DNA from: Verrucomicrobiia bacterium
Lineage (GTDB): Bacteria; Verrucomicrobiota; Verrucomicrobiia; Verrucomicrobiales; Akkermansiaceae
Direction: 5' to 3'
Length of the DNA stretch: 64,000 nucleotides
Assembly: GCA_030432565.1 (NCBI GenBank)
Contig: JAUIGV010000001.1
Span: 124,001-188,000, forward strand
The notes under the pieces were generated by a model. The model was not told where the DNA came from, searched no databases, and saw only the letters and a program-made list of their open reading frames with translations. Below, one piece after another: positions 1-64,000 of this stretch (position 1 is the stretch's first letter; each line of letters begins with the position of its first letter). A program made the translations under genes and the position numbers.

Positions 1-47
1 GCAGCGAGGGCGATGGCGAGAAAAAGGAAGATGGACAGGGTTTTCAT
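1..47 (-). CDS. Partial secreted protein, N-terminal signal peptide only
   Basis: Only the first 15 codons lie in the window. Read leftward from an ATG at 47-45 they give MKTLSIFLFLAIALA, a typical Sec signal peptide start (one Lys, then a hydrophobic core). The gene begins 20 bp after the stop of the upstream cytochrome/propeller gene on the same strand, so it is probably in the same operon. No Shine-Dalgarno sequence is obvious. The mature protein is outside the window and its function cannot be stated. Confidence 0.6.
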   Translation of the reverse strand, partial: MKTLSIFLFLAIALA

Positions 48-67
48 CGGGAGGAGGATGACTGGGT

Positions 68-2659
68 TTACTTCCTTTGGAAAGCTTCGTGCTTCTTGTT
101 GCCTCCCGAAACCAGATATGCGATGAGGTCTTTGAGTTCCTCATCATTCATGGCATTGATGGTCCCGGCGGGCATCATGGACATTTGCGAAGGTTCAATC
201 TTCTCGACCAGGTGGGCGGGCTTTTTTTGCAGGTCTCCAAAGTTAAATGGGTTGGGAGCGACAGCGATTTCTTTGTCGTTCCTGTAGATCAGGCGTCCGT
301 AGAGTCCGCTGCCATCCTTTAAAGTGATCGTGCTGGCCTGATATTGTTCCGAGATCGATTGGCTGGGTTCACAGATGGCGACAAGGATGTCGCGGATTGA
401 ATAACGGTTGCCGACCGATCCGAGATCGGGTCCGGAGTATCCACCGGAGCCCGAGAACCGGTGGCAGGCCACGCAACGTCCTGCTGAAAACATCTTTTTC
501 CCATTCTCGAAATCCCGTCCGCGAAGTGGACTCTCGAAAAGCTTCATCGCAGTGTCGATCGTCCAGTTGACAGCCGGCCCTTTGGGAATGGGAAGTTTAC
601 TCAAGTCGACTCCAGCGATATCACCGAGGAGCCATGAGACCGAGGCCTTGGCTTCGGGAGGGAGGTGGTCAATGGCGTCCTGACGGATCGCGCGGATGTA
701 TCCGGCGAAGCTTTTGCCGCCGCCTTTTTCGAGGGTTTCATTGAGCCAGCCGAAGTAGTATTTGCGATCATCGAGCGACCAACCGTTTTGGACTTGTCGC
801 AAACAGTAGGTGTAGTGAATGTTTTGACTGTTTGGCGTGTTGCTCATCATTTTGAGGATTTCCTGACCATACTCCTCGCTGCGCTCCAGCATCTTTTTGT
901 CATAAGCGACGGTCGCAGTTTGGGTGGACTTCATGAGTCGGGTGGTCTTGGCCACGACTGAGGGTGCGTCGAGATAGGAAAGAATGCGGCAGAGCTCGGC
1001 ATTCACGCGATCCTCTTTGGCTGGGTAGTGTGGATCGAGTTGGGCAATGATGCTGGTGACTTCCGTGGCGGACGGCTTTTCCAATCTGATGAAGCAGAGT
1101 GAGTAGGCGCGCAGGAGGGCGAGTTGGTCTTCCACCACTAGTTTGCCGAATGGGATCTCTTTGAGCCTCGCGATGACCCTTGCGGAGAGTTCGGGCCCGC
1201 CGTGTCGGGCTAGAGCAATCGCGCCATAGATCAGCTGACGAGGATTTTCTTCGGTGAGCACGCGCTTCTGCCAGAGTGCAAGATCCTGGCACTCGATGGC
1301 AAGACGGGCGGCGTAGCGGATGCTTCGGTCGTCATGACCAAGGTGCTTCCAGGCGGTATTGATCGCTTCTTCACCACCTTTGTTGGAGCCATGAAACGCT
1401 TCAAGTGCGTGCCGGAGATCGCGGAGACCTTGATTACGGGTGAGCTGTCGGGATGGCTCTTCCTGTATGGGGTGGGTGTAGCGGATGCGGTAAAGCTTGG
1501 AGTCAGTATTACGGCCGCCAGTCAGGAAATACATATTACCATCCGGGCCGATGCGCATTGCAGTGATGTTGAGTGGATTGCCGTGGAGGAACTCTTCTTT
1601 GGTCCCGGTGTAGCTGGAGCCGTCTTCTTCGAGCGTGATCGTGTAGATGGTGCCAAAAGTCCAATCGCAGACGAAGAGCTTGTCTTGATAGTAGGGTGGG
1701 AAGTGGGCGTGATGGCCAAAGCTGACACCTGTTGGCGAACCGGGGCCGATGTTGAGGACGGGGCCATTGCTGTCGGCGAAATACTCACGCCATTTCGCGG
1801 AACCATTGCGCCAACCGAATTCGCTCGCCGAGGTGACATGGCAGACACGGGTGGGGCGATACCACGGGCTGCCGACATCAAATTCAAGGTCGGAATCGAA
1901 GGTGAAAAGCTCGCCCTCGCGGTTGATGGCAAGATCGACCGGGTTGCGGAAGCCGGACGCGATCATGGTCCACTCGCTGCCATCGGGAGAGATGCGCGAG
2001 ACCCAACCGGCGGGTGCTTTGATTGAAACGGCATGGCCCATCTGGTCGGGCATGGCTTCAAGAAGCGAGTCCTTTTGCCAGACAGGAGGCTGGAGACTGT
2101 CTACGCCTTTTGGAATGGTGCCGTAGTTTCCGCTGACAAGGTAGAGGCCCTTTCCATCCTCCGTTTTGATGATGTTGTGAGCCGAGTGCTCGTATCCCAT
2201 GCGGAGTTTTTTAAGGAGTTCGAACTTATCGTAGCTGTCGTCCCCGTCCGTGTCCTGACAACGGTAAAGGCCGGTCATGGTGACCATGTAGAGGCTGTCG
2301 AAGGCGTGAAGAAATCCGAGCGCTCCGCCAACCTTGCGTTTTCCCCAGTTGATGGGCTCGTAAGGGAATCCCTTCAAAGGCTCTACCTTGATCGGGGTGA
2401 TATCGCCCGGAAGAGTAACTCGATAGACGCCCTTGTCGTCCTGATCGGAGACCACCAAGCGTCCCTTCGGATCAAAGGTCATCGCGACCCAGGAGCCCTG
2501 TTCCTTGGGGATGTCATAAAGAAGTTCGGCGTCAAAGCCTTCGCGCAGGGTGATGCCGGTGTCGGGATCTTTGACTAGCTTTGCTTTGTCCTGAGCGTGG
2601 CCAGAGAAGCAAACACCCAGGACAATTGAAGAGATGAGGGAAGAGCGAAGAATTTTCAT
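68..2659 (-). CDS. PVC-type beta-propeller/HEAT/c-type cytochrome oxidoreductase
   Basis: Secreted 863-residue protein of the membrane-bound dehydrogenase type that is expanded in Verrucomicrobiota and Planctomycetota. A signal peptide (MKILRSSLISSIVLG) leads into a sugar-dehydrogenase-like beta-propeller (about residues 45-400), a HEAT-like helical stretch (about 420-640) and a C-terminal PVC-type heme domain with CVACH at about 729-733 and an SMMPAG segment near 828 that could supply the axial Met. The likely role is periplasmic oxidation of a sugar or related substrate with electron transfer to a c-heme; the substrate is unknown. I chose the ATG at 2659 because it directly precedes the signal peptide. 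A longer frame from a TTG at 2707 adds residues that spoil it. AGGAGG lies about 19 nt upstream, too far to be decisive. Confidence 0.85.
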   Translation of the reverse strand: MKILRSSLISSIVLGVCFSGHAQDKAKLVKDPDTGITLREGFDAELLYDIPKEQGSWVAMTFDPKGRLVVSDQDDKGVYRVTLPGDITPIKVEPLKGFPYEPINWGKRKVGGALGFLHAFDSLYMVTMTGLYRCQDTDGDDSYDKFELLKKLRMGYEHSAHNIIKTEDGKGLYLVSGNYGTIPKGVDSLQPPVWQKDSLLEAMPDQMGHAVSIKAPAGWVSRISPDGSEWTMIASGFRNPVDLAINREGELFTFDSDLEFDVGSPWYRPTRVCHVTSASEFGWRNGSAKWREYFADSNGPVLNIGPGSPTGVSFGHHAHFPPYYQDKLFVCDWTFGTIYTITLEEDGSSYTGTKEEFLHGNPLNITAMRIGPDGNMYFLTGGRNTDSKLYRIRYTHPIQEEPSRQLTRNQGLRDLRHALEAFHGSNKGGEEAINTAWKHLGHDDRSIRYAARLAIECQDLALWQKRVLTEENPRQLIYGAIALARHGGPELSARVIARLKEIPFGKLVVEDQLALLRAYSLCFIRLEKPSATEVTSIIAQLDPHYPAKEDRVNAELCRILSYLDAPSVVAKTTRLMKSTQTATVAYDKKMLERSEEYGQEILKMMSNTPNSQNIHYTYCLRQVQNGWSLDDRKYYFGWLNETLEKGGGKSFAGYIRAIRQDAIDHLPPEAKASVSWLLGDIAGVDLSKLPIPKGPAVNWTIDTAMKLFESPLRGRDFENGKKMFSAGRCVACHRFSGSGGYSGPDLGSVGNRYSIRDILVAICEPSQSISEQYQASTITLKDGSGLYGRLIYRNDKEIAVAPNPFNFGDLQKKPAHLVEKIEPSQMSMMPAGTINAMNDEELKDLIAYLVSGGNKKHEAFQRK

Positions 2660-2709
2660 AAAATGAACGGGCCGGAAACCTCCTGATCTTTCGCACAAAA
2701 TTCTCAAAA

Positions 2710-2724
2710 GAACAAAGATTGTTC
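2710..2724. promoter_or_regulatory. Perfect 6-bp inverted repeat upstream of the cytochrome gene
   Basis: GAACAA-AGA-TTGTTC is a perfect inverted repeat with a 3-nt spacer, about 50-65 bp upstream of the ATG at 2659. The position and symmetry would fit a transcription factor operator. No regulator is encoded nearby, and a site this short could occur by chance. Confidence 0.3.
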
Positions 2725-2851
2725 AAAGTCACTTTGCATGACACCTACCCTGTTGAGGTAAGGGCGGCGATGGTAATGTCTCCCTTTGTGCGAGCTGCCC
2801 CTCAGTGGGAGAACAAACCCGGAGGGGTTGCTTCGGCTTGTGCTGGTTTGC

Positions 2852-5800
2852 TTAATCGGGCAGCTCGAAGATGGAATTGTGGACGAGGCGGGTGAATTTT
2901 TCGCCGTCGCTTCCGGTGAGTTTCATCTCGATGGACATTCCCCAGGTGGGTTTAAGATCGGGAATGATGAGAGTGATTTGATCACCGGAGATGGTGGCTT
3001 TGGTGACCTTCCACTCGCGCTCATTGAAGTGTTTGGAACCGTAGTTTTTGGTGCGCTTGAGGTCCCAGGCCTTGATGCGGAAGCTCTCGGGCTTGACCGA
3101 GGCAGGATCGATTTCATCGGAGAGGGTGAGAGTGACGCCGGATTTGCTGGCTTCGATTTTGGTCGGAAGGTTAGCAGGTTTTTCGGTCTTGCGGATGCGG
3201 TAAAAGCCGCCGGCTTTGCGTTGGGTGCCGGCCCAGGCGAACATGCCACAGCCGTAAAGCTGGCCGTCACCGGGGTGAAAGCGACCGCGCATGATACCGG
3301 TGGGGAATTGCTTCAAGGGAAGCTCGCACATCCCGCCCTGGCGTTCGCTGTTGATCGTCTCGTGGGGCACAACGTAGATTTTTCCGTAACCGTAGCTGAG
3401 GTTGAGGAGCTGGCCGTTGAGGCTTCCCCACCTGGCATCTTTGGGGACCCAGAGCAGTTCCGAGGGGGAGCGGTCGAAGGCATTGGTGATCCAGCAGAGG
3501 GGATTCTTCATGGCCTCGTCGCTGGTGTCTGTGACCGGCGAGTAACCGTAGACGTTGCCGAAGAACTCGGTGGGGCCGTCGCCATTGACCCAGTTGATGC
3601 GGTTCTTGGGATTCCAGTGGCCTTCCTGATCGGTGACGATGAAAGTGCCATCGGGATTGAGGCAGACCCCATTGGCGGCCCGGAAACCCGTGGCGAGGAT
3701 ATCGGTTTTGGAACCATCGGCACTCACGCGGAGGAGGGTGCCGTGATGGGGGACGAGCGAGTCCTTGGCGTGCCGGGCCGACTTGGCGTAGTAGAAGTTT
3801 CCTTTGTCGTCGGTCTGCAAGCCCATCGCGAATTCGTGGAAGTGCTCGGTGACCTGATGGTCGTTGTTGAGGCACTCGATGTAGTCGATTGTTTCGTCGT
3901 CGTTGTAGTCGTGGAGGCGAGCAAGTTGGTCGCGGCAGGTGACGTGGATTTTATCGTTGATGATTTTAAGGCCAAGCGGCTGGAAGAGGCCGGAGCAGAT
4001 GCGCTTCCAGGTGAGGGTCCCTTCCAGTTGATCGATACCCTCCACAATCCAGACGTCGCCCATCCAGGTGCAGACAGCGGCGCGTTTGCCATCGGGGTAA
4101 AAATCAAAGCCGCTGGTGCGCATCCACGATTGGTGGGGGTTGAGATTTTGCTCGGGCACGGTGAGGGTGTCGACCGCGAAGGGACCCGATTCGTCGCCTC
4201 GTTGGATCTGGGTGGTGACGATGGTGGGTGCCGGGAGTCCCGGGGTCAGGTGGAAGTGAGCAGAGGTGGCATCTTTCTCAATGATGGTGCCATCGCTTAG
4301 GTGGAGCAAGAGGGCCTTGGATCCTGAATTGAAAACCCGGCAGAGAGCCCCGTCTTCGATCAAGTAGTTGTCATTTGGGAGCTTCTGATCACCTCGAGAT
4401 ACTCTCATTTTCAAAGGAGACTCGCAGTCGCCGACGGAGATCAGGCGATAATAGGCATTTTCGTCGTAATCGACAAAGGTTTCAGTCACTCGTGTGTTTC
4501 CAACTCGATAGATTACGACGGGCCACCCCTCCTTGAAGTAAACTCCTTCAAACTTAACCCAATCCTTCGGGAGCGGACCAAAGAGGCGGCCATCCTTCCC
4601 TTTGACACGGATAGGATTCCACGATCCAGTCACAGGATGGGCCCAGCCGGGTTTGTCGTCGTTGACGAGGATGCGTTTGCCGACGATGGAGGTGTGGGTT
4701 CCGTGGGAACCGTCGAAGGCGATACCTTTCCAGTCGACGAATTCATCGCCGGTGTAAATGGCGGCGAGGCGCATGGTGTCGTGATCGTAAACCGCCCAGG
4801 CTTTTCCTTTCGAGATTCCACCGGGTCCTTCGTCAAGGCGGATGGCGATCCCTTTTTGGGCAATGTTGACGTTCGTATCAAGCGGGCCGGGCTCGATTTG
4901 ATAGGTCCAGAATAGGACGTTACCAAAGTCCATTTGTTTGTATGGTGGCGGCGTCTTTTTTGATTCCTTCTCTTCGATCTGTGACATGCCGCGCGGGAGA
5001 GAGGCGAGGTAGCTTTCGTCGATCTTGCTGAGCTGCGACTCATTGTGTTTTTTAAGATACTCTTCGCGGATGTAGTGGATGACGTCGTACTTCTGACGGG
5101 TGGAGAATTGCGGCATGGGCATCATCATGCCGTAGCCCTTGGTGAGGGTCTGATACATGCGGTAGGGATCGTTGCCATTTTTGAATTTTCCTTCGTGGAA
5201 CTTCAGGGCGATGGGGATGGAGCCTTCCTGTTTTTCGGTGCCGTGACAGGTGATGCAAAGTTGGTTGTAGATTTCCCGGCCGCGTTTGAGCGAGTCCTTA
5301 TTCCATGCCTTTACGATCTCGCGATGATTGGAGGTTTCGAGTGGTTGGATCCAGGCTTCGTGGAGAGTCAGTCCATCGGAGCTCCCGATTGAGAGAGTGG
5401 TGCCGAAGCCGGGATGAACCCCGGTTTCGACCAGGTCAGGTAGCTTTCCTTGAGAGGCTTCGGGCTTTTTCCAATGAAAGTCGGGGGTGTTGAGTTCATC
5501 GACTTTCTTTTTTGCAGCGGTGGCGATTTCCCCGGCAGTGAGCGAGCGTTTCCAGAAGAGGACCTGGTCGATGGAGCCGTCTTTGAAATCGCCCCCGAAG
5601 TCCGGAGAGGTGGTGCCGACTTTGAAAACGTGATCCTTTTGATCCTCCGATGTCAGCTCCTTGCTTGAGGCTACTTCTTTGCCATCCAAGAAAATCCGGA
5701 CGCCGCCTTTGTCATCGCCGACCAAGGTCGCGAGGTGTTCCCGGCCGTCGTTGATGCGTTTGCCTCCGTCGATCGCACCTTCCCAACCGACATCGTAGTG

Positions 5801-6334
5801 AAGTCTCCCCCCTTGAATGAAGAGGGTTTTTCCTCCGGGGGCCCATTTGCCTTTTGCGGGAGCGAGGGCCGCGAGAGTGCCTATTTTGGTCGTGGTTTTG
5901 AAGCGAACCATCAGGGTGAAGGCTTCATCCATCGGGAAGTCTTTTCCGGGAAGGGGCTTGAAGGCGGTGTTGCCGTCGGTGACCAGAGTGCCGGGGATTT
6001 CAATGCGTTTGGTGGTGGGATCGCCGGAAGTGGACAAGTGGATAAGTGCGGGGGAATTGGGAAGGTGTTCGAAGGTGAATTCGGCGGTGGCGTTTTCGCC
6101 TGCCGGAAGCTCAACGGGATGGTCGCCAAATTTGACGGTGAAGTTTGTCTTCGCCGAGTAGTTCAGGAAAAAGCGAAAGTTGGTCCGGGGATCATGCTGG
6201 CCCAACCGATCGACACTTTTCGAAAGAAGGGAGGTTTTGGTCATGTCGACCGGCACGGAAGTGGGCGGGGCAAGCTGTGCGTTTAGCAAGGGTGATGCAA
6301 CAAGGGCAAGGGCCGCGAGGAGACGCTCTTTCAT
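2852..6334 (-). CDS. LamG / c-type cytochrome / DUF6797 / beta-propeller protein
   Basis: Large secreted protein (1160 residues). After a signal peptide (MKERLLAALALVASPLLNA) comes a concanavalin-like LamG domain (about 130-290, including 'GKWAPGGKTLFIQGGRLHYD'), then a cytochrome c domain with CITCH and a downstream MMMPMPQF segment carrying possible Met ligands. This is followed by a region I recognise as DUF6797 ('PPPYKQMDFGNVLFWTYQIE'), a beta-propeller similar in kind to PQQ/NHL sugar dehydrogenases, and a short C-terminal beta domain. A periplasmic or surface oxidoreductase acting on a carbohydrate is the best inference. It lies on the same strand as the preceding cytochrome gene but about 190 bp away, so co-transcription is uncertain. 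Confidence 0.82.
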   Translation of the reverse strand: MKERLLAALALVASPLLNAQLAPPTSVPVDMTKTSLLSKSVDRLGQHDPRTNFRFFLNYSAKTNFTVKFGDHPVELPAGENATAEFTFEHLPNSPALIHLSTSGDPTTKRIEIPGTLVTDGNTAFKPLPGKDFPMDEAFTLMVRFKTTTKIGTLAALAPAKGKWAPGGKTLFIQGGRLHYDVGWEGAIDGGKRINDGREHLATLVGDDKGGVRIFLDGKEVASSKELTSEDQKDHVFKVGTTSPDFGGDFKDGSIDQVLFWKRSLTAGEIATAAKKKVDELNTPDFHWKKPEASQGKLPDLVETGVHPGFGTTLSIGSSDGLTLHEAWIQPLETSNHREIVKAWNKDSLKRGREIYNQLCITCHGTEKQEGSIPIALKFHEGKFKNGNDPYRMYQTLTKGYGMMMPMPQFSTRQKYDVIHYIREEYLKKHNESQLSKIDESYLASLPRGMSQIEEKESKKTPPPYKQMDFGNVLFWTYQIEPGPLDTNVNIAQKGIAIRLDEGPGGISKGKAWAVYDHDTMRLAAIYTGDEFVDWKGIAFDGSHGTHTSIVGKRILVNDDKPGWAHPVTGSWNPIRVKGKDGRLFGPLPKDWVKFEGVYFKEGWPVVIYRVGNTRVTETFVDYDENAYYRLISVGDCESPLKMRVSRGDQKLPNDNYLIEDGALCRVFNSGSKALLLHLSDGTIIEKDATSAHFHLTPGLPAPTIVTTQIQRGDESGPFAVDTLTVPEQNLNPHQSWMRTSGFDFYPDGKRAAVCTWMGDVWIVEGIDQLEGTLTWKRICSGLFQPLGLKIINDKIHVTCRDQLARLHDYNDDETIDYIECLNNDHQVTEHFHEFAMGLQTDDKGNFYYAKSARHAKDSLVPHHGTLLRVSADGSKTDILATGFRAANGVCLNPDGTFIVTDQEGHWNPKNRINWVNGDGPTEFFGNVYGYSPVTDTSDEAMKNPLCWITNAFDRSPSELLWVPKDARWGSLNGQLLNLSYGYGKIYVVPHETINSERQGGMCELPLKQFPTGIMRGRFHPGDGQLYGCGMFAWAGTQRKAGGFYRIRKTEKPANLPTKIEASKSGVTLTLSDEIDPASVKPESFRIKAWDLKRTKNYGSKHFNEREWKVTKATISGDQITLIIPDLKPTWGMSIEMKLTGSDGEKFTRLVHNSIFELPD

Positions 6335-6484
6335 TGCTTTGAAGGTTACAGATGAAGGGCTGATGTCAAAGCAGAAGGGGGCGACATGTTGACCCGATTT
6401 TGGGTAGGTGGATCAATTGCGTGGAACTTAATGAGTTTGACTCATGAATTCGAAACGGTCTTACTCGAGAACTGATTCTCGAAT

Positions 6485-7528
6485 ATGCAAATCCCTCTCG
6501 TCCTATCGCTTTTCCTTTCTCTCGTTCTCTATCCCAGTGTGGTGTCGGGTCAGATTTCGGATGATTTTAATGACGGCGATGATGCCGGGTGGACTCGGCT
6601 GAATCCCCTTTCCAGCTTTGGCGTGCTTGCGACCTACTCGTTTCCAGATGGCGTGAGTTATCGAATGCAGGCTACGGCGTCTCCGAATCCGGATGCCTTG
6701 GGCCAGAGTCGGATGGGGGCGTTGCGAAGCGACGCAAGCTACTCTGCGTTTCGCATTTCGGTCGATTTGGTGTCGTTTGATCCGGCCATTGAGCAGGATA
6801 TTGGGATTTTGGCACGGGTGACGACTCCGGGATTAGGAACGTTGAATGGCTATTCCGCGACTTTTGATGTCGATGAGGAGCGGGTTTTTATTTCGCGCAT
6901 TGATTCGGAAGAGCCCTCCGGAGTGGGAGACGCTGATTTGCCATTGGATCCGGACAGGGATTACCGGCTTGTTTTTCATGGATATGAGGGACGTTTCCTC
7001 GTTGAAGTCTTTGATGTGAATGATTTGACGAGTCCTCTTGTTTCGGCCGAGGGGGAAGATGAGACCTATCAGGATGGCACTGCAGGACTTTTTGGAAATG
7101 CCGGTCAGCCATCAGGTATTCTTGACTTCGTCTTGGATAATTACGAATCGGATGACCGCCCGGATGTCGATCAGGACGGAATGCCCGATCCGATTGAGGC
7201 TGTTTTTTTCGGGAATCTCGATCAGCCCGGGGATCTGGATTTTGATGGTGACGGAAGAAATAATGCCCTTGAGCTGGAGGAAGGAACTGATCCCACGGTG
7301 AAGGATTCATCAGTCGAGGTGAGGAAGATTAATGTCGGGCCTGAACTTGTTTCGGTCGAGTTCAGGATGCTGGCGGGGAAAAGCTATCAGCTGGAGAAGA
7401 GTTCGGATCTTGAGAGTTGGGCCGTCAATTTAGAGGCCGAGTTTACGGATCTGGGTGACGGGATGGGTTCGCTGAGCACTTCCCGGGGTCTAAGTACGGA
7501 GTTTCTCCGGGTGAAGACTGCGGACTGA
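6485..7528 (+). CDS. Secreted protein with DUF1080-like sandwich and TSP3-type segment
   Basis: A 347-residue exported protein. Signal peptide MQIPLVLSLFLSLVLYPSVVSG is followed by a beta-sandwich reminiscent of LamG/3-keto-disaccharide hydrolase folds ('ISDDFNDGDDAGWTRLNP'). An Asp-rich calcium-binding type segment (DVDQDGMPDPIE, DFDGDGRNNALE) is followed by a C-terminal module ('SYQLEKSSDLESWA') common at the ends of verrucomicrobial secreted proteins. No catalytic motif is evident. It is monocistronic, and its stop lies 4 bp from the convergent CotH gene with no visible terminator between them. Confidence 0.7.
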   Translation: MQIPLVLSLFLSLVLYPSVVSGQISDDFNDGDDAGWTRLNPLSSFGVLATYSFPDGVSYRMQATASPNPDALGQSRMGALRSDASYSAFRISVDLVSFDPAIEQDIGILARVTTPGLGTLNGYSATFDVDEERVFISRIDSEEPSGVGDADLPLDPDRDYRLVFHGYEGRFLVEVFDVNDLTSPLVSAEGEDETYQDGTAGLFGNAGQPSGILDFVLDNYESDDRPDVDQDGMPDPIEAVFFGNLDQPGDLDFDGDGRNNALELEEGTDPTVKDSSVEVRKINVGPELVSVEFRMLAGKSYQLEKSSDLESWAVNLEAEFTDLGDGMGSLSTSRGLSTEFLRVKTAD

Positions 7529-7532
7529 TCGA

Positions 7533-10500
7533 CTACTCCGCACGGATCTTGAGTCGGGCAAAGTCGGTATTGGATGATGATGCCGGTGATATTGATCGGA
7601 ACATCCTAGTGATAGAGCCGTCCGCATGGGGTGGAGATGGCATCATCTCCATGGTGTTTTCGGACCAGGTTTTCAGGTCTTGGCTAACTTCCATGAAGTA
7701 GGTAACGCCAAGAGCTCCGGGCCAGGATTCAAACTCGATGCTCAAGTGGGTCACTCCTTCGATTTCCTGAAACCCACCCCGAATTTGGTTTGGCAGATCG
7801 CTTGCATCTTCCGGGTGCATGCCCAGGGCGAATTCGGCGAAATTACTCCAGCCATCATTGTCGGGATCGGCATCAGGGCCCGAGATGGCCGGATCGGCAA
7901 GATCGTTCGTTCCGAAGGTCCAGTTCTGCCATTCGATGAAATTCATTGTGGAGATGGTCTCCATTGGGTTGCCGTGAATTCCACGCGAAGCGATCCAGTT
8001 GTTGCCGTCGTTGTGATTCGGGTTGTTGGAAGGTAGCTTCAGTTGGAGGGTGAACCCCTCGCCATCGGCGGCAGTGGGCCAGGGCCTTTGATCATTATAG
8101 GTGAAGGCTTTGATGAGGCTGCCGTCACGTGCAATGATCTCAATCCGTTCACCGTCGTTACTCAGATTGCCACGATATTCGCCAGCAATTCCGGTCGGAT
8201 CGATGGCCGGATATCGGGCCAGGAACGCGTGTTGATCCTCAACCAAGAGAAGGCTTTCGCCAGCCGGGATGCTGAAATTGTTGGCGTCTGTAAAATCAAA
8301 TTCTACACCGTCGGTGAGTCGGACACCGTCGAGGTGAATCGGTCCGTTGGAGATGTTGGTGAACTCGATGAATTCGAAATCAGTTCGGCTGTAAATTCCT
8401 TCGGGATCTTCTGCCGGGCTTGGCCTTGCGGGGCGATAGCTCAACTCACTCACCACGAGATTTTCGGCAGTCGCCGGAGCGCCCACGAGGTAGCGCACCG
8501 AGTTGACCGGCGACCATTCGTTCCCGGAGAGAAGTCGGGCGCGAACGACGGCGCTGTCATTGAGAGTGAGTTGCGAGGGATCACTTGGGCTGGTGGCGTT
8601 GAGTTCAAGGTCGAAGCTGATGTCGGAGCTGGTGGCGCTGTTTTGGTGGACTTCCACGGAGATGACATTTTCGCCCTCAAGGAGCAGGTTGACCGGAACG
8701 TCGTTCTTCTGATGGAAGATGGATTCATCGGCTCCACCTGCGCTATTGGTGGCAAGCGTGGTGTAGGTGATGGGACCGGTGGCAGGCATGCCATTGCGCC
8801 AAATTTCAGTGCCGTTGAGATAAACGACGGCTCCGTCATCCCTGCGCAATCCGAGCTGGAGCCCGGTGATGTTCGCTGCGTTGTCAACGGTGAAGGATTT
8901 TCGGAAGTAAGTGGTGATGAATTTGTTGCTTATATCTCCGCCGAAGCCGACCTGGGTTCCTTCTGCTCCGCCGGGACCGTCGCCATAGCCAAGCTCGGCC
9001 TGGCCGGTGGACCATGCCGAGTCGTCAAATCCAACGGCTTGCCAGGCCGTCCCTTGATCGGAACCATTGTCGAGATAAGACCATGTCGATTCTTTCGCGA
9101 TTAAAGTGGCGGAGACCTCGCTGCCGTTCACGGCGATGGCGTTTGGATTGATCGCTCCGCCAGGGAGGCGCGGGTCGCTGCCATCTGTAGTGACGTAAAC
9201 GGTGCCAGGTCCGGCGGTGAGCGAAGGTGAAAAACCAGCGGTCACCTCGCCGCCATGTGGTTCGAATTCGGGAGCTTCCACGGGATACCAACCTTGTGCC
9301 CGAAGTTGATTGAGAAGGATTCCGGTTCGCTGCGCGAAGTAGGTGTCGGTGACGTAGTTCCATTCGTTTTGCCATTCTCCATCACGGTCCCACGGGGGGC
9401 TGATCGCGCGGGAAGGTTGCCAACGGGCGGTCTCGGGAACGAGGGCTTTGCTGATTTCGTTCATACGGTAATCGAAGGACGGGGTGGCGCCTCCGGGAGT
9501 CAGGAGTCCGTCGTGGAAGAAGTGTTTGTAAATACGATCACGGAAGTAGACCCGGAAATCGCGGTCGTTCATCAGGGTCCGAAAGACTCCGTCGGGCGCG
9601 TTTTGGTCGAGATTGTTTGCGTTGACATCGTAGAGCATGACGTCGCAGTCCCACGAGAAGAACTGCCAGCCACCTTCGCCGGGGTTTTTTGGTCCGGCAG
9701 CCATCCAGTTGTGCTGGGTGGTCCAGTCCCAATCGTTGCCGCAGTAGTAGTAAAGGAGTTGGTTGTCGGCGAGGCTCTCCCAATTGATCCAGTCTTTCGA
9801 GGCTTGTCCGCCGGTGGACGCGGCTGTTTTTACGGCGTTCCATGCGGTGCTCCAGGTGTCTCCGTTATCGTGATCGCTGCCGGTGCGGCCGGAATTGGTG
9901 TAATGATAGTCCTCGGCGTCCCCTCCGAAGTATTTGTCCATGTAGTGATGCATGGGGCGCTCGTGAAGGTGATAAAGACCGTGATAAGTGCCATTGATAT
10001 AGCAGTGGACGTAGCGACCATGCAGCGAGGTGTGGCCCATGATCATTTCCATGTCGCTCACCCAGCGATTGCGAACGTAGAGGGCATCGCCGGGACGGTA
10101 GGCCCCGTTGGATTGGTTGGTCGGAATCGCCATCCAGTAAAAGTTGTCGTGGGAACCGCCGCGGAGTTGCAAGAGGTCGAACTCATCATTGTCTGTTTCG
10201 GTGCTATAAGGTTCCTTGGCAAAAACGGGATAGCGGAGTTTTGACTCGCCGTATTCGCTGCGGAAATAGAGTCGCCAGTTGTTTTTTGCAGACCCTACGC
10301 TGGCCCCTCCGACGATCTTGATTCCGGCATCAATTTGAAAGCCCGGCTCGCTGCCATCATTACTGATGAGCTCCATGGACATCTCGGTTTCACTCGAGCT
10401 GACACTCCCGGATTTCACTATGGAAACCACAGGGAGAGCGAGAAGGCCATCTTCCATTTCGGATCCGTAAGTGGGGTGGTCCGTGATGACGGATCGAAAG

Positions 10501-12530
10501 ACGGACTGGCCAAGGATGCCATCGGTGTCTTCGTTGGCGACACCGCCGACCCAAAGATAGGTATGAGTGGAAACCGGTGAGATCGCGGCTCCGGGATGGA
10601 CGGCTATGGCGCGGATTCTCCGGGTGCCGCGGGTGGTGCTACCGGTCTCGGGCGATACCGTGAAGGGACCGGTATAAATGATTCCAGAGCCGGCGGTGGG
10701 TTTTTGTCCGTTGGTGGTGTAGCGAATGGTTGAGCCGGGAATGGTGGGGGTGAGTTCAAGTTGGAACGCTTCGTTGTAAAGACCGCGCTCGACCGAGAAG
10801 GTGACTTCATTTCTGACGTTCGCGGCAATGCTGCTGTTGGCGGCGCCCGGAGTGGCGCTTTGGAGGAAACCGAGTTCGCTGAGGTTTCCATCCTGACCGA
10901 ACGAGACGTCCGGATAGACCTCGGGATATTTGATTTGGCTGGCGATGGTAAAGCCATCCGGTTTGACGAGGTAGAGGGTTTCGCCCGATCCCGAGAGCTG
11001 GAAATTGGTGTGCAGGTTGCCTCCATCGATTGGTCGCCGGTCTTTTGCGGAAGCAAAGACGATCAGGAATTCATTGGGTCCCACCGTGATCGCGGGGAAG
11101 GTCCATTTGGTCAGGTTGTCCGGATCATCGCTCAGATGCCAGCCATTGAGGTTTGCAGCTCCGGCTTGTTCGTTGAAAATTTCAATCCAATCGCTGGCCG
11201 AACCATCTTCATCGAGAAGGGTGCTGCCATTGCTGGCCACCAGCTCGTTAATTCTGAGGGAAGGTTCGGTGACGGTGAGCGTAAAGCTTTTTTCAAAGGT
11301 GAGGCCCGAGCGGTCAATGGTGCGGATCCGGAAGGAAAGGGAGGGTAGGATTTCCGGTATGGAAGCTGCGACTTCCAAGGTGTCACCATCAATCGAGAAG
11401 AGCGCGTTGTCGTCACTCCCTTCTCCTGGAATCAATTCGTAGATGTGACCGTCAATGGAGTTGATGTCGGATGTCGTGAGCTTACCGACCGGGGTTCCGA
11501 TGATTGCTCCCGAGCTGATGGAGGTGGCGCTCAGGCCAAGGTCGCCTGGAGCGACGGGGTCGCCCAGTGTGAGGGCGAAATCGGCGTCTAAAAAGCGGGC
11601 CGGGTCATCGGCATCGGTGGTGCGAACGCGAACAGCAAATGTTTCGCCCGGTGCGTGAGCAGTGAAATCATAAACGGGGGACGGGGCCAATTGATCATCG
11701 ACGATTTCAAATTTATCATTATCAGCGCCACCGGGTGCGAGTGAGTAGAGGTGGGTGGAGTTGCGTTTGAGATCGACGGTGGTGAGGAGGCCGACAGGCT
11801 CGGATTGGGCTGCAAAGAATTCCTTTGGCGAAAGCTCCAGTGACTCGGGCGTCGGCGGGACGGTGACCTCGGTGACGGTGAACGCCTGCAGGATGGGATT
11901 GTTGTCCGACCCCATCGCGGGTTGTCCACCGAGGTTGACATTGAGTTCGACATTGAGAGTGGTGTCTCCGGGTGCGAGGTTGAAGGGTGCGATATAGGCG
12001 AAGCCGTTATTGCCGTTCCACGCTCCTTGTCCTTGAGAGGAAAAATCATCGACCGCGAGTTCGCCTTCGATGCCGATGTCCCACCGGCGGTTGTTATTCC
12101 GGCCTTCATTGAAGAGCATTTGCAATTCATATTCCACACCCGGGTTAAGCCCGGTCACCTGGAGGGAAAGACTGCCCGGAGCAGGAGTCCAGCGGATGTC
12201 CTGCATGATGAGTTCAAGGTTGTCGGCGGATGCTTGGTCGGCCCCGGTGTAGGATGGCCGGCTGGCCCAGTCGTTGATCGAGTTGACAGCGGAGACCGTG
12301 ACATTGGCGGGAGGGCTTCTATCGGTCTCGAAGAGAACGCCGTTGACGGTGCGGTCACTGTCTCCAAAAACATCAATGGCAACCACGACCCTCGCTGGAT
12401 CGAGTTCCAGGTCATCGGGCCCGGTGAACTCACGAATCTCGCCAACGTTTATTATGGTTTCTGCTGTCGCAGGCAGGGCCACTGATAGGAAAACCAGAAG
12501 CGCGATGGCAAGGTGAAGCATGGAGATCAT
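7533..12530 (-). CDS. Giant secreted GPDD-domain / lamin-tail / CotH-like protein
   Basis: A 1665-residue surface protein. After a signal peptide (to about residue 23), domains in order are: one copy of the 'GPDD' domain (about 26-222) shared with two neighbouring genes; cadherin-like repeats (about 230-430); a lamin-tail domain ('LRINELVASNGSTLLDEDGS', about 430-545); a chitobiase C-terminal-like domain (TPTIPGSTIRYTTNG); a CotH-like region (KIVGGASVGSAKNNWRLYFR, about 690-1050); a second chitobiase-like segment; a galactose-binding-like module (about 1150-1310); a second lamin-tail domain; and a C-terminal beta module. CotH relatives include protein/spore-coat kinases, but activity here is not shown. 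It starts 47 bp after the preceding GPDD gene and is probably co-transcribed with it. Confidence 0.85.
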   Translation of the reverse strand: MISMLHLAIALLVFLSVALPATAETIINVGEIREFTGPDDLELDPARVVVAIDVFGDSDRTVNGVLFETDRSPPANVTVSAVNSINDWASRPSYTGADQASADNLELIMQDIRWTPAPGSLSLQVTGLNPGVEYELQMLFNEGRNNNRRWDIGIEGELAVDDFSSQGQGAWNGNNGFAYIAPFNLAPGDTTLNVELNVNLGGQPAMGSDNNPILQAFTVTEVTVPPTPESLELSPKEFFAAQSEPVGLLTTVDLKRNSTHLYSLAPGGADNDKFEIVDDQLAPSPVYDFTAHAPGETFAVRVRTTDADDPARFLDADFALTLGDPVAPGDLGLSATSISSGAIIGTPVGKLTTSDINSIDGHIYELIPGEGSDDNALFSIDGDTLEVAASIPEILPSLSFRIRTIDRSGLTFEKSFTLTVTEPSLRINELVASNGSTLLDEDGSASDWIEIFNEQAGAANLNGWHLSDDPDNLTKWTFPAITVGPNEFLIVFASAKDRRPIDGGNLHTNFQLSGSGETLYLVKPDGFTIASQIKYPEVYPDVSFGQDGNLSELGFLQSATPGAANSSIAANVRNEVTFSVERGLYNEAFQLELTPTIPGSTIRYTTNGQKPTAGSGIIYTGPFTVSPETGSTTRGTRRIRAIAVHPGAAISPVSTHTYLWVGGVANEDTDGILGQSVFRSVITDHPTYGSEMEDGLLALPVVSIVKSGSVSSSETEMSMELISNDGSEPGFQIDAGIKIVGGASVGSAKNNWRLYFRSEYGESKLRYPVFAKEPYSTETDNDEFDLLQLRGGSHDNFYWMAIPTNQSNGAYRPGDALYVRNRWVSDMEMIMGHTSLHGRYVHCYINGTYHGLYHLHERPMHHYMDKYFGGDAEDYHYTNSGRTGSDHDNGDTWSTAWNAVKTAASTGGQASKDWINWESLADNQLLYYYCGNDWDWTTQHNWMAAGPKNPGEGGWQFFSWDCDVMLYDVNANNLDQNAPDGVFRTLMNDRDFRVYFRDRIYKHFFHDGLLTPGGATPSFDYRMNEISKALVPETARWQPSRAISPPWDRDGEWQNEWNYVTDTYFAQRTGILLNQLRAQGWYPVEAPEFEPHGGEVTAGFSPSLTAGPGTVYVTTDGSDPRLPGGAINPNAIAVNGSEVSATLIAKESTWSYLDNGSDQGTAWQAVGFDDSAWSTGQAELGYGDGPGGAEGTQVGFGGDISNKFITTYFRKSFTVDNAANITGLQLGLRRDDGAVVYLNGTEIWRNGMPATGPITYTTLATNSAGGADESIFHQKNDVPVNLLLEGENVISVEVHQNSATSSDISFDLELNATSPSDPSQLTLNDSAVVRARLLSGNEWSPVNSVRYLVGAPATAENLVVSELSYRPARPSPAEDPEGIYSRTDFEFIEFTNISNGPIHLDGVRLTDGVEFDFTDANNFSIPAGESLLLVEDQHAFLARYPAIDPTGIAGEYRGNLSNDGERIEIIARDGSLIKAFTYNDQRPWPTAADGEGFTLQLKLPSNNPNHNDGNNWIASRGIHGNPMETISTMNFIEWQNWTFGTNDLADPAISGPDADPDNDGWSNFAEFALGMHPEDASDLPNQIRGGFQEIEGVTHLSIEFESWPGALGVTYFMEVSQDLKTWSENTMEMMPSPPHADGSITRMFRSISPASSSNTDFARLKIRAE

Positions 12531-12577
12531 GGTTGGAGAAGGCTACCCGTTGGGATCAGCCAGTTCCAGCTGTAGTT

Positions 12578-14890
12578 TTATTCGGCAACTCGCACGCGGT
12601 AGAATCCCACCGGTCCGGTTTGCGGCAGGGGGTCCTGATGGGTCGTTGTTTCTCCCTGGCTCGCAATGCCATCCTCAATTTCAATCCAAGGGCTCTGAAG
12701 GTTTGTCGAGAATTCGAGGATGTAAGACGCTCCGGGTCTGGAGTTCCAGGTGAGGATTGAAGTCCCTGTGTCCGGGTTATAATTCAAGTTGGTAATTTGA
12801 AGGGGAGTGGCAGCACCAGCCTCTGTGACAATCACGGCCTGAAGAATGGGATTATTGTCCCTTCCACGTGCTTCAATCCCACCTATCTGTTGTTGCATGA
12901 CAATGTTAAGAATCCCGTCTGCCGGAGCTTCGAATTCTCCGACATAGGCAAAACCATTATTTGCGGTCCAGGCATCCACCGATTCACGTCCGGACGAGGT
13001 GTAGTTATCGACAACGAGTTCGTTCTCAACTGCGATATCCCAGTGGCGGATGTTGGTGGATCTTCCTTCGTTGGTCAGAAGTTTGATTTCGTAGTTCGCT
13101 CCCGGATTAAGCCCGGAGATGTCGATGGTCACGGGGTTGGGGGCTGCGTTCCAACGGATGCTCTCCATGATTGATTCGAGGTTGTCGGTAGAGGTGGCGT
13201 CAGCTCCGCTGTATTCAGGGGAGACACCGTTGGTTGCAGGCGTGGCCCAGTCGCGAATCTGATTGGGCGCGATGGTCGTTACGGTCACTCCGTCGTTTGT
13301 GACCACTCCGGCTCCACTGGTATCTTCCAGGAAGGTGACCCCGTTGACATCACGGTCGAAATCTCCGAAAGAGTTCACCGCGATTACCACGGAAGCGGGA
13401 TCGAGATTGAGATCATCCGGTCCGGAAAATTCGATGATGTCGCCAACGAGAATTTCGGTGAAGGAATTGATACCGGGATCGGTCGGAGCTGGATCCAAGT
13501 TGTCGTCCACCCCGTCGTCGTCAGAATCCCTTTTCGTTGGATTCGTTCCCGCCGCTACTTCGTCTCCATCGGAGAGGGTGTCGCCATCGCTGTCTCCGGA
13601 AAGAGGGTCTGTCATGTTAATGGCTTCGTCCCCGTCATTGAGGCCGTCCTGATCGGAGTCTTCATCGAGGGGGTCGGTGCCCGCCGTGGCTTCCTGTCCA
13701 TCGGTCGAGCCATCATTATCGCTGTCCTCATCGGTGGGGTCTGTTCCGGCGGTGAATTCATCGGCATCGGACGATCCGTCGCCATCAAAGTCGCCGGTGC
13801 CCGCACCAGGTCCCGGGCCGCTCGCGAGGCCGGTGAAGTCAGCGATGTTTCCAAAACCCAGTTCCCAGGAATCTTCGAGGCCGTCATTGTCGCTATCCGA
13901 TGCGACAACGACTTGAATCGGGGTTGAAAAAGAGCGCCCACCCTCGTCGGTGCTTTGGATTCGGACCGAAAGTGTTGAACCCGAAAGTGCGGAGAAATCG
14001 AAGTCGGAAATCAGTTCGCCATCGGCAATTTGGAACTTGTCGTTGTCGGTGTCGCCGGCACCGGCGACGAGTGAATAGGTGTGGAATCCGCCGTTGGGAT
14101 CGGATGACGAAAAAGTACCGATGGTGGCACCACTTGCCAGACCTGAAGGGAAAATGTTTGGGGACAAGGTGATGGCATCCGGAGGGAGCGGAAGCGCGTT
14201 GAGGTGGACAATGACAGCCTGAAGGATGGGGTTGTTGTCCGCTCCTGCGAAGGGGGTATTGTTCGGGTCGACCGGGAAGGGTTCGCGTCCCATGGTAATA
14301 TTGAGAACGCCGTCGCTTCCCGGCGCAAAGACTCCTGTGTAGGCGTAGCCGGTGGTTGGTGAAGAAACTCCCCCTCCGCCAGTGGGGCCAATCGAGGTCC
14401 AGTCATCGACAACGAGTTTGTCCTCGATCCCAATATCCCAATGGCGGTCGCTGACCGAACCATTTTCGCCAAAGAGAAGTTGCACGTTGTAGAGAATCCC
14501 TTCTTCGAGTCCGGAAATATCGACGTCAATCGTGGAAGGTGCGAGGGACCAGCGAATATCATGCATGATGAGTTCGAGGTTGTTGGTCGAAGCGCCATCG
14601 ATCCCGGTGTAGCTGGGAGCGGTTTGCCAGCCATCGATTTGATTGGTTGCGCTGGTCGTTACAGTAACGCCACCTTCGGTGACAGGACCAGCCACATCGG
14701 ATTGGAAATTGACTCCGTTTACGGTGAGTGGACCGGAATTGCCGTTCACGTCCACGGCAATGACACTGAGCGTGGGGTCGAGGATAAGATCATCCGGGCC
14801 GGTGAATTCCACCGAAGTTCCCTCGATCATATTTGTGGCTGTTGCCCCTTGAATGAGGAGGAGTGCGGAAAGAAATCGAAGGTACTTCAT
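12578..14890 (-). CDS. Secreted protein with two GPDD domains flanking TSP3 calcium repeats
   Basis: A 770-residue exported protein. The signal peptide MKYLRFLSALLLIQGATA is followed by GPDD domain copy 1 (about 21-230), a cadherin-like domain (about 238-330), five or six thrombospondin type 3-like Asp-rich repeats (about 331-470; pattern DxDxDGxxDGxE), GPDD copy 2 (about 478-690), and a C-terminal beta module ('SYILEFSTNLQSPWIEIE'). The Asp repeats would bind calcium and probably form a rigid spacer. There is no PEP-CTERM or other anchor. It is the first gene of a likely two-gene operon with the CotH gene downstream. The function of the duplicated domain is unknown; surface binding or adhesion is a guess. 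Confidence 0.8.
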   Translation of the reverse strand: MKYLRFLSALLLIQGATATNMIEGTSVEFTGPDDLILDPTLSVIAVDVNGNSGPLTVNGVNFQSDVAGPVTEGGVTVTTSATNQIDGWQTAPSYTGIDGASTNNLELIMHDIRWSLAPSTIDVDISGLEEGILYNVQLLFGENGSVSDRHWDIGIEDKLVVDDWTSIGPTGGGGVSSPTTGYAYTGVFAPGSDGVLNITMGREPFPVDPNNTPFAGADNNPILQAVIVHLNALPLPPDAITLSPNIFPSGLASGATIGTFSSSDPNGGFHTYSLVAGAGDTDNDKFQIADGELISDFDFSALSGSTLSVRIQSTDEGGRSFSTPIQVVVASDSDNDGLEDSWELGFGNIADFTGLASGPGPGAGTGDFDGDGSSDADEFTAGTDPTDEDSDNDGSTDGQEATAGTDPLDEDSDQDGLNDGDEAINMTDPLSGDSDGDTLSDGDEVAAGTNPTKRDSDDDGVDDNLDPAPTDPGINSFTEILVGDIIEFSGPDDLNLDPASVVIAVNSFGDFDRDVNGVTFLEDTSGAGVVTNDGVTVTTIAPNQIRDWATPATNGVSPEYSGADATSTDNLESIMESIRWNAAPNPVTIDISGLNPGANYEIKLLTNEGRSTNIRHWDIAVENELVVDNYTSSGRESVDAWTANNGFAYVGEFEAPADGILNIVMQQQIGGIEARGRDNNPILQAVIVTEAGAATPLQITNLNYNPDTGTSILTWNSRPGASYILEFSTNLQSPWIEIEDGIASQGETTTHQDPLPQTGPVGFYRVRVAE

Positions 14891-14981
14891 GATACGAGGG
14901 TGAACACGGCATTAAGCCGCAAAACCGCCTATCAGGTAAAGTACCTAATCAGTGAATTTGTGGGGAATGCTTTGGCCGGGT

Positions 14982-17900
14982 TTACTGTTCGGATCGGTAG
15001 GGTTTGCCGGTTTGATACAGGGCAATCTTTGCCTGGAGCTTTGGGAACAGATCATTTCGTCCGATGGCGCGAGCGGCGGCGATGGCCTTGCGAGTGGCGA
15101 TGATGGCTCCCTCAAAATCTCCGGTTTCAGCGAGCGCGACACCCAGGGAGTCGAGCGGCGAGGGGTGGCTTTCTCCGGCCCGGGCGATCACTTCATTGGC
15201 AAGTTCCAGCGCTCGTTTGCCATCACGAAATTCGTCGGCAGGCGTAGTGGCAAGAAGCAGGGCGAGATTGTTTTTGATATTCGCGGAAGTCGGTTGGGCT
15301 TTGAGGAGTTGATCGTAAATGCCGATCGCTTTGGCGGGGTCGCCTCCGGTCTGGTGTGCGAGGGCGAGTGAGAGTTGGTAGCCCGACTGCTTTGGCTCCA
15401 GCGCGATCGCTTTTTCAAATGCCCTCACGGCGGAGTCATATTGCTTGATTTGCAAGTAGGCCTTGCCAAGGGCATTTGAGAGTCCGGCGTTTTTTTCGCC
15501 AGCTGTGGAGACTTCGTCCAAAACCTGTCGGGCTTCATCTCTTTCACCGGCTTGCCAGAGCGAGACCCCTAGCGGGATCTTGAGGACGACATTCTCTGGG
15601 GCGAAGTCCAAAGCGCTTTGGTAGGCTTCGGCAGCGGCCTGCCAATGACGAAGCCCTTGCTCGAGTGTGCCGATGAAATACCAGGCTTGGGCTCGTCTTG
15701 CGAGGTCCGCCTCGGCATTGGCGGTGAGGGGGGCTTCGGTGACCTTATGAGCTTCACGTCTGGCGGATTCGGGATCGCCGCCGGCTTGGTAGGCTTTGGC
15801 AAAATCAAGGTGCCCGAGGGGGAAGAGACTGGTGCCATCGCGGCCGGGGAAGGGAAAGGCGTGTTGGGCGAGGGTTTTGGCATCGGCTTCAAGGAGGTTC
15901 AGGTCGGCCAGCAGTTGGTCCGCGCTCACGGGGCCTTTGTAGATTGCGGCAAGACGTCCCCATTGATCGATCAGGAAGCTAGAAGGAAGTGGGAGTGGGC
16001 GTTGGCGGACGATGACACGGTTGTGGAGAACAGTCAGCAGGCGCAGGCCTTTCTGATCGGTGGCACCAATCTGAAAGGGAAAGTTTGATTTGGCGACGAG
16101 ATCCTTCGCTCCGGTGACGTCAGGTTTGACATCGCCCTGCGGGACTCCCTCGACGGTAAGGGCCAGGATTTCGAGTCCTTTTTTGGAAAGCTCGCCGTAG
16201 CGTTTCTTAAGGTCGGCCAGCTCGCTGCAGCAGTTGGGGCACCAGCTGGCCCAGACGGTAATCAGGGTGGGGCTGCCTGATCCACTGGTGTCGGGATGGT
16301 GCTTCTGAAGCTCGCCTTTGAAGTCGACATAGTCGAGAGGAGGCGATGGGATGCGGTGGCTGAGAATGATGCGGGCTTGCTCGGTTGGAACCGGGGGAAT
16401 GAGTTCGTTTTCGTCGTCAGGGATGGCGGACTTTCTTCGTTCGATGACCCGGGCTGCACCCGAGTTTTGAATCAGTTGATAAGCTTTTCCGGGCGTGATT
16501 TGCGTGAAGGTTTCCGGAGCTGCGCCGGGCCAACGCACGACGACAGAGATCGGTAGGCCCTTCGGTTCGCCCAGCCCAAAGTGGAGGCGTTTTCCGGATT
16601 GGCTCATGAAGCCATCGCCAGCGGTCAGGGTGCGGGTGATGATTTTATCGCCCATCTCCAGGTTTAGCACCGCCCCGATGCCATCGCGGTTACTGGAGGT
16701 TCCGGTGAGCTCAAAAGCGACCCAATTCCTGCCCGGGTTGAGATTGTTTTTGACGAAGCGGAGGCGCGGGCCTTCGCGGTTGGTTTGCCAAAAATCGAGG
16801 TCGCCGTCCTGGTCCCAATCGGTCGCGATGACAGCACGGCCATCATCAATGAAATCGAGCCCGCTGACGGCCGAGACGTCGGCAAAGCGTTTCAAAGAGC
16901 CGCCTTCGGACCCGAGATTGAGGAAGGCGCAGTTGCGTTCGCGTCCGCTGAAGGAGCGACCGCGGGTGAGCATGGAGGACAGGGCATCCCAGTTTTTGAG
17001 ATAGCCCTCGAGCGAATCAGCCTTGTCGAGTTTGGCTGGGGATTGCGCCACGACCTGGCGCCAGTAAAAACTTCACAAATCTCCGCTGTCGGATTGGGTG
17101 AGAAAGCCGTTCGAGACGATGATATCCTGTTTGCTGTCGTTGTTCAGGTCGACGAACCGCGAGCCCCAGGCCCAGCGGCCCATGGTGACGCCGGTTTCCT
17201 CGCTGGCGTCCCGGAAGGTGCCGTCGCCATTGTTGAGGAAAAGGGAATTTCCCCGGGCGTGGCGTTGAAATTCACCCCGCACGGCGTCGTTGATGGAGGT
17301 TTGAAAATTCCTTTGGTAAGCGATGCGGTTGCCTGCGCTCGACCACATGTTGCTGACATAAAGGTCGCGGTCACCATCACCATCGGCATCTCCCCAACTT
17401 GCAGACATCCCGGCGGAAATATCTTCGACTCCAGCTTCTGCGGCGACGTCGGTGAAGTGGACATTTCCAAATTCATCACGGTCATTCCGGTAGAGATTGT
17501 TTCGACCGTAATCATTGGCGACGTAAAGATCAGGGTCGCCATCATCGTCGTAGTCCTCCCAGGTCGGCGCGAAGGAATAGCGGCGGTTGTTCTGATCGAG
17601 GCCCAGCTCGATGGTGGCATCGGTGAAGCGCCAGTTGGTATCGTTGCGGAAAAGAACATTCCGGCCCCCGTTATTGGCATCGTGGTAGGGGATGGGGCGG
17701 CCGAGTTGGGCGGCGTCGCCCTCTTTGTCTTGGGAATTTGAGCTACGCAATGAGTAGCAGGCCGTGTAAATATCGAGGTCACCATCGAGGTCGATATCAG
17801 CAGCGGCGAGAGCGACGGGAGGGGCTTCGGGGACAAGCCTGTTCTCTTTGACAATGAAGTTTCCATGCGTGTCATTTTGCATGAAAATTACTCCCAGAGT

Positions 17901-18950
17901 GGTGGCGATGACGAGGTCCTGGTGGCCGTCGTTATCGAGATCGACAAAGAGAGCTGCCTGGGATTGCAGTCGGAAATCGGTGCCGGAAGCGGCGGAGGCA
18001 TCGACCACGGTGCCATCGGGCTGTGCGAGGAGGAGCCGATTGGGGAGGCCTCCGGGCTCGCAGAGATAGAGGTCGTCGAGACCATCCCCATTGACGTCGC
18101 CCAAGGCCATGCCGTGCCATCCCGAGATGCCGATTCCGTAGCGGCTTTCGATGCGGCCTGCCCAGTGTTCGGTGCCGTGTAGAAATTGCTTTTTCAACGC
18201 GGCGGAGTTCTTGAAAACGGCTGCGGAGTTGTCGGCGAATAGGGGTCTGGCTTCGGTCTCTTCGAACTCCGAACTTTGAATCGACTTCAGAAGGGGCGGA
18301 TCGGCCGGGTCGGGCCAATGCCAGAGGCACCGCCAGCGGGCGTGACGGGTGAGGTAATCCTCTCCTTCTTTTGCCTTTCCGTTGATTTGCACCAATGCTT
18401 CGCACTCCGGTTGACCGTCTTTGAGTTCGACCGTAAAGATTTTAAATTTGCTTCGGAAATCGTCACCGGGCAGCAAGGGTGAGCGGAACTCTGCAAGGGC
18501 GGCGACAAGGGCGGTTTTTCGACCTGGGTCCGGGGGGGCGTTACCACGGCGAACCAGGTAGTGGCCATCATCAAAAACCGTGGTGAGATCGGAAGGAACA
18601 AGGGGGAAGGTGAGACTATCAGGGGCGATGATTCCTTCCAGGTCTTCTTCGGTGAGCTGCGTGGAGTCCTGCAAGATCAAGCCAAGTTCTTTGAGTTGGG
18701 CGGAGGCTTGCTCATTGAAAACTTCGCCCTGCCAACCGTCCTTGGATGGTTCCTTGTGAAGAAATGAATCAACCAAGCCGATGGATTCAAGGTCGATGGC
18801 TGCGAGAGGTGCCTGTGGCTCCGATGAGGACCGGCTTTCTCCCGTTTGCGATGAGGCCCGCTCTTCCCGGGTGGTGGCTTCATCCGACTTGCATGAGAGT
18901 GAGATGAAGGCAACGGTAGTTGCGATGAAAGCTTGGAGGCCTTTGTGCAT
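14982..18950 (-). CDS. Candidate selenoprotein: FG-GAP / ASPIC-UnbV / TlpA / TPR lipoprotein
   Basis: One continuous frame of 1322 codons, broken only by TGA at 17075-17073 (codon 626). The first part has a lipoprotein-like leader (Cys20) and FG-GAP/VCBS repeats (about 270-620). The second part continues in frame with SFYWRQVVAQSP, then ASPIC/UnbV (about 756-828, 'SSNRDGIGAVL'), a TlpA-like thioredoxin domain with WCPNC (about 903-907) and TPR repeats (about 1035-1320). Read separately, the downstream half would start at an internal GTG with no signal peptide, although its thioredoxin domain should be extracytoplasmic. The SFYWRQVV stretch is, from my memory of the family, conserved between the FG-GAP and ASPIC parts. 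A SECIS-like hairpin follows the TGA, so I infer selenocysteine insertion. Alternatives are a nonsense mutation, stop readthrough or a sequencing error. Confidence 0.75.
17045..17061 (-). promoter_or_regulatory. Bacterial SECIS-like hairpin after in-frame UGA
   Basis: On the mRNA (minus strand) the nucleotides 12-28 after the UGA form GCGCC-AGGUCGU-GGCGC, a perfect 5-bp stem, or 6-bp with an A-U closing pair. GGUC occupies positions 18-21 after the UGA. In E. coli fdhF the SECIS loop AGGUCU has GGUC at positions 19-22, one nucleotide away, and SelB recognises the GG/U of that loop. The hairpin overlaps codons for R-Q-V-V-A. Stem, loop sequence and distance are all seen directly; function as a SECIS is inference. 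Confidence 0.7.
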
Positions 18951-18978
18951 CGCGCAAGGTAATATCAGGTCATAAAAC

Positions 18979-19013
18979 CAAAGAAAGCCGCAAGTTCTTT
19001 GCGACTTTCTTGT
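18979..19013 (-). terminator. Hairpin terminator after the PEP-CTERM GPDD gene
   Basis: Between the end of the PEP-CTERM gene (19040) and the start of the candidate selenoprotein gene (18950) is a near-perfect stem. One arm is AAGAAAGCCGCAA and the other TTGCGACTTTCTT, with a single mismatch. On the minus strand it is followed by GGTTTTA, fitting a rho-independent terminator for the upstream PEP-CTERM gene. On the plus strand it is followed by GTTTTAAG, so it may act in both directions. Confidence 0.55.
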
Positions 19014-19039
19014 TTTAAGAAAAATTCGGTTTTAAAGGT

Positions 19040-19804
19040 TTAGATTCGTTTCCTTCGCAGGAAGAAGGTCGAAAGTCCGAGTCCCAGCAGGGCAAGGCTG
19101 CCGGGTTCCGGAATGACCTCATGAACAATGACCGCGTGAAGGATGGGGTTATTGTCGGCACCCGCGGCGGCCGTGTTGTTGGGGTCTCCGGGGAGAGGCT
19201 CGAATCCCATCACGATGTTAAGAGCTCCGTCGGCACCTGGGTCAAAGTCGCCGGAGTAGGCCGAGCCGATGGAGGCAGAGGTTCCGTTGGTATTGTAATC
19301 ATCCACAACCAGAGCACCATCGACACCGATGTCCCAGTGGCGGTCGGATACGGAGCCATTCTCGCTGAAGAGAAGCTGGACATTGTAGATCGAACCCGGG
19401 GTGAGCCCTGTGATATCAAGTGAGATGTTTGGAGTGGCGCTTGTCGCAAGGGACCACCGGATATCATGCATGATATTAGAAAGTGCTGCCGATGACCCCG
19501 GAGTTCCACCAACATAGCTCGGAGCGGTGGTCCATCCGTTAATGGAAAAGCCGGCTGCGGAGGAAACGGCAACAGCTCCATTGGAAACGGAGCCCGTGAT
19601 GCCAGTTCCGTCGTTGAGGAATGAAACCCCGTTCACGATGTTCCCCGAGGTGTCGCCGCCGATATCAACTGCGATGACGTTTGTGGAAGGATCGAGGAGG
19701 AGGTCGTCGGGCCCGGAAAAAGTGGAGACAGAGCCAGTGATCACGGCGCCTTCAGCGGCAATCGTCACGGCGGCCGCAGCCAGGATGGTCTTGATGAATT
19801 TCAT
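19040..19804 (-). CDS. PEP-CTERM protein with single GPDD domain
   Basis: A 254-residue exported protein. Signal peptide MKFIKTILAAAAVTIAAEG is followed by one GPDD domain (about 21-231, starting SVSTFSGPDDLLLDP and ending ADNNPILHAVIVHEV). The C-terminal sorting signal is VIPEPGSLALLGLGLSTFFL then RRKRI, a textbook PEP-CTERM tag (Pro-Glu-Pro, transmembrane stretch, basic tail) recognised by an exosortase. The domain is nearly the whole mature protein, so it must be able to stand alone. I used the ATG at 19804; upstream in-frame starts add a non-signal extension. No exosortase is in the window. Confidence 0.85.
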   Translation of the reverse strand: MKFIKTILAAAAVTIAAEGAVITGSVSTFSGPDDLLLDPSTNVIAVDIGGDTSGNIVNGVSFLNDGTGITGSVSNGAVAVSSAAGFSINGWTTAPSYVGGTPGSSAALSNIMHDIRWSLATSATPNISLDITGLTPGSIYNVQLLFSENGSVSDRHWDIGVDGALVVDDYNTNGTSASIGSAYSGDFDPGADGALNIVMGFEPLPGDPNNTAAAGADNNPILHAVIVHEVIPEPGSLALLGLGLSTFFLRRKRI

Positions 19805-19910
19805 TGGAGTAACCCTGTTTAAGTTGTTAGAGTCTCCAGTAAACGGATCAGGGTTGCCCTTGTCCATAGAAAAAGCCTGTAGTGGCCAGCGATTCCTCTA
19901 TGGTTCGGCC

Positions 19911-22403
19911 ATGCATCGTCGTTTTATGATCCCGGCAGCGCTGGCTGGTCTCCTGTCGTTTTTCCTTTCCGCTTGTCGGGAGTCGGCGGAGGTCCCGCCC
20001 AAAAAGGATGCAGGTGGTCCCGTCAATGGTGCCGGGGGAAACTCTCTTCCCGTGATTTCGGCTCTGCCGGAGTTTTTACTGACGGATCAAAGCGGGACGG
20101 TCTTTGACTCGCGGGAGATGAAGGGCAAGGTGTGGGTGGCCGACTTCATCTTTACGCGATGCCCCTCGACCTGTCCGGAGCAGACGGGTGAAAAGGCGAA
20201 GCTCCAGAAGCGTTTCGAGAGCTTCGATGATTTCCGTTTGGTGACCTTCACCGTCGACCCCGAATACGACACCCCGGAGGTGCTTGCCGACTATGGAAGG
20301 AAGCATGGCGCGGATCCAGCACTTTGGAAATTTCTCACCGGACGCCGTGGAGATCTCTGGAATTTGAGCGCGAATGGATTCAAATTTGATGTCGCCGAAG
20401 ATGCGAAAAATTCCGGGATGCCGATTCTCCATAGTTCGGATTTCGCCCTCGTTGATCGCGAAGGCCGTGTGCGGGGTGTTTATGATAGCCTTGGTGAAGA
20501 GGGTAGAAGTGGTTTGCTGGTCGATTTGAAAAGACTTTTGGGCGAGGAGTCAAAGGTGGCTTCAAAAAGTAAAAAAGAGCATGAGAGGGTCTATCATCCG
20601 GCGGAGATCGAAACTTCCCCCTGGATGAAGAGTCGCGAGCTTTTGCAGAAAGCGAGTGCGCGGCGTCTGGAAGCTTTCCACGATTTTGAATACACGGACA
20701 TTGCCGGATTGACGGGGATCACTTTTAAAAACCGGATCGTTGACGATGCGGGAAAGCTTTATAAAGCGGTCCATTACGATCATGGCAATGGTCTCGCGGT
20801 GGCGGATGTCGATGGCGATGGCTTGCTGGATTTGTATTTTTCGACCCAGATCGGATCGAACGAACTCTGGCGGAATCTCGGCAATGGGGCTTTTGAAAAT
20901 ATCACGACTCCTGCGCTTGAAATTGCCAATAAGATTGGGGTGACCGCCTCCTTCGCGGACACCGACAATGACGGGGACCCCGATCTCTTTGTGACCACCG
21001 TCAGGGGCGGGAATCATTTCTTCCGAAATGAAGGTCAGGGCAGATTTGTGGATGAAACGGAATCATCAGGTTTGGGGTATGTGGGGCATTCTTCGAGTGG
21101 AGTCTTTTTCGATTACGACAAAGATGGCTTGCTCGACTTGTTTCTTTGTAATGTGGGGAAATACACCACGGATGAAAAAGGAGCGGGAGGATATTGCGTG
21201 GGATTCACAGATGCCTTCGAGGGACATAAGGAGGGGAAAGAACGAAAGGAGCGTAGTATCCTCTACCGCAACCAGGGAGGGAATCGTTTCGAAGATGTTT
21301 CGGGGAAGACCGGTCTCGTCGACGAGAGTTGGTCCGGTGATGCCGCGCCCTTTGATTACGATGGAGATGGCTGGACCGATCTCTACGTGTTGTCGATGCA
21401 GGGGCACGATGAAATATACCGGAACGTCGCAGGAGAGCGGTTTGAAAAAGTCAGCCGCCAGATCTTTCCCCGGACCTCATGGGGATCGATGGGGATTCAA
21501 ATTTTTGATTTCGACAATGACGGTCGCCAGGATGTTTTTGTGACCGACATGCATTCCGACATGAGTCAGAGCGTCGGGCCGAACAAAGAAAAGGAGAAAG
21601 CTGAAATACAATGGGGGGAAGAGATGTTGCTGACCGGAGGAACGAGCATTTTCGGCAATGCCTTTTATCGTTCGCTGGGCGAGGGGAGGTTTGAGGAAAT
21701 TTCTGATGAGATCGGAGCTGAAAATTACTGGCCGTGGGGTCTGAGCGCGGGTGACTTCAATGCCGACGGGTTCACCGATGTCTTCATCACTTCGAGTATG
21801 AACTTTCCCTTTCGTTATGGGGTCAACAGCCTCTTGCTGAATGTTAAAGGAAAGCGCTTCGCGGACTGTGAATTTGTCCTTGGAGTCGAACCGCGCCGGG
21901 GTGGTCGAACCGCCAAGCCTTGGTTCAAGTTGGATCCTCAAGGTGAGGACAAGGGAAACAAGTTTGTTGAAGAGCTAAAGCTTACCGGGCCCACTGAAAT
22001 TTGGGGTGCTCTCGGAAGTCGCAGTTCGGCTGTTTTTGATTTCGACAACGATGGAGATCTCGACGTCATTACCAATGAATTCCACGATGGACCGATGGTG
22101 CTCCGGTCCAACCTCAGTGAGAAGTTGGACGACAATTTAAATTGGATTGGGATCAAGCTGGAGGGAACGAAATCAAATCGCGACGGCCTGGGAGCGGTTG
22201 TCAAAGTGGCTGCAGGAGGGAAGACATTGGTGCAGGTGAATGATGGTGTCTCGGGTTATCTCTCCCACAGTCTCATCCCGCTCTACTTTGGCTTGGGTGA
22301 ATCGGGAACGGTCGAGGAAATTGAGATCACCTGGCCAAGTGGGGCGAAGACACCCCTGGGAGGGCTCTCGGCTGGAAAGGTTCACACGATCAAAGAGCCT
22401 TAG
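19911..22403 (+). CDS. SCO1/SenC-like domain fused to FG-GAP and ASPIC/UnbV repeats
   Basis: An 830-residue predicted lipoprotein (lipobox FLSAC, Cys22). The N-terminal half of the exported part is a SCO1/SenC thioredoxin-fold domain with the copper-binding FTRCPSTCPE motif (Cys84, Cys88) and a later His in MPILHSSDF. FG-GAP/VCBS calcium-type repeats (DVDGDGLLDLYF, DTDNDGDPDLFV and others) and a C-terminal ASPIC/UnbV domain (SNRDGLGAVVKVAAGGKTL) follow. SCO proteins handle copper or thiol-disulfide chemistry for cytochrome oxidase; here the fusion suggests a surface redox protein. The start at 19911 is chosen for the lipoprotein leader, with an alternative ATG at 19926. It is divergent from the GPDD PEP-CTERM gene. 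Confidence 0.83.
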   Translation: MHRRFMIPAALAGLLSFFLSACRESAEVPPKKDAGGPVNGAGGNSLPVISALPEFLLTDQSGTVFDSREMKGKVWVADFIFTRCPSTCPEQTGEKAKLQKRFESFDDFRLVTFTVDPEYDTPEVLADYGRKHGADPALWKFLTGRRGDLWNLSANGFKFDVAEDAKNSGMPILHSSDFALVDREGRVRGVYDSLGEEGRSGLLVDLKRLLGEESKVASKSKKEHERVYHPAEIETSPWMKSRELLQKASARRLEAFHDFEYTDIAGLTGITFKNRIVDDAGKLYKAVHYDHGNGLAVADVDGDGLLDLYFSTQIGSNELWRNLGNGAFENITTPALEIANKIGVTASFADTDNDGDPDLFVTTVRGGNHFFRNEGQGRFVDETESSGLGYVGHSSSGVFFDYDKDGLLDLFLCNVGKYTTDEKGAGGYCVGFTDAFEGHKEGKERKERSILYRNQGGNRFEDVSGKTGLVDESWSGDAAPFDYDGDGWTDLYVLSMQGHDEIYRNVAGERFEKVSRQIFPRTSWGSMGIQIFDFDNDGRQDVFVTDMHSDMSQSVGPNKEKEKAEIQWGEEMLLTGGTSIFGNAFYRSLGEGRFEEISDEIGAENYWPWGLSAGDFNADGFTDVFITSSMNFPFRYGVNSLLLNVKGKRFADCEFVLGVEPRRGGRTAKPWFKLDPQGEDKGNKFVEELKLTGPTEIWGALGSRSSAVFDFDNDGDLDVITNEFHDGPMVLRSNLSEKLDDNLNWIGIKLEGTKSNRDGLGAVVKVAAGGKTLVQVNDGVSGYLSHSLIPLYFGLGESGTVEEIEITWPSGAKTPLGGLSAGKVHTIKEP

Positions 22404-22412
22404 CTGCTTGAG

Positions 22413-23840
22413 TTACGCCAAAATTGGCTTGATGACATTTCCGCCGACGTCGGTGAGGCGGAAGCGGCGACCGTTGTGGGTGTAGGTGAGCTTTTCGTGA
22501 TTGAAGCCGAGTTGGTGGAGAATGGTGGCGTGGATGTCGTTGACGTGGGCTCTGTCCACAGCGGCGTGGTGGCCGATTTCGTCGGACTCGCCGTAGCTCA
22601 CTCCTCCTTTGATTCCGCCTCCCGCCATCCAGGTGGTGAAGCAATGCGGATTGTGATCGCGGCCGGGTTTTGCTGATTTTTGGGACAGCGGGAGTCGACC
22701 GAATTCGCCACCCCAGATGACGAGCGTGTCTTTTAGGAGGCCACGTTGTTCAAGGTCGGTGAGGAGCCCCGCGATGGGGGTGTCGGTCTCGCCGGCGAAT
22801 TGGCTGTGGTTTCCAGCAATGTCATTATGGCCGTCCCAGCTGCGTTGGTTTTCCATTCCGCCGGAGTAGATCTGCACGAAGCGGACCCCCCGCTCGACCA
22901 TTCGGCGGGCAGTGAGGCATTGGCGGGCGACGTGGTCGCAGCGTTTCTCTCCGACGCCGTAAAGTTTCTTGATGTGATCGGGTTCGTTCTCGATATCAAA
23001 GGCCTGTGGCGCGGCGGTCTGCATGCGGTAGGCGAGTTCGAAGCTCTTGATCCGGGCCTCAAGTTCGGAGTCGCCGGGGCGGGTTTCAAGATGTCCGACG
23101 TTGAGTTTTTTGAGTAAGGCCAATTGTCGGGTCTGTTGTGCGTCGTTCATGTGCGCCGGACGATGGAGGTTGTCAATGGGGTCGCCTTTGGGCTTGAGCC
23201 AGGTGCCTTGATAAACGCTCGGAAGAAAGCCCGCGCCCCAATTGGCGGCGTGCCCCTTTGGCAGTCCGCGATTGAGGGGGTCCGACATCACGACGAAGGC
23301 GGGGAGGTCACGGCTTTCGCTTCCCAGGCCATATGTGACCCACGAGCCGACACAAGGATTCCCCATGCGGGGGAGGCCGGAGTTCATCATGAAAAGGGCC
23401 GGGCTGTGGTTGTTTGATTCGGTATAGCCGGAATGAATGAAGGCCATTTTATCGACATGTTCACCGAGTTTGGGAAAGATGGACGAGACCATTTTCCCGC
23501 ACTGTCCCCGTGGGGTGAACTTGAAGGGTGACTTCATGAGCGGACCGACCGCGTTGGCGAAAAAGCCGGTATTTTTATCGAATCCCTTGAGTTCCTTGCC
23601 GTCCATTTTTTCGAGCTCCGGCTTGTAATCCCAGGTGTCAACCTGGCTGGGGCCTCCATTGATGAAGAGCCAGATGACCGACTTGGCCTTGCCCGGAAAG
23701 TGGGCGATCTTGGGAGCAAGGGGATCGCCGGACCCAAGGAGTCCTTCGTCCGCGAGGAGCGAGGCAAGACCGAGGCCGCCGAGGCCTGCGCCGGCATTTT
23801 GAAGCCAATGACGTCGGGTGTAAAAATCAGAGGAGTTCAT
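22413..23840 (-). CDS. DUF1501 family protein, Tat-exported
   Basis: A 475-residue protein of the DUF1501 family (alkaline-phosphatase/sulfatase superfamily fold), abundant in PVC bacteria. The leader has a twin-arginine motif (YTRRHWLQNAG). Recognisable family segments are 'AKSVIWLFINGGPSQVDTWD', GGEFGRLP and GRDHNPHCFTTWMAGGGIKGG. The start ATG overlaps the stop of the preceding PSD1-type gene by 4 bp (ATGA), so the two are translationally coupled. This partner arrangement is standard in the phylum; the exact substrate is unknown. It converges on the SCO gene with a 9-bp gap. Confidence 0.88.
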   Translation of the reverse strand: MNSSDFYTRRHWLQNAGAGLGGLGLASLLADEGLLGSGDPLAPKIAHFPGKAKSVIWLFINGGPSQVDTWDYKPELEKMDGKELKGFDKNTGFFANAVGPLMKSPFKFTPRGQCGKMVSSIFPKLGEHVDKMAFIHSGYTESNNHSPALFMMNSGLPRMGNPCVGSWVTYGLGSESRDLPAFVVMSDPLNRGLPKGHAANWGAGFLPSVYQGTWLKPKGDPIDNLHRPAHMNDAQQTRQLALLKKLNVGHLETRPGDSELEARIKSFELAYRMQTAAPQAFDIENEPDHIKKLYGVGEKRCDHVARQCLTARRMVERGVRFVQIYSGGMENQRSWDGHNDIAGNHSQFAGETDTPIAGLLTDLEQRGLLKDTLVIWGGEFGRLPLSQKSAKPGRDHNPHCFTTWMAGGGIKGGVSYGESDEIGHHAAVDRAHVNDIHATILHQLGFNHEKLTYTHNGRRFRLTDVGGNVIKPILA

Positions 23841-26800
23841 GGGAGGTAAATGAATTCGTTGAGGCTAAACATGACCTGGCAAAGATCGGCCAGAGCGAGT
23901 TGGGGGGCGTTTTTGCTTTCGGCATAGGAGGCGGATTGGGAATCAAAGAAAGAGCGGTTGACGGCGAGTTCGTTCGCGGTGGGTTCGCGGGTCAGGGTGC
24001 GAAGGTAGAGCTCGCGGATGGCGAGGTCGGGTTGGCTTGCATCGAGTGTTTTGGCGAGAGAGCGGGCCCAATTCGCGACTTGGGGATTGTTCATGAAAAG
24101 GAGGGCCTGGGGTGCGATGGTGGTGCTGGGTCGGCTGCCTTGGCTGACGAGGGGTTCGGGTTGGTCGAAGACCTGCATGATGGGAATGAGACGGCTGCGT
24201 TTGATCATGAAGTAGATGCTGCGGCGGCGATGGCTTTCGTCGAGGGTGCCGGGCCCGAACATGGTGGTGTCGAGTTGGCCTGAAGCAGCGAGCATGGAAT
24301 CACGGATCACCTCGGCCTCGAGGCGGCGAGGGGAGAAGCGCCAGAGGAACTGGTTTTTTGGATCAACAGCGGTTTTCCCGGCGGAGGGTTCGCTGCTTTG
24401 GAGCCAAGTGGCGCTGAGGAGAATTTCACGGTGCAGGGCTTTGAGGTCCCAGCCGCTGGTGATGAGCTTTTGGGCAAGGAAGTCGAGGAGCTCGGGATGG
24501 GTTGGGAGAGCTCCTTGCAGGCCGAAGTCGTTGGGGGTGGCGACGATTCCTTTTCCAAAGTGGTGGTGCCAGATCCGGTTGACGGCAACTCGGGCGACAA
24601 GGTGGCCGGCTCCGTTTTTTGGATCGGTGATCCAGTTCGCAAGGTTGCGTCGGCGGTAGCTGGTGCGGTTCCAGGCGGCGGGTGGTTCTTCTTTCCAGTG
24701 GTCGCTTGTTTTACCATTGCGCATGAGGACTTGAAGGTAGCCAGGTTTGGCGATTCCCTTCTTTTGGTTGGGGTCGCCACGGCCAAGGAAATAGGTTTCG
24801 GGATAGAAATGAGGGAAGCCGCGTCCATCGGCGTGATGCTTCGTGGGAGGGAACCCTTCGCTGGTGACCTGAACTTTCGCGATTGCAGGCCGGGGTTTGG
24901 AGGTCAGTGATTTTTGAAGGTCAGCATTGAACCTCTGCCAGTCGGGATCGCCTTGCTTGAAGAGATCGAAGAGGGGCTTTCGATGTTCTTTGGTGAGGCG
25001 CCCCGTCAAAAGAGCACGGATGGCTTGGTCAAGGTGAAGGTCTTTTCCGCCCCCGACTATTACGGGGGGAGCTGTCTTATCGCTGGTCGAGATACGGAAT
25101 TTGCCGAGACTATGCTGGGTATTGGTAAAGAATCGAAGGTGAAACTCGAGAGAAGTTTCGTTGTTGATTTGGAGTGGTTCGGCTAGTTCGAAGACAGCGG
25201 CCTGGTCTTTGCCAATTCCTCCGGAATCGACAGCCCAGCCGGAAGAATTGGGGTCGGAATCGAAGGATGAGGCTGCGGACAAGTTGCTCTCGTTTTGTTG
25301 ATGGGTGGCTTTGGCCGAGGTGAGTTTGACGGGCTTGCCGGTTTGTCCCGGTAAGGTGGTGATGATCTTAAGGTCGCTGAGTGAAAAGTTGCCGTTGGCC
25401 GCCCGCCCGGGCCCATTTCGTTTCATCGACGGGTGGGTAAGAGCTTCAATGCGGATGGACCGGATGGTTTGCGCGCCGGGCTTGGTCGTGAGGGTGTAGG
25501 TCTCCTTTGCAGGAGCGTCCCCTGAAGCGAGAATGGCGCCGTCTGGTTGTGTTGTCAGGGTGGTTGCGGTTTGACTCGAGGCCATCCCGGAGAAGCTCAA
25601 AATGTTCCAGTCACTTGCCGAGAGCCTGGCCGGGGTATTGCTTTTGAGCCACTGGTGGAAAGTCAGAATAGTGTCCGGGTCTTGTTCATAGGAAGCGAGG
25701 GCCGCCTGAGTAGCCTGATGCGACTTCTCCCATTTTCGGAGCGAAGTACGATAGTCGTCGGAATCGAGCGGGATGTCGATTTCACTCCGAATCGTGGAGG
25801 TGAACACTGAAACCAACCGGTAGTAATCCTTCACCGGGATGGGGTCGAATTTATGATCGTGGCAGCGGGCGCAACCGATGGTGAGGCCGAGCATGGCGGT
25901 GCCGGTGGTGGCAGCCATGTCATCGAGTTCATCGTAGCGGGCGCTTTCGAATTCCTTCTCGGTGAGCTGGGTCGGGAAAACGCCGGCTCCGAGGAAGCCG
26001 GTTGCCATCATGGCGAGAGGATTATCGGGTGCAAATTCGTCGCCTGCGAGCTGCCAGCGGATAAACCGGTCCCAGGGCATGTTGGAATTGAGGGCCTTGA
26101 TGACGAAATCGCGGTAGTGATAAGCATGCTTGCGATCGTAGTCTTGCTCGAAGCCATGGCTTTCGGCAAAGCGTGCGGCGTCGAGCCAGTGACGCGCCCA
26201 ACGTTCACCGTAGTGTGGGCTCGCAAGGAGTTCGTCGATGAGTCCGGCGTGTGATTTTGAGAGGGCATCCTTCAGTTGTTTGGGAGTAGGAGGGAGGCCG
26301 ATGACGGATAGGTAGGCGCGGCGGATGCGCATCTCGTCTGAAGCAGGGCGATTTGGGGTGAGCTGATTCTCAGAGAGTTTGGTGAGGATGAAGCGGTCGA
26401 GGTCGGACCTGATCCAGGGATGGTCGATCTTGGGAGGGACGGGATTGCCGAGGGGCTTGAAGGACCAAAAGTTGCGGTCGCTTTCCGTGACCTGCATGGC
26501 GGTGCTTTTGTTGCGGCCTTTTTCGAGGAGAGGCTTGTCGTAGGGCGCGCCGAGGGCGATCCATTTTTTAAAATCAGCGATGAGAGAGTCCGGAAGCCGG
26601 TCCTTTTTTGGGGGCATTTCGGGTTCCTCCTGGTGCCGGATAAGCGTGAGGAGGTAGCTTTTTTCGGGATCTTCAAGATTGATGGCGTCATCGGTTTCAC
26701 CTCCCTCCAGGAGGAGGTCGCGTGTGGAGAGATCGAGTCCGGAGCGGACCTTTTCATCGCCGTGGCACTTCAAGCAATGTTCAATGAGAGCGGGACGGAT

Positions 26801-26920
26801 GGTCTTTTGAAAGAGTGCCGTGCCTGCTTTCATGCGTCCGGCGTGATCCGCCGGGAGGGGATCTCCAAGAGAGTGGAGGGCGAGCGAAAGAAAAGCGAGT
26901 CCGTGAACCAGTTTCGGCAT
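23837..26920 (-). CDS. PSD1 / planctomycete cytochrome C (DUF1549-DUF1553) protein
   Basis: A 1027-residue secreted protein. After the signal peptide is a planctomycete-type cytochrome C domain with CLKCH (about residues 50-54), then DUF1549 ('WARHWLDAARFAESHGFEQD') with a second cysteine motif CARCH in 'GLTIGCARCHDHKFDPIPVK', a middle beta-rich region, and DUF1553 ('VARVAVNRIWHHHFGKGIVA', 'IYFMIKRSRLIPIMQVFDQP'). Members are probably periplasmic electron-transfer or degradation proteins, often beside DUF1501 proteins as here (4-bp ATGA overlap). Function is known only at family level. Confidence 0.88.
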   Translation of the reverse strand: MPKLVHGLAFLSLALHSLGDPLPADHAGRMKAGTALFQKTIRPALIEHCLKCHGDEKVRSGLDLSTRDLLLEGGETDDAINLEDPEKSYLLTLIRHQEEPEMPPKKDRLPDSLIADFKKWIALGAPYDKPLLEKGRNKSTAMQVTESDRNFWSFKPLGNPVPPKIDHPWIRSDLDRFILTKLSENQLTPNRPASDEMRIRRAYLSVIGLPPTPKQLKDALSKSHAGLIDELLASPHYGERWARHWLDAARFAESHGFEQDYDRKHAYHYRDFVIKALNSNMPWDRFIRWQLAGDEFAPDNPLAMMATGFLGAGVFPTQLTEKEFESARYDELDDMAATTGTAMLGLTIGCARCHDHKFDPIPVKDYYRLVSVFTSTIRSEIDIPLDSDDYRTSLRKWEKSHQATQAALASYEQDPDTILTFHQWLKSNTPARLSASDWNILSFSGMASSQTATTLTTQPDGAILASGDAPAKETYTLTTKPGAQTIRSIRIEALTHPSMKRNGPGRAANGNFSLSDLKIITTLPGQTGKPVKLTSAKATHQQNESNLSAASSFDSDPNSSGWAVDSGGIGKDQAAVFELAEPLQINNETSLEFHLRFFTNTQHSLGKFRISTSDKTAPPVIVGGGKDLHLDQAIRALLTGRLTKEHRKPLFDLFKQGDPDWQRFNADLQKSLTSKPRPAIAKVQVTSEGFPPTKHHADGRGFPHFYPETYFLGRGDPNQKKGIAKPGYLQVLMRNGKTSDHWKEEPPAAWNRTSYRRRNLANWITDPKNGAGHLVARVAVNRIWHHHFGKGIVATPNDFGLQGALPTHPELLDFLAQKLITSGWDLKALHREILLSATWLQSSEPSAGKTAVDPKNQFLWRFSPRRLEAEVIRDSMLAASGQLDTTMFGPGTLDESHRRRSIYFMIKRSRLIPIMQVFDQPEPLVSQGSRPSTTIAPQALLFMNNPQVANWARSLAKTLDASQPDLAIRELYLRTLTREPTANELAVNRSFFDSQSASYAESKNAPQLALADLCQVMFSLNEFIYLP

Positions 26921-27086
26921 ATCGCCGGGACTCTCTCACAGGCGGAGGGGGCTTGCACAGTCTGAAACCTACGGAGGTTTCGGACACCAAGGGTGGATTT
27001 TTTACAATGGTTGATCGTTTTTGGACGTCTGACATCTGGATATCGCCTTCAGTGGGGTCGATCGATTTTGAGTTTGTGGATCAGCG

Positions 27087-27242
27087 ATGGCTGACCCAAA
27101 GGCAATTGAGATGGCAAAGACCCTCAAGGCCATGAAGCGCTTGTTTAGTTGTCGATTCTTCTTTGGGTGGTATCGATGGGGAAGATACCTGGCCATGACA
27201 GTGGTTGTCTTGTTGGTTCTTGCTTTTGCAACCCGAGAGTAA
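27087..27242 (+). CDS. Possible 51-residue single-span membrane protein
   Basis: An ATG-started frame of 51 codons ends in TAA just 5 bp short of the convergent sigma factor stop. The product has a basic, Lys/Arg-rich N-terminal half (MADPKAIEMAKTLKAMKRLF) and a hydrophobic segment (YLAMTVVVLLVLAFA) that could span the membrane. No clear Shine-Dalgarno sequence precedes it and I recognise no family. The remainder of the 327-bp interval 26921-27247 holds no other gene that I can support and presumably carries the promoter of the PSD1 gene. Confidence 0.3.
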   Translation: MADPKAIEMAKTLKAMKRLFSCRFFFGWYRWGRYLAMTVVVLLVLAFATRE

Positions 27243-27247
27243 CGGAG

Positions 27248-27841
27248 CTAGCGGTTCTGTTGGTTGAGCCTACGGGCAAGCCAGGCGCGGGTAAACTTCC
27301 AGTGCCGGACGACCGTTCTCCGGGAGATATTCATCGCGTCTGCTGTTTCTTCGATCGACAGCCCGGCAAAAAAGCGTAGTTGGACCAATTGCCCCAGGAT
27401 GGGGTCAAACTCCTGAAGGCTTTCGATGGCTTCATTGAGGGCGAGTATATGATCGGGGTTTTGCTCCTGCGCGAGTTCGAGAACATTGAGAACCTCCGGA
27501 GCCTTTCCTCCTCCCCGTTTCGCGGTGTTTCGCGAGCGGGCATAATTGATCAGGATTCGCCGCATCGCTTCCGCCGCGGCGCCATAGAATTGAGCGCGAC
27601 AACTCCAGTCCTGTCCTTCAATGTAGTCTGACATCCTGACGTAAGCTTCGTGAACCAATTCCGTGGGTTGAAGTGTGTGGTCATGTCTTTCGCGTGACAA
27701 TCGACTCTGCGCAATGCGATGGAGTTGGTCGTAAACGTGGTTTATGAGCTGCTCCCTCGCATCCGCCTCTCCGTCTTTGGTGAGGCGAAGAAGCCGGGTG
27801 ACAAGATGCTCCTGGGTCGGTTGATGATTTGGTGAATCCAT
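27248..27841 (-). CDS. ECF-type RNA polymerase sigma factor
   Basis: A 197-residue sigma factor of the planctomycete/verrucomicrobial ECF group. Region 2 includes 'LVHEAYVRM' and 'AAAEAMRRILINYARSRNTA'; region 4 has an HTH 'LSIEETADAMNISRRTVVRHW'. The ATG at 27841 fits the family length; a longer open frame upstream would overlap the kinase gene and adds unrelated residues. It begins 19 bp after the stop of the Ser/Thr kinase on the same strand, so the kinase is very likely its upstream regulator in one operon. Confidence 0.9.
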   Translation of the reverse strand: MDSPNHQPTQEHLVTRLLRLTKDGEADAREQLINHVYDQLHRIAQSRLSRERHDHTLQPTELVHEAYVRMSDYIEGQDWSCRAQFYGAAAEAMRRILINYARSRNTAKRGGGKAPEVLNVLELAQEQNPDHILALNEAIESLQEFDPILGQLVQLRFFAGLSIEETADAMNISRRTVVRHWKFTRAWLARRLNQQNR

Positions 27842-27860
27842 GTGAACGGTTCGGGGAACT

Positions 27861-30800
27861 TTATTCCTGCAATTCTTTTTTGAGTGCTTCCAATCCGAGA
27901 TCGAAGGCCATGAAGGATCCCATGGCCCACGCTTGGTGCAGTTCGGCGGAGATGATGTTGCGACCTTTTTTGAGAACGCCTGGTGGAACGAGATAGACGT
28001 AGAAGGCATTCCGGGAAACGGCAAAACTTGGGGTGAGCGCCGTGTTTCCACCCACCGAAGTTTGATGAAGATTACTTCGGGCGACTCCATGTCCGTTTAT
28101 AAAAACGGCGGCTCCATCTTCGCGTCGCAGGCGGACTTTGATCTGCTCAAACTCAGCCGGATCGTCGACCTCAAACTCACGGTGAAAGCAGGTGGTGTAA
28201 TACGATCTTTTATCGCCATCAGCCAAAGGCATGGTCCCGATTCCCCGGATGCCGTAACCGAAAGGCGCGAGTCCGGTGTTCCACGTCGAAGGGAGTTCAC
28301 CGGTCGGTGCCGTGCGCCATTCGGTTGTCTGGCTCTTGAGGAATCGGCGATAACTCCATCGCGAGCGCCTGGGGATAAGTTCGACCGTTTTCTCCTCGGG
28401 CCAGTCGGAGTTTGTCAACTTGTCCTGCCACCTGTCCATGACTTCATCTGACTTGGAAAGCTTGTTCTGCTGGGTGAGATATTCCCCCCAGACGTAGAGA
28501 CTCGTGTGCATTCGCTGATGGTCGACCAGGCCCAAGTTGTAGTGGGATTCAACCATCTCCTCGAAATACGAATTCGCAAGATCGTGATCCCTCCGCATCT
28601 CGGCATTTCGGGCACGAAGGTGCATGGCCCGGAGCAGCTGAATCCCGGCTGGATCCAGTGACTTGTTGCGCAGTTTGAAGTTGTCTTTGATCAATTCTTT
28701 GGCCTCGTCATCCCGCCCGGGAATTTGATTCAAAAGATCGATCATCCGGTTGCGCTCTCCAAACATGTAGGGTGATTTTTCACCATATTTTTTGAGTGCT
28801 TGCGCATAGCGCTTCCCGGCCTCGGCAACCGAATTGTTTTTGGAATTAATGACTTTTTGGATGGTTTCGATCAACTCTTCAATGTCGGAAACCATGGCGT
28901 CGTCTTGCGGTTGTGTTTCCCGGGCGAGGGTTAATGCTCTCTTCAGAGTCGCGGCAGCTTCCTCGGGCGAGTCACTCTGTCGGCTGACTTCGGCCCGTTC
29001 GAGCAGGATGTCGATTTGGAGTCCGCGGGTGATTGAGAGTTCGAGGGCCTGATCGAGGTAGCGGAACGATTCGAATTCGATTTGACGAAGTTTCTGTATC
29101 CGGGCGAGTTCGCGGAGGAGCTTGATTTTCTGGGTGGGAGAGCTGTCGGAAAGCTTGTCTCGTCTCGCAAGTGTCTCATGTGCCAAATCGAGTGCCTCGG
29201 CGTAGCGACCGGACTGTCGGAGAAATTCGATATAGGTGAGAGCGGCGGAAAAGGCGGCGAGCGAGTCGGGAGTCGGTCCGTTTTGATAGTAGGTGTGGAT
29301 GCCTAGAAAAAGGCGGTCTGCAATTTTTAAATCACCATAGTTGGCTTCGAAACGAGCGAGGTTTTCCCGGCAATAGAGGGTGGTTTTACTCTCTTCACCA
29401 AGAGACTCTCTCGAGATTTTATAGGCTTGTTTCAGAATCTGTCTTCCTTCCACGAAGCGACCTTGCTCGGTGTTCGCGTTTGCAATGGCGACAAGGCTCT
29501 TGATCGTTTTGGCATGCTTTGAACCAAAGGTGCTGGAAGCATTCGTGTAAGCTGTGCGGGCGAGACTCTCGGAGATGGAAGGATTGTTTTGTTTCGCCTC
29601 CAGGGCGGCGAGGGACAGCATGGTAGCTATGGTGTCCTGATGCTGTGCCCCGAGGGTGCGACGCTGTTCGGCCAAAATCGTATTCCATCGCTTTCCGGCC
29701 TCCTCCAGTTTTCCAGAGAGAAAGTCGATCTCCGCAAGGTCGCTGGCAAGAAGGAGGGTGATCCGGTGAAACTCACCCAAGGCCTGAAGCGCGGTCTCAT
29801 GTCCGCGCCGGGCCAGCTTTTCCGCGCTTTCAAGATACCCCAGGGTGATCTGAAGCCGGGATGCCGTATGCATCGCTTCGATGGTGCGGGGATGGCGCCC
29901 GAGTTCGGGGGCGCGACTGGCACTATTTTCAATAAATTGTTGCAAGAGTTCCTGGGCTTCATTGGTTTTCCCCTGTTTTTCATAAATGTCGGCCAGGTTT
30001 TTGGTGGCCCATAGATGGGTGGGGCGGGGAGGATTGTCAGCGGTAGGAATAGTGAGGGAATGGATCTGCCTTGCCAGTTCCTCGGCCTTCCCGAGGTTTC
30101 CATCGGCGAGGTGGATTTCTGCGAGATAGCACTGGGTGAGATGAAATCTCGGGTCCTCGGGGGCGAATTGGTTGCTTTGCCATTGGTGGGCGGTTTTGAT
30201 CTTTTTCAGGCCCTTTTCGTGAGCTTCAAGTTGGTAGAGAAGCCACCCGAAGTGCGAGAGCGTTTGCATTGCTTCCGGAGAATTGGCTCCGAACACTTCG
30301 AGGGCCAGGCGATGAGCTCTGCGCGCATGAATCTCGGCCTGGATGTAGTCACCCAGTCCATCATAAGCTTTCGCAACGGTATGACGGATGGTCATTTCAA
30401 CCTCGGGGTCGAGGTCGTCCCGTTCTGCAAACTCCTTGCTGTAGTCATTAAGGAGTTCCCGGACAGTGAAGTCATCGCCCTTGGCGGCTTCGGGCCCCGC
30501 GGACTGGAACATGCTGTCCAAAAGGCTGGTCACGGTGCGGGCTTTCTCGGCCTGGCGTTTTGCTTCGGCGGCATCGTCAAGCGACCTCTTCCACATCGTC
30601 CCGGCGACGAGAAGGCCGGCAATGAGCGAGGTCAAAACCGCGCAGCCTCCCAGGGTTGCAGCGCGGTGGCGCTTCACGAACTTTCTTAGTCGGTAGAGCT
30701 TTGACGGCGGGCTCGCCTTAACCGGTTCATCGTTAAGGTGGCGACGAATGTCATTGGCGAGTTCGGTGGCGGACTCGTAGCGACGTGTGCGATCCTTTTC

Positions 30801-31877
30801 GAGGGCCTTCATCACGATCCAGTCGAGATCTCCCCGGATGCCCTTTTTAAGATCTCCCGGCTCAATACTGCGGTTCTTGGAAACCGCAGTGAGCCCTTCG
30901 CCTCTCAGTGTCGCCAGTCTGGTGGAGGGTGCATCGGGGATCTCTTCCCGGATGGTCCGCTGAATCCCGGCATAGCCGGATTCGATCAACTCACGACCGT
31001 CGAAGGGAGTTGAGCCGCTGAGGAGTTCGTAGAGAAGAACACCGAGGGAGTAGATGTCACTACGGGTATCGATATCGAGGCCGGACATCTCGGCTTGTTC
31101 CGGGCTCATGTAGGCCGGGGTCCCGATGAACTGATGAAATCTTGTGAAGAGGGTTTTATCAGTGAGGCGTGTTTCTGTTGCCTTGGAGATCCCAAAGTCA
31201 ATGACCTTTGGGACTGGAACACCATCGTGAAGAGTGACGAGGACGTTGGATGGCTTCACGTCGCGATGGATGATTCCTTTGAGGTGGGCGTGCTGAAGAG
31301 CGAGACAAACTTGCACGAACAACTCAAGTCTCTCGCGATTGGGAAGATGGTTGCGGTCGCAGTAGTCCGTGATGGGAATGCCCTTCACCAATTCCATCAC
31401 GAAATAAGGACGCCCGCTTTGGGTGGCGCCTGCATCCAGCACTTTGGCAATGTTGGGGTGATCCATCATGGCCAGTGCCTGCCGTTCCGCTTCGAACCGC
31501 GCGATGACTTCCCGGGTGTCCATGCCGAGACGGATCACCTTCATGGCGGCCCTGCGGCGGATGGTTTCAATTTGCTCCACCATGAAGACGACGGCATTGT
31601 TTCCTTCTCCAATTTGTTCGAGGACGCGGTATTGGTCGATGATGTCACCCTCGTTCAATTCGACCGCAGCGGTGAAAGCATCGGTGCTGTCGATGGAGGG
31701 ATCTTTGAGGAAATCACCGGCCTCTTCAAAGGCTGTAAGGAGGGACTCGATTTCGGATCTCAAATCAGGCTGATCACGACAAATCTGGTCAAGATAAGCG
31801 GAGCGCTCATTCCCTTTCAGTTGGAGTGCCCGGTCAAAGGTCTCACGGATGGTGTCTGGAGTCTGCGGGTCTGCCAT
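27861..31877 (-). CDS. Ser/Thr protein kinase with TPR and jelly-roll-like sensor domain
   Basis: A 1338-residue transmembrane kinase. Kinase domain about 84-350: glycine-loop variant IGEGNNAVVF, Lys113 in AAMKVIRLG, catalytic HRDVKPSN (about 204-211), DFG at about 227-229 and MSPEQA. A hydrophobic span (TSLIAGLLVAGTMW, about 405-425) follows. The exported part carries many TPR-like repeats (about 450-1150) and ends in a galactose-binding-like module (about 1190-1338) that resembles one in the CotH protein of this window. The glycine-rich loop lacks the usual third glycine. The gene precedes the ECF sigma gene by 19 bp. I use ATG 31877; a GTG at 31901 is an alternative. Confidence 0.88.
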   Translation of the reverse strand: MADPQTPDTIRETFDRALQLKGNERSAYLDQICRDQPDLRSEIESLLTAFEEAGDFLKDPSIDSTDAFTAAVELNEGDIIDQYRVLEQIGEGNNAVVFMVEQIETIRRRAAMKVIRLGMDTREVIARFEAERQALAMMDHPNIAKVLDAGATQSGRPYFVMELVKGIPITDYCDRNHLPNRERLELFVQVCLALQHAHLKGIIHRDVKPSNVLVTLHDGVPVPKVIDFGISKATETRLTDKTLFTRFHQFIGTPAYMSPEQAEMSGLDIDTRSDIYSLGVLLYELLSGSTPFDGRELIESGYAGIQRTIREEIPDAPSTRLATLRGEGLTAVSKNRSIEPGDLKKGIRGDLDWIVMKALEKDRTRRYESATELANDIRRHLNDEPVKASPPSKLYRLRKFVKRHRAATLGGCAVLTSLIAGLLVAGTMWKRSLDDAAEAKRQAEKARTVTSLLDSMFQSAGPEAAKGDDFTVRELLNDYSKEFAERDDLDPEVEMTIRHTVAKAYDGLGDYIQAEIHARRAHRLALEVFGANSPEAMQTLSHFGWLLYQLEAHEKGLKKIKTAHQWQSNQFAPEDPRFHLTQCYLAEIHLADGNLGKAEELARQIHSLTIPTADNPPRPTHLWATKNLADIYEKQGKTNEAQELLQQFIENSASRAPELGRHPRTIEAMHTASRLQITLGYLESAEKLARRGHETALQALGEFHRITLLLASDLAEIDFLSGKLEEAGKRWNTILAEQRRTLGAQHQDTIATMLSLAALEAKQNNPSISESLARTAYTNASSTFGSKHAKTIKSLVAIANANTEQGRFVEGRQILKQAYKISRESLGEESKTTLYCRENLARFEANYGDLKIADRLFLGIHTYYQNGPTPDSLAAFSAALTYIEFLRQSGRYAEALDLAHETLARRDKLSDSSPTQKIKLLRELARIQKLRQIEFESFRYLDQALELSITRGLQIDILLERAEVSRQSDSPEEAAATLKRALTLARETQPQDDAMVSDIEELIETIQKVINSKNNSVAEAGKRYAQALKKYGEKSPYMFGERNRMIDLLNQIPGRDDEAKELIKDNFKLRNKSLDPAGIQLLRAMHLRARNAEMRRDHDLANSYFEEMVESHYNLGLVDHQRMHTSLYVWGEYLTQQNKLSKSDEVMDRWQDKLTNSDWPEEKTVELIPRRSRWSYRRFLKSQTTEWRTAPTGELPSTWNTGLAPFGYGIRGIGTMPLADGDKRSYYTTCFHREFEVDDPAEFEQIKVRLRREDGAAVFINGHGVARSNLHQTSVGGNTALTPSFAVSRNAFYVYLVPPGVLKKGRNIISAELHQAWAMGSFMAFDLGLEALKKELQE

Positions 31878-32031
31878 GGTGGTCGACAAGTTTCCTTGCA
31901 CTCTATTAAGCCCGATCTTTTTCCGAAAAGGGCCAAAAAAGTGACGGAAATTGCAAAGAGTTTTTTTTGAGAAAAATTTGGCCCTTTTTTGCCCGCTTCG
32001 GTGCCAATGCCCAGTGAACGAAGAAGTTCCA

Positions 32032-35000
32032 ATGATGATGAGAAAAAAGAAAAAAATATTGGAGATGGGGTTGCTGGGAGCAGTCCTGCTGGGGCCATCG
32101 GCAAACGGACAATTGGCTCTGGTGAGGCAGGGCAGGGAGTCGGTGGAGGAAGCCGAGGTCGGGGATCAATATGGAAGTGCCGTGGTCCTGGCGGACTTTA
32201 ATGGCGATGGATTTGATGATCTGGCCAGCGGGGCTCCTTCGGAGAAAAAAGAACCTTCCAACCATCAATCCGGACATGTCGGAGTGAATTGGGGAAGCGC
32301 GAGGGGTTTGAGCTGGGAAGGAGCGCAGAGTCTTGATCTTCTGGACGCCGGTTTGCCGGTGTCCGCTCAGGCCAACATGGGATGGGCCCTTGCGGCGGGA
32401 GATTTCGACGGAAATGGCTGTGATGATCTGGCCGTTGGTCTGCCCACTCTGGAGGTTGGCGGGACCAGTGCGGCGGGAGGAGTTTTGATTTTCTATGGAA
32501 ACCCCAATGGTCTTTCGGAGGCCCCTCAATTGATTCATCAGGGAAATTTTTCCGCCGCTCTTGAAACGGGGGATCAATTCGGATGGGCTCTTGGTGCGGG
32601 TCGATTGGGAGGCGGAAACTACGACGATCTCGTGATTGGTTCTCCCGGAGAAAATGGTGAACGAGGGGCGGTTTTTATCATTCATGGCGGTCCGCTGGGT
32701 CTTTCCAATACGACCAAGCAGACCCTTCTTGCCGATGATTTGGGAACCAACGGCAGGGAGGGCGACCGCTTCGGCCGGGCCATTCTCATTGCAGACGTCA
32801 TGGGGTCGACCTATGACGAACTGCTGGTGGGAGCGCCCTTTGCCGAAGATCCGGGCGGGGCTGCCAATACGGGCAGGGTTTACCTTGCCATGGGAACGGC
32901 GCAGGGGATCTCCACCAGTGAGGCCAATACCCGTGAGTATGCCCCGGGGAGTCTGGGTTTTCCTGAAACTGAATTAGCCCGCTTTGGAGCCGCGTTGGCG
33001 GCAGGTGATCTGAGAGGGAATGGAAGTCTGCTGGATCTGGTGGTCGGGGCTCCCGGAATGGAAGTGGGAGGACGCGTTCTCGTCGCCACGGGCGGAGTCA
33101 ATTCGCTTTCATGGCTTAGCCCGCTCCGGGCAGTTGGCGGGAGTGATCAGGCCAACAATGATTTCGGATCGTCCCTGGCAATCGGGGAAACCGATGGTGA
33201 TCAGTATGATGACCTTGTCGTGGGTCAGCCGGGGGTGAGCTTTCAAGTGCCCGACCAGGTATCGGCCGGGGCGGTGCATCTTTTTAAGGGATCGGCTGCG
33301 GGGACCAATCAGGGAAGCGGGAGCCGCCATTTGAATTCATCCTATGATGGGGGGGATCTTCAAACAGGTTGGTTTGGAAAGTCGGTCGCGGTGGGGAGAA
33401 CTTCCAATGCCCCGGTTAACAGCATCGTGGTAGGTGCTCCTCTGGCTGAAGGCGGGCGGGGACAGGTTTATGATATTGCTCCATGGCGCCAACTTTTCCG
33501 CCCCTCGTGTCGCTCGGCGTTTGCGGTAAACTGCGGAGGCGAAATTTCTTATGCCCTTCGGCCTTTTGAGCAACTTCGAATTGCAAGTACGACCAAGATC
33601 ATGACGCTTTTGCTGGGTTGTGAGGCGACCCAACGACCTCAGAACGATCCCCTTCGGGTCGGCCTCGATGAAATCTATGCCATCGAGCCTTGGATGTATC
33701 AGGCGTTTCCGTCGACGAGTAGTTCCTCCATGTTTCTCTTCACGCCTCTTCCCAATAATCAGCCTCCGGAGACCTTCACCTTCAACGAGCTTCTTCGCAT
33801 TCTTTTTCCACCTTCTGGAAACGATGTCTCATATGCCATCGCAGATCGCATGTTTGGTGATGTCGACACTTGGGCGGGATTCAATGGCACTGCTCCGGGA
33901 TTTGTTAATCTCATGAACGAGCGGGCGCAGACCATTGGCATGACCGATACCACCTTTACCAATCCGGCGGGGGTGGATGCCGGCGACGCTTTTTCCACGG
34001 CATACGACATGTGGTTGCTGAGCAGGGAAGCGATGGAGAATTCACTCTACGCTGAGATTTCGGGAAGGCGGGATTTTCTCGTCGATAAGATGATGCCAGA
34101 CGGAGCACCGGGACAATTTCAATCGGTGCAGGTGAATGCCTCCTATCAATGGCTCAAAACAATGCAGCAACTGGAACCCCGGATTGTGGGTGGTAAGCCC
34201 GGTGGCACTCCGGGCGCAGGCAGGACGGCAGTGGCCTATGCCCGCCCCACCGCGAATTCCAACAGTCTTGTCTTTGCCAACGGCTTTGGTTGGGGTTCAG
34301 GAGTAGCTTCACGAAGCCAACTGGCCGAGTTGATCGGGTTGGTCCTTGCTCAATGCAGTGTGTCGCAGGAAGGCCCTGGAAACATGATTTCGCCTCCGGT
34401 TGATCCCGGGCCATGGTTTGCCGGCGACAACAAATTGCAGGGAATCCAGCTTGGCAATTACGACGGTCGCGGCCCCAAGGCGGGATCTTCAATTGATCTT
34501 GTGAGTTGGGCGCCGGATGCTCCGGGCGGGGCTTCCCTGCCCGTTTGCTGGAGCTTGACCGGAGCTTGGGAGATTGCTCCCGGAGAGGAAGTTGGACTCG
34601 ACTTATCGGGACTCACCCTCGACAGCGGAGAGCTGGTGAATGCCAGCGCGCAAATCGGGAGAGGGAGCACCCGCGCCAGGGCCCAAGTCAGTGCTCTCAT
34701 GGGAGATCCGGCCGGGAGCTATCTCGATTTTACGATTGAGGAAGATGCCGCTCTGCTCTTGCCGGCCATTCAGGAGTATTCCGAATCCACCCCGGTTCGC
34801 TTTCGAAATGATGGAACAGAGACAGTCTTCCTTGCCTTTGACTTCAAATTTTCAGCGGAGATGACCTACGAAGAAGGAGTTTTTCGTGCGGCCATTCACC
34901 CGGTCGGTCAGGCGACCTCAATGAATCACCTCGTTTACGAAGTGGAGTCTTCCGGTCCGGCTTTCCAAAGCTCGGTCGTCGTGGAAGACCGGGTGGCGGG

Positions 35001-35301
35001 TCTTGAGTTTCGTCCGACTCCGGTAATCCGGTCCCATCGCCTTGTGCCGGGAGGCTCGGCTGATGGAGGGATGCAGGTGGAGTTGGCAATTGACGAATTA
35101 AGTTTGGAGGGGGCTCCGCTCAAGTCATTCTACCAGGGGCTCCGGATCCAGGGATCTCCCAGCTTAAAGCGAGGAAGTTGGTTCGATCTTGGAGAGATGG
35201 TGATGCGCCCGGAGGGGCCTTTCGAGACGACCCAGCTCTTGCCGAACGGACCAAAACTGTTCCTACGGGTGACCGGGGTTGAATCCGAAGATCTCGATTG
35301 A
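32032..35301 (+). CDS. FG-GAP repeats fused to D,D-peptidase (S11)-like domain
   Basis: A 1089-residue secreted protein. After a leader (MMMRKKKKILEMGLLGAVLL) come integrin-alpha-like FG-GAP repeats (about 30-475; ADFNGDGFDDLASGAP and similar). A penicillin-binding-protein-like peptidase S11 domain follows (about 490-790) with the SxxK motif STTK in RIASTTKIMTLLL, SxN as SGN in PPSGNDVSYAIAD, and a KTG-like KPG in GGKPGGTPGAGRTAVAYA. The C-terminal about 300 residues are beta-rich and unassigned. S11 enzymes trim peptidoglycan D-Ala; the altered KTG (KPG) means activity must be tested. The start was chosen at the first ATG of an ATGATGATG run. Confidence 0.75.
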   Translation: MMMRKKKKILEMGLLGAVLLGPSANGQLALVRQGRESVEEAEVGDQYGSAVVLADFNGDGFDDLASGAPSEKKEPSNHQSGHVGVNWGSARGLSWEGAQSLDLLDAGLPVSAQANMGWALAAGDFDGNGCDDLAVGLPTLEVGGTSAAGGVLIFYGNPNGLSEAPQLIHQGNFSAALETGDQFGWALGAGRLGGGNYDDLVIGSPGENGERGAVFIIHGGPLGLSNTTKQTLLADDLGTNGREGDRFGRAILIADVMGSTYDELLVGAPFAEDPGGAANTGRVYLAMGTAQGISTSEANTREYAPGSLGFPETELARFGAALAAGDLRGNGSLLDLVVGAPGMEVGGRVLVATGGVNSLSWLSPLRAVGGSDQANNDFGSSLAIGETDGDQYDDLVVGQPGVSFQVPDQVSAGAVHLFKGSAAGTNQGSGSRHLNSSYDGGDLQTGWFGKSVAVGRTSNAPVNSIVVGAPLAEGGRGQVYDIAPWRQLFRPSCRSAFAVNCGGEISYALRPFEQLRIASTTKIMTLLLGCEATQRPQNDPLRVGLDEIYAIEPWMYQAFPSTSSSSMFLFTPLPNNQPPETFTFNELLRILFPPSGNDVSYAIADRMFGDVDTWAGFNGTAPGFVNLMNERAQTIGMTDTTFTNPAGVDAGDAFSTAYDMWLLSREAMENSLYAEISGRRDFLVDKMMPDGAPGQFQSVQVNASYQWLKTMQQLEPRIVGGKPGGTPGAGRTAVAYARPTANSNSLVFANGFGWGSGVASRSQLAELIGLVLAQCSVSQEGPGNMISPPVDPGPWFAGDNKLQGIQLGNYDGRGPKAGSSIDLVSWAPDAPGGASLPVCWSLTGAWEIAPGEEVGLDLSGLTLDSGELVNASAQIGRGSTRARAQVSALMGDPAGSYLDFTIEEDAALLLPAIQEYSESTPVRFRNDGTETVFLAFDFKFSAEMTYEEGVFRAAIHPVGQATSMNHLVYEVESSGPAFQSSVVVEDRVAGLEFRPTPVIRSHRLVPGGSADGGMQVELAIDELSLEGAPLKSFYQGLRIQGSPSLKRGSWFDLGEMVMRPEGPFETTQLLPNGPKLFLRVTGVESEDLD

Positions 35302-35326
35302 TCCTGATTTGTATCGGTCCACGTCG

Positions 35327-35357
35327 AAAGCCGGGTGCTCCTTTGCTCCCGGCTTTT
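35327..35357 (+). terminator. Rho-independent terminator
   Basis: A perfect 9-bp stem (AAAGCCGGG / CCCGGCTTT) with a 12-nt loop is followed by TCTCTT, 26 bp after the stop of the FG-GAP/D,D-peptidase gene. It is the expected transcript end for that gene. Confidence 0.8.
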
Positions 35358-35371
35358 CTCTTGCCAATTAG

Positions 35372-35602
35372 ATCGGAAGCCAGGGTTACGGCAGCGAATT
35401 GTCCTTCGTAATCGCGTCTGCCTTTTGTAAGGCCGACTCGGTGCCCGTGTTTTTGACCGGTGACTTTAATGCTCCTTCACATCTCGATTGGACCCAGGAA
35501 GCGGCGATGAGTCACAGTGGTGTGGGGCGGGTAGCCTGGCCCAGTGATCACGCCGCTGTCGTTTCCACTTTCCAGTTCAAGTCAGAACAGGAAAGCCGGT
35601 GA
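35372..35602 (+). pseudogene. Remnant of an endonuclease/exonuclease/phosphatase-family gene
   Basis: The open frame after an in-frame TAG (35369) encodes a short peptide containing VFLTGDFNAPSHLDWT, a signature of the EEP (endonuclease/exonuclease/phosphatase) superfamily, and then WPSDHAAVVSTF, which is the far C-terminal EEP motif. In intact homologs these are separated by well over 100 residues. Here they are joined almost directly, so the middle and N-terminus are missing. There is no plausible start or leader. It sits just after a terminator. I read it as a decayed gene after an internal deletion. The rest of the interval 35603-35775 shows no gene. Confidence 0.65.
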
Positions 35603-35775
35603 TCTTCGCCCCGGTCGACTCTGTGAACCGGGAGAAGAGGATCAGCCAATACGGGGATAGTGTTCATCTTCCGTAGGAAAATGATTTTTTTTGAGAAATC
35701 ACGTAACCTGCCAATGTGGTTGCGGATGGATAGGTTGAGCCCCCTCTGAAAGGGGTGAACCCAAAACCAGAAGTA

Positions 35776-36702
35776 ATGAAAAACCATCGACGATCACTTA
35801 TTCATGTCTCAATTGGCCTGACCTTATGTCTCTCTGCAAACGCAGCTTCCCTATACACTTCCGTCCATGCCTTCGGGGATAGTCTGACCGATTCAGGGAA
35901 TGTCTTTATGGCTACGGGAGGAACCCAACCTGATAATCCCTTGGGCCTTCCCGGACGCTTCGGAAATGGTCCGACGTGGGTTGAAAAGCTCGCCACTGAT
36001 CATCTCGGGCTCCCTGCGCTTAGCAACTCCCTCGCAGGAGGGACAAATCATGCCTGGGGGGGAGCTTGGACGGACGGAGGCGGAGCGGTGCCGACCGTTG
36101 TCGGCCAAATCAATCAGTATATTGGCGCCGGGGGCACATTCTCCTCCACGGATCTAGTCACCATTTGGGCGGGAGCCAATGACTTCTTCTTCGGCCAGAC
36201 CGATCCTTCCGTTTCGGCTGGAAATATCGGCACGGCAATTGGGCTTCTGGGTGGCGTGGGGGCCGAGAATATTCTGGTTCTCAATTTGCCCGACCTTGGG
36301 AAAACTCCCGATATTCAGACGCTCGGTCAGCCTACCATCGGTGGCATGTCGGCACTGGTCAATGGGTTCAACGCCTTGCTTGCTGGAGAAATTGCCACCC
36401 AGAGGGCAACCCTGGGAATCAATATTTTTGAATTGGACGTGTATGCCCTGAACGAAGAGATTGTGGCCAGTCCCGGCACCTTTGGCTTCACAAACGTGAC
36501 CATTCCCGCGTCGCTGACCGGAAATGAGGCCAACGCCGATACTTTTGCCTATTGGGACGGGGTTCATCCCACCGATCCGGTTCACGAAATCTTCGCCGCG
36601 AATGCGGCCCAAGCCATCGGGGTGCCGGAACCTTCGAGCAGTTTGCTTGTTCTGAGCGCCTCGTTGATAATGTTCACCCGCCGCCGGAGACAGGCCGCCT
36701 GA
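35776..36702 (+). CDS. GDSL/SGNH esterase with PEP-CTERM anchor
   Basis: A 308-residue exported lipase/esterase-type protein. Signal peptide MKNHRRSLIHVSIGLTLCLSANA is followed by block I FGDSLTDSGN (nucleophile Ser36), a GAND block III motif (IWAGANDFFFG) and the catalytic Asp-His block DGVHPTDPVH. The C-terminus VPEPSSSLLVLSASLIMF plus RRRRQAA is a PEP-CTERM sorting tag. It is probably a cell-surface hydrolase related to thermolabile-hemolysin/GDSL lipases. I chose ATG 35776 because it gives a clean signal peptide; the in-frame start at 35755 does not. Confidence 0.88.
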   Translation: MKNHRRSLIHVSIGLTLCLSANAASLYTSVHAFGDSLTDSGNVFMATGGTQPDNPLGLPGRFGNGPTWVEKLATDHLGLPALSNSLAGGTNHAWGGAWTDGGGAVPTVVGQINQYIGAGGTFSSTDLVTIWAGANDFFFGQTDPSVSAGNIGTAIGLLGGVGAENILVLNLPDLGKTPDIQTLGQPTIGGMSALVNGFNALLAGEIATQRATLGINIFELDVYALNEEIVASPGTFGFTNVTIPASLTGNEANADTFAYWDGVHPTDPVHEIFAANAAQAIGVPEPSSSLLVLSASLIMFTRRRRQAA

Positions 36703-36716
36703 TTGTCTCTCGCCTG

Positions 36717-36752
36717 AAAAATCCGCGCGGAATTCCCCGTGCGGATTTTTTT
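36717..36752 (+). terminator. Rho-independent terminator
   Basis: Fifteen bp after the GDSL gene stop, AAAATCCGCGCGG / CCGTGCGGATTTTTTT forms a stem with one mismatch, a 6-nt loop (AATTCC) and a T7 tail. It is the likely terminator of the GDSL gene. Confidence 0.8.
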
Positions 36753-37069
36753 GTCTTCAGGCCACTTTGTTTTTCGGGAGAGCGCGATGAGTTGGAGCTC
36801 TTGGGTTCATGCGACGAGCATCCCGATGCCCGGCCTGAAAGGGGCATGACTCTGTTCCGGGAGCAGGTTCCTCCGGGAGAAAATCCGACCGCTGACCGTG
36901 AAGAAGAGGATGGTCAGGAAAATGGGGGCGGCAAGAATATCACAATTGGAAGGGATGTGATTCTGCGTGTGTCACGAGGTTCCATCCCCTCGCTTTGAAA
37001 ACGGTCGCAAAGGTTACAGAAAAAAGAGTTTGATGATTTGCTCTCTTTTCGCTCCAAATTTTCAGGAGA
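36753..37069 (+). other. Intergenic region with no supportable gene
   Basis: This 317-bp interval lies between the GDSL terminator and the second ECF sigma factor. Short open frames exist on both strands, including a hydrophobic stretch on the minus strand, but none has a convincing start or family. A Shine-Dalgarno-like AGGAG at 37064-37068 belongs to the sigma gene. The sigma promoter should lie here, but I cannot place a -35/-10 pair confidently. Confidence 0.5.
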
Positions 37070-37840
37070 TTGGTTCAGTCTCATCCCTTGAGTCCGAATT
37101 CATCAGAGCACCCCGAGAACTCCGGCGGTGGGTTCTTTCCCCAGACCCGCTGGACCATGGTGGTGGCTGCCCGGGACGCTCCGGGTGTTGAGCAGGGTGA
37201 GGCACTCGCAGAGCTTTGTCGAATCTACTGGCGGCCGGTTTATCTATTTGTCCGGCAGAGGGGGAATTCACCCCAGGAGACGGAGGATCTCACCCAGGAG
37301 TTTTTTTATCGCCTGATTGATGGCGAATTCCTGCAGGGCGTGCAGGGCCCCCGGTTGGGGCGTCTTAGGTCGTTTATCTGTGTGGTCTTAAAGCGCTTTT
37401 TAGCGGACGACTATCACCGGCGGATGGCCCAAAAACGGGGGGGTGGTCAGGTGGTGGTTGATATCGATGGCCCCTCGGTGGAAGGGCAGATTATGGACGT
37501 GGATCGGGACGGGGTGGAACCTGAACGAGCCTTTGACCGGAGGTGGGCCCTGGACTTGCTGGACGAGGCACGCCGCCGTCTGAAGGAAGATTACCAACTT
37601 GCCGGGAAAGCCGGATTGTTTGAAGACCTCGAACCGACGATCAGCCCGCAGGGCGAGCGGGGCGGATATTCCGAATTGGCCGAAAAGCTTGGCCTGACCG
37701 CTGGTGCGGTGAAGGTGGCGGTTCATCGATTCCGTCAGCGTTACCGGGAGTGCCTTCTATCCGCTTTGCGCGATACGCTCGCGGAGGGAGAGGATCCTGA
37801 AGAGGAGTTGCGCTATTTACTTTCCCTCTTCTCCCGCTGA
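37070..37840 (+). CDS. ECF-type RNA polymerase sigma factor
   Basis: A sigma factor of about 250 residues. N-terminal 'FFPQTRWTMVVAARDAP' and 'TEDLTQEFFYRLIDGEFLQG' mark sigma region 2; a helix-turn-helix 'GYSELAEKLGLTAGAVKVAV' marks region 4. The start is uncertain. A TTG at 37070 opens the frame but is too close to AGGAG; a TTG at 37088 is possible; the first in-frame ATG (37157) falls inside the conserved region. The 3' end overlaps the convergent Ser/Thr kinase gene by 24 bp, an unusual tail-to-tail pairing of sigma and probable partner kinase. Confidence 0.88.
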   Translation: MVQSHPLSPNSSEHPENSGGGFFPQTRWTMVVAARDAPGVEQGEALAELCRIYWRPVYLFVRQRGNSPQETEDLTQEFFYRLIDGEFLQGVQGPRLGRLRSFICVVLKRFLADDYHRRMAQKRGGGQVVVDIDGPSVEGQIMDVDRDGVEPERAFDRRWALDLLDEARRRLKEDYQLAGKAGLFEDLEPTISPQGERGGYSELAEKLGLTAGAVKVAVHRFRQRYRECLLSALRDTLAEGEDPEEELRYLLSLFSR

Positions 37841-40800
37841 AGGCGCGGCGGTGGCGTTGACCAGAATGTGGAGATCGATGGGGGTGACGAAACCGGTCAG
37901 GTGTGGCCAATCAATACCCAGCTCTTCGAATTCATCCCGAACTGCTTTCAAGTCCCATAGGAAGAGTCGACCCCGATGATCTTCAGTCCCGATCAGAGCT
38001 CCGTCTTCGCTAATCGCAAGCGGCCATTGACTGTCAAAGCCGGGTTTGATCAAAACCTCCATGTTGCGCGGGTCCAGCACTTTGAGCTTGTCGTGGGCAT
38101 AGGAGACGGCCAGGGCGGTGCTTCGGGGGCTAAAGACCACCCGGCTGGTGGTTTGTTTTTCACCGGTGGTAATCTCCAGGTGTTTCTGTTCGGCCCAGTC
38201 ATCATTGACGCTCCAGAATTGGTAGCGCAATGAATTGCCGGTTGCGAGAAGCACGCGGCCGTTGTCATCGAGCTCTTCTGAAAAAGCGACTGTGGTGACT
38301 CCCCTGGTGTCCAGTTCCTTGGCCGGACTTGGATGGCTGACGGGTGATTCACCCTTTGCCGGTAGCTTGTAGATCTTTACTTTGTTTGTACTGTCTGGAT
38401 TTACGTTGTTGTTTCCAATTGCGAGCCATCTACCTTGAGGGTCGATATCGAACCATTTGCCGATGGGGGCTCTGGAATCAAAGCGGGGATCGGGATGGGA
38501 ATTTTGGATGAGTGTTTTTGATCCGTCGCTCGTGTCGATCAGCCACACCCCGGAGCTACTTGCCGCAATGAGCAATCGTTCGTCGGGAGTGACGGCAAGT
38601 TGCCGGCAATGGGTCAGATCGCTGAATCTTCTGGGTTCTGCGAAATGCATGGTGCAGGGAGTGAATGGCGTGTCGAGAAATGGCCCGAAGGGCTCCATGG
38701 GAATGATGGAGAGTTCCCGGCGGACGATTCCTTCCTCTCCTGCCATGTAAAACCACGATTCGGAGAAGGCGAGGCCAGCCGGTTTTGTCACATCATTGAA
38801 GCTGGCGAAATTCTGCCCTTTTCGGCCCCAAATGATGACGGAATCCTGGCCTGCGGTGGCAAAGGCGAGGCTGTAACGGTTGTTCTTGGGGTTCTTGCTT
38901 TTCGGGGAGACGCGCGAGTCCCAGGCCGACGCGACGATGCGTCCGCTTCCGCGATGGCCTATGGCATGGTAACAGACATTGGATTTCAGGACCCTAAGGC
39001 TGTATAGCTTCCCCTTCGAAATGACGGGGCCGAGTTGTTGTCCGTCCGGTGAAAAAGAGAAATCGGTGGCGAGGGCCCCATGGGACGAAAGTTGGCTCCA
39101 ATGGCAGGCGTCCCAAAGTTGGATCTCCCGATCGGAGGTGGTTGTGGTGGCTAGGAGTCGTTCGTCGGGGCTCCAGACAATTTTTTGAATGGCGGTTGAG
39201 TGGCCGGAGAGAGGGTGGTCGGAGTTGATGACCCCGGGTTCAAAGGCGACCAAAGCCCTGTCGTTATCTGCCATGGCCAGGTATGTGCCCGACGGACTCC
39301 AGGAGAGCTTCCATGGTTCAAATCCGGAACGTCCCTCGGGGAGTTTTTTTCCGGAAGACAATTCGAAGATCTCAAGCCGTCCGCCGCGGACGTCCCCGGT
39401 GGGACTTTGAATGCCAACCGCCAACTTGTCGGCCTTTGAGTTCAGCGAGAGGGAGATCGGTTGGCCGGAAAGAAGCAGAGGGTCCCGGAGCGGGGCGCCG
39501 TTCCAATCGAGGAAGACGACCGAGTTGGATTGGAGCAGGGCGATCCCCTGATCATCGGAAAGGAGGGCAAACTCCAGGTGACTCACCTCGGTAACCGGAA
39601 AAGCAGCTGAGCTCGTCTCAAGATCGAAGATCTCAATTTGTAAACTACTCGGAACCTCCGAAGCAATGATCAGATAGCGATGGTCTTTTCCCCCAAAGGC
39701 CAGCTGACAATTTTTAATCGAAAGTTTGGTCGAAATCGTGGCTCGGGCAGGTTCTTTGGTGTCGAGGTGTAGAATCTCAATTTGCTTCCGGTCACGGCCG
39801 ATGGCGACGAGCTTGTGATCCGATGAGAATGCCACAGGCGTCTGCGGGTCATTCAAAAGGAAACCAAGATCACTTTTCTCCATGTCGGAGCCGGCCAGGA
39901 TCGCGAGCGCCTCGTTACGAAGATCCTCACCAATCCAAATCTTTGATGCTTTGCCAATGTCGCTCAGAGCGTCCGAGCGCCATCTCTCGCCTTGAGCCTC
40001 CCTATTCTTGGTGGCCGATAGAACCAGTTTTTCTCGGAGCTCAATTCGACTCTCCTCGGCTTCCCGTTGCGCATCTTCCTTGAGTTCCTTGGCTTCAAGC
40101 GAGGACAACTGTTGGGCAATGATGCCGCCAATCAAAGTCAGGAGAATCAGGCTGGCCCCGACGACTCCAAGACGGTGCCGTTGCACGAACTTGCCGAGGC
40201 GGTAGACCTTGCTGGGCGGGCCGGCATAGACCGGAAGGTCACTAAGATAGCGTCCCACGTCCTGACCGAGTTCTTGCGCGGTTTCGTATCGTCGAGTGCG
40301 ATCTTTTTCAATGGCTTTCATGACGACCCAATCAAGGTCGTTTCGAAGCTCGCGTGCGAGGTGCTGCGCGTCCGAGTTTCGTTGTTTGGCGATCTGTTCC
40401 TGTTCGTCTTTACCGAGGGCCGTAAATCGGGCGGAGGCTCTGGGAGGCTCTAGCTCCAGTATCATCCTTCGCATGTCGTCATAGCCCTGTTTGGTGAGTT
40501 GATCCCGGCCTAGAGGGACACATCCTGCCAGGAGTTCATGGAGGACCACACCAAGTGAGTAGATGTCGCTGCGGGTGTCGATATCGAGCGCGTTGAGTCC
40601 GGCTTGCTCCGGACTCATGTACTCCGGGGTCCCGACCAAGCGGCCAAAGAGGGTAAAGAAGGTTTGTTCGGTGAGTTCGATGCCAATGGCTTTGGCCACT
40701 CCAAAGTCGATGATTTTGGGGCAGGGCGTTCCGTTGTCATCGGCGTGGACGAGAATATTGCCGGGTTTGAGATCCCGGTGAACAATGCCTTTTTGATGGG

Positions 40801-41308
40801 CGTGTTGAACTCCGTCGCAAATCTTTTTGAAGAGCTCAAGTCTTCGATTGATGGGAAGCTGGTTCTGGTCACAGAATTTGGTGAGAGGGAGTCCTTCCAC
40901 CAACTCCATCGCAAAGAAAGGCCGGCCAAGAGCAGTGGTGCCCGCATCATAGACCTTTGCGATGTTTGGGTGGTTCATCAAGGCGAGAGCCTGTCTTTCA
41001 GCCTCAAAGCGGGCCACGATTTCGCGTGAATCCATCCCCGGTTTGATGACCTTGACGGCCAGAGTTCGCTGAACGGGTTTATCCTGACGGGCTCGAAAAA
41101 CGACTCCGAACCCACCTTCGCCAATCTCTTCAAGAAGCTCGAACCGGCCGACCTTGTCGCCTGGTTTTTCAGCGACCTCATTTGAGAATTCCTCATCCGG
41201 CGGGTCGATTCCTTCCAGTCCCACAAGAAGATAGCAGGTGGGGCAGTAGGCTCCCTCAGTCGTTTTGTTTTCTGCTCCGCATTGGGGGCAGACGGAGTCA
41301 CTGTTCAT
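37817..41308 (-). CDS. Ser/Thr protein kinase with zinc ribbon and WD40-like propeller
   Basis: A 1163-residue transmembrane kinase. It starts with a zinc-ribbon-like CPQC...CPTC pair (residues 7-25). The kinase domain (about 56-320) has an intact glycine loop (IGEGGFGVVFRA), Lys86 (AVKVIKPG), HRDLKPGN, DFGVAKA and MSPEQAG. A membrane span (SLILLTLIGGIIAQ, about 385-405) and a coiled, Glu/Lys-rich linker lead to a WD40-type beta-propeller (about 480-1150). The kinase domain is canonical and probably active; the propeller may sense ligands or partners. It converges on the sigma factor gene with a 24-bp overlap. Confidence 0.88.
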   Translation of the reverse strand: MNSDSVCPQCGAENKTTEGAYCPTCYLLVGLEGIDPPDEEFSNEVAEKPGDKVGRFELLEEIGEGGFGVVFRARQDKPVQRTLAVKVIKPGMDSREIVARFEAERQALALMNHPNIAKVYDAGTTALGRPFFAMELVEGLPLTKFCDQNQLPINRRLELFKKICDGVQHAHQKGIVHRDLKPGNILVHADDNGTPCPKIIDFGVAKAIGIELTEQTFFTLFGRLVGTPEYMSPEQAGLNALDIDTRSDIYSLGVVLHELLAGCVPLGRDQLTKQGYDDMRRMILELEPPRASARFTALGKDEQEQIAKQRNSDAQHLARELRNDLDWVVMKAIEKDRTRRYETAQELGQDVGRYLSDLPVYAGPPSKVYRLGKFVQRHRLGVVGASLILLTLIGGIIAQQLSSLEAKELKEDAQREAEESRIELREKLVLSATKNREAQGERWRSDALSDIGKASKIWIGEDLRNEALAILAGSDMEKSDLGFLLNDPQTPVAFSSDHKLVAIGRDRKQIEILHLDTKEPARATISTKLSIKNCQLAFGGKDHRYLIIASEVPSSLQIEIFDLETSSAAFPVTEVSHLEFALLSDDQGIALLQSNSVVFLDWNGAPLRDPLLLSGQPISLSLNSKADKLAVGIQSPTGDVRGGRLEIFELSSGKKLPEGRSGFEPWKLSWSPSGTYLAMADNDRALVAFEPGVINSDHPLSGHSTAIQKIVWSPDERLLATTTTSDREIQLWDACHWSQLSSHGALATDFSFSPDGQQLGPVISKGKLYSLRVLKSNVCYHAIGHRGSGRIVASAWDSRVSPKSKNPKNNRYSLAFATAGQDSVIIWGRKGQNFASFNDVTKPAGLAFSESWFYMAGEEGIVRRELSIIPMEPFGPFLDTPFTPCTMHFAEPRRFSDLTHCRQLAVTPDERLLIAASSSGVWLIDTSDGSKTLIQNSHPDPRFDSRAPIGKWFDIDPQGRWLAIGNNNVNPDSTNKVKIYKLPAKGESPVSHPSPAKELDTRGVTTVAFSEELDDNGRVLLATGNSLRYQFWSVNDDWAEQKHLEITTGEKQTTSRVVFSPRSTALAVSYAHDKLKVLDPRNMEVLIKPGFDSQWPLAISEDGALIGTEDHRGRLFLWDLKAVRDEFEELGIDWPHLTGFVTPIDLHILVNATAAPSAGEEGK

Positions 41309-41458
41309 ATGCTGCAGTACTATGAGGTTTCCAGCCGGACGACAAGATGATCCTTCGATATCTGAAAAAGGAACGGGAATACGCGGGAGCCGGTTTCCAA
41401 GAATTTCATGGCACAGCGGACCGGAGTTGCTAACTTACCGGGAGTATTTCAAAATTCC

Positions 41459-42448
41459 ATGAAGCCAGAAAAGCACTCATTCGTTGTTGACCGCCGTTCC
41501 TTTCTCCGCCAATCGTCTGTCGCCGCAGCCGGTTTGGGAATTGGAGCCATACCCATCATTGGAGCTGAGAAGGAGAAAAAGAAGCCCGAAGCGGAGACCT
41601 TGGTGAAGACCTTTTATGACTCACTAAGCGAGGAAGAGAAGAAGGCGATGTGCTTTCCCTTTGACCATAAGCTTCGGTTAAAGATCGAAAACAACTGGCT
41701 CATCACCAAGAAGCTGGTGGAGGATTATTCCAAGGATCAACAAGCCATGATCAAGGAAATCTTCATGGGGATTCACAGCGAAGAGTATGCCCAAAAAGTT
41801 TACGATCAGGTGGAGTGGGACAGCGGCCTTGATGGGTTTGAGGGCGGGTCATCGGTGGCAATTTTTGGAACTCCGGGGACCGGAAAGTTTGAGTTTGTCC
41901 TGACCGGCCGTCATTGCACCCGTCGTTGTGATGGAGACTCGAATGAAGGAACGGCTTTTGGCGGTCCTTTGTTTTACGGACATGCAGCCGACAGTTTTAA
42001 CGAGAAACCCGATCACAAGGGGAACGCCTATTGGTATCAAGCCGTTCGAGCCAACGAGGTTTATCAAATGCTTGATGGTAAACAGCGCGAGGTCGCTCTT
42101 TGCGGGAAAAGCCGGGGTGAAAAAGGCCGGGCGACGGTGAAGTTGACTGGGAAGAAGAAAGGACTCGATGGCATCCGGGTGGGTGACATGAGCGGGGACC
42201 AAAAGGGGCACGTGCGCAAGGTTCTCGCAGATTTGATGGCTCCTTTCCGCGAGAAGGATTCCAAGGAAGCGTTGAAATTGGTTGAAGCCGGAGGCCTGGA
42301 CAACATTCATATGGCCTTCTACAAGGAAGAAAATATCGGCAATGATGAGATCTGGGATGTCTGGCAGCTGGAGGGACCGGGCATGGTCTGCTACTTCCGC
42401 GGTAAGCCACACGTGCATGCCTGGATGCACATTAAGAAGCCAGTATGA
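41459..42448 (+). CDS. DUF3500 family protein, Tat-exported
   Basis: A 329-residue protein. The twin-arginine leader (VDRRSFLRQSSVAAAGLGIG) is followed by the DUF3500 family signature ('TFYDSLSEEEKKAMCFPFDH', 'EFVLTGRHCTRRCDGDSNEG', 'HVHAWMHIKKPV'). The family is of unknown function. The start at 41459 is chosen for the leader; the frame also opens at 41408. The stop codon overlaps the ATG of the next gene by 4 bp (ATGA), so the two are coupled and probably act together. Confidence 0.85.
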   Translation: MKPEKHSFVVDRRSFLRQSSVAAAGLGIGAIPIIGAEKEKKKPEAETLVKTFYDSLSEEEKKAMCFPFDHKLRLKIENNWLITKKLVEDYSKDQQAMIKEIFMGIHSEEYAQKVYDQVEWDSGLDGFEGGSSVAIFGTPGTGKFEFVLTGRHCTRRCDGDSNEGTAFGGPLFYGHAADSFNEKPDHKGNAYWYQAVRANEVYQMLDGKQREVALCGKSRGEKGRATVKLTGKKKGLDGIRVGDMSGDQKGHVRKVLADLMAPFREKDSKEALKLVEAGGLDNIHMAFYKEENIGNDEIWDVWQLEGPGMVCYFRGKPHVHAWMHIKKPV

Positions 42449-43995
42449 TTCGTGGCTTGATCCTGACCGGGCTTTCGTTTGCCCGGCCGGTGTCTGGTCA
42501 CGAGTTGACCGGACACACCGTCTTGCTTCAGCCGATCGTCTTGGCTGACGATTCAGGCGATGGCGCGGCCAAGGCGAACCTGCCCGCAGAACTCATTGAT
42601 CTGCCCTTTCACCGATGGGATCTCGATTTCCAGATCCTTGAACCGATCGTGTGGTCGCGCCGGGAATTCCGGGACGGTGAGGTGGATGTCGATGTGATTG
42701 TGAAGGCGGCGACGAAGGAGGAGATCTTTCGGCAGCCGGGCAGGATTGCGAACATGTTTTTTGCCAAGAAGATCAATGGTAAGGTCGCTCCCAATGGTCT
42801 CGGTCAGCAACCGGGATGGGTGACTTTTTTCGCGCAGGGAGATGATCCGCCACCGGGGCAGGATGCCTTCGTGGTCGTGCACGAGGTGACCCATAATTTG
42901 GGACTGGCTCACACTGTGGACGATGCCGAGGTTCCGTCGGACATTCCCAATGTGATGGGTGATGGCGACTTTTTGGACCGAATTCGGGAAGACGGAATCA
43001 CGAGACACCAGGCTGCCACCATTCTCAAGAGTCCCCTCGTGCGCGAGACGGTGAAGTGCCTTCAGGGGAAGGAGGCAAAGCTTGCTTATCTCGGGGAGAA
43101 TTTTGAAGCCTATTACAGCGAGTTGAACCGGCGGGAGGTTGAGGCGATGACGGGCCAGGCGGTGGCAAAGGACTTGGCGGGAGAGACGTTGGAAAAAGAA
43201 GCCCGGCGGCGGTTCGGAGGTGCGGTGGTGGACTTTACCCCGAAGGAACGAGAGGTGGTTCTGTGGATGGTCGGCGAGTATCGTAAACTGCTGGTGGAAG
43301 AGTTTCCGCTTTTAGCCAATCAGCCGTGGCAGGTGATCAAGGTGAAAGGTGATCACTGCGCGGGCTTTTGCCACACGCGCGGGCTCTCGGTGGTGATTGC
43401 CGAGAGAGCCTTGGGACGCATGATCGAGGACTTTGAACGTCATGGAAAAAGCAAAGAGGCGTTGGCAGACGCTGGGACAATTATTGTTCACGAGCAAATT
43501 CACGTGCTCCAGCGATGCTATCCCCGAAAGTTTGCCAGTCTCTATACCGGGGTTTACGGATTGATCGATGGCGAGGTGGAGCGGGATGAGTGGGTGGAAC
43601 GGAACGAAATTCAGAACCCAGATGGTCTGGAGGGAAACCGCTGGATCGTGGAGCACGAGGGGAATCATTATTGGTTGAAGACGATCCTCGATGAGGAGGA
43701 CGATCCCGCAAGGATGCCGGCTTCCTTTCGAGAAGCGGTCATGCCATTGCAAAAAGTCAACGACACTTTTCGGGCGGTTTTGAAGAAGGAGGAAAAGAAG
43801 CCTCAACTTGTCGATCCGGCTGTCATCTCAGATTGGAAAAATCAATTTCCGATCCGAGTCGGACACGACCATCCCAACGAGATCTTCGCGTATCTTTTTC
43901 AAGCTGAGTTGACTCGAAAAATCGAGGGAGAGGAGCCCTCCGGTGACCCAATGACCAAGAAGACGATGGCGTGGGCGCGGAAGGAGTTGAAGTGA
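42445..43995 (+). CDS. Secreted metalloprotease-like protein with two HExxH sites
   Basis: A 516-residue exported protein with a short leader. A metzincin-type zinc motif HEVTHNLGLAH (146-156) has a Met-turn-like VMGDG (about 170-174). A second zinc-peptidase motif HEQIH occurs in the C-terminal half (349-353). A family name for the second half is not evident to me. Both motifs look intact, suggesting a two-domain protease or a fusion in which one site is catalytic. It is translationally coupled to the DUF3500 gene. Confidence 0.75.
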   Translation: MIRGLILTGLSFARPVSGHELTGHTVLLQPIVLADDSGDGAAKANLPAELIDLPFHRWDLDFQILEPIVWSRREFRDGEVDVDVIVKAATKEEIFRQPGRIANMFFAKKINGKVAPNGLGQQPGWVTFFAQGDDPPPGQDAFVVVHEVTHNLGLAHTVDDAEVPSDIPNVMGDGDFLDRIREDGITRHQAATILKSPLVRETVKCLQGKEAKLAYLGENFEAYYSELNRREVEAMTGQAVAKDLAGETLEKEARRRFGGAVVDFTPKEREVVLWMVGEYRKLLVEEFPLLANQPWQVIKVKGDHCAGFCHTRGLSVVIAERALGRMIEDFERHGKSKEALADAGTIIVHEQIHVLQRCYPRKFASLYTGVYGLIDGEVERDEWVERNEIQNPDGLEGNRWIVEHEGNHYWLKTILDEEDDPARMPASFREAVMPLQKVNDTFRAVLKKEEKKPQLVDPAVISDWKNQFPIRVGHDHPNEIFAYLFQAELTRKIEGEEPSGDPMTKKTMAWARKELK

Positions 43996-44007
43996 TTTTG
44001 CCGCGTG

Positions 44008-47000
44008 TCACTCTACGATCATGACACCCCTCATGATGGTCCAGTGGCCGGGATAGGAGCAGAGAAAGGGATACTTGCCGGGCTTCTTGGGGGCGATGAA
44101 GCGCAGGGATTCAATGGTATCCTTCTTAAGAAGCTTGGTGGCGTGAAGGATACGTTTGTCATCGGGGATGAATCCTTTTTTGGCGGCCTCTGGGTCGGCG
44201 GCCATGCGGTTGGCTGCTTCCCCGATTTCCTGGACGGAAGTGCCTTGGTCGAGAATGAGGAGGTTGTGCTCGGTGACGTCGGGGTTTGAGAAATGGAGTC
44301 GGACGGGCTTGCCTGCTTTGACGGTGAACTTTTCCTTGGTGAAGAGAAGTCGTTCGGGGATGCAGGAGATCTCGATGGTTTGAAGGCCTTTTTGAGCGTC
44401 GAAGGAGGCTTCGGTGGCGTTTTTGGTGGTGGGCTTCAGACGGTTCGATTTTTTGAAATCCGCGAGAGCCCTGGTGATGGCGGGAGCGTGTGCTGAGCCC
44501 TGCCAATGAGGTTTGAGGGTTGAGGAGTTGAGCGCGGTGCTGATGGCGTAGGCGAGGTGGGTGTCGGCTGGTTTCTCGAGGACTGTTGCTACGGTCTCTA
44601 TCAGTGATGAGGGAGGAATGGGTGATTCCGTGCGATTGCTGTGGGAGGGGAGGAGGTAGGACGCGCAGATGATGGCTTCGCGGCGGACGTGTTGGGAAGT
44701 ATGAGCGATGCCGTACTTGAGGAGGGCGAGGGATTTTTCGGGCGGGAGTTTTGCGGCCCAGAAACGGAGCGGGCCGAAGGCGGAGGCGGCGACGAGGTGG
44801 TTGTCGGAGTGGATGAGCTTCTCCAGAAGGTCTGCGTTGGGCTGGTCGAAGGCTTGGTGGAGCCAGAGGGCCTCGAGGAGGTGGAGAGGATTACTTTGTT
44901 TGGAAGCCCATTCCGAGAGCGTTTTGAGGATAGCCCCACGTGGGTGGACTGATTTTTCGAAAGGATCCGTCGAGACGTCGGCTCGGGCGCGGAGTTCGCG
45001 TTTGGCCCGGTAGCGGGTGCGGTAGTGGGGCGACTTGAGGTGCTCGAAGAGTTCTTGGAACGAGGCTTTGGCGATCTTCGGAGCGTCGGCGAGTTTGGCT
45101 CCCTTGGGAACGATGCGCCAGATGCGGCCGGCCTTGCGGTCCCGCCGTGGATCGCGGAGGGAGTATTGGGCGTGGCCTTTGACGGGATTGTACCAGTCGC
45201 AAACGTAGGCTGCTCCCCGAGGTCCGAATTTGAAATCGACGGGGATGAAGGAGAGGTTGGTAGAGAAGATAAGGTCGAGTTGATACTTCTCGGAGAAGTG
45301 GTCGGACTGCTCGTTCCATTGGTGGAATTCGACGCGGTTGGTGGGCTTGTAGCGGACTTTGATAAAGCCGCCCTGCATTTCCTTGGGCCAGAAGTCGTGG
45401 GAAACAAAGTCCTGACCGCAGACGCCTGAGTAGGCCTGCATGCCTTTGGCGCTGGGATGCTGAGTGGGGTAGTCGGGGTTGGTGGCGTGGAAGGTAGAGG
45501 CGAAGACGGGGTGGGAGGCCACGTGGTTTCCATAAGGGTCGAAGGTGACGCCCCAGGGGTTGGTGTTGGGATAGGCTCCGAATGCGGTGAGCTTTCGAGT
45601 GGAAGGATGGTAGAGGAACCAGGAAGAGTTTTTGGCGCGGATGGGCCCGTAAGCGGTCTCGGTTTGGGAATTGTGGAAGATGGATTCGCGAAAGAGGAGG
45701 TCGCCGCCAGGGGTCCAGGTGAAGTCGTGGAGCGCATGGTGGGAGTCCTCGCAGCCAAAGCCAGTGAAGACGATTTCGCGGTGGTCCATTTTGCCGTCGC
45801 CATCGGTGTCGGTGAGGTGGGTGAGATGGGGCTCTTCCGAGCAGAAGACGCCGCCGTTGCCATCGAGAACGAAGGAGAGAGGGATGTGGAGGTCATCGGC
45901 CCAGGTAATACATTTGTCTGCTTTGCCGTCTTGGTCGGTGTCTTCGAGGATGATGATTTTGTCGCAAGGCTTTTGGCCGGGGTAGATGTGTGGGTAGGTG
46001 ACGGAGGTGGAGACCCAGAGGCGGCCGTGCTTGTCCCAGCGCATTTGAATGGGGCAGGCCATTTCGGGGAAGTCTTCTTCGGAGGCGAAGCAGTTGACTT
46101 CGAAGCGCGGGTCGATTTTGAAGGCCTTCAGTTCGTCGGCGGGGGAGAGGAATTTGTTGGCTCCGCGCGAGAGGAGGACGTCGTCAAGCTTGGGGAGATT
46201 GGAGTCGTCGGGTTTGGCGAGCTTACCGGTGGCGACGGTTTGGTGAATGGCGGTGTCGCGATTGGCAACCATGAGGTCGAAGTTCCGCATGGCGGGGAGG
46301 AAGTCGAGGTAGCCATAGGATTTGTTGCGACCGCCGGTGTAGTAGAAGGTATTGAGTGGTCGGTAGCGGTAGTGGAATTGGGTGGCTTTATCGACGACGA
46401 GTTGGCGGAGGTCTTCGTTGATGGCGGTTGGGTCTTTGTCGAAGAGGGCTTTGAAGGCGACGTTTGCGAAACGCTGGTGGCCTTGGAGGTTGTTTTGGTG
46501 GCCGTCGATGGTCCGCTGAGCGCGCTTGCTGACGTAGATTTCAGCTTTGGTTCCATCGAAGACATTGGCAAAGCCGATGGAATGCTTTTTCGCACTTTCG
46601 GCAAGGGCCCGGGTGTAATTGGTGAGGTTTTCGTTATTTCGATCAGCGGCGTTGACAGCGGCGATGTTTTCACTGGCTGCAGGTGACAGGAGAACGATTT
46701 GCGGCGCGGATTGACCATTGTAAGCGTGTGATTTGAGGTGGGTCAGAAACTTGTCGAGCCGTTCTTTGAAAGCGGGGAGTCCTTCTTCTCCAGCGAAGGA
46801 TTCGTTGTAACCGTAAGCAGCGATGATGAGGTCGGCTTTGAAGTAGTGGAGGTGTTGGTCGAGGTCGCCGAAGTTGTCGGGGCGGGGCATGAGGTCGACC
46901 TCGTCGGCAGGCCAGGCGAGGTTGCGGACGGTGAGTTTGTGCTTGGGGTGGTGCTGGTGGAGGAGGGTTTCGAGGTGGCCGTAGCGGCGTTCGGCATCGA

Positions 47001-48231
47001 GCAGGAGGTTGCCGATGAGAGCGATGCGGGTGCCGGGGGCGATGTCGAGGGGAAGCTTGGTTTCGATGGGTTGGGCTTTGGGCGGGCGCGGTGAGGTTTT
47101 GAGGTTAATGTAGTATTTGGCGAGGTCGGGATCTTTGGGCGGTGCTTTCCGGTCGAGGGTTGAATTCTTGGCGTCTTTCTTCTTGGGGGTGGTTTTCTTG
47201 GCAGGCTTCTTACGGCGGTCATTGGCGGGAGGCGGAGTGCCTTTGCCGGGGATGGGGGAATTGAGGTCCTGGTAAACCTCGGGCTTCAGTCCGCGAACGT
47301 GGCCGCCGTTTCGGAAGGTGGTGGGCTTGTAAGGTCCGACTAGATCAACATTGGAGTTGGCTTTGATTTGCTTTTCGAGGCCAACGGCCCAGTAGGTTCC
47401 GTTGATGATGAGACGTCGGTAATCAGCATCGAGGAAGTCCTCGGATGCGCCCTGGGTGGAGTGAAAGACGCGGGCTTTTTTGCCGCTCTTGCTGGTGTAG
47501 TGGCGAGTCCAGGTCGAGGGAGAGGGCTTTTTGGTTTTGTCGGCCCGGGAACCTTTCTCCATCCCATTGAGAGGCTGGGATTCGGTGAGGACGGTGAAGG
47601 TGTCGTCGGGGATGCCGGTGTAGGCTCCGGCGATGGTGTGGGCATTGTTGCCAACTCCGGTGAGAATGATGTGCTCCTTGTTTTCGGGGATGATTTGTAT
47701 GCGGGTGGCTTGCTTGTGATTGCGTCCGTAATGGCCGACCCAGGTGTTGCCGAGGATTTGGTGGCCAAAGCCCTTTTCGAATTCCTTTCCTTTGTATTGG
47801 AAGTCGTAGCGGGAGAATTTTTTTCCGGCCGGGATTTTGAAAGCGTGCGACGAGGTGCGGAGTCCGACGACGGGTCCGCCGCGCTGCAAGTATTCGTCGA
47901 TATGGACCATTTGGTCGTCGGGGAGATCGAGGAAGCGCGCGAAAATGAACATGAGGTCAGCGTCCTTGAGAGCTTCGAGGCCCTTGATGTTGGAGGCGCC
48001 GGCCGTGATTTCGCCCTTCTCGTTGACTCCGAAGAGAACGGTCGTTTTGAAGCCGTGATGTTTGGCAAGGATGCGGGCGAGGGCGGGGCAGGTTTCCTCG
48101 GCCCGGTATTCGTGATCGGAGGCAACAAAGACGATGTGCTTTCCCTTGCCGGGACCGGAAGTGCCCTCGTAGGTGATTTGCGCGAGAGCGGGAAGTGAGA
48201 AAAGGAAAGTGAGGGCGAGGAAGATTTTCAT
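44008..48231 (-). CDS. ThuA / SGNH / PVC propeller / cupredoxin multidomain protein
   Basis: A 1407-residue secreted protein. Signal peptide MKIFLALTFLFSLPALA; ThuA-like domain (about 30-310; 'GKGKHIVFVASDHEYRAEET'); SGNH-like domain (about 385-640; IALIGNLLLDAERRYGHLE, 'LIIAAYGYNES'); PVC beta-propeller ('MRWDKHGRLWVSTSVTYPH', about 690-1010); HEAT-like helices (about 1080-1270); and a C-terminal cupredoxin (about 1290-1407) with His in EHNLL and Cys-His in FLCSYPGHW, then Met in IMRGV, consistent with a type 1 copper site. I see no CxxCH, so copper rather than heme may be the electron carrier here. It probably breaks down or oxidises a sugar. Confidence 0.85.
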   Translation of the reverse strand: MKIFLALTFLFSLPALAQITYEGTSGPGKGKHIVFVASDHEYRAEETCPALARILAKHHGFKTTVLFGVNEKGEITAGASNIKGLEALKDADLMFIFARFLDLPDDQMVHIDEYLQRGGPVVGLRTSSHAFKIPAGKKFSRYDFQYKGKEFEKGFGHQILGNTWVGHYGRNHKQATRIQIIPENKEHIILTGVGNNAHTIAGAYTGIPDDTFTVLTESQPLNGMEKGSRADKTKKPSPSTWTRHYTSKSGKKARVFHSTQGASEDFLDADYRRLIINGTYWAVGLEKQIKANSNVDLVGPYKPTTFRNGGHVRGLKPEVYQDLNSPIPGKGTPPPANDRRKKPAKKTTPKKKDAKNSTLDRKAPPKDPDLAKYYINLKTSPRPPKAQPIETKLPLDIAPGTRIALIGNLLLDAERRYGHLETLLHQHHPKHKLTVRNLAWPADEVDLMPRPDNFGDLDQHLHYFKADLIIAAYGYNESFAGEEGLPAFKERLDKFLTHLKSHAYNGQSAPQIVLLSPAASENIAAVNAADRNNENLTNYTRALAESAKKHSIGFANVFDGTKAEIYVSKRAQRTIDGHQNNLQGHQRFANVAFKALFDKDPTAINEDLRQLVVDKATQFHYRYRPLNTFYYTGGRNKSYGYLDFLPAMRNFDLMVANRDTAIHQTVATGKLAKPDDSNLPKLDDVLLSRGANKFLSPADELKAFKIDPRFEVNCFASEEDFPEMACPIQMRWDKHGRLWVSTSVTYPHIYPGQKPCDKIIILEDTDQDGKADKCITWADDLHIPLSFVLDGNGGVFCSEEPHLTHLTDTDGDGKMDHREIVFTGFGCEDSHHALHDFTWTPGGDLLFRESIFHNSQTETAYGPIRAKNSSWFLYHPSTRKLTAFGAYPNTNPWGVTFDPYGNHVASHPVFASTFHATNPDYPTQHPSAKGMQAYSGVCGQDFVSHDFWPKEMQGGFIKVRYKPTNRVEFHQWNEQSDHFSEKYQLDLIFSTNLSFIPVDFKFGPRGAAYVCDWYNPVKGHAQYSLRDPRRDRKAGRIWRIVPKGAKLADAPKIAKASFQELFEHLKSPHYRTRYRAKRELRARADVSTDPFEKSVHPRGAILKTLSEWASKQSNPLHLLEALWLHQAFDQPNADLLEKLIHSDNHLVAASAFGPLRFWAAKLPPEKSLALLKYGIAHTSQHVRREAIICASYLLPSHSNRTESPIPPSSLIETVATVLEKPADTHLAYAISTALNSSTLKPHWQGSAHAPAITRALADFKKSNRLKPTTKNATEASFDAQKGLQTIEISCIPERLLFTKEKFTVKAGKPVRLHFSNPDVTEHNLLILDQGTSVQEIGEAANRMAADPEAAKKGFIPDDKRILHATKLLKKDTIESLRFIAPKKPGKYPFLCSYPGHWTIMRGVMIVE

Positions 48232-48298
48232 GAGAAAGTTTGGCGTGAAAAGAAATTGATGTCAGGTAGTCTGGAGACGGGCTCTGTTCGATTGAAGC

Positions 48299-49555
48299 TC
48301 AGTCTGCGATGGCTTCGTAAACGATGGGTTTGATGAGGCGTTCGAGGTTCCAGTTGAAAGGGATTGTTTGTTCCATGGTCACGACAACCAATTCGTCTTT
48401 CGGGGAGACCCAGTAGTGGGTGGAGGCCATGCCGCCCCAGCCGAATTCCCCGATTGGGGCGTGTTTGTCCCAACGTTGATCGCGGGAGATGCGGACATTG
48501 AAGCCGAGTCCGAAGCCAGTCCCGTGACGGGTTTGGCCAAGGGAGATGGCAGGGATTTGGTCGGGAAGTTGATTGGTGGTCATGAGTTTGACCGTTTCCT
48601 CTTTGAGATATTGCTTTCCCTGAAAGGTTCCGCCGTTGGCGATCATTTGAAGGAAGCGGGCGTAGTCGGTGATGGTGGAAACAAGCCCTCCGCCACCGGA
48701 AAGGTTGGCTGGTTTTTTGAGGAAGGGGGAGTCTTTGGCGGGCTCCGAATTGGTGAGGAAAATGCCTTTTTTTTGGAAAACATCAGCAAGCCGGTTTGCC
48801 TTCCCGGCAGGGACAAAGAATCCGGTGTCCACCATGCCGAGAGGAGTGAAGAGGCGCTTACTCAAAAAGTTATCAAAAGTCTCACCGGAGGCGACTTCGA
48901 CGACCCGCCCAAGAAGGTCGGTGCTTATCCCGTAGTTCCATTTTGTTCCGGGTTGGAAAAGGAGGGGGGCGCCGGAAATTGAGCGGGACATTTCCTCCAG
49001 CGTTTTGTCCCTGTCGAGTGGTTTGAATCTTCGGTAATAGCGGTCAACGGGATGTCCGCCCCAGCCGTAGGAAAAACCTGCGGTGTGGCGAAGAAGGTCG
49101 CGGATCGTGGGCATGGGATCAGCCGGAATAGGATCTCCTCTTCTCTGCCAAACATTTAAAAGGGCGAATTCCGGAAGAAACCTCGTGATGGGGTCGTCGA
49201 GATTGAGTTTCTTATCCTCGTAAAGCATGAGGACGGCAGCCGAGGTGATCGCCTTGGTCATGGAGTAGATCCGGAAGATGGTGTCCTTTTTCATTGGGAC
49301 CTTCGAGGTGCGATTGGCGAAGCCGAATTGCTTTTGGTAAACGATTTTACCTTTCCTCAAGACAAGGACCGATCCGCCGGCGAGCTTTCTCTTCTCGATA
49401 AGCTCTTCGATAGCGGGATCAATTTTCGCGAGAATCTCAGCTGACATTCCTACCTCTTCCGGAGTGCTAAAGGGGAGGGGGAGGTTTGGATTTTCCTCTG
49501 CCGGGACTGAAAGGCAGAGAATTAGGAAGGGGAGGATGGCTTTGATCACTTTCAT
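48299..49555 (-). CDS. Serine hydrolase, beta-lactamase/esterase (class C) family
   Basis: A 418-residue exported protein with a signal peptide (MKVIKAILPFLILCLSVPAEE). The nucleophile motif SMTK is at 98-101 (FRIYSMTKAITSAAVLM). The second motif YGIS (WNYGISTDLLGRVVE) replaces the usual YxN, and a GWGGMAST segment occupies the position of the HxG box. Members include D-aminopeptidases, esterases and penicillin-binding relatives; the substrate is unknown. It is upstream of the ThuA gene on the same strand, 67 bp away. The short gap 48232-48298 holds no visible terminator. Confidence 0.85.
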   Translation of the reverse strand: MKVIKAILPFLILCLSVPAEENPNLPLPFSTPEEVGMSAEILAKIDPAIEELIEKRKLAGGSVLVLRKGKIVYQKQFGFANRTSKVPMKKDTIFRIYSMTKAITSAAVLMLYEDKKLNLDDPITRFLPEFALLNVWQRRGDPIPADPMPTIRDLLRHTAGFSYGWGGHPVDRYYRRFKPLDRDKTLEEMSRSISGAPLLFQPGTKWNYGISTDLLGRVVEVASGETFDNFLSKRLFTPLGMVDTGFFVPAGKANRLADVFQKKGIFLTNSEPAKDSPFLKKPANLSGGGGLVSTITDYARFLQMIANGGTFQGKQYLKEETVKLMTTNQLPDQIPAISLGQTRHGTGFGLGFNVRISRDQRWDKHAPIGEFGWGGMASTHYWVSPKDELVVVTMEQTIPFNWNLERLIKPIVYEAIAD

Positions 49556-49734
49556 GACGAGAGTTTGGAGGAGGAATGCTTTGATTGGACCCGGGGCAAC
49601 GGGCCAATTTGACTTTGACCTTTAGACCAGTTTTTGACGATTCAGCAAGTCATGAATCGAGGTGCTCTGGAACGGGTAGGGCGGATTCTGTTTTGGAGTG
49701 GCCTTGGGATCCCATAGTGAATAAGACCGCGGCG

Positions 49735-51198
49735 ATGAATCTATCGATGAGATTAGTGGCACTCTGCTTATTGGCAGGTGTTGGTTGTTTGATCCTGCCC
49801 CTTGGGGCTATTGAAAAGGACAACCGGGGGCGTTGGGAAAAGCCGATCAAGAAGGGGCCGGATAAGGATGTGCCAGGATATTTGATTAACCTGGGGCCGA
49901 CTGGCGCGCGCGGGACACTGGAGAGCAAGTCGTTTACGGTGAAGTATATTTTTGAGAACTCGCCGGCGGTTGGGAAGCTGGAGATCGATGACGTCATCAC
50001 CGGAGTGAATGGTCGCAAGTTCGAAGTGGCGCACACCTTTGGTCATCACCTGACCCGAATGAAGAAATTTCCGGAGATTGGATACGAAGGGCCTTTGATG
50101 GACTTTGGAAATGCCATTGAGGAATCCGAGGGAGGGGATGGCAGGTTGATTTTGATGGTGACCCGTGACGGGAAGCAGCAGGAGGTGGTGATCCGGTTGG
50201 AGGCGATCGGGCGCTTTGCCAAGACCCATCCTTTCAAGTGCAAGAAGTCGCAGCTTCTTGCCGAGCGGGCTGCGAAGTATCTCACCAATCATCCCTTCAT
50301 CCAGAAGGAGCAATGCCATGCCAAATGCATGAGTGGTCTTGCTCTATTGGCTTCGGGTCAAATGGACCAGGCAACGGAGTTGGCCCATTCGTGGCTGCAA
50401 GCTCCGCGGGATGGAATCTGGGTGTGGCCAGTGAGCTATCAGTGCATTTTTCTATCCGAATATTACCTGCTCTCGAAGGATGAAAAGGTTCTCAAAACGA
50501 TTCAGGCCTTGGCAGCCAAGCTGGAGACGGCGCAGGTTGAGGATATGGTGAACTACAAGGATCGGACTCATGGAAAGATGGGGAATGTGGGGCATAAATT
50601 CCGGACGGGCGGATTCGGCCACAATACCAATGTCGGTGGTTATGGCACCATGAATATTACCACGGCACTGGCCTTGGCTGCTTGGGAGTTGGCCAAGAAG
50701 TGTGGCGCGGAAGTGGATCAGGCGAAAGTCGAGCTGGGCTTTGACTATTTGCGCAAAAGCACGGACGAGACAGGGTATATTGGCTACCACACCAAGCGCG
50801 GGGCATACTCGGCCGCGGGGCGCCAGGGGCTGGCATTGATCGCTCATGACCTGGCGGGTGACAGTAAAGTGAACGATGAATATATCAATCTGGTTTCCGG
50901 TGGTTTGATTCGTTCCAAAAAGTATCTCAATGATGCTCATGCCGACAATATTCTCTCGGTGTGCTGGGGCTTGCTCGGGAGCAATGTTTCCGGCGACGAA
51001 AAGACAATTCGGGAGATGATGGACTACAATTTGGCGTGGCTCAACATGGCGCGTTGTCACGATGGATCCTTTGTTTCTCTTCCGGGCCGGGACATGTACG
51101 ATAAGGGTTACTACATGTCATCGCGTTTGCATCTTACTGCGGCGATGGCTTTGGTCTATGCGATGGGAAATCCTGTTTTGCAGATTCAAGGGAAGTAA
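49735..51198 (+). CDS. PDZ / DUF6288 exported protein
   Basis: A 487-residue exported protein. A leader (MNLSMRLVALCLLAGVGCLI) precedes a PDZ-like domain ('YIFENSPAVGKLEIDDVITG', about 50-150) and an alpha-toroid-like region I recognise as the DUF6288 type ('NVGGYGTMNITTALALAAWE', GYIGYHTKRGAYSAAGRQG). Function is unknown; repeated helical pairs suggest a glycan- or terpenoid-cyclase-like barrel. ATG 49735 is preferred; 49747 is a second choice and the frame opens earlier at 49585. Upstream 49556-49734 lacks a clear promoter. Confidence 0.75.
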   Translation: MNLSMRLVALCLLAGVGCLILPLGAIEKDNRGRWEKPIKKGPDKDVPGYLINLGPTGARGTLESKSFTVKYIFENSPAVGKLEIDDVITGVNGRKFEVAHTFGHHLTRMKKFPEIGYEGPLMDFGNAIEESEGGDGRLILMVTRDGKQQEVVIRLEAIGRFAKTHPFKCKKSQLLAERAAKYLTNHPFIQKEQCHAKCMSGLALLASGQMDQATELAHSWLQAPRDGIWVWPVSYQCIFLSEYYLLSKDEKVLKTIQALAAKLETAQVEDMVNYKDRTHGKMGNVGHKFRTGGFGHNTNVGGYGTMNITTALALAAWELAKKCGAEVDQAKVELGFDYLRKSTDETGYIGYHTKRGAYSAAGRQGLALIAHDLAGDSKVNDEYINLVSGGLIRSKKYLNDAHADNILSVCWGLLGSNVSGDEKTIREMMDYNLAWLNMARCHDGSFVSLPGRDMYDKGYYMSSRLHLTAAMALVYAMGNPVLQIQGK

Positions 51199-51251
51199 GT
51201 TTTCGTCCTTTGGGCTTAGTCCGGGACGACTTTGCTGCGAGAGTGGCCGTA

Positions 51252-53255
51252 ATGAAATTCATGGCATTTGTTTTCGGATTCTTGGGCTGTCTCGTTTCTT
51301 TGTGTGCGGGAGCTACGGGGATGACCCTTGGTTCGCCGGTGGACTATCAGGTTTTTCAGCGGAACACCCAAAGCTCAGGGGATTTAATTATTGAAGGGCA
51401 GCTAAGCGAACCCTCGGTCGGGCTCACGAAGATTCAGGCGAAGTATGGTTATCGTCAACAGACCTGGGAGGGTGGCTTTCACACCTTGGGGGTGATCGAG
51501 AATGGAGAGTCGCAATTTAGGGTGAAGTTGCGGTGGAGCGAGGGAGGGTGGTATCGGTTGGATGTCCGGGCGGTAGCGGGTGAAAAAATCGTAGGCGAGG
51601 CGATTGTCGAGCATGTTGGAATCGGAGACGTTTTCGTGATTGCCGGTCAGTCAAATTCGGCGAATCACGGTGAGGAAAAACAGAAGGTAAACAGTCGAGC
51701 TGTTTCGACTTTCGACGGAAAGACATGGCGGGTTGCAGACGATCCGCAACCGGGTGCCAGTGGTCGTGGAGGTAGTTTTATTCCGCCATTTGCAAATGAA
51801 ATGCTGAAGAAGTTTGGGGTTCCGATTGGAATTGTTTCGACCGGGGTCGGTGCGACGAGCGTGCGGGAATGGTTGCCGGGAAGTGAGCGCTTTCCCAACC
51901 CTCCCACGATCACGAACAAAGTGGCCAATCATCCCGAAGGAGGATGGATGAGCAAGGGGGAGGTCTATCGCAATTTTATTGAGCGGACGAAGTCGCTCGG
52001 CCGGTATGGATTTCGCGCGGTGCTTTGGCATCAGGGGGAGTCGGATGCCAATCAGAAGGACGAGAGCCGGACTTTGCCGGGTGAGTTGTATCAGAAGTAT
52101 CTGACAAAGTTAATCAAAGCGACCCGGAAGGACCTGGGCTGGGATTGCCCGTGGTTTGTCGCTCAAGCGAGTTATCACAATCCCGACGACACGGGTTCGG
52201 AAGACATTCGGGCGGCGCAAAAAGCACTATGGGAGTCAGGAGTGGCTTTGGAGGGGCCGGATACCGATTTGCTGACGGGTGATTATCGTGATCGTGGGGG
52301 CAAGGGCGTGCATTTCAGCGGCAAAGGTCTGAGGGCTCACGGCTGGGCCTGGGCTGAAAAGGTGGGGCCTTGGTTGACGAAGGAGTTGGCGAAAAAGAAG
52401 ACCGTTGTTTTCGTGCTCGCGGGTCAATCAAACATGCAGGGTCAAGGGGTCGTTTCGATGGATCACGAAAAGCACTACAATGGAGGGAAGGGAAATCTTG
52501 TTTGGTCGATGGAGCACTCTCAAAGCAAAGAGAAGATGAAGCACCTGAGGGATGCCGATGGAAATTGGCTTGGGCCAGGTAATGTGCGAATCAGATTTAA
52601 GCAGAAGGATAAGGTTCGGAGTGGTCCGTTGACGATCGGCTACACGGGGTATGGAGGCTCGAGTCATATCGGCCCCGAGTTGCAGTTTGGTTTTGTGGTG
52701 GGCGAACACTTCAAGGATCGTGAAGTACTCCTCATCAAAACCGCATGGGGCGGGAAGAGTCTTCACAAGGACTTCCGGCCCCCAAGTTCGGATGGTGAAA
52801 CCGGTGAGTATTATACCAGGATGGTTGAGGAGATTCGCGCCGGACTCGAGGAACTGCCCCCCGGAAGTTATGAGTTGAAAGGATTTGTTTGGATGCAGGG
52901 TTGGAACGACATGGTCTCAAAAGAAGCGACAGAGGAATATGCCGAAAATCTCGTGAATCTGGCTGCCGATTTGAGGGAGGAATTTCGATTTCCATGGGCT
53001 GAGTTTGTCGTGGGCGAACTCGGCAATGGCGGCAAAGCCAAGGTAGGGTCGGGAATGGAAAAATTTCGCAACGCGCAAAAAGAAGGAGTGGAAAGAATCG
53101 AGAGAGCTTGGTTTACGAGAACCAGCAATTTTGCCCGTCCGCCGGAACTTTCTCCCAATACAAGTCACGGCCACCATTGGTTTGGAAACGCTGAAAGTTA
53201 CTTCCTGATCGGTGAGGCTCTGGGCCGTGATATGGTTCGCGCCTTGAATCGGTAG
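51252..53255 (+). CDS. Tandem SASA (sialate O-acetylesterase-like) esterase
   Basis: A 667-residue exported enzyme with two SGNH/SASA-type esterase domains. Domain 1 has the nucleophile in VIAGQSNSANHG (Ser134) and the WHQGESDANQ block; domain 2 has VLAGQSNMQGQG (about Ser393) and WMQGWNDM. The family removes acetyl groups from sialic acid or plant/algal polysaccharides (CE6/SASA). Both Ser-containing motifs are present, so both domains may be active. It starts 53 bp after the DUF6288 gene on the same strand, possibly one operon. Confidence 0.85.
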   Translation: MKFMAFVFGFLGCLVSLCAGATGMTLGSPVDYQVFQRNTQSSGDLIIEGQLSEPSVGLTKIQAKYGYRQQTWEGGFHTLGVIENGESQFRVKLRWSEGGWYRLDVRAVAGEKIVGEAIVEHVGIGDVFVIAGQSNSANHGEEKQKVNSRAVSTFDGKTWRVADDPQPGASGRGGSFIPPFANEMLKKFGVPIGIVSTGVGATSVREWLPGSERFPNPPTITNKVANHPEGGWMSKGEVYRNFIERTKSLGRYGFRAVLWHQGESDANQKDESRTLPGELYQKYLTKLIKATRKDLGWDCPWFVAQASYHNPDDTGSEDIRAAQKALWESGVALEGPDTDLLTGDYRDRGGKGVHFSGKGLRAHGWAWAEKVGPWLTKELAKKKTVVFVLAGQSNMQGQGVVSMDHEKHYNGGKGNLVWSMEHSQSKEKMKHLRDADGNWLGPGNVRIRFKQKDKVRSGPLTIGYTGYGGSSHIGPELQFGFVVGEHFKDREVLLIKTAWGGKSLHKDFRPPSSDGETGEYYTRMVEEIRAGLEELPPGSYELKGFVWMQGWNDMVSKEATEEYAENLVNLAADLREEFRFPWAEFVVGELGNGGKAKVGSGMEKFRNAQKEGVERIERAWFTRTSNFARPPELSPNTSHGHHWFGNAESYFLIGEALGRDMVRALNR

Positions 53256-53298
53256 GGTTTGCCTTGCTCATCGGTCTCCATTGGAGAAGGTCTCTGCA

Positions 53299-53991
53299 AT
53301 GAAACCCTACGTGAAGCTTGCCGAGTCCACCATGCCGGACGGCACGATCTATTCGCTCCACAAGCACGACGGAAAAATCTACCTCAAATATAATGGCTTC
53401 GAGTTGATGAGCACCGCGCTCACCTACTCCGAACAGATGTTGGCGGATTACGGTTGTCAGGCTTTGAAGGAGGGGAAGGGGTCGCGACCGGATCATCCCA
53501 GAATTTTGATCGGCGGGCTGGGACTGGGTTTTACCTTGAAGCGAACCCTGGAGTTGGTGGGGAGTCCCGCGACGGTGGATGTTGCCGAGTTGATGCCTCC
53601 GCTGATCGAGTGGAATAGCACTCACTTGGTGGAGCATAACGGGCCGCTTTTGGAAGATCCCCGGACCCATATTATTCAAGGTGATCTTTACGATATTATC
53701 TCGGACGCGAAGCCGGGTTCTTACGATGCTCTTCTCCTCGATATTGACAATACGCCGGACGATCTCATCACTTCGGGCAACTCACGGCTCTACTCACCTG
53801 GTTTTCTCGACAAGTTGCGTAATGTCATCACCGGAAAAGGATGTCTCGCCTATTGGCTTTCCGAGCCGGCACCACGATTCAAGAAGATGCTGATCAAGGC
53901 GGGATTTCAGGTGGAGGAATTTGCCTCCAAGCCTCATGAAAAGTCGAAACGATCACGCCATTGCATTCTGCTGGCCCGTAAGCGTCGGTGA
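53299..53991 (+). CDS. Spermidine synthase-like aminopropyltransferase fold protein
   Basis: A 230-residue cytoplasmic protein. 'RILIGGLGLGFTLKRTLEL' is the nucleotide/SAM-type glycine motif, followed by the acidic DVAELMPPLIEW and the segment SYDALLLDIDNTPDDL, typical of polyamine synthase/methyltransferase-like proteins. A good Shine-Dalgarno sequence (GGAGAAGG, 8 nt before) fixes ATG 53299 over the in-frame TTG at 53281. The substrate is uncertain; it may be a spermine/spermidine synthase-like protein rather than an authentic SpeE. Confidence 0.75.
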   Translation: MKPYVKLAESTMPDGTIYSLHKHDGKIYLKYNGFELMSTALTYSEQMLADYGCQALKEGKGSRPDHPRILIGGLGLGFTLKRTLELVGSPATVDVAELMPPLIEWNSTHLVEHNGPLLEDPRTHIIQGDLYDIISDAKPGSYDALLLDIDNTPDDLITSGNSRLYSPGFLDKLRNVITGKGCLAYWLSEPAPRFKKMLIKAGFQVEEFASKPHEKSKRSRHCILLARKRR

Positions 53992-54045
53992 TCTTGCATT
54001 TTCGGGGGAATAGGATTCCTTCCCAAGACTCAAACAAACACGAAC

Positions 54046-55023
54046 ATGTTAACCTGGACCGATATTTTAGAATTTGCTGCCAATGGAAATCCCGAGCCCG
54101 ACCGTGAAGTCCGGAAGTCGGACGATGAATGGCGCGAGCAATTGACCGAAGAGCAATTTTACGTCGCGCGCCAGCACGGAACCGAGCGCCCTTTCAGTTC
54201 GGGAATGTGCGAACTCTTCGAGCCGGGCAAGTATGCCTGCGTGTGCTGCGACACTTTGCTTTTTGATGCGGGCGAGAAGTTCGACAGCGGAACAGGTTGG
54301 CCCTCCTTCACGCAACCGGCCAAGGAAAACGCGATTTCTTATCATGGTGACAACTCGATGGGAATGACCCGGGTTGAGACCCTTTGCAACACCTGCGACG
54401 CGCACCTTGGTCATGTTTTTCCAGACGGTCCGGCCCCCAGCGGGCTGCGTTACTGCATGAATGCGGTTGCGCTCAAGAAGGTCGATGATACCGAAGCGAT
54501 CGCGACCTTTGGGGGAGGATGTTACTGGTGCACCGAGGCCGTCTTCCGAAGCGTTAAAGGAGTGATCTCGGTCGAGAGTGGCTTCAGTGATGGAGAAGTG
54601 GTGGATCCGACTTACAAGGAGGTCTGCAGCGGGCAAACAGGTCATGCGGAAGTCGTGCAAATCACTTACGATCCGGAAGTGGTGAGCTACGGGGAACTCT
54701 TGCGCGTTCACATGGGAACTCACGATCCAACCACCTTGAATGCGCAGGGAGCCGACGTCGGCACCCAGTATCGCAGTACGATTCTTTATCGGTCGGAGCA
54801 GGAACGCCAAGTCGCCGAGAAGCTATTAGAGGAGCTTTCGGATACCTTCGAGTCTGACATCGTGACCGATGTAAAGGCCTTTGAGAAATTCTATCCGGCG
54901 CCCGCAGATCACGATAACTATTACAATCGCAATCCAAACCAAGGCTACTGTCAGGCTGTCATTTCGCCCAAGATCGCCAAGTTCCGTAAAACCTTCCAAC
55001 ACCTTCTAAACCCTGATGAGTGA
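54046..55023 (+). CDS. msrBA: Peptide methionine sulfoxide reductase MsrB-MsrA fusion
   Basis: A 325-residue bifunctional enzyme that reduces oxidised methionine. The N-terminal MsrB domain (about 25-145) has zinc-ligand pairs CVCC (Cys65/68) and CNTC (Cys114/117) and the catalytic Cys137 in RYCMNAVAL. The C-terminal MsrA domain (about 150-320) has the GCYWCTE motif with catalytic Cys159. The order is MsrB then MsrA, opposite to the MsrA-MsrB fusion of Neisseria PilB. The next gene, a disulfide reductase, starts 8 bp before this stop, so the two are coupled and probably form a redox repair unit. Confidence 0.93.
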   Translation: MLTWTDILEFAANGNPEPDREVRKSDDEWREQLTEEQFYVARQHGTERPFSSGMCELFEPGKYACVCCDTLLFDAGEKFDSGTGWPSFTQPAKENAISYHGDNSMGMTRVETLCNTCDAHLGHVFPDGPAPSGLRYCMNAVALKKVDDTEAIATFGGGCYWCTEAVFRSVKGVISVESGFSDGEVVDPTYKEVCSGQTGHAEVVQITYDPEVVSYGELLRVHMGTHDPTTLNAQGADVGTQYRSTILYRSEQERQVAEKLLEELSDTFESDIVTDVKAFEKFYPAPADHDNYYNRNPNQGYCQAVISPKIAKFRKTFQHLLNPDE

Positions 55024-56395
55024 GCAATTTGATCTCATCGTCCTTGGTGGAGGAAGAGCTTCGGCACTGGCAATTGCGGCTGCAAAAGCTGGTCAGAAAG
55101 TGGCTTTGATCGAGAAGGATAAACTCGGTGGGGCGTGTCCCAACCGGGGCTGTGTTCCCTCCAAGCTGCTCATTGGATTCGCAGAAGCGGCCCGCAATGT
55201 CAGGCATGCGGATCGTCATTTCACCGATGCCACTTATCGCGGCACAGATGCGAAGGCAGTCTTTGAAAGCGTCAACGAGTGGATTGCCGGAGTCGATGGC
55301 CGCTATGAAGGTCGGGTCGAGGCATCCGGAGCAACTCTCATCCGTGGCGAAGGACGATTTGTTGGAGAGAAGACCGTTCAGGCCGGAGGTCGCACTTTGA
55401 CCGCCGATAAGATCGTCGTTGCGACTGGTTCCCATCCGACCCCACCGCCTTTTGCGGAACTTCCGGTTTGGACCAGTGACGACCTTTTTCCTCTCAAGGA
55501 AGATCCGCCCAAGAGTCTGATCGTAATCGGGAGTGGTTTTATTGGCACCGAGATGAGCGCCTTCTTTTCAGGGATTGGAATTGAAACGAAGTTGTTTGCT
55601 CGCGGGGCCCGACTGCTTGGGCGGGCTGACAGTGACATTGAGGCTACTTTTTCAAAGGAATTTGCCAAGGAGGTGGAAACACACACTGGTGCTTCTTTGC
55701 TCGATTTGAAGTACGAGGGATCTCGTTTTTGTGCAACTTTTGAAATCAACGGGCGACAAGAGGTTCACGCCGCCGACAAGGTGCTCTTTGCGATTGGTCG
55801 TCGACCAAACACCGACAATCTGAATCTCAAAGCAACCGGGCTTGCGGCTAATGAGAGGGGATTCCTTCCCGTCAATGATGAGCTCGAAACCAGTGTTCCG
55901 GGAATTTATGCCGCAGGCGATGTCAATGGACGCTACATGCTTCAGCACGCTGCTTCCTATGAAATACAGTATCTTCGTGAAAAGTTGCTGAAGGGGAAAA
56001 CAGAGCCAATCGACGAACGCACCATCGCTCATGCCATCTTCTCGCATCCCGAAGTGGCCTCAGTGGGTTTCACCGAGGATGACTTAAAGGCGGCGGGGCC
56101 CGATTACGTTTCAGTTCATCAGGATTGGCTCGCCAGCGCGCGGGCCATGGCAAGTCGGCTGGACTACCCGCGGATCAAATTGCTGGTTTCGCCGCATGAT
56201 TATTCCATTCTAGGATGTCATCTTATTGGCCCGGAAGCTTCCACCTTGATGCACCAGGTTTTGATGTTGATGCACCTCAAGAACGATGTTCGTGAATTGG
56301 TGAACATGATTTACATTCACCCCGGTCTTAATGAGTTGTTCCTTTCAGCGGCCGTGTCGGCGTTGGGCAAGGTGCGGAAGTTTAAGGTAAATTAG
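55016..56395 (+). CDS. FAD-dependent pyridine nucleotide-disulfide oxidoreductase
   Basis: A 459-residue flavoprotein. The FAD-binding GGGRASALAIAAAKAG starts at residue 11; the redox-active Cys pair is in GGACPNRGCVPSK (Cys41, Cys46); an NAD(P)H-binding GSGFIGTEMSAFFSG follows; the FAD motif is YAAGDVNGR; the C-terminal active-site His-Glu segment is IHPGLNELFL. It resembles dihydrolipoamide dehydrogenase or mycothione reductase; the substrate cannot be decided. The 8-bp overlap with the MsrB-MsrA gene suggests it feeds reducing power toward methionine sulfoxide repair, which is inference. Confidence 0.88.
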   Translation: MSEQFDLIVLGGGRASALAIAAAKAGQKVALIEKDKLGGACPNRGCVPSKLLIGFAEAARNVRHADRHFTDATYRGTDAKAVFESVNEWIAGVDGRYEGRVEASGATLIRGEGRFVGEKTVQAGGRTLTADKIVVATGSHPTPPPFAELPVWTSDDLFPLKEDPPKSLIVIGSGFIGTEMSAFFSGIGIETKLFARGARLLGRADSDIEATFSKEFAKEVETHTGASLLDLKYEGSRFCATFEINGRQEVHAADKVLFAIGRRPNTDNLNLKATGLAANERGFLPVNDELETSVPGIYAAGDVNGRYMLQHAASYEIQYLREKLLKGKTEPIDERTIAHAIFSHPEVASVGFTEDDLKAAGPDYVSVHQDWLASARAMASRLDYPRIKLLVSPHDYSILGCHLIGPEASTLMHQVLMLMHLKNDVRELVNMIYIHPGLNELFLSAAVSALGKVRKFKVN

Positions 56396-56494
56396 CGAGA
56401 AAGTCTTGGTTCATTCGCCCTTGATCTTGTCCTTTCCTTTGACAAGAATCGATTCACGTGGCGAAAATGCCGCCTCAACGCACCCCATATCTTC

Positions 56495-57202
56495 ATGCAA
56501 CGACTACACATCCTCGCCTTGGCTTTTGGGCCGATCTCAAGCATTGGTTCCCTCGGTGCCGCTACAACATCGTGGGATTTCGACAGCGGATTCACATCGC
56601 TGGTCACGTCATCCAGCCAGGCTGAATGGGATACCGATGGGGATTTTGAATCGTGGGCAACTTCCAATGTTGCGAGTCCAACTGTTTCGGCAGGCGTCTT
56701 GACCGGGATTTCGGCTTCGCCGGCGGGTAACCTTGCTGCGGTTGATCCGTTTATTTCGATCTCGCCAACTCTCGCGTTGGATCTGACGTCTGGAGACAAT
56801 GACGTCATCGAGTTTCGTCTCAAGATTGGAGATGGGGCGACCGTGGTAAACAGTCCCAGAATTGATGTCTTTTGGGGCACGAATCTCACTCCGGGATTTG
56901 CGGGAGCTCGCCGTGTGCAAATTGACGCCACTGCGATTCCGACCTGGACTTCGGCCGGCTTTGGAAATGGAGACGAGGGAAACTTCCGTGTTTATCAGGT
57001 CGATATGACCGGAACCGCCGGCTGGGACGGAACCCTGACTCACCTCCGACTTGACCCAATTGCGGGGACTGTGGCCGGTGGCCAGCGCGACAAACCATTT
57101 GAGTTCGACTATGTTCGTATTGGCTCAACCGTTCCCGAGCCTTCAAGCGCGCTTCTTGGCGGTCTTGCCGGCTTATTTTTGATTCGCCGTCGGCGGTTGT
57201 AG
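56495..57202 (+). CDS. PEP-CTERM exported protein
   Basis: A 235-residue protein with a leader (MQRLHILALAFGPISSIGSLGA), a beta-sandwich-like mature domain rich in Thr/Ser/Asp ('TSWDFDSGFTSLVTSSSQAE') and a C-terminal PEP-CTERM tag (VPEPSSALLGGLAGLFLI, RRRRL). It is probably exposed at the surface after exosortase cleavage. I recognise no catalytic motif. The next gene begins 9 bp after the stop on the same strand, so they may share a transcript. Confidence 0.78.
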   Translation: MQRLHILALAFGPISSIGSLGAATTSWDFDSGFTSLVTSSSQAEWDTDGDFESWATSNVASPTVSAGVLTGISASPAGNLAAVDPFISISPTLALDLTSGDNDVIEFRLKIGDGATVVNSPRIDVFWGTNLTPGFAGARRVQIDATAIPTWTSAGFGNGDEGNFRVYQVDMTGTAGWDGTLTHLRLDPIAGTVAGGQRDKPFEFDYVRIGSTVPEPSSALLGGLAGLFLIRRRRL

Positions 57203-57211
57203 ATTCGAGGG

Positions 57212-57964
57212 ATGAGAGTTGCTCCGATTCTTCTTCCGTTCGTTCTCGCTCTCAATCACGGTGCGGAGCCTCTCTTCGTGAATTCCATTGCTTCGAATGA
57301 TCTGGATTTCATTCGCACGGATGGTCCTTCTCCGTTTGAGTCGGCGGGCTTTCTCGGCAGGAAGAGGAAGGAGATGCCGGACAAGTGAAGTGATGAATTG
57401 TTCGATCCCAGGGCCTACGCTTTCAAGGTGACCTTTAAGGATAAGGTCATGACCGAGATTTGGGCACACCAGTCATTTGACAGTGAAGAGGAATTAAAGG
57501 AGTTGATTTCTCTGGTTGGGAATGGTCTCGGGAAACTTCCTGCGATGATGCGAAGCAAGCTCTCACACGTGGTGCTTCACAAAGGGGATGAGGTTGCTTT
57601 TGGTGAAGAGGAAGGGCACTTCTTTGTTCTTTATTCGGAAAATATCCGCAAGCGGGTGAAGACTCATGACTTGGAGGAGACTATTTTCCACGAGTCGATC
57701 CACGCGACTCTGGAGAAGGATCACGCCAAGAGTCAAAAATGGCTGGAGGCTGAGAAGAAGGATGGTGATTTTATCACCAAGTTTGCCGGGCGACTTCCCC
57801 TCAAGGAGGATCTCCCAGTGTCCGCTCTTTTCGCATACACGGTACTGAAGCATCCGAGTCGTCTTCGAGAAGAAGTGGAAAAAGCGGTCCACAAGATTAT
57901 GCCTCACCGCATCGCTTTCTTCCGCGAGCTCTTTGCAAAAGAAGTTGCCCCTATGCCGGAGTGA
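57212..57964 (+). pseudogene. Metallopeptidase-like gene interrupted by in-frame TGA
   Basis: From ATG 57212 the frame reads a leader (MRVAPILLPFVLALNHG) and 58 codons, then a TGA at 57386. It continues in frame as SDELFDPRAYAFKVTFKDKV and includes the zinc motif HESIH (FHESIHATLEKDH), ending at 57964. The 3' part alone opens at a TTG at 57398 and would lack the leader. The sequence around the stop is AAG TGA AGT; CGA to TGA is a single transition, so a nonsense mutation is the simplest explanation. No GG-loop hairpin follows, unlike the site at 17073. It overlaps the convergent SMUG1 gene by 14 bp. Confidence 0.6.
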
Positions 57965-58673
57965 TGATGCCCAGTTCGCTGAGTTGACCGATCGCGGTGC
58001 CGGCGAAGTCTCGGTTTGCTGCGGGGGAAGCGGGCGATGGGTGAAGGATTTTTCCCAGTTGGTGTTCGGCGGTTTTGATAGAGGCGAGTTGTTTCTCGGC
58101 GAAGGCTCCAACTCCAATCAATTTTTCCGGCTGGAGGGCTTCGACGATGCGGGCGAGGTGTTCGCGGCAGGCTTTCTCGACCGGTTCCATGCAGTCGCGC
58201 GGGAGCTTGTCGGGTGTGATGTTGGCGCCGGTGTCTTTCATCCAAACGAGAGGGCAGAAGTTGGCGACGAAATGATTCTCGAAGAAGGCTTCGGCCGAAC
58301 CGAAAAGTTCCGCAAAGAGGCCCCAAAGTCTGCGGCCGGAAACTTCGGAGCGTTCGCAGTCGAAGCCGGAGACGGGGCGCTTGGGGTGTTCGGGGTTTGG
58401 CTTTTCCACCGGGCCGGAGATGCCCATCCAGTCTCGCACGTGTGGGATTTCACCGAAAGGAACGCCGGTCTGAGCCATGCCATACGGTCCGGGGTTCATA
58501 CCGAGAAAGAGGACCTTCTTGGCTCCACTTCCGAAGTTTTTCAAGTAGTCGCAATGTCGATCCCAGGCGTATTCGAGCGGGTTGTATGTGTATGCGACGG
58601 GGGCAGGGAACTTCAGGCCTCGTAGTTGTTTGCGGAGATCGTCGGCAGCGGCAACGAGAGGGTGTTTGCTCAT
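57951..58673 (-). CDS. SMUG1-type uracil-DNA glycosylase
   Basis: A 240-residue base-excision repair enzyme of the single-strand-selective monofunctional UDG family. Motif A is GMNPGPYGMAQTGVPFGE (with the catalytic-type N-P-G-P-Y), followed by 'VRDWMGISG', and the C-terminal loop is HPSPASPAANRDF. It removes uracil and related bases from DNA. It is last in a tight three-gene operon; its ATG overlaps the stop of the DUF3293 gene by 4 bp (ATGA). Confidence 0.9.
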   Translation of the reverse strand: MSKHPLVAAADDLRKQLRGLKFPAPVAYTYNPLEYAWDRHCDYLKNFGSGAKKVLFLGMNPGPYGMAQTGVPFGEIPHVRDWMGISGPVEKPNPEHPKRPVSGFDCERSEVSGRRLWGLFAELFGSAEAFFENHFVANFCPLVWMKDTGANITPDKLPRDCMEPVEKACREHLARIVEALQPEKLIGVGAFAEKQLASIKTAEHQLGKILHPSPASPAANRDFAGTAIGQLSELGIITPA

Positions 58674-59056
58674 AAAACGGATGCTTGAAGTTTGGACCAG
58701 CTGCCAACGATTTCATCGGTTTCGGTTTCATTGCAATCGACAAGGATGACCTGATCGTCGCGGATTTCGTAAATCGCGTCTTGTCGAAATTTCTTTCCGA
58801 GGGCGATCGCTTCGGAGCGGGAGCACTCGATTCCAAAGCCGGCTTCGGCATGATCTTCACATTGGCCGGTGACGGGGAAGCAATGCCACCTGGAAGCTTG
58901 AATGACTTCAAGAAGACGTGCATTGTTTTCGATATTCTCCTGGTCAGGGGCAATCTCTCCGCAGGGATTGTGGGCCGTGACGATGAAGAAGTGATTGGGA
59001 GCACTGGCGCCCTCAAGAACGGTGACGAATTGAGTTTGGTGATACTCTTCTTTCAT
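58670..59056 (-). CDS. DUF3293 family protein
   Basis: A 128-residue soluble protein with the DUF3293 features FFIVTAHNPCGE near the N-terminus and a basic/acidic C-terminal half. Function is unknown. It sits in the middle of a coupled operon: a 1-bp overlap (TAATG) with the upstream DUF2237 gene and 4 bp with the SMUG1 gene. The genomic company suggests a housekeeping role, but nothing more can be said. Confidence 0.8.
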   Translation of the reverse strand: MKEEYHQTQFVTVLEGASAPNHFFIVTAHNPCGEIAPDQENIENNARLLEVIQASRWHCFPVTGQCEDHAEAGFGIECSRSEAIALGKKFRQDAIYEIRDDQVILVDCNETETDEIVGSWSKLQASVL

Positions 59057-59415
59057 TAAACCGAGTGTTTTCTGAGGTCCAAAAGATCGACGAATTCAAG
59101 GGCGACGACCGAGGTGGCGTTGAGGTCGACTTTGGGCGCGCAGCCGTGGTCGAGGGCTTCTTTCCAGCGCAGAACACAGAGGCACCATTGATCGCCGGGC
59201 TTGAGTCCGGGGAAGGAAAATTCAGGGCGAGGAGTCATGAGATCGTTTCCCTGATTTCGGCTGAACTCGAGGAATTCCCGGGTCATGACGGCGCAGACAC
59301 AATGAAGCCCGCGGTCGCCGGCCCCGGTGCGGCAGCAGCCATCGCGGAAGAAGCCGGTCATGGGGTCGGTGGAGCAAGTAGCGAGATCTTCTCCGAGGAC
59401 ATTGAGGTGAGCCAT
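59056..59415 (-). CDS. DUF2237 family protein
   Basis: A 119-residue soluble protein strongly matching the DUF2237 pattern: NVLGEDLATCSTDPMTGFFR, DGCCRTGAGDRGLHCVCAVM, RPEFSFPGLKPGDQWCLCV and a final LEFVDLLDLRKHSV. Several conserved cysteines suggest metal or thiol chemistry, but the function is unknown. It is the first gene of the DUF2237-DUF3293-SMUG1 operon. The gap 59416-59553 to the next gene contains no feature I can support. Confidence 0.85.
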   Translation of the reverse strand: MAHLNVLGEDLATCSTDPMTGFFRDGCCRTGAGDRGLHCVCAVMTREFLEFSRNQGNDLMTPRPEFSFPGLKPGDQWCLCVLRWKEALDHGCAPKVDLNATSVVALEFVDLLDLRKHSV

Positions 59416-59553
59416 GCGGGGAGCTTGGCCCCCAGTTGGGAATCTGGCAAGTCGGAGCCGAAGGAAAGGAGCTATGTGATATCCATCGCGAGCGTTCGCT
59501 ATAATGTGGTCCTGACTTAACTAGGCGGTGACAGAATTGTGCTAGTAATCTTG

Positions 59554-60951
59554 CTATTTTTTCCGGTTCCTGACCAGCTGCGAGGCCATATGCTCGAGTG
59601 CCGGTAGTCGCCTTTTGAGAGCTTCAAGAGTCTCTGTGTATTCAGGGTTGTCGGCTTCGTTCTTCCACTCGTGAGGATCCTTTTTGTGGTCGTAGAGTTC
59701 TTGTTGGCCGTCTTGATAGCGGATGTAACGGAATTGCTCGGTGCGGATGCTGGCGTATCGATCGTAGAGGTAGCTGATGGCGGTGCTTTCCCAGTTGGCT
59801 TGCGGGTTTTTGAGAAGGGGAGCCAATGATTTGCCATCGACATGGTCTGGCTTGGGGATTTGGCAAAGGTTGAGAAGAGTGGGGTAGAGGTCCTGCAGGG
59901 ACACGCAGCGCTTGGTGGAGCTGCCGGGCTTGGTCATGCCGGGGACGCGACACATGAGCATGGAATTGGTGGCCTCCTCCCAGAGGGTGCCTTTTTGCCA
60001 GTGGTCTTTTTCGGCGAGGTGAAATCCGTGGTCGGAGATGAAGATGACGATGGTGTTGTCCTTGTAGGGGCTTTTGGCCAAGGCCTCGAGAATGCGGCCG
60101 TGCTGCGCATCGACGTAAGCGGTGGTGGCGAGGTAGGCCTGCACTGCTGATTTGTGGAGGCCGGCCTTGAGAACGGCTTGCGTGAACTTCCGCTTTCCTC
60201 CGACGACTTGATCGCCAAGGGGAGGGATGTCATCGAAGTCAGTCGGATTGAGCTCAGGGACCTTGACTTCGTCGAGGGGGAACATGTCGAAATACTTCTG
60301 CGGGACAAACCACGCCATGTGCGGGTTGAAGGTGCCATAGGTGAGGAAGAAGGGTTGATCGTGCTTCTGCTCGAGGATGGCGATGGTTCTGTCCGCGCCC
60401 AAGGTGTCGTTCATCTCGGCTTCGGAGAGATGGATGGGTCCCCAATCCTGTTCCCCTTTGCCGACGGATTGCACGGGGGCGCCGGGAGGGCGCGGGTCGC
60501 GCTTGTGGCCTTGCTTGTCATCCCAGACATCCTTGCCGCGCCAACCGTGGGTGATCTTGCCGTAACCATACATGGAGTAGCCCGATTTCGAGAAGGTCTC
60601 GAAGAGGGACTCGGCTTCTTTCAATGGCGCGCTGGCAGCGACGTTGCTCTGGTTGTGGTAGACGCCGGATTTGTGCGGGCTGATTCCGGAAAATATGGAA
60701 GTGCGTGAGGGTACGCAGAATGGCGAGGCTGAGTAGGCGTTGGAAAAGACGAGGCCGCTTTCGCCCAGCTTTTGCAGGTTGGGAGCAACCACCTTGCCGG
60801 AGTAGCGTTCTGGCTTTTCGAGAATCCAGGTGTTGAGGTCATCGGCGATGAGCAGCAGGACATTCATGCGTTCTTTGGCAAGGGCGGGCTGTGCGCCCAG
60901 GGCGAGGATGCCGATGAGGCAGGCATGCATGAGGAGGTGTGATTTTTGCAT
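59554..60951 (-). CDS. Sulfatase, iduronate-2-sulfatase-like
   Basis: A 465-residue exported sulfatase. The leader [25 protein letters not shown] precedes the core. Metal-binding Asp-Asp is at 37-38 (LLLIADDLN) and the formylglycine motif is CVPSR (Cys79) in [14 protein letters not shown]; '[20 protein letters not shown]' and '[20 protein letters not shown]' continue the fold. It needs a formylglycine-generating enzyme, which is not in this window. The start at 60951 was chosen for the leader; a longer frame opens at 61080. It is divergent from the hypothetical gene at 61196. Confidence 0.9.
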
Positions 60952-61195
60952 AAAATGAGATCGGTTGCTGAAAATTTGGTGAATGCTACTTGTTTCCTTT
61001 TGAAGCTGGAGTGGCAGCGGGCAGGCTTGTTGCACCCAGTTCCAGAAGCTGAAGGCGGAACATGGTTTGTCTTTATACAAGAGAATGGGCTCACGTATTT
61101 CGATCCGATTGCCGGGATTTTGAGGTCGTGAAAATGGTTGCAGGGAGTGGGTGCAATGGAGAATTTACAGAGAGATTACACAACGATGGGCAAGC

Positions 61196-62419
61196 ATGGC
61201 TAAGGTTTCCAACATGATCATTTTACGACTGGCAATTGCCCTTCCCCTTCTGGCGGCGTTTGGGTTGATCGGGGTTTTAAAGCCGTCGAAAGAATTTGGC
61301 CCGGACGAAGGCGTGCCGACCCAATCCAAGCGGGTCATCGATCCCGTGCGCTTGAGTGGTATAGAGGCTCGTCGGGCCTTGCGGGTCAATCTGGAGAGGG
61401 ATGTGACGGATTTCACAGTGGCGGAAATTCTCGAGCAATTGCCGGAGAAATTTAGCAGGCACTCTCCGGAGGCGACGACCGCGGAGTGGCTCCGGGCGGA
61501 AGCGCTCTTGCGTCAGCTCGGGGTCTTGATGGGGGGAGAAGCCATTGCTGAAGTCCTTAAGCGCTATGATGGCGAGATGCTCATAGACGATCCGTTCTCG
61601 GCGATGGGGGTGGTGTTTGAGGGCTGGTTGAGTGCTGACCCGTCCGCAGCGATTGCCGGGTTTACCGAAATTCTGGAGAGCGAGGTCTTGGACGAGGACG
61701 GCCACAAGACCATGGCCTGGCAGGGGCTGCAATTTTGGGGACGGGAAAAGAAAGGGAGCTATAGCTACGAGATCATGCAGCGCACGGTCTTGAGTGCAGT
61801 GGCCACGGCGGATCCAGTTCGCGGATTGGAAATCTTCCGTGAAGGTCTTTTGCCGCCTGACTCCCCGCACCTGGAAGCCTTCGGCCAGGGGATGGGTGAA
61901 GACACCGACTGGATGGCCTTTCGAAATGAGCTGCAGGAGTTGGTGGATTGGAAGACTCCCCCAACGGCGTTCACCGGACACGATGGGGTGGTCACCGCGG
62001 TCCTCAAGGGGTGGACCCGGTGGGATCTGGACGCTGCCTTGAGGTGGGGATTTGAGGAGGTCGAGGCGAACGGTGCGGACGATCATCTGAACGAAGGTGA
62101 CGTGATTCAGTCGATCCAAGATCAAGGCCGACTTATCGAATGGTTTGAGCAGAACCGTGATGAGGAGGTGGTGACTGACGAGCGGGTCATCACGCTTGCG
62201 AATCGATTGATCCACGATTCTGGCACGGAGGATTTCCAACGCTTGCTCTCGCTGACGAAGGACTCCTCGACCAGGCTTTCGATTCTTGAGGTTGTTTTTC
62301 AGGACTTTGGGGGGTGGAGGGGCTTCTCGAGGGCGGAGGCGAGTACTCTGATTGAGTCCGCCCAGTTGTCGGAAGAAGACGAGGCGAAATTTTTGCCGAA
62401 GGTGGACCAGCTCAAGTAG
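61196..62419 (+). CDS. Membrane-anchored hypothetical protein
   Basis: A protein of about 400 residues with a strongly hydrophobic N-terminus (MIILRLAIALPLLAAFGLIG), probably a signal anchor, and a helical, acidic mature part ('FSRHSPEATTAEWLRAEALL', 'ILESEVLDEDGHKTMAWQGL'). I do not recognise the family; it resembles helical repeat proteins. Starts are ambiguous: GTG 61151, ATG 61196 and ATG 61214. The last has TAAGG 8 nt upstream and gives the cleanest leader. It lies between two minus-strand sulfatases. Confidence 0.6.
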   Translation: MAKVSNMIILRLAIALPLLAAFGLIGVLKPSKEFGPDEGVPTQSKRVIDPVRLSGIEARRALRVNLERDVTDFTVAEILEQLPEKFSRHSPEATTAEWLRAEALLRQLGVLMGGEAIAEVLKRYDGEMLIDDPFSAMGVVFEGWLSADPSAAIAGFTEILESEVLDEDGHKTMAWQGLQFWGREKKGSYSYEIMQRTVLSAVATADPVRGLEIFREGLLPPDSPHLEAFGQGMGEDTDWMAFRNELQELVDWKTPPTAFTGHDGVVTAVLKGWTRWDLDAALRWGFEEVEANGADDHLNEGDVIQSIQDQGRLIEWFEQNRDEEVVTDERVITLANRLIHDSGTEDFQRLLSLTKDSSTRLSILEVVFQDFGGWRGFSRAEASTLIESAQLSEEDEAKFLPKVDQLK

Positions 62420-62431
62420 TCACGCTGGACC

Positions 62432-63841
62432 TCAGCGGTTCTTCTTTTTGGTCTTTTCACGTCTTTTACGCACGTCGGCGGGGACCACGGTGATGCGACC
62501 AATAGATCGCTTGTTCTGATGGAGTTCCTGCTGGAAGGTCTTCTTGAGATTTGTGAGCTCTGCGACTTTTTCGGGGTGCTTCTTGGAGATGTCGGTGGTT
62601 TCACCCACATCCTCTTTGAGATTGAAGAGCGAGCCGGCTGCGGCGGGAACCCGGTCGGTTTTGCCGAATTGATCGGCCTTGCTGCCGCCCGGAGTTTGGC
62701 CTTTTACGAGGAGCTTCCAATCACCCTGCCGGATTGTGGAGCCCGGGACGATGAAGGTGTTGTGGATCGGTTCAGGCAATTTTTTTCCTTCCAGGTAGGG
62801 CAGGATACTCCGCTCGTCGAGAAGCCGGTCGCTGGGCGGCTCGACTCCGGCGAGTTCACAGAAGGTCGGGAGGAGATCCATGATGCTGGTGATCTCGTCA
62901 TTGGTGGAGCCGGCGGAAATGACGGCGGGCCAGCGCATGATGGTGGGCGAGCGGATGCCGCCTTCGAAGTTGGTCCACTTGCCATCGCGCAAGGGGCCGG
63001 AATTTCCATGGCCTTCGACATTGAGCTGAGGGCCGTTGTCGGAAGCGAAGACCACCAGGGTATTCTGGGTCAAGCCGAGCTCATCGAGGGTGTCCATCAG
63101 TCCACCGACCTGCCAGTCGATTTCCTGGATGACATCCCCGTAGGTTCCCTGCTTTGAGCTGCCTTTGAATTGCTCGTTCGGGATCCATTTCACGTGTGGC
63201 AGTGGGGAGGCGTAGTAGAGAAAGAAGGGGCGGTCCTTGTTTTTCCGGATGAAGTCGATGCCGGCTTGTCGCAGTCTGGGCGAGTATTGGCCATGAGTCT
63301 TGCCCGCTGACTTTTCCAGAAACCCGGTGTTGCGAAAGAGTCCTTTGATGCCCTCGTTTTCCCCGTCCTCGCCTCCGCATTGGAGAAAGCCGAAGAAAGA
63401 ATCAAAGCCATGTTTGACCGGGTTGAACTTTTGAAACTCGCCGAGGTGCCATTTGCCCACCATACCCGTGGTGTATCCGGCCTTTTTCATCAGTTCCGGC
63501 ACCGTGACTTCGTTCGGATGAATCCCCACCAGGCTGTGACGGTAGATGACTTTTGACCAACCCGCCCGCTCGGGCAGGGAGCCGGTCATGAAGGCAAGCC
63601 GCGTTGGCGAGCAGCGGTTGGTGACATAGAAGCTGGTGAACTTCATGCCTTCCTTGCAAAGGCGATCGATGTTTGGCGTGGAAATATTCTTTGCGCCAAA
63701 GCAGCCGAGGTCACCGTAACCCTGGTCGTCGGTCAGCATGACAATGATATTAGGCTTGGATCCTTCTGGAGCCGCGTGGAGGCTCGTGTGAGCCAGGATT
63801 GCGAAGAAGCAGGCTTGTAGGATTTTTCGGGAAATTTTCAT
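62432..63841 (-). CDS. Arylsulfatase family protein
   Basis: A 469-residue exported sulfatase. A leader (MKISRKILQACFFAILAHTSLHA) precedes NIIVMLTDDQGYGDLG (Asp38-Asp39 metal ligands) and the formylglycine motif CSPTR (Cys77) in VTNRCSPTRLAFMTGS. Later blocks are MVGKWHLGEF, VVFASDNGPQ and GGIRSPTIMRWP. It should hydrolyse a sulfate ester after Cys modification. It begins 9 bp before the stop of the next, truncated gene to its right, consistent with an operon of sulfatases. Confidence 0.92.
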   Translation of the reverse strand: MKISRKILQACFFAILAHTSLHAAPEGSKPNIIVMLTDDQGYGDLGCFGAKNISTPNIDRLCKEGMKFTSFYVTNRCSPTRLAFMTGSLPERAGWSKVIYRHSLVGIHPNEVTVPELMKKAGYTTGMVGKWHLGEFQKFNPVKHGFDSFFGFLQCGGEDGENEGIKGLFRNTGFLEKSAGKTHGQYSPRLRQAGIDFIRKNKDRPFFLYYASPLPHVKWIPNEQFKGSSKQGTYGDVIQEIDWQVGGLMDTLDELGLTQNTLVVFASDNGPQLNVEGHGNSGPLRDGKWTNFEGGIRSPTIMRWPAVISAGSTNDEITSIMDLLPTFCELAGVEPPSDRLLDERSILPYLEGKKLPEPIHNTFIVPGSTIRQGDWKLLVKGQTPGGSKADQFGKTDRVPAAAGSLFNLKEDVGETTDISKKHPEKVAELTNLKKTFQQELHQNKRSIGRITVVPADVRKRREKTKKKNR

Positions 63842-63850
63842 CGCTTTGAC

Positions 63851-64000
63851 TTACTTTTGTGTTGGCAACTCTTCATCTTCACCGAGTGAGCGACGTGCCT
63901 GGAAAGGGCCCCAGGCCTTCCGTTTCTCATATTCTTTGGCAGCCTTGTATTTTTCGGAATCGTAGTTGGGGTTTTTCTTGGGAAGGCGAGCGTTCACCTG
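63851..64000 (-). CDS. Partial protein, sulfatase-like C-terminus
   Basis: The final 49 codons and TAA of a minus-strand gene that continues beyond the window. The tail ([17 protein letters not shown], then EKRKAWGPF) resembles C-termini of verrucomicrobial sulfatases. It is immediately upstream of the arylsulfatase gene, with a 9-bp gap. The identity is a tentative guess from the tail alone. Confidence 0.5.

Follow-up and report, generated by a model that had tools for sequence, protein, structure and literature searches.

CRTAC1 and the ASPIC/UnbV-FG-GAP proteins have the closest solved fold (PDB 9etn) to the protein described here, and CRTAC1 is not known to contain selenocysteine (Sec). 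TlpA and ResA (PF00578) have a CxxC domain in common with it, which is here a module fused behind a propeller inferred to bear Sec. According to the accessible part of a 2026 review, whose table comprises 119 prokaryotic selenoprotein families and subfamilies, most characterised selenoproteins have a thioredoxin-like fold (PMC13188914). Cys homologs are reported to be numerous for almost all selenoproteins (PMC12013277, available in part). In the window, i.e., the whole 64-kb stretch of DNA analysed, we identified a gene in which an in-frame UGA very probably specifies insertion of Sec at codon 626, as in a family of related selenoproteins; this is inferred from comparison of sequences, and neither selenium nor protein has been measured. 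The family is probably an undescribed and highly duplicated one of Verrucomicrobiota and Planctomycetota, with Sec placed on a beta-propeller and with the thioredoxin-like domain that serves it in the same polypeptide.

Reading frame and domain layout of the gene

Translation with TGA read as U gave an open frame of 1,322 codons, interrupted only by the TGA of codon 626 (minus strand, 17075-17073). A sequence-only reading of this DNA had proposed a frame at 14982-18950 that is continuous except for a TGA at 17073-17075. This proved correct, with U626 as the one recoded codon, and the coordinates stand, but the strand had been left unstated and is minus (18950 to 14982). Within the window, nine TGA codons lie in frames that stay open for 150 codons or more in both directions. 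The one at codon 626 is flanked by 652 and 696 open codons, and the shorter side of the other eight does not exceed 247.

All of the domains that had been proposed (FG-GAP, ASPIC/UnbV, TlpA-like and TPR) were recovered with Pfam, FG-GAP_3 with 110.7 bits and FG-GAP with 51.9 bits (Table 1). Export of the protein is inferred. It had also been called a lipoprotein: a lipobox pattern matches the orthologs L059 and L060, but not the window's own protein, and from these sequences a lipoprotein is plausible but not shown.

TABLE 1 Coordinates of the putative selenoprotein gene, its parts and its neighbours in the window
Feature	Position	Strand	Basis or remark
Putative selenoprotein gene	14982..18950	minus	1,322 codons, Sec626, TAA end
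N-terminal export signal, possible lipobox (...FISLSCKS)	18876..18950	minus	By eye; inferred
FG-GAP repeats, upstream beta-propeller part, about residues 280-602 (limits approximate)	17145..18113	minus	Pfam, AlphaFold model
UGA, inferred selenocysteine residue 626	17073..17075	minus	TGA in 102/103 distinct homologous sequences, TGC in 1
SECIS hairpin core, 6 bp, loop GGUCG, starts 12 nt after UGA	17045..17061	minus	Covariation, fold, covariance model
Cys674, possible resolving Cys	16929..16931	minus	Cys in 45/47 aligned members
ASPIC/UnbV domain, residues 757-824	16479..16682	minus	PF07593, 47.3 bits (cut-off, 23.4)
TlpA/ResA-like thioredoxin-fold domain, residues 891-1001	15948..16280	minus	PF00578, 37.4 bits (cut-off, 26); Foldseek ResA, TlpA
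CPNC redox motif, residues 904-907	16230..16241	minus	CxxC in 46/47 aligned members
C-terminal TPR repeats, residues 1086-1231 (limits approximate)	15258..15695	minus	Pfam
PEP-CTERM gene between the putative selenoprotein gene and the SCO1/SenC neighbour	19040-19867		
Divergent neighbour, SCO1/SenC + FG-GAP + ASPIC, no in-frame TGA	19911..22403 (ORF 19527-22403; start 19911 estimated)	plus	Orthologs upstream of the closest family members

The machine-made list of open reading frames (ORFs) divides the frame into 17073-18950 and 14982-17051, which is what can be said for a pair of separate genes, for a pseudogene or for an error of sequencing. We consider these virtually ruled out. ORF 14982-17051 begins at a GTG within the conserved WRQVV motif and, by eye, has no signal peptide of its own, in agreement with the sequence-only reading. 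TGA recurs at this codon in 102 distinct homologous sequences from many assemblies, so that a read error is very unlikely. Moreover, a Cys ortholog (L092) is a single ORF, and in the CRTAC1-like part of the structure model confidence is high before as well as after the site. Split genes, a pseudogene and a read error were rejected on these grounds.

The hairpin downstream of UGA626

The stem-loop GCGCC-AGGUCGU-GGCGC that had been claimed for nucleotides 12-28 after the UGA is present exactly as given. An extra inner A-U pair extends it to 6 bp and leaves a 5-nt loop, GGUCG, with a minimum free energy (MFE) of -11.6 kcal/mol and 17 nt from UGA to loop. These values meet the constraints of the bSECIS consensus in the accessible part of PMC13188914, i.e., a loop of 3-9 nt, an upper stem of 4-16 bp, G in the first two loop positions, a spacing of 16-37 nt and an MFE of -7.5 or below. 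Taken alone, the window hairpin is unremarkable (z, -0.49; 59 of 200 shuffled sequences gave an equally stable or more stable fold), so its support is comparative and does not come from folding alone. A strong single-sequence fold was also absent in L092 (z, -0.37), L124:2398 (0.38) and L058 (-1.24), and L173 was the only one of those folded with a strong signal (z, -3.23). L173, L124:2398 and L058 have a stem displaced by one base, which encloses a GGUC tetraloop, so that another stem displays the same loop.

Covariation was assessed in the 92 distinct 40-mers among 102 TGA sequences. The six pairs were formed in 97.5% of the 552 cells (92 sequences), and sliding the columns by 1 to 3 lowered pairing to at most 66.5%. 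Cells with both sides changed numbered 34 versus a shuffled mean of 7.7, and none of 500 shuffles was as high; the double changes were spread over three of the six pairs, a spread that was also attained in 33 of 500 shuffles. The revealing pair is that of columns 18-28, in which the third base of an Arg codon pairs with the first base four codons on (Ala GCG or Ser TCG): CGC and CGT accompany GCG, and CGA and CGG accompany TCG, i.e., a silent base follows an amino-acid change. Codon use, determined for 64 genes (68 complete ORFs minus duplicates), was near-frozen within the stem-loop, with Gln CAG in 55/55, Val GTC in 59/63, Val GTG in 59/60, Ser TCG in 44/44 and Ala GCG in 16/17, compared with background fractions of 0.21-0.54. 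Codons outside the stem-loop were freer, the next Ser using five codons and Pro four; some bias occurred outside the stem, too (Ser627 AGT/AGC, 64/64; Gln636 CAA, 39/45).

The family element was also represented by a covariance model, with the window site among the aligned sequences used to build it. This model scored 62.7 bits at the site (E, 1.9e-13), and its sole other match in the window reached 13.2 bits (E, 0.16). The sequence-only reading had also pointed to a likeness to the fdhF element of Escherichia coli. This holds for loop and spacing: the E. coli K-12 element has A-GGUC-U with the loop starting at nucleotide 22, and the window element has A-GGUCG-U with the loop at nucleotide 21. 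It does not extend to the stem, which in fdhF is longer and bulged, unlike the 6-bp stem of the window. The family model did not detect the fdhF element and is therefore family-specific, not a general SECIS finder.

Family members, Sec machinery and Cys homologs

With a query of 240 residues around codon 626, matches were obtained in 47 of the 97 related genomes. Among the matches listed, every one that spans codon 626 has exactly one internal stop, a TGA; the lone listed match without a stop (G021:C436) ends ahead of this codon. Alignment to codon 626 yielded 194 places, 118 with TGA and 76 without. The non-TGA rows comprised L092, 59% identical, and 75 others of at most 31% identity, which were taken for matches to a different FG-GAP repeat or ASPIC protein and left out. 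The TGA rows, which include duplicates and the window's own copy, lie in ORFs complete on both sides (68) or in partial ones (50). After removal of the window copy, of sequences shorter than 60 nt or bearing N and of identical 60-mers, codon 626 was TGA in 102 and TGC (Cys) in 1 of 103 distinct homologous sequences. A second scan, of the contigs of the best 80 of 179 relatives, gave 79 loci labelled Verrucomicrobiota or Planctomycetota (or subgroups), with a few labelled Proteobacteria or only "bacterium." Some metagenome-assembled genomes (MAGs) occur in both genome sets, e.g., as G004 and G120 (the genome of L085), with SelA at the same place of the same contig. One close family member, 65% identical, stems from a record labelled Akkermansia muciniphila (L087); its genome and that of a same-order relative (G068) have SelA at an identical contig and place, so the two look like one assembly, and the label of L087 may be wrong.

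The family element occurs seven times in the window's genome. The seventh copy is weak (E, 0.09) and lies in the right frame of a divergent member, L173. Another genome, G026, has at least 12 matches with TGA among the matches listed. The Sec motif of the family reads DL-U-S-[FV]-[YF]-W-R-Q-V-V; a divergent second subfamily (B), consisting of L173 (G000:C46), L058, L124:2398, L138, L139 and L144, has its TGA in DL-U-S-x-[LFY]-W. We aligned 46 members with the window protein, omitting near-duplicates, minus-strand loci, seven loci that contained undefined residues and those whose upstream frame or DNA was too short. The Sec position, D624, L625, S627 and W630 were invariant (47/47), Cys674 was Cys in 45/47, and CxxC was kept in 46/47, L058 being gapped there. 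Both aligned members of subfamily B keep Sec and lack Cys674, and L058 also lacks CxxC, indicating that neither Cys674 nor CxxC is strictly required. Sec coding, the SECIS element, the family and the conserved CxxC are supported by comparison.

In 66 of the 68 complete ORFs, a W...CxxC motif begins 258-279 residues after Sec; the pattern was not found in the other two, L127 and L058. That the UGA precedes CxxC in these 66 would also be compatible with a selenium switch, by which low selenium would leave a useful exported fragment of 625 residues without the thioredoxin-like and TPR domains. This fragment would lack the last predicted part of the propeller and hence, by inference, would probably be unstable, and we regard such an additional function of the UGA as improbable.

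The window's genome (5.93 Mb in 82 contigs, 97% complete) encodes SelA (489 bits; cut-off, 268), SelB (a 652-residue frame; 315.6 bits; cut-off, 242), SelD (386.7 bits; cut-off, 125) and tRNA-Sec (54.4 bits; gathering, 47), which ARAGORN called as tRNA-SeC with anticodon TCA. Its SelD gene (L026, G000:C73) has one in-frame TGA, in SCGG-U-ASK, in agreement with UxxK, the motif given for selenophosphate synthetase in Table 1 of PMC13188914 (accessible part). The genome thus contains the full Sec pathway, which the sequence-only reading had left to be looked up as selA, selB, selC and selD, with tRNA-Sec(UCA) included, and a well-known second selenoprotein gene.

SelA exceeded its cut-off in 53 of the 97 relatives. 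UGA members occurred in at least 33 of the 97 among the matches listed, and all 33 genomes have SelA; 29 were obtained with the 240-residue query and four (G005, G019, G066 and G070) came from relatives with weak matches only. Conversely, no UGA member was found among the matches listed in the 44 SelA-less genomes of the 97 (Fisher p for co-occurrence, 3e-12, uncorrected for kinship). Scored separately, the SECIS model matched at least 29 of the 97 genomes, all of them SelA-positive and the same 29 as found with the query. Weak matches only were present in 18 relatives: four of these have TGA and are all SelA-positive, and no stop occurred in any listed match of the seven that are SelA-negative. 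Among the 43 UGA-bearing genomes from the best 80 of 179 relatives, SelA was over the cut-off in 36, only partial in 2 (G126 and G128) and missing or without a credible match in 5 (G101, G105, G115, G123 and G139); the completeness of these genomes is not given.

A frame open past the UGA would also result if the codon were translated as Trp or another residue without SelB, by readthrough or code reassignment. However, stop codons of the 68 complete family ORFs are TAA in 29, TGA in 22 and TAG in 17, i.e., UGA still stops translation in the family. Furthermore, the internal TGA occupies one fixed codon accompanied by a covarying hairpin, TGA members among the matches listed are confined to the SelA-positive ones of the 97 relatives, and well-aligned non-TGA homologs have Cys at the site, not Trp. 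On account of all these points UGA as Trp was rejected, and readthrough or reassignment in general appears highly improbable.

Cys at this site in homologs had been suspected in the sequence-only reading, and none of the outcomes that it named as refutations came about. A full-length ortholog bears the suspicion out: L092, from a Phycisphaerales MAG, has TGC in one frame of 1,340 codons, counted from the preceding stop, and the same layout. Since its genome is SelA-positive, L092 is a Cys copy in a SelA-bearing genome. Nevertheless, Sec is the rule and Cys is rare (102 TGA to 1 TGC). In four distant relatives (L140-L143), the aligned position is the Cys of DYCTKFW; these come from two SelA-negative (G086 and G089) and two SelA-positive genomes (G074 and G092). 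Judged by these alignments, Sec/Cys exchange is real but rare among the homologs found (one close, four distant). In L092, the SECIS-like letters GCGAC-AGGUCGU-GUCGC persist after the TGC (L092:5382-5426), with a different minimum-energy fold; as these letters are still present, L092 perhaps represents a recent Sec-to-Cys change.

Predicted fold, possible function and known systems

An AlphaFold2 model of residues 236-1046, computed from 47 sequences with Sec modelled as Cys, had a mean pLDDT of 91.9 and a pTM of 0.93. The propeller and thioredoxin folds are predictions of this model. Its top solved match was murine CRTAC1 (9etn; Z, 36.0; rmsd, 2.5; 456 residues; model 1-595), with a CRTAC1 profile match at an E of 3.5e-30, and the later part of the protein matched ResA and TlpA (Foldseek and profile). 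With FG-GAP and UnbV_ASPIC over their cut-offs and a predicted CRTAC1-like fold, the protein qualifies as a CRTAC1/ASPIC-UnbV member; an AhpC-TSA/TlpA-type domain with CxxC likewise makes it TlpA/ResA-like, and, as expected of a bacterial selenoprotein, its in-frame UGA is embedded in sequence that is conserved before and after the codon. Sec (model position 391) is the second residue of the predicted helix 390-401. The N terminus of a helix is a typical place of reactive selenols and thiols.

SelB and tRNA-Sec very probably decode UGA626 as selenocysteine, directed by the hairpin 12 nt downstream, and in the predicted fold Sec lies where a helix of the CRTAC1-like FG-GAP/ASPIC propeller starts. 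A catalytic, self-reduced mechanism we propose only tentatively, with slightly less belief than doubt. In it, Sec is inferred to be the reactive nucleophile of an exported thiol/selenol oxidoreductase of unknown substrate. Once oxidised, the selenol would, by inference, be reduced by the TlpA/ResA-type CxxC domain fused ∼270 residues further along, with Cys674 possibly relaying reduction between the two; this domain would receive electrons via CcdA/DsbD, the usual electron route. Export route, catalysis and electron path are all inferred, and no distances from Sec to Cys674 or CxxC are available.

The divergent SCO1/SenC neighbour (Table 1) has counterparts at other loci. A gene 59-66% identical to it lies upstream on the opposite strand at L059, L060, L063, L064, L065, L067 and L070, and L061 has a partial version, 48% identical; at L064, L067 and L070 the similarity stops short of the SCO1 part. 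L087 and L098, although their proteins resemble the window protein about as closely as those of L064-L070, had no such neighbour among the matches listed. According to PDB titles, TlpA has been obtained in mixed disulfides with ScoI and with cytochrome oxidase subunit II. Together with the SCO1/SenC neighbour, this suggests by analogy that copper-site redox is one possible role for the window protein. A search for a conserved operon (73 of 100 neighbouring ORFs scanned, 62 Pfam families) revealed no family in more than 5 members among the 25 listed, and the one conspicuous neighbour was the divergent FG-GAP-ASPIC gene next to the closest orthologs. The neighbours of other members are mixed, and thus the Sco link may hold for one subclade only. 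The region further includes a DUF1501 and PSCyt1/PSCyt2/PSD1 (planctomycete cytochrome-type) gene pair at 22413-26920 (minus), a protein kinase domain with many TPRs at 27861-31901 (minus) and, downstream of the putative selenoprotein gene, a CotH/lamin-tail-domain protein and a TSP3-repeat protein at 7533-12530 and 12578-14890 (minus).

Sec could also be real but non-redox, i.e., structural or metal-binding (e.g., copper), with the thioredoxin- and Sco1-like parts handling metal or protein. In its favour, the window's gene and its closest orthologs have a divergent FG-GAP-ASPIC neighbour, which in several cases includes a SCO1/SenC domain. Cys674 is absent from both aligned members of subfamily B and CxxC from one of them, and selenoproteins with suspected metal-binding Sec are known (PMC13188914, accessible part). 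The retention of CxxC in 46/47 aligned members and the position of Sec at a helix N terminus argue against this explanation, which we hold to be rather unlikely.

Compared with CRTAC1, whose structure 9etn covers model residues 1-595 only, the window protein adds a predicted Sec in the core, followed by thioredoxin-like and TPR domains. The UGC-containing TlpA family and NF041054 (WAxxUGC) likewise combine Sec and a TlpA/ResA-like domain in one protein. Their Sec lies, by motif name, in the thioredoxin active site, whereas Sec626 lies in the propeller and the window's thioredoxin-like module has its own motif, CPNC, without Sec; the defining position of the known Sec-TlpA proteins, Sec in the active site of a thioredoxin fold, is therefore not shared. 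NF041054 scored 18.7 bits on the window protein versus a cut-off of 300. NCBIfam yielded nothing over the cut-off for the whole protein among 25 of 29 matches listed, and a single match, 12.4 bits versus 35, for the Sec region. In the accessible part of PMC13188914, no family named FG-GAP, ASPIC or UnbV was noticed, and no mention of FG-GAP, VCBS, UnbV, CRTAC, Verrucomicrob or Planctomycet was found. Likewise, full-text literature, a scope that leaves out preprints, most subscription papers and supplements, yielded no link between selenoproteins or selenocysteine and FG-GAP, ASPIC or UnbV. Selenoproteins of two planctomycetes have been reported with a supplementary table (PMC4807772, available in part), and a prior mention of the family in that table is possible. 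The family would have been overlooked because stop-to-stop gene calls halve each gene and because close Cys homologs, on which a current predictor depends, are rare.

If our interpretation is true, Verrucomicrobiota and Planctomycetota are overlooked selenium users, the split annotation needs correction in many genomes, and the functionally obscure bacterial ASPIC/UnbV propellers gain a testable active site. Members of this family, which is copied several times per genome in both phyla, would carry Sec on an FG-GAP/ASPIC propeller, have few Cys counterparts among the homologs found and usually bring their own CxxC domain.
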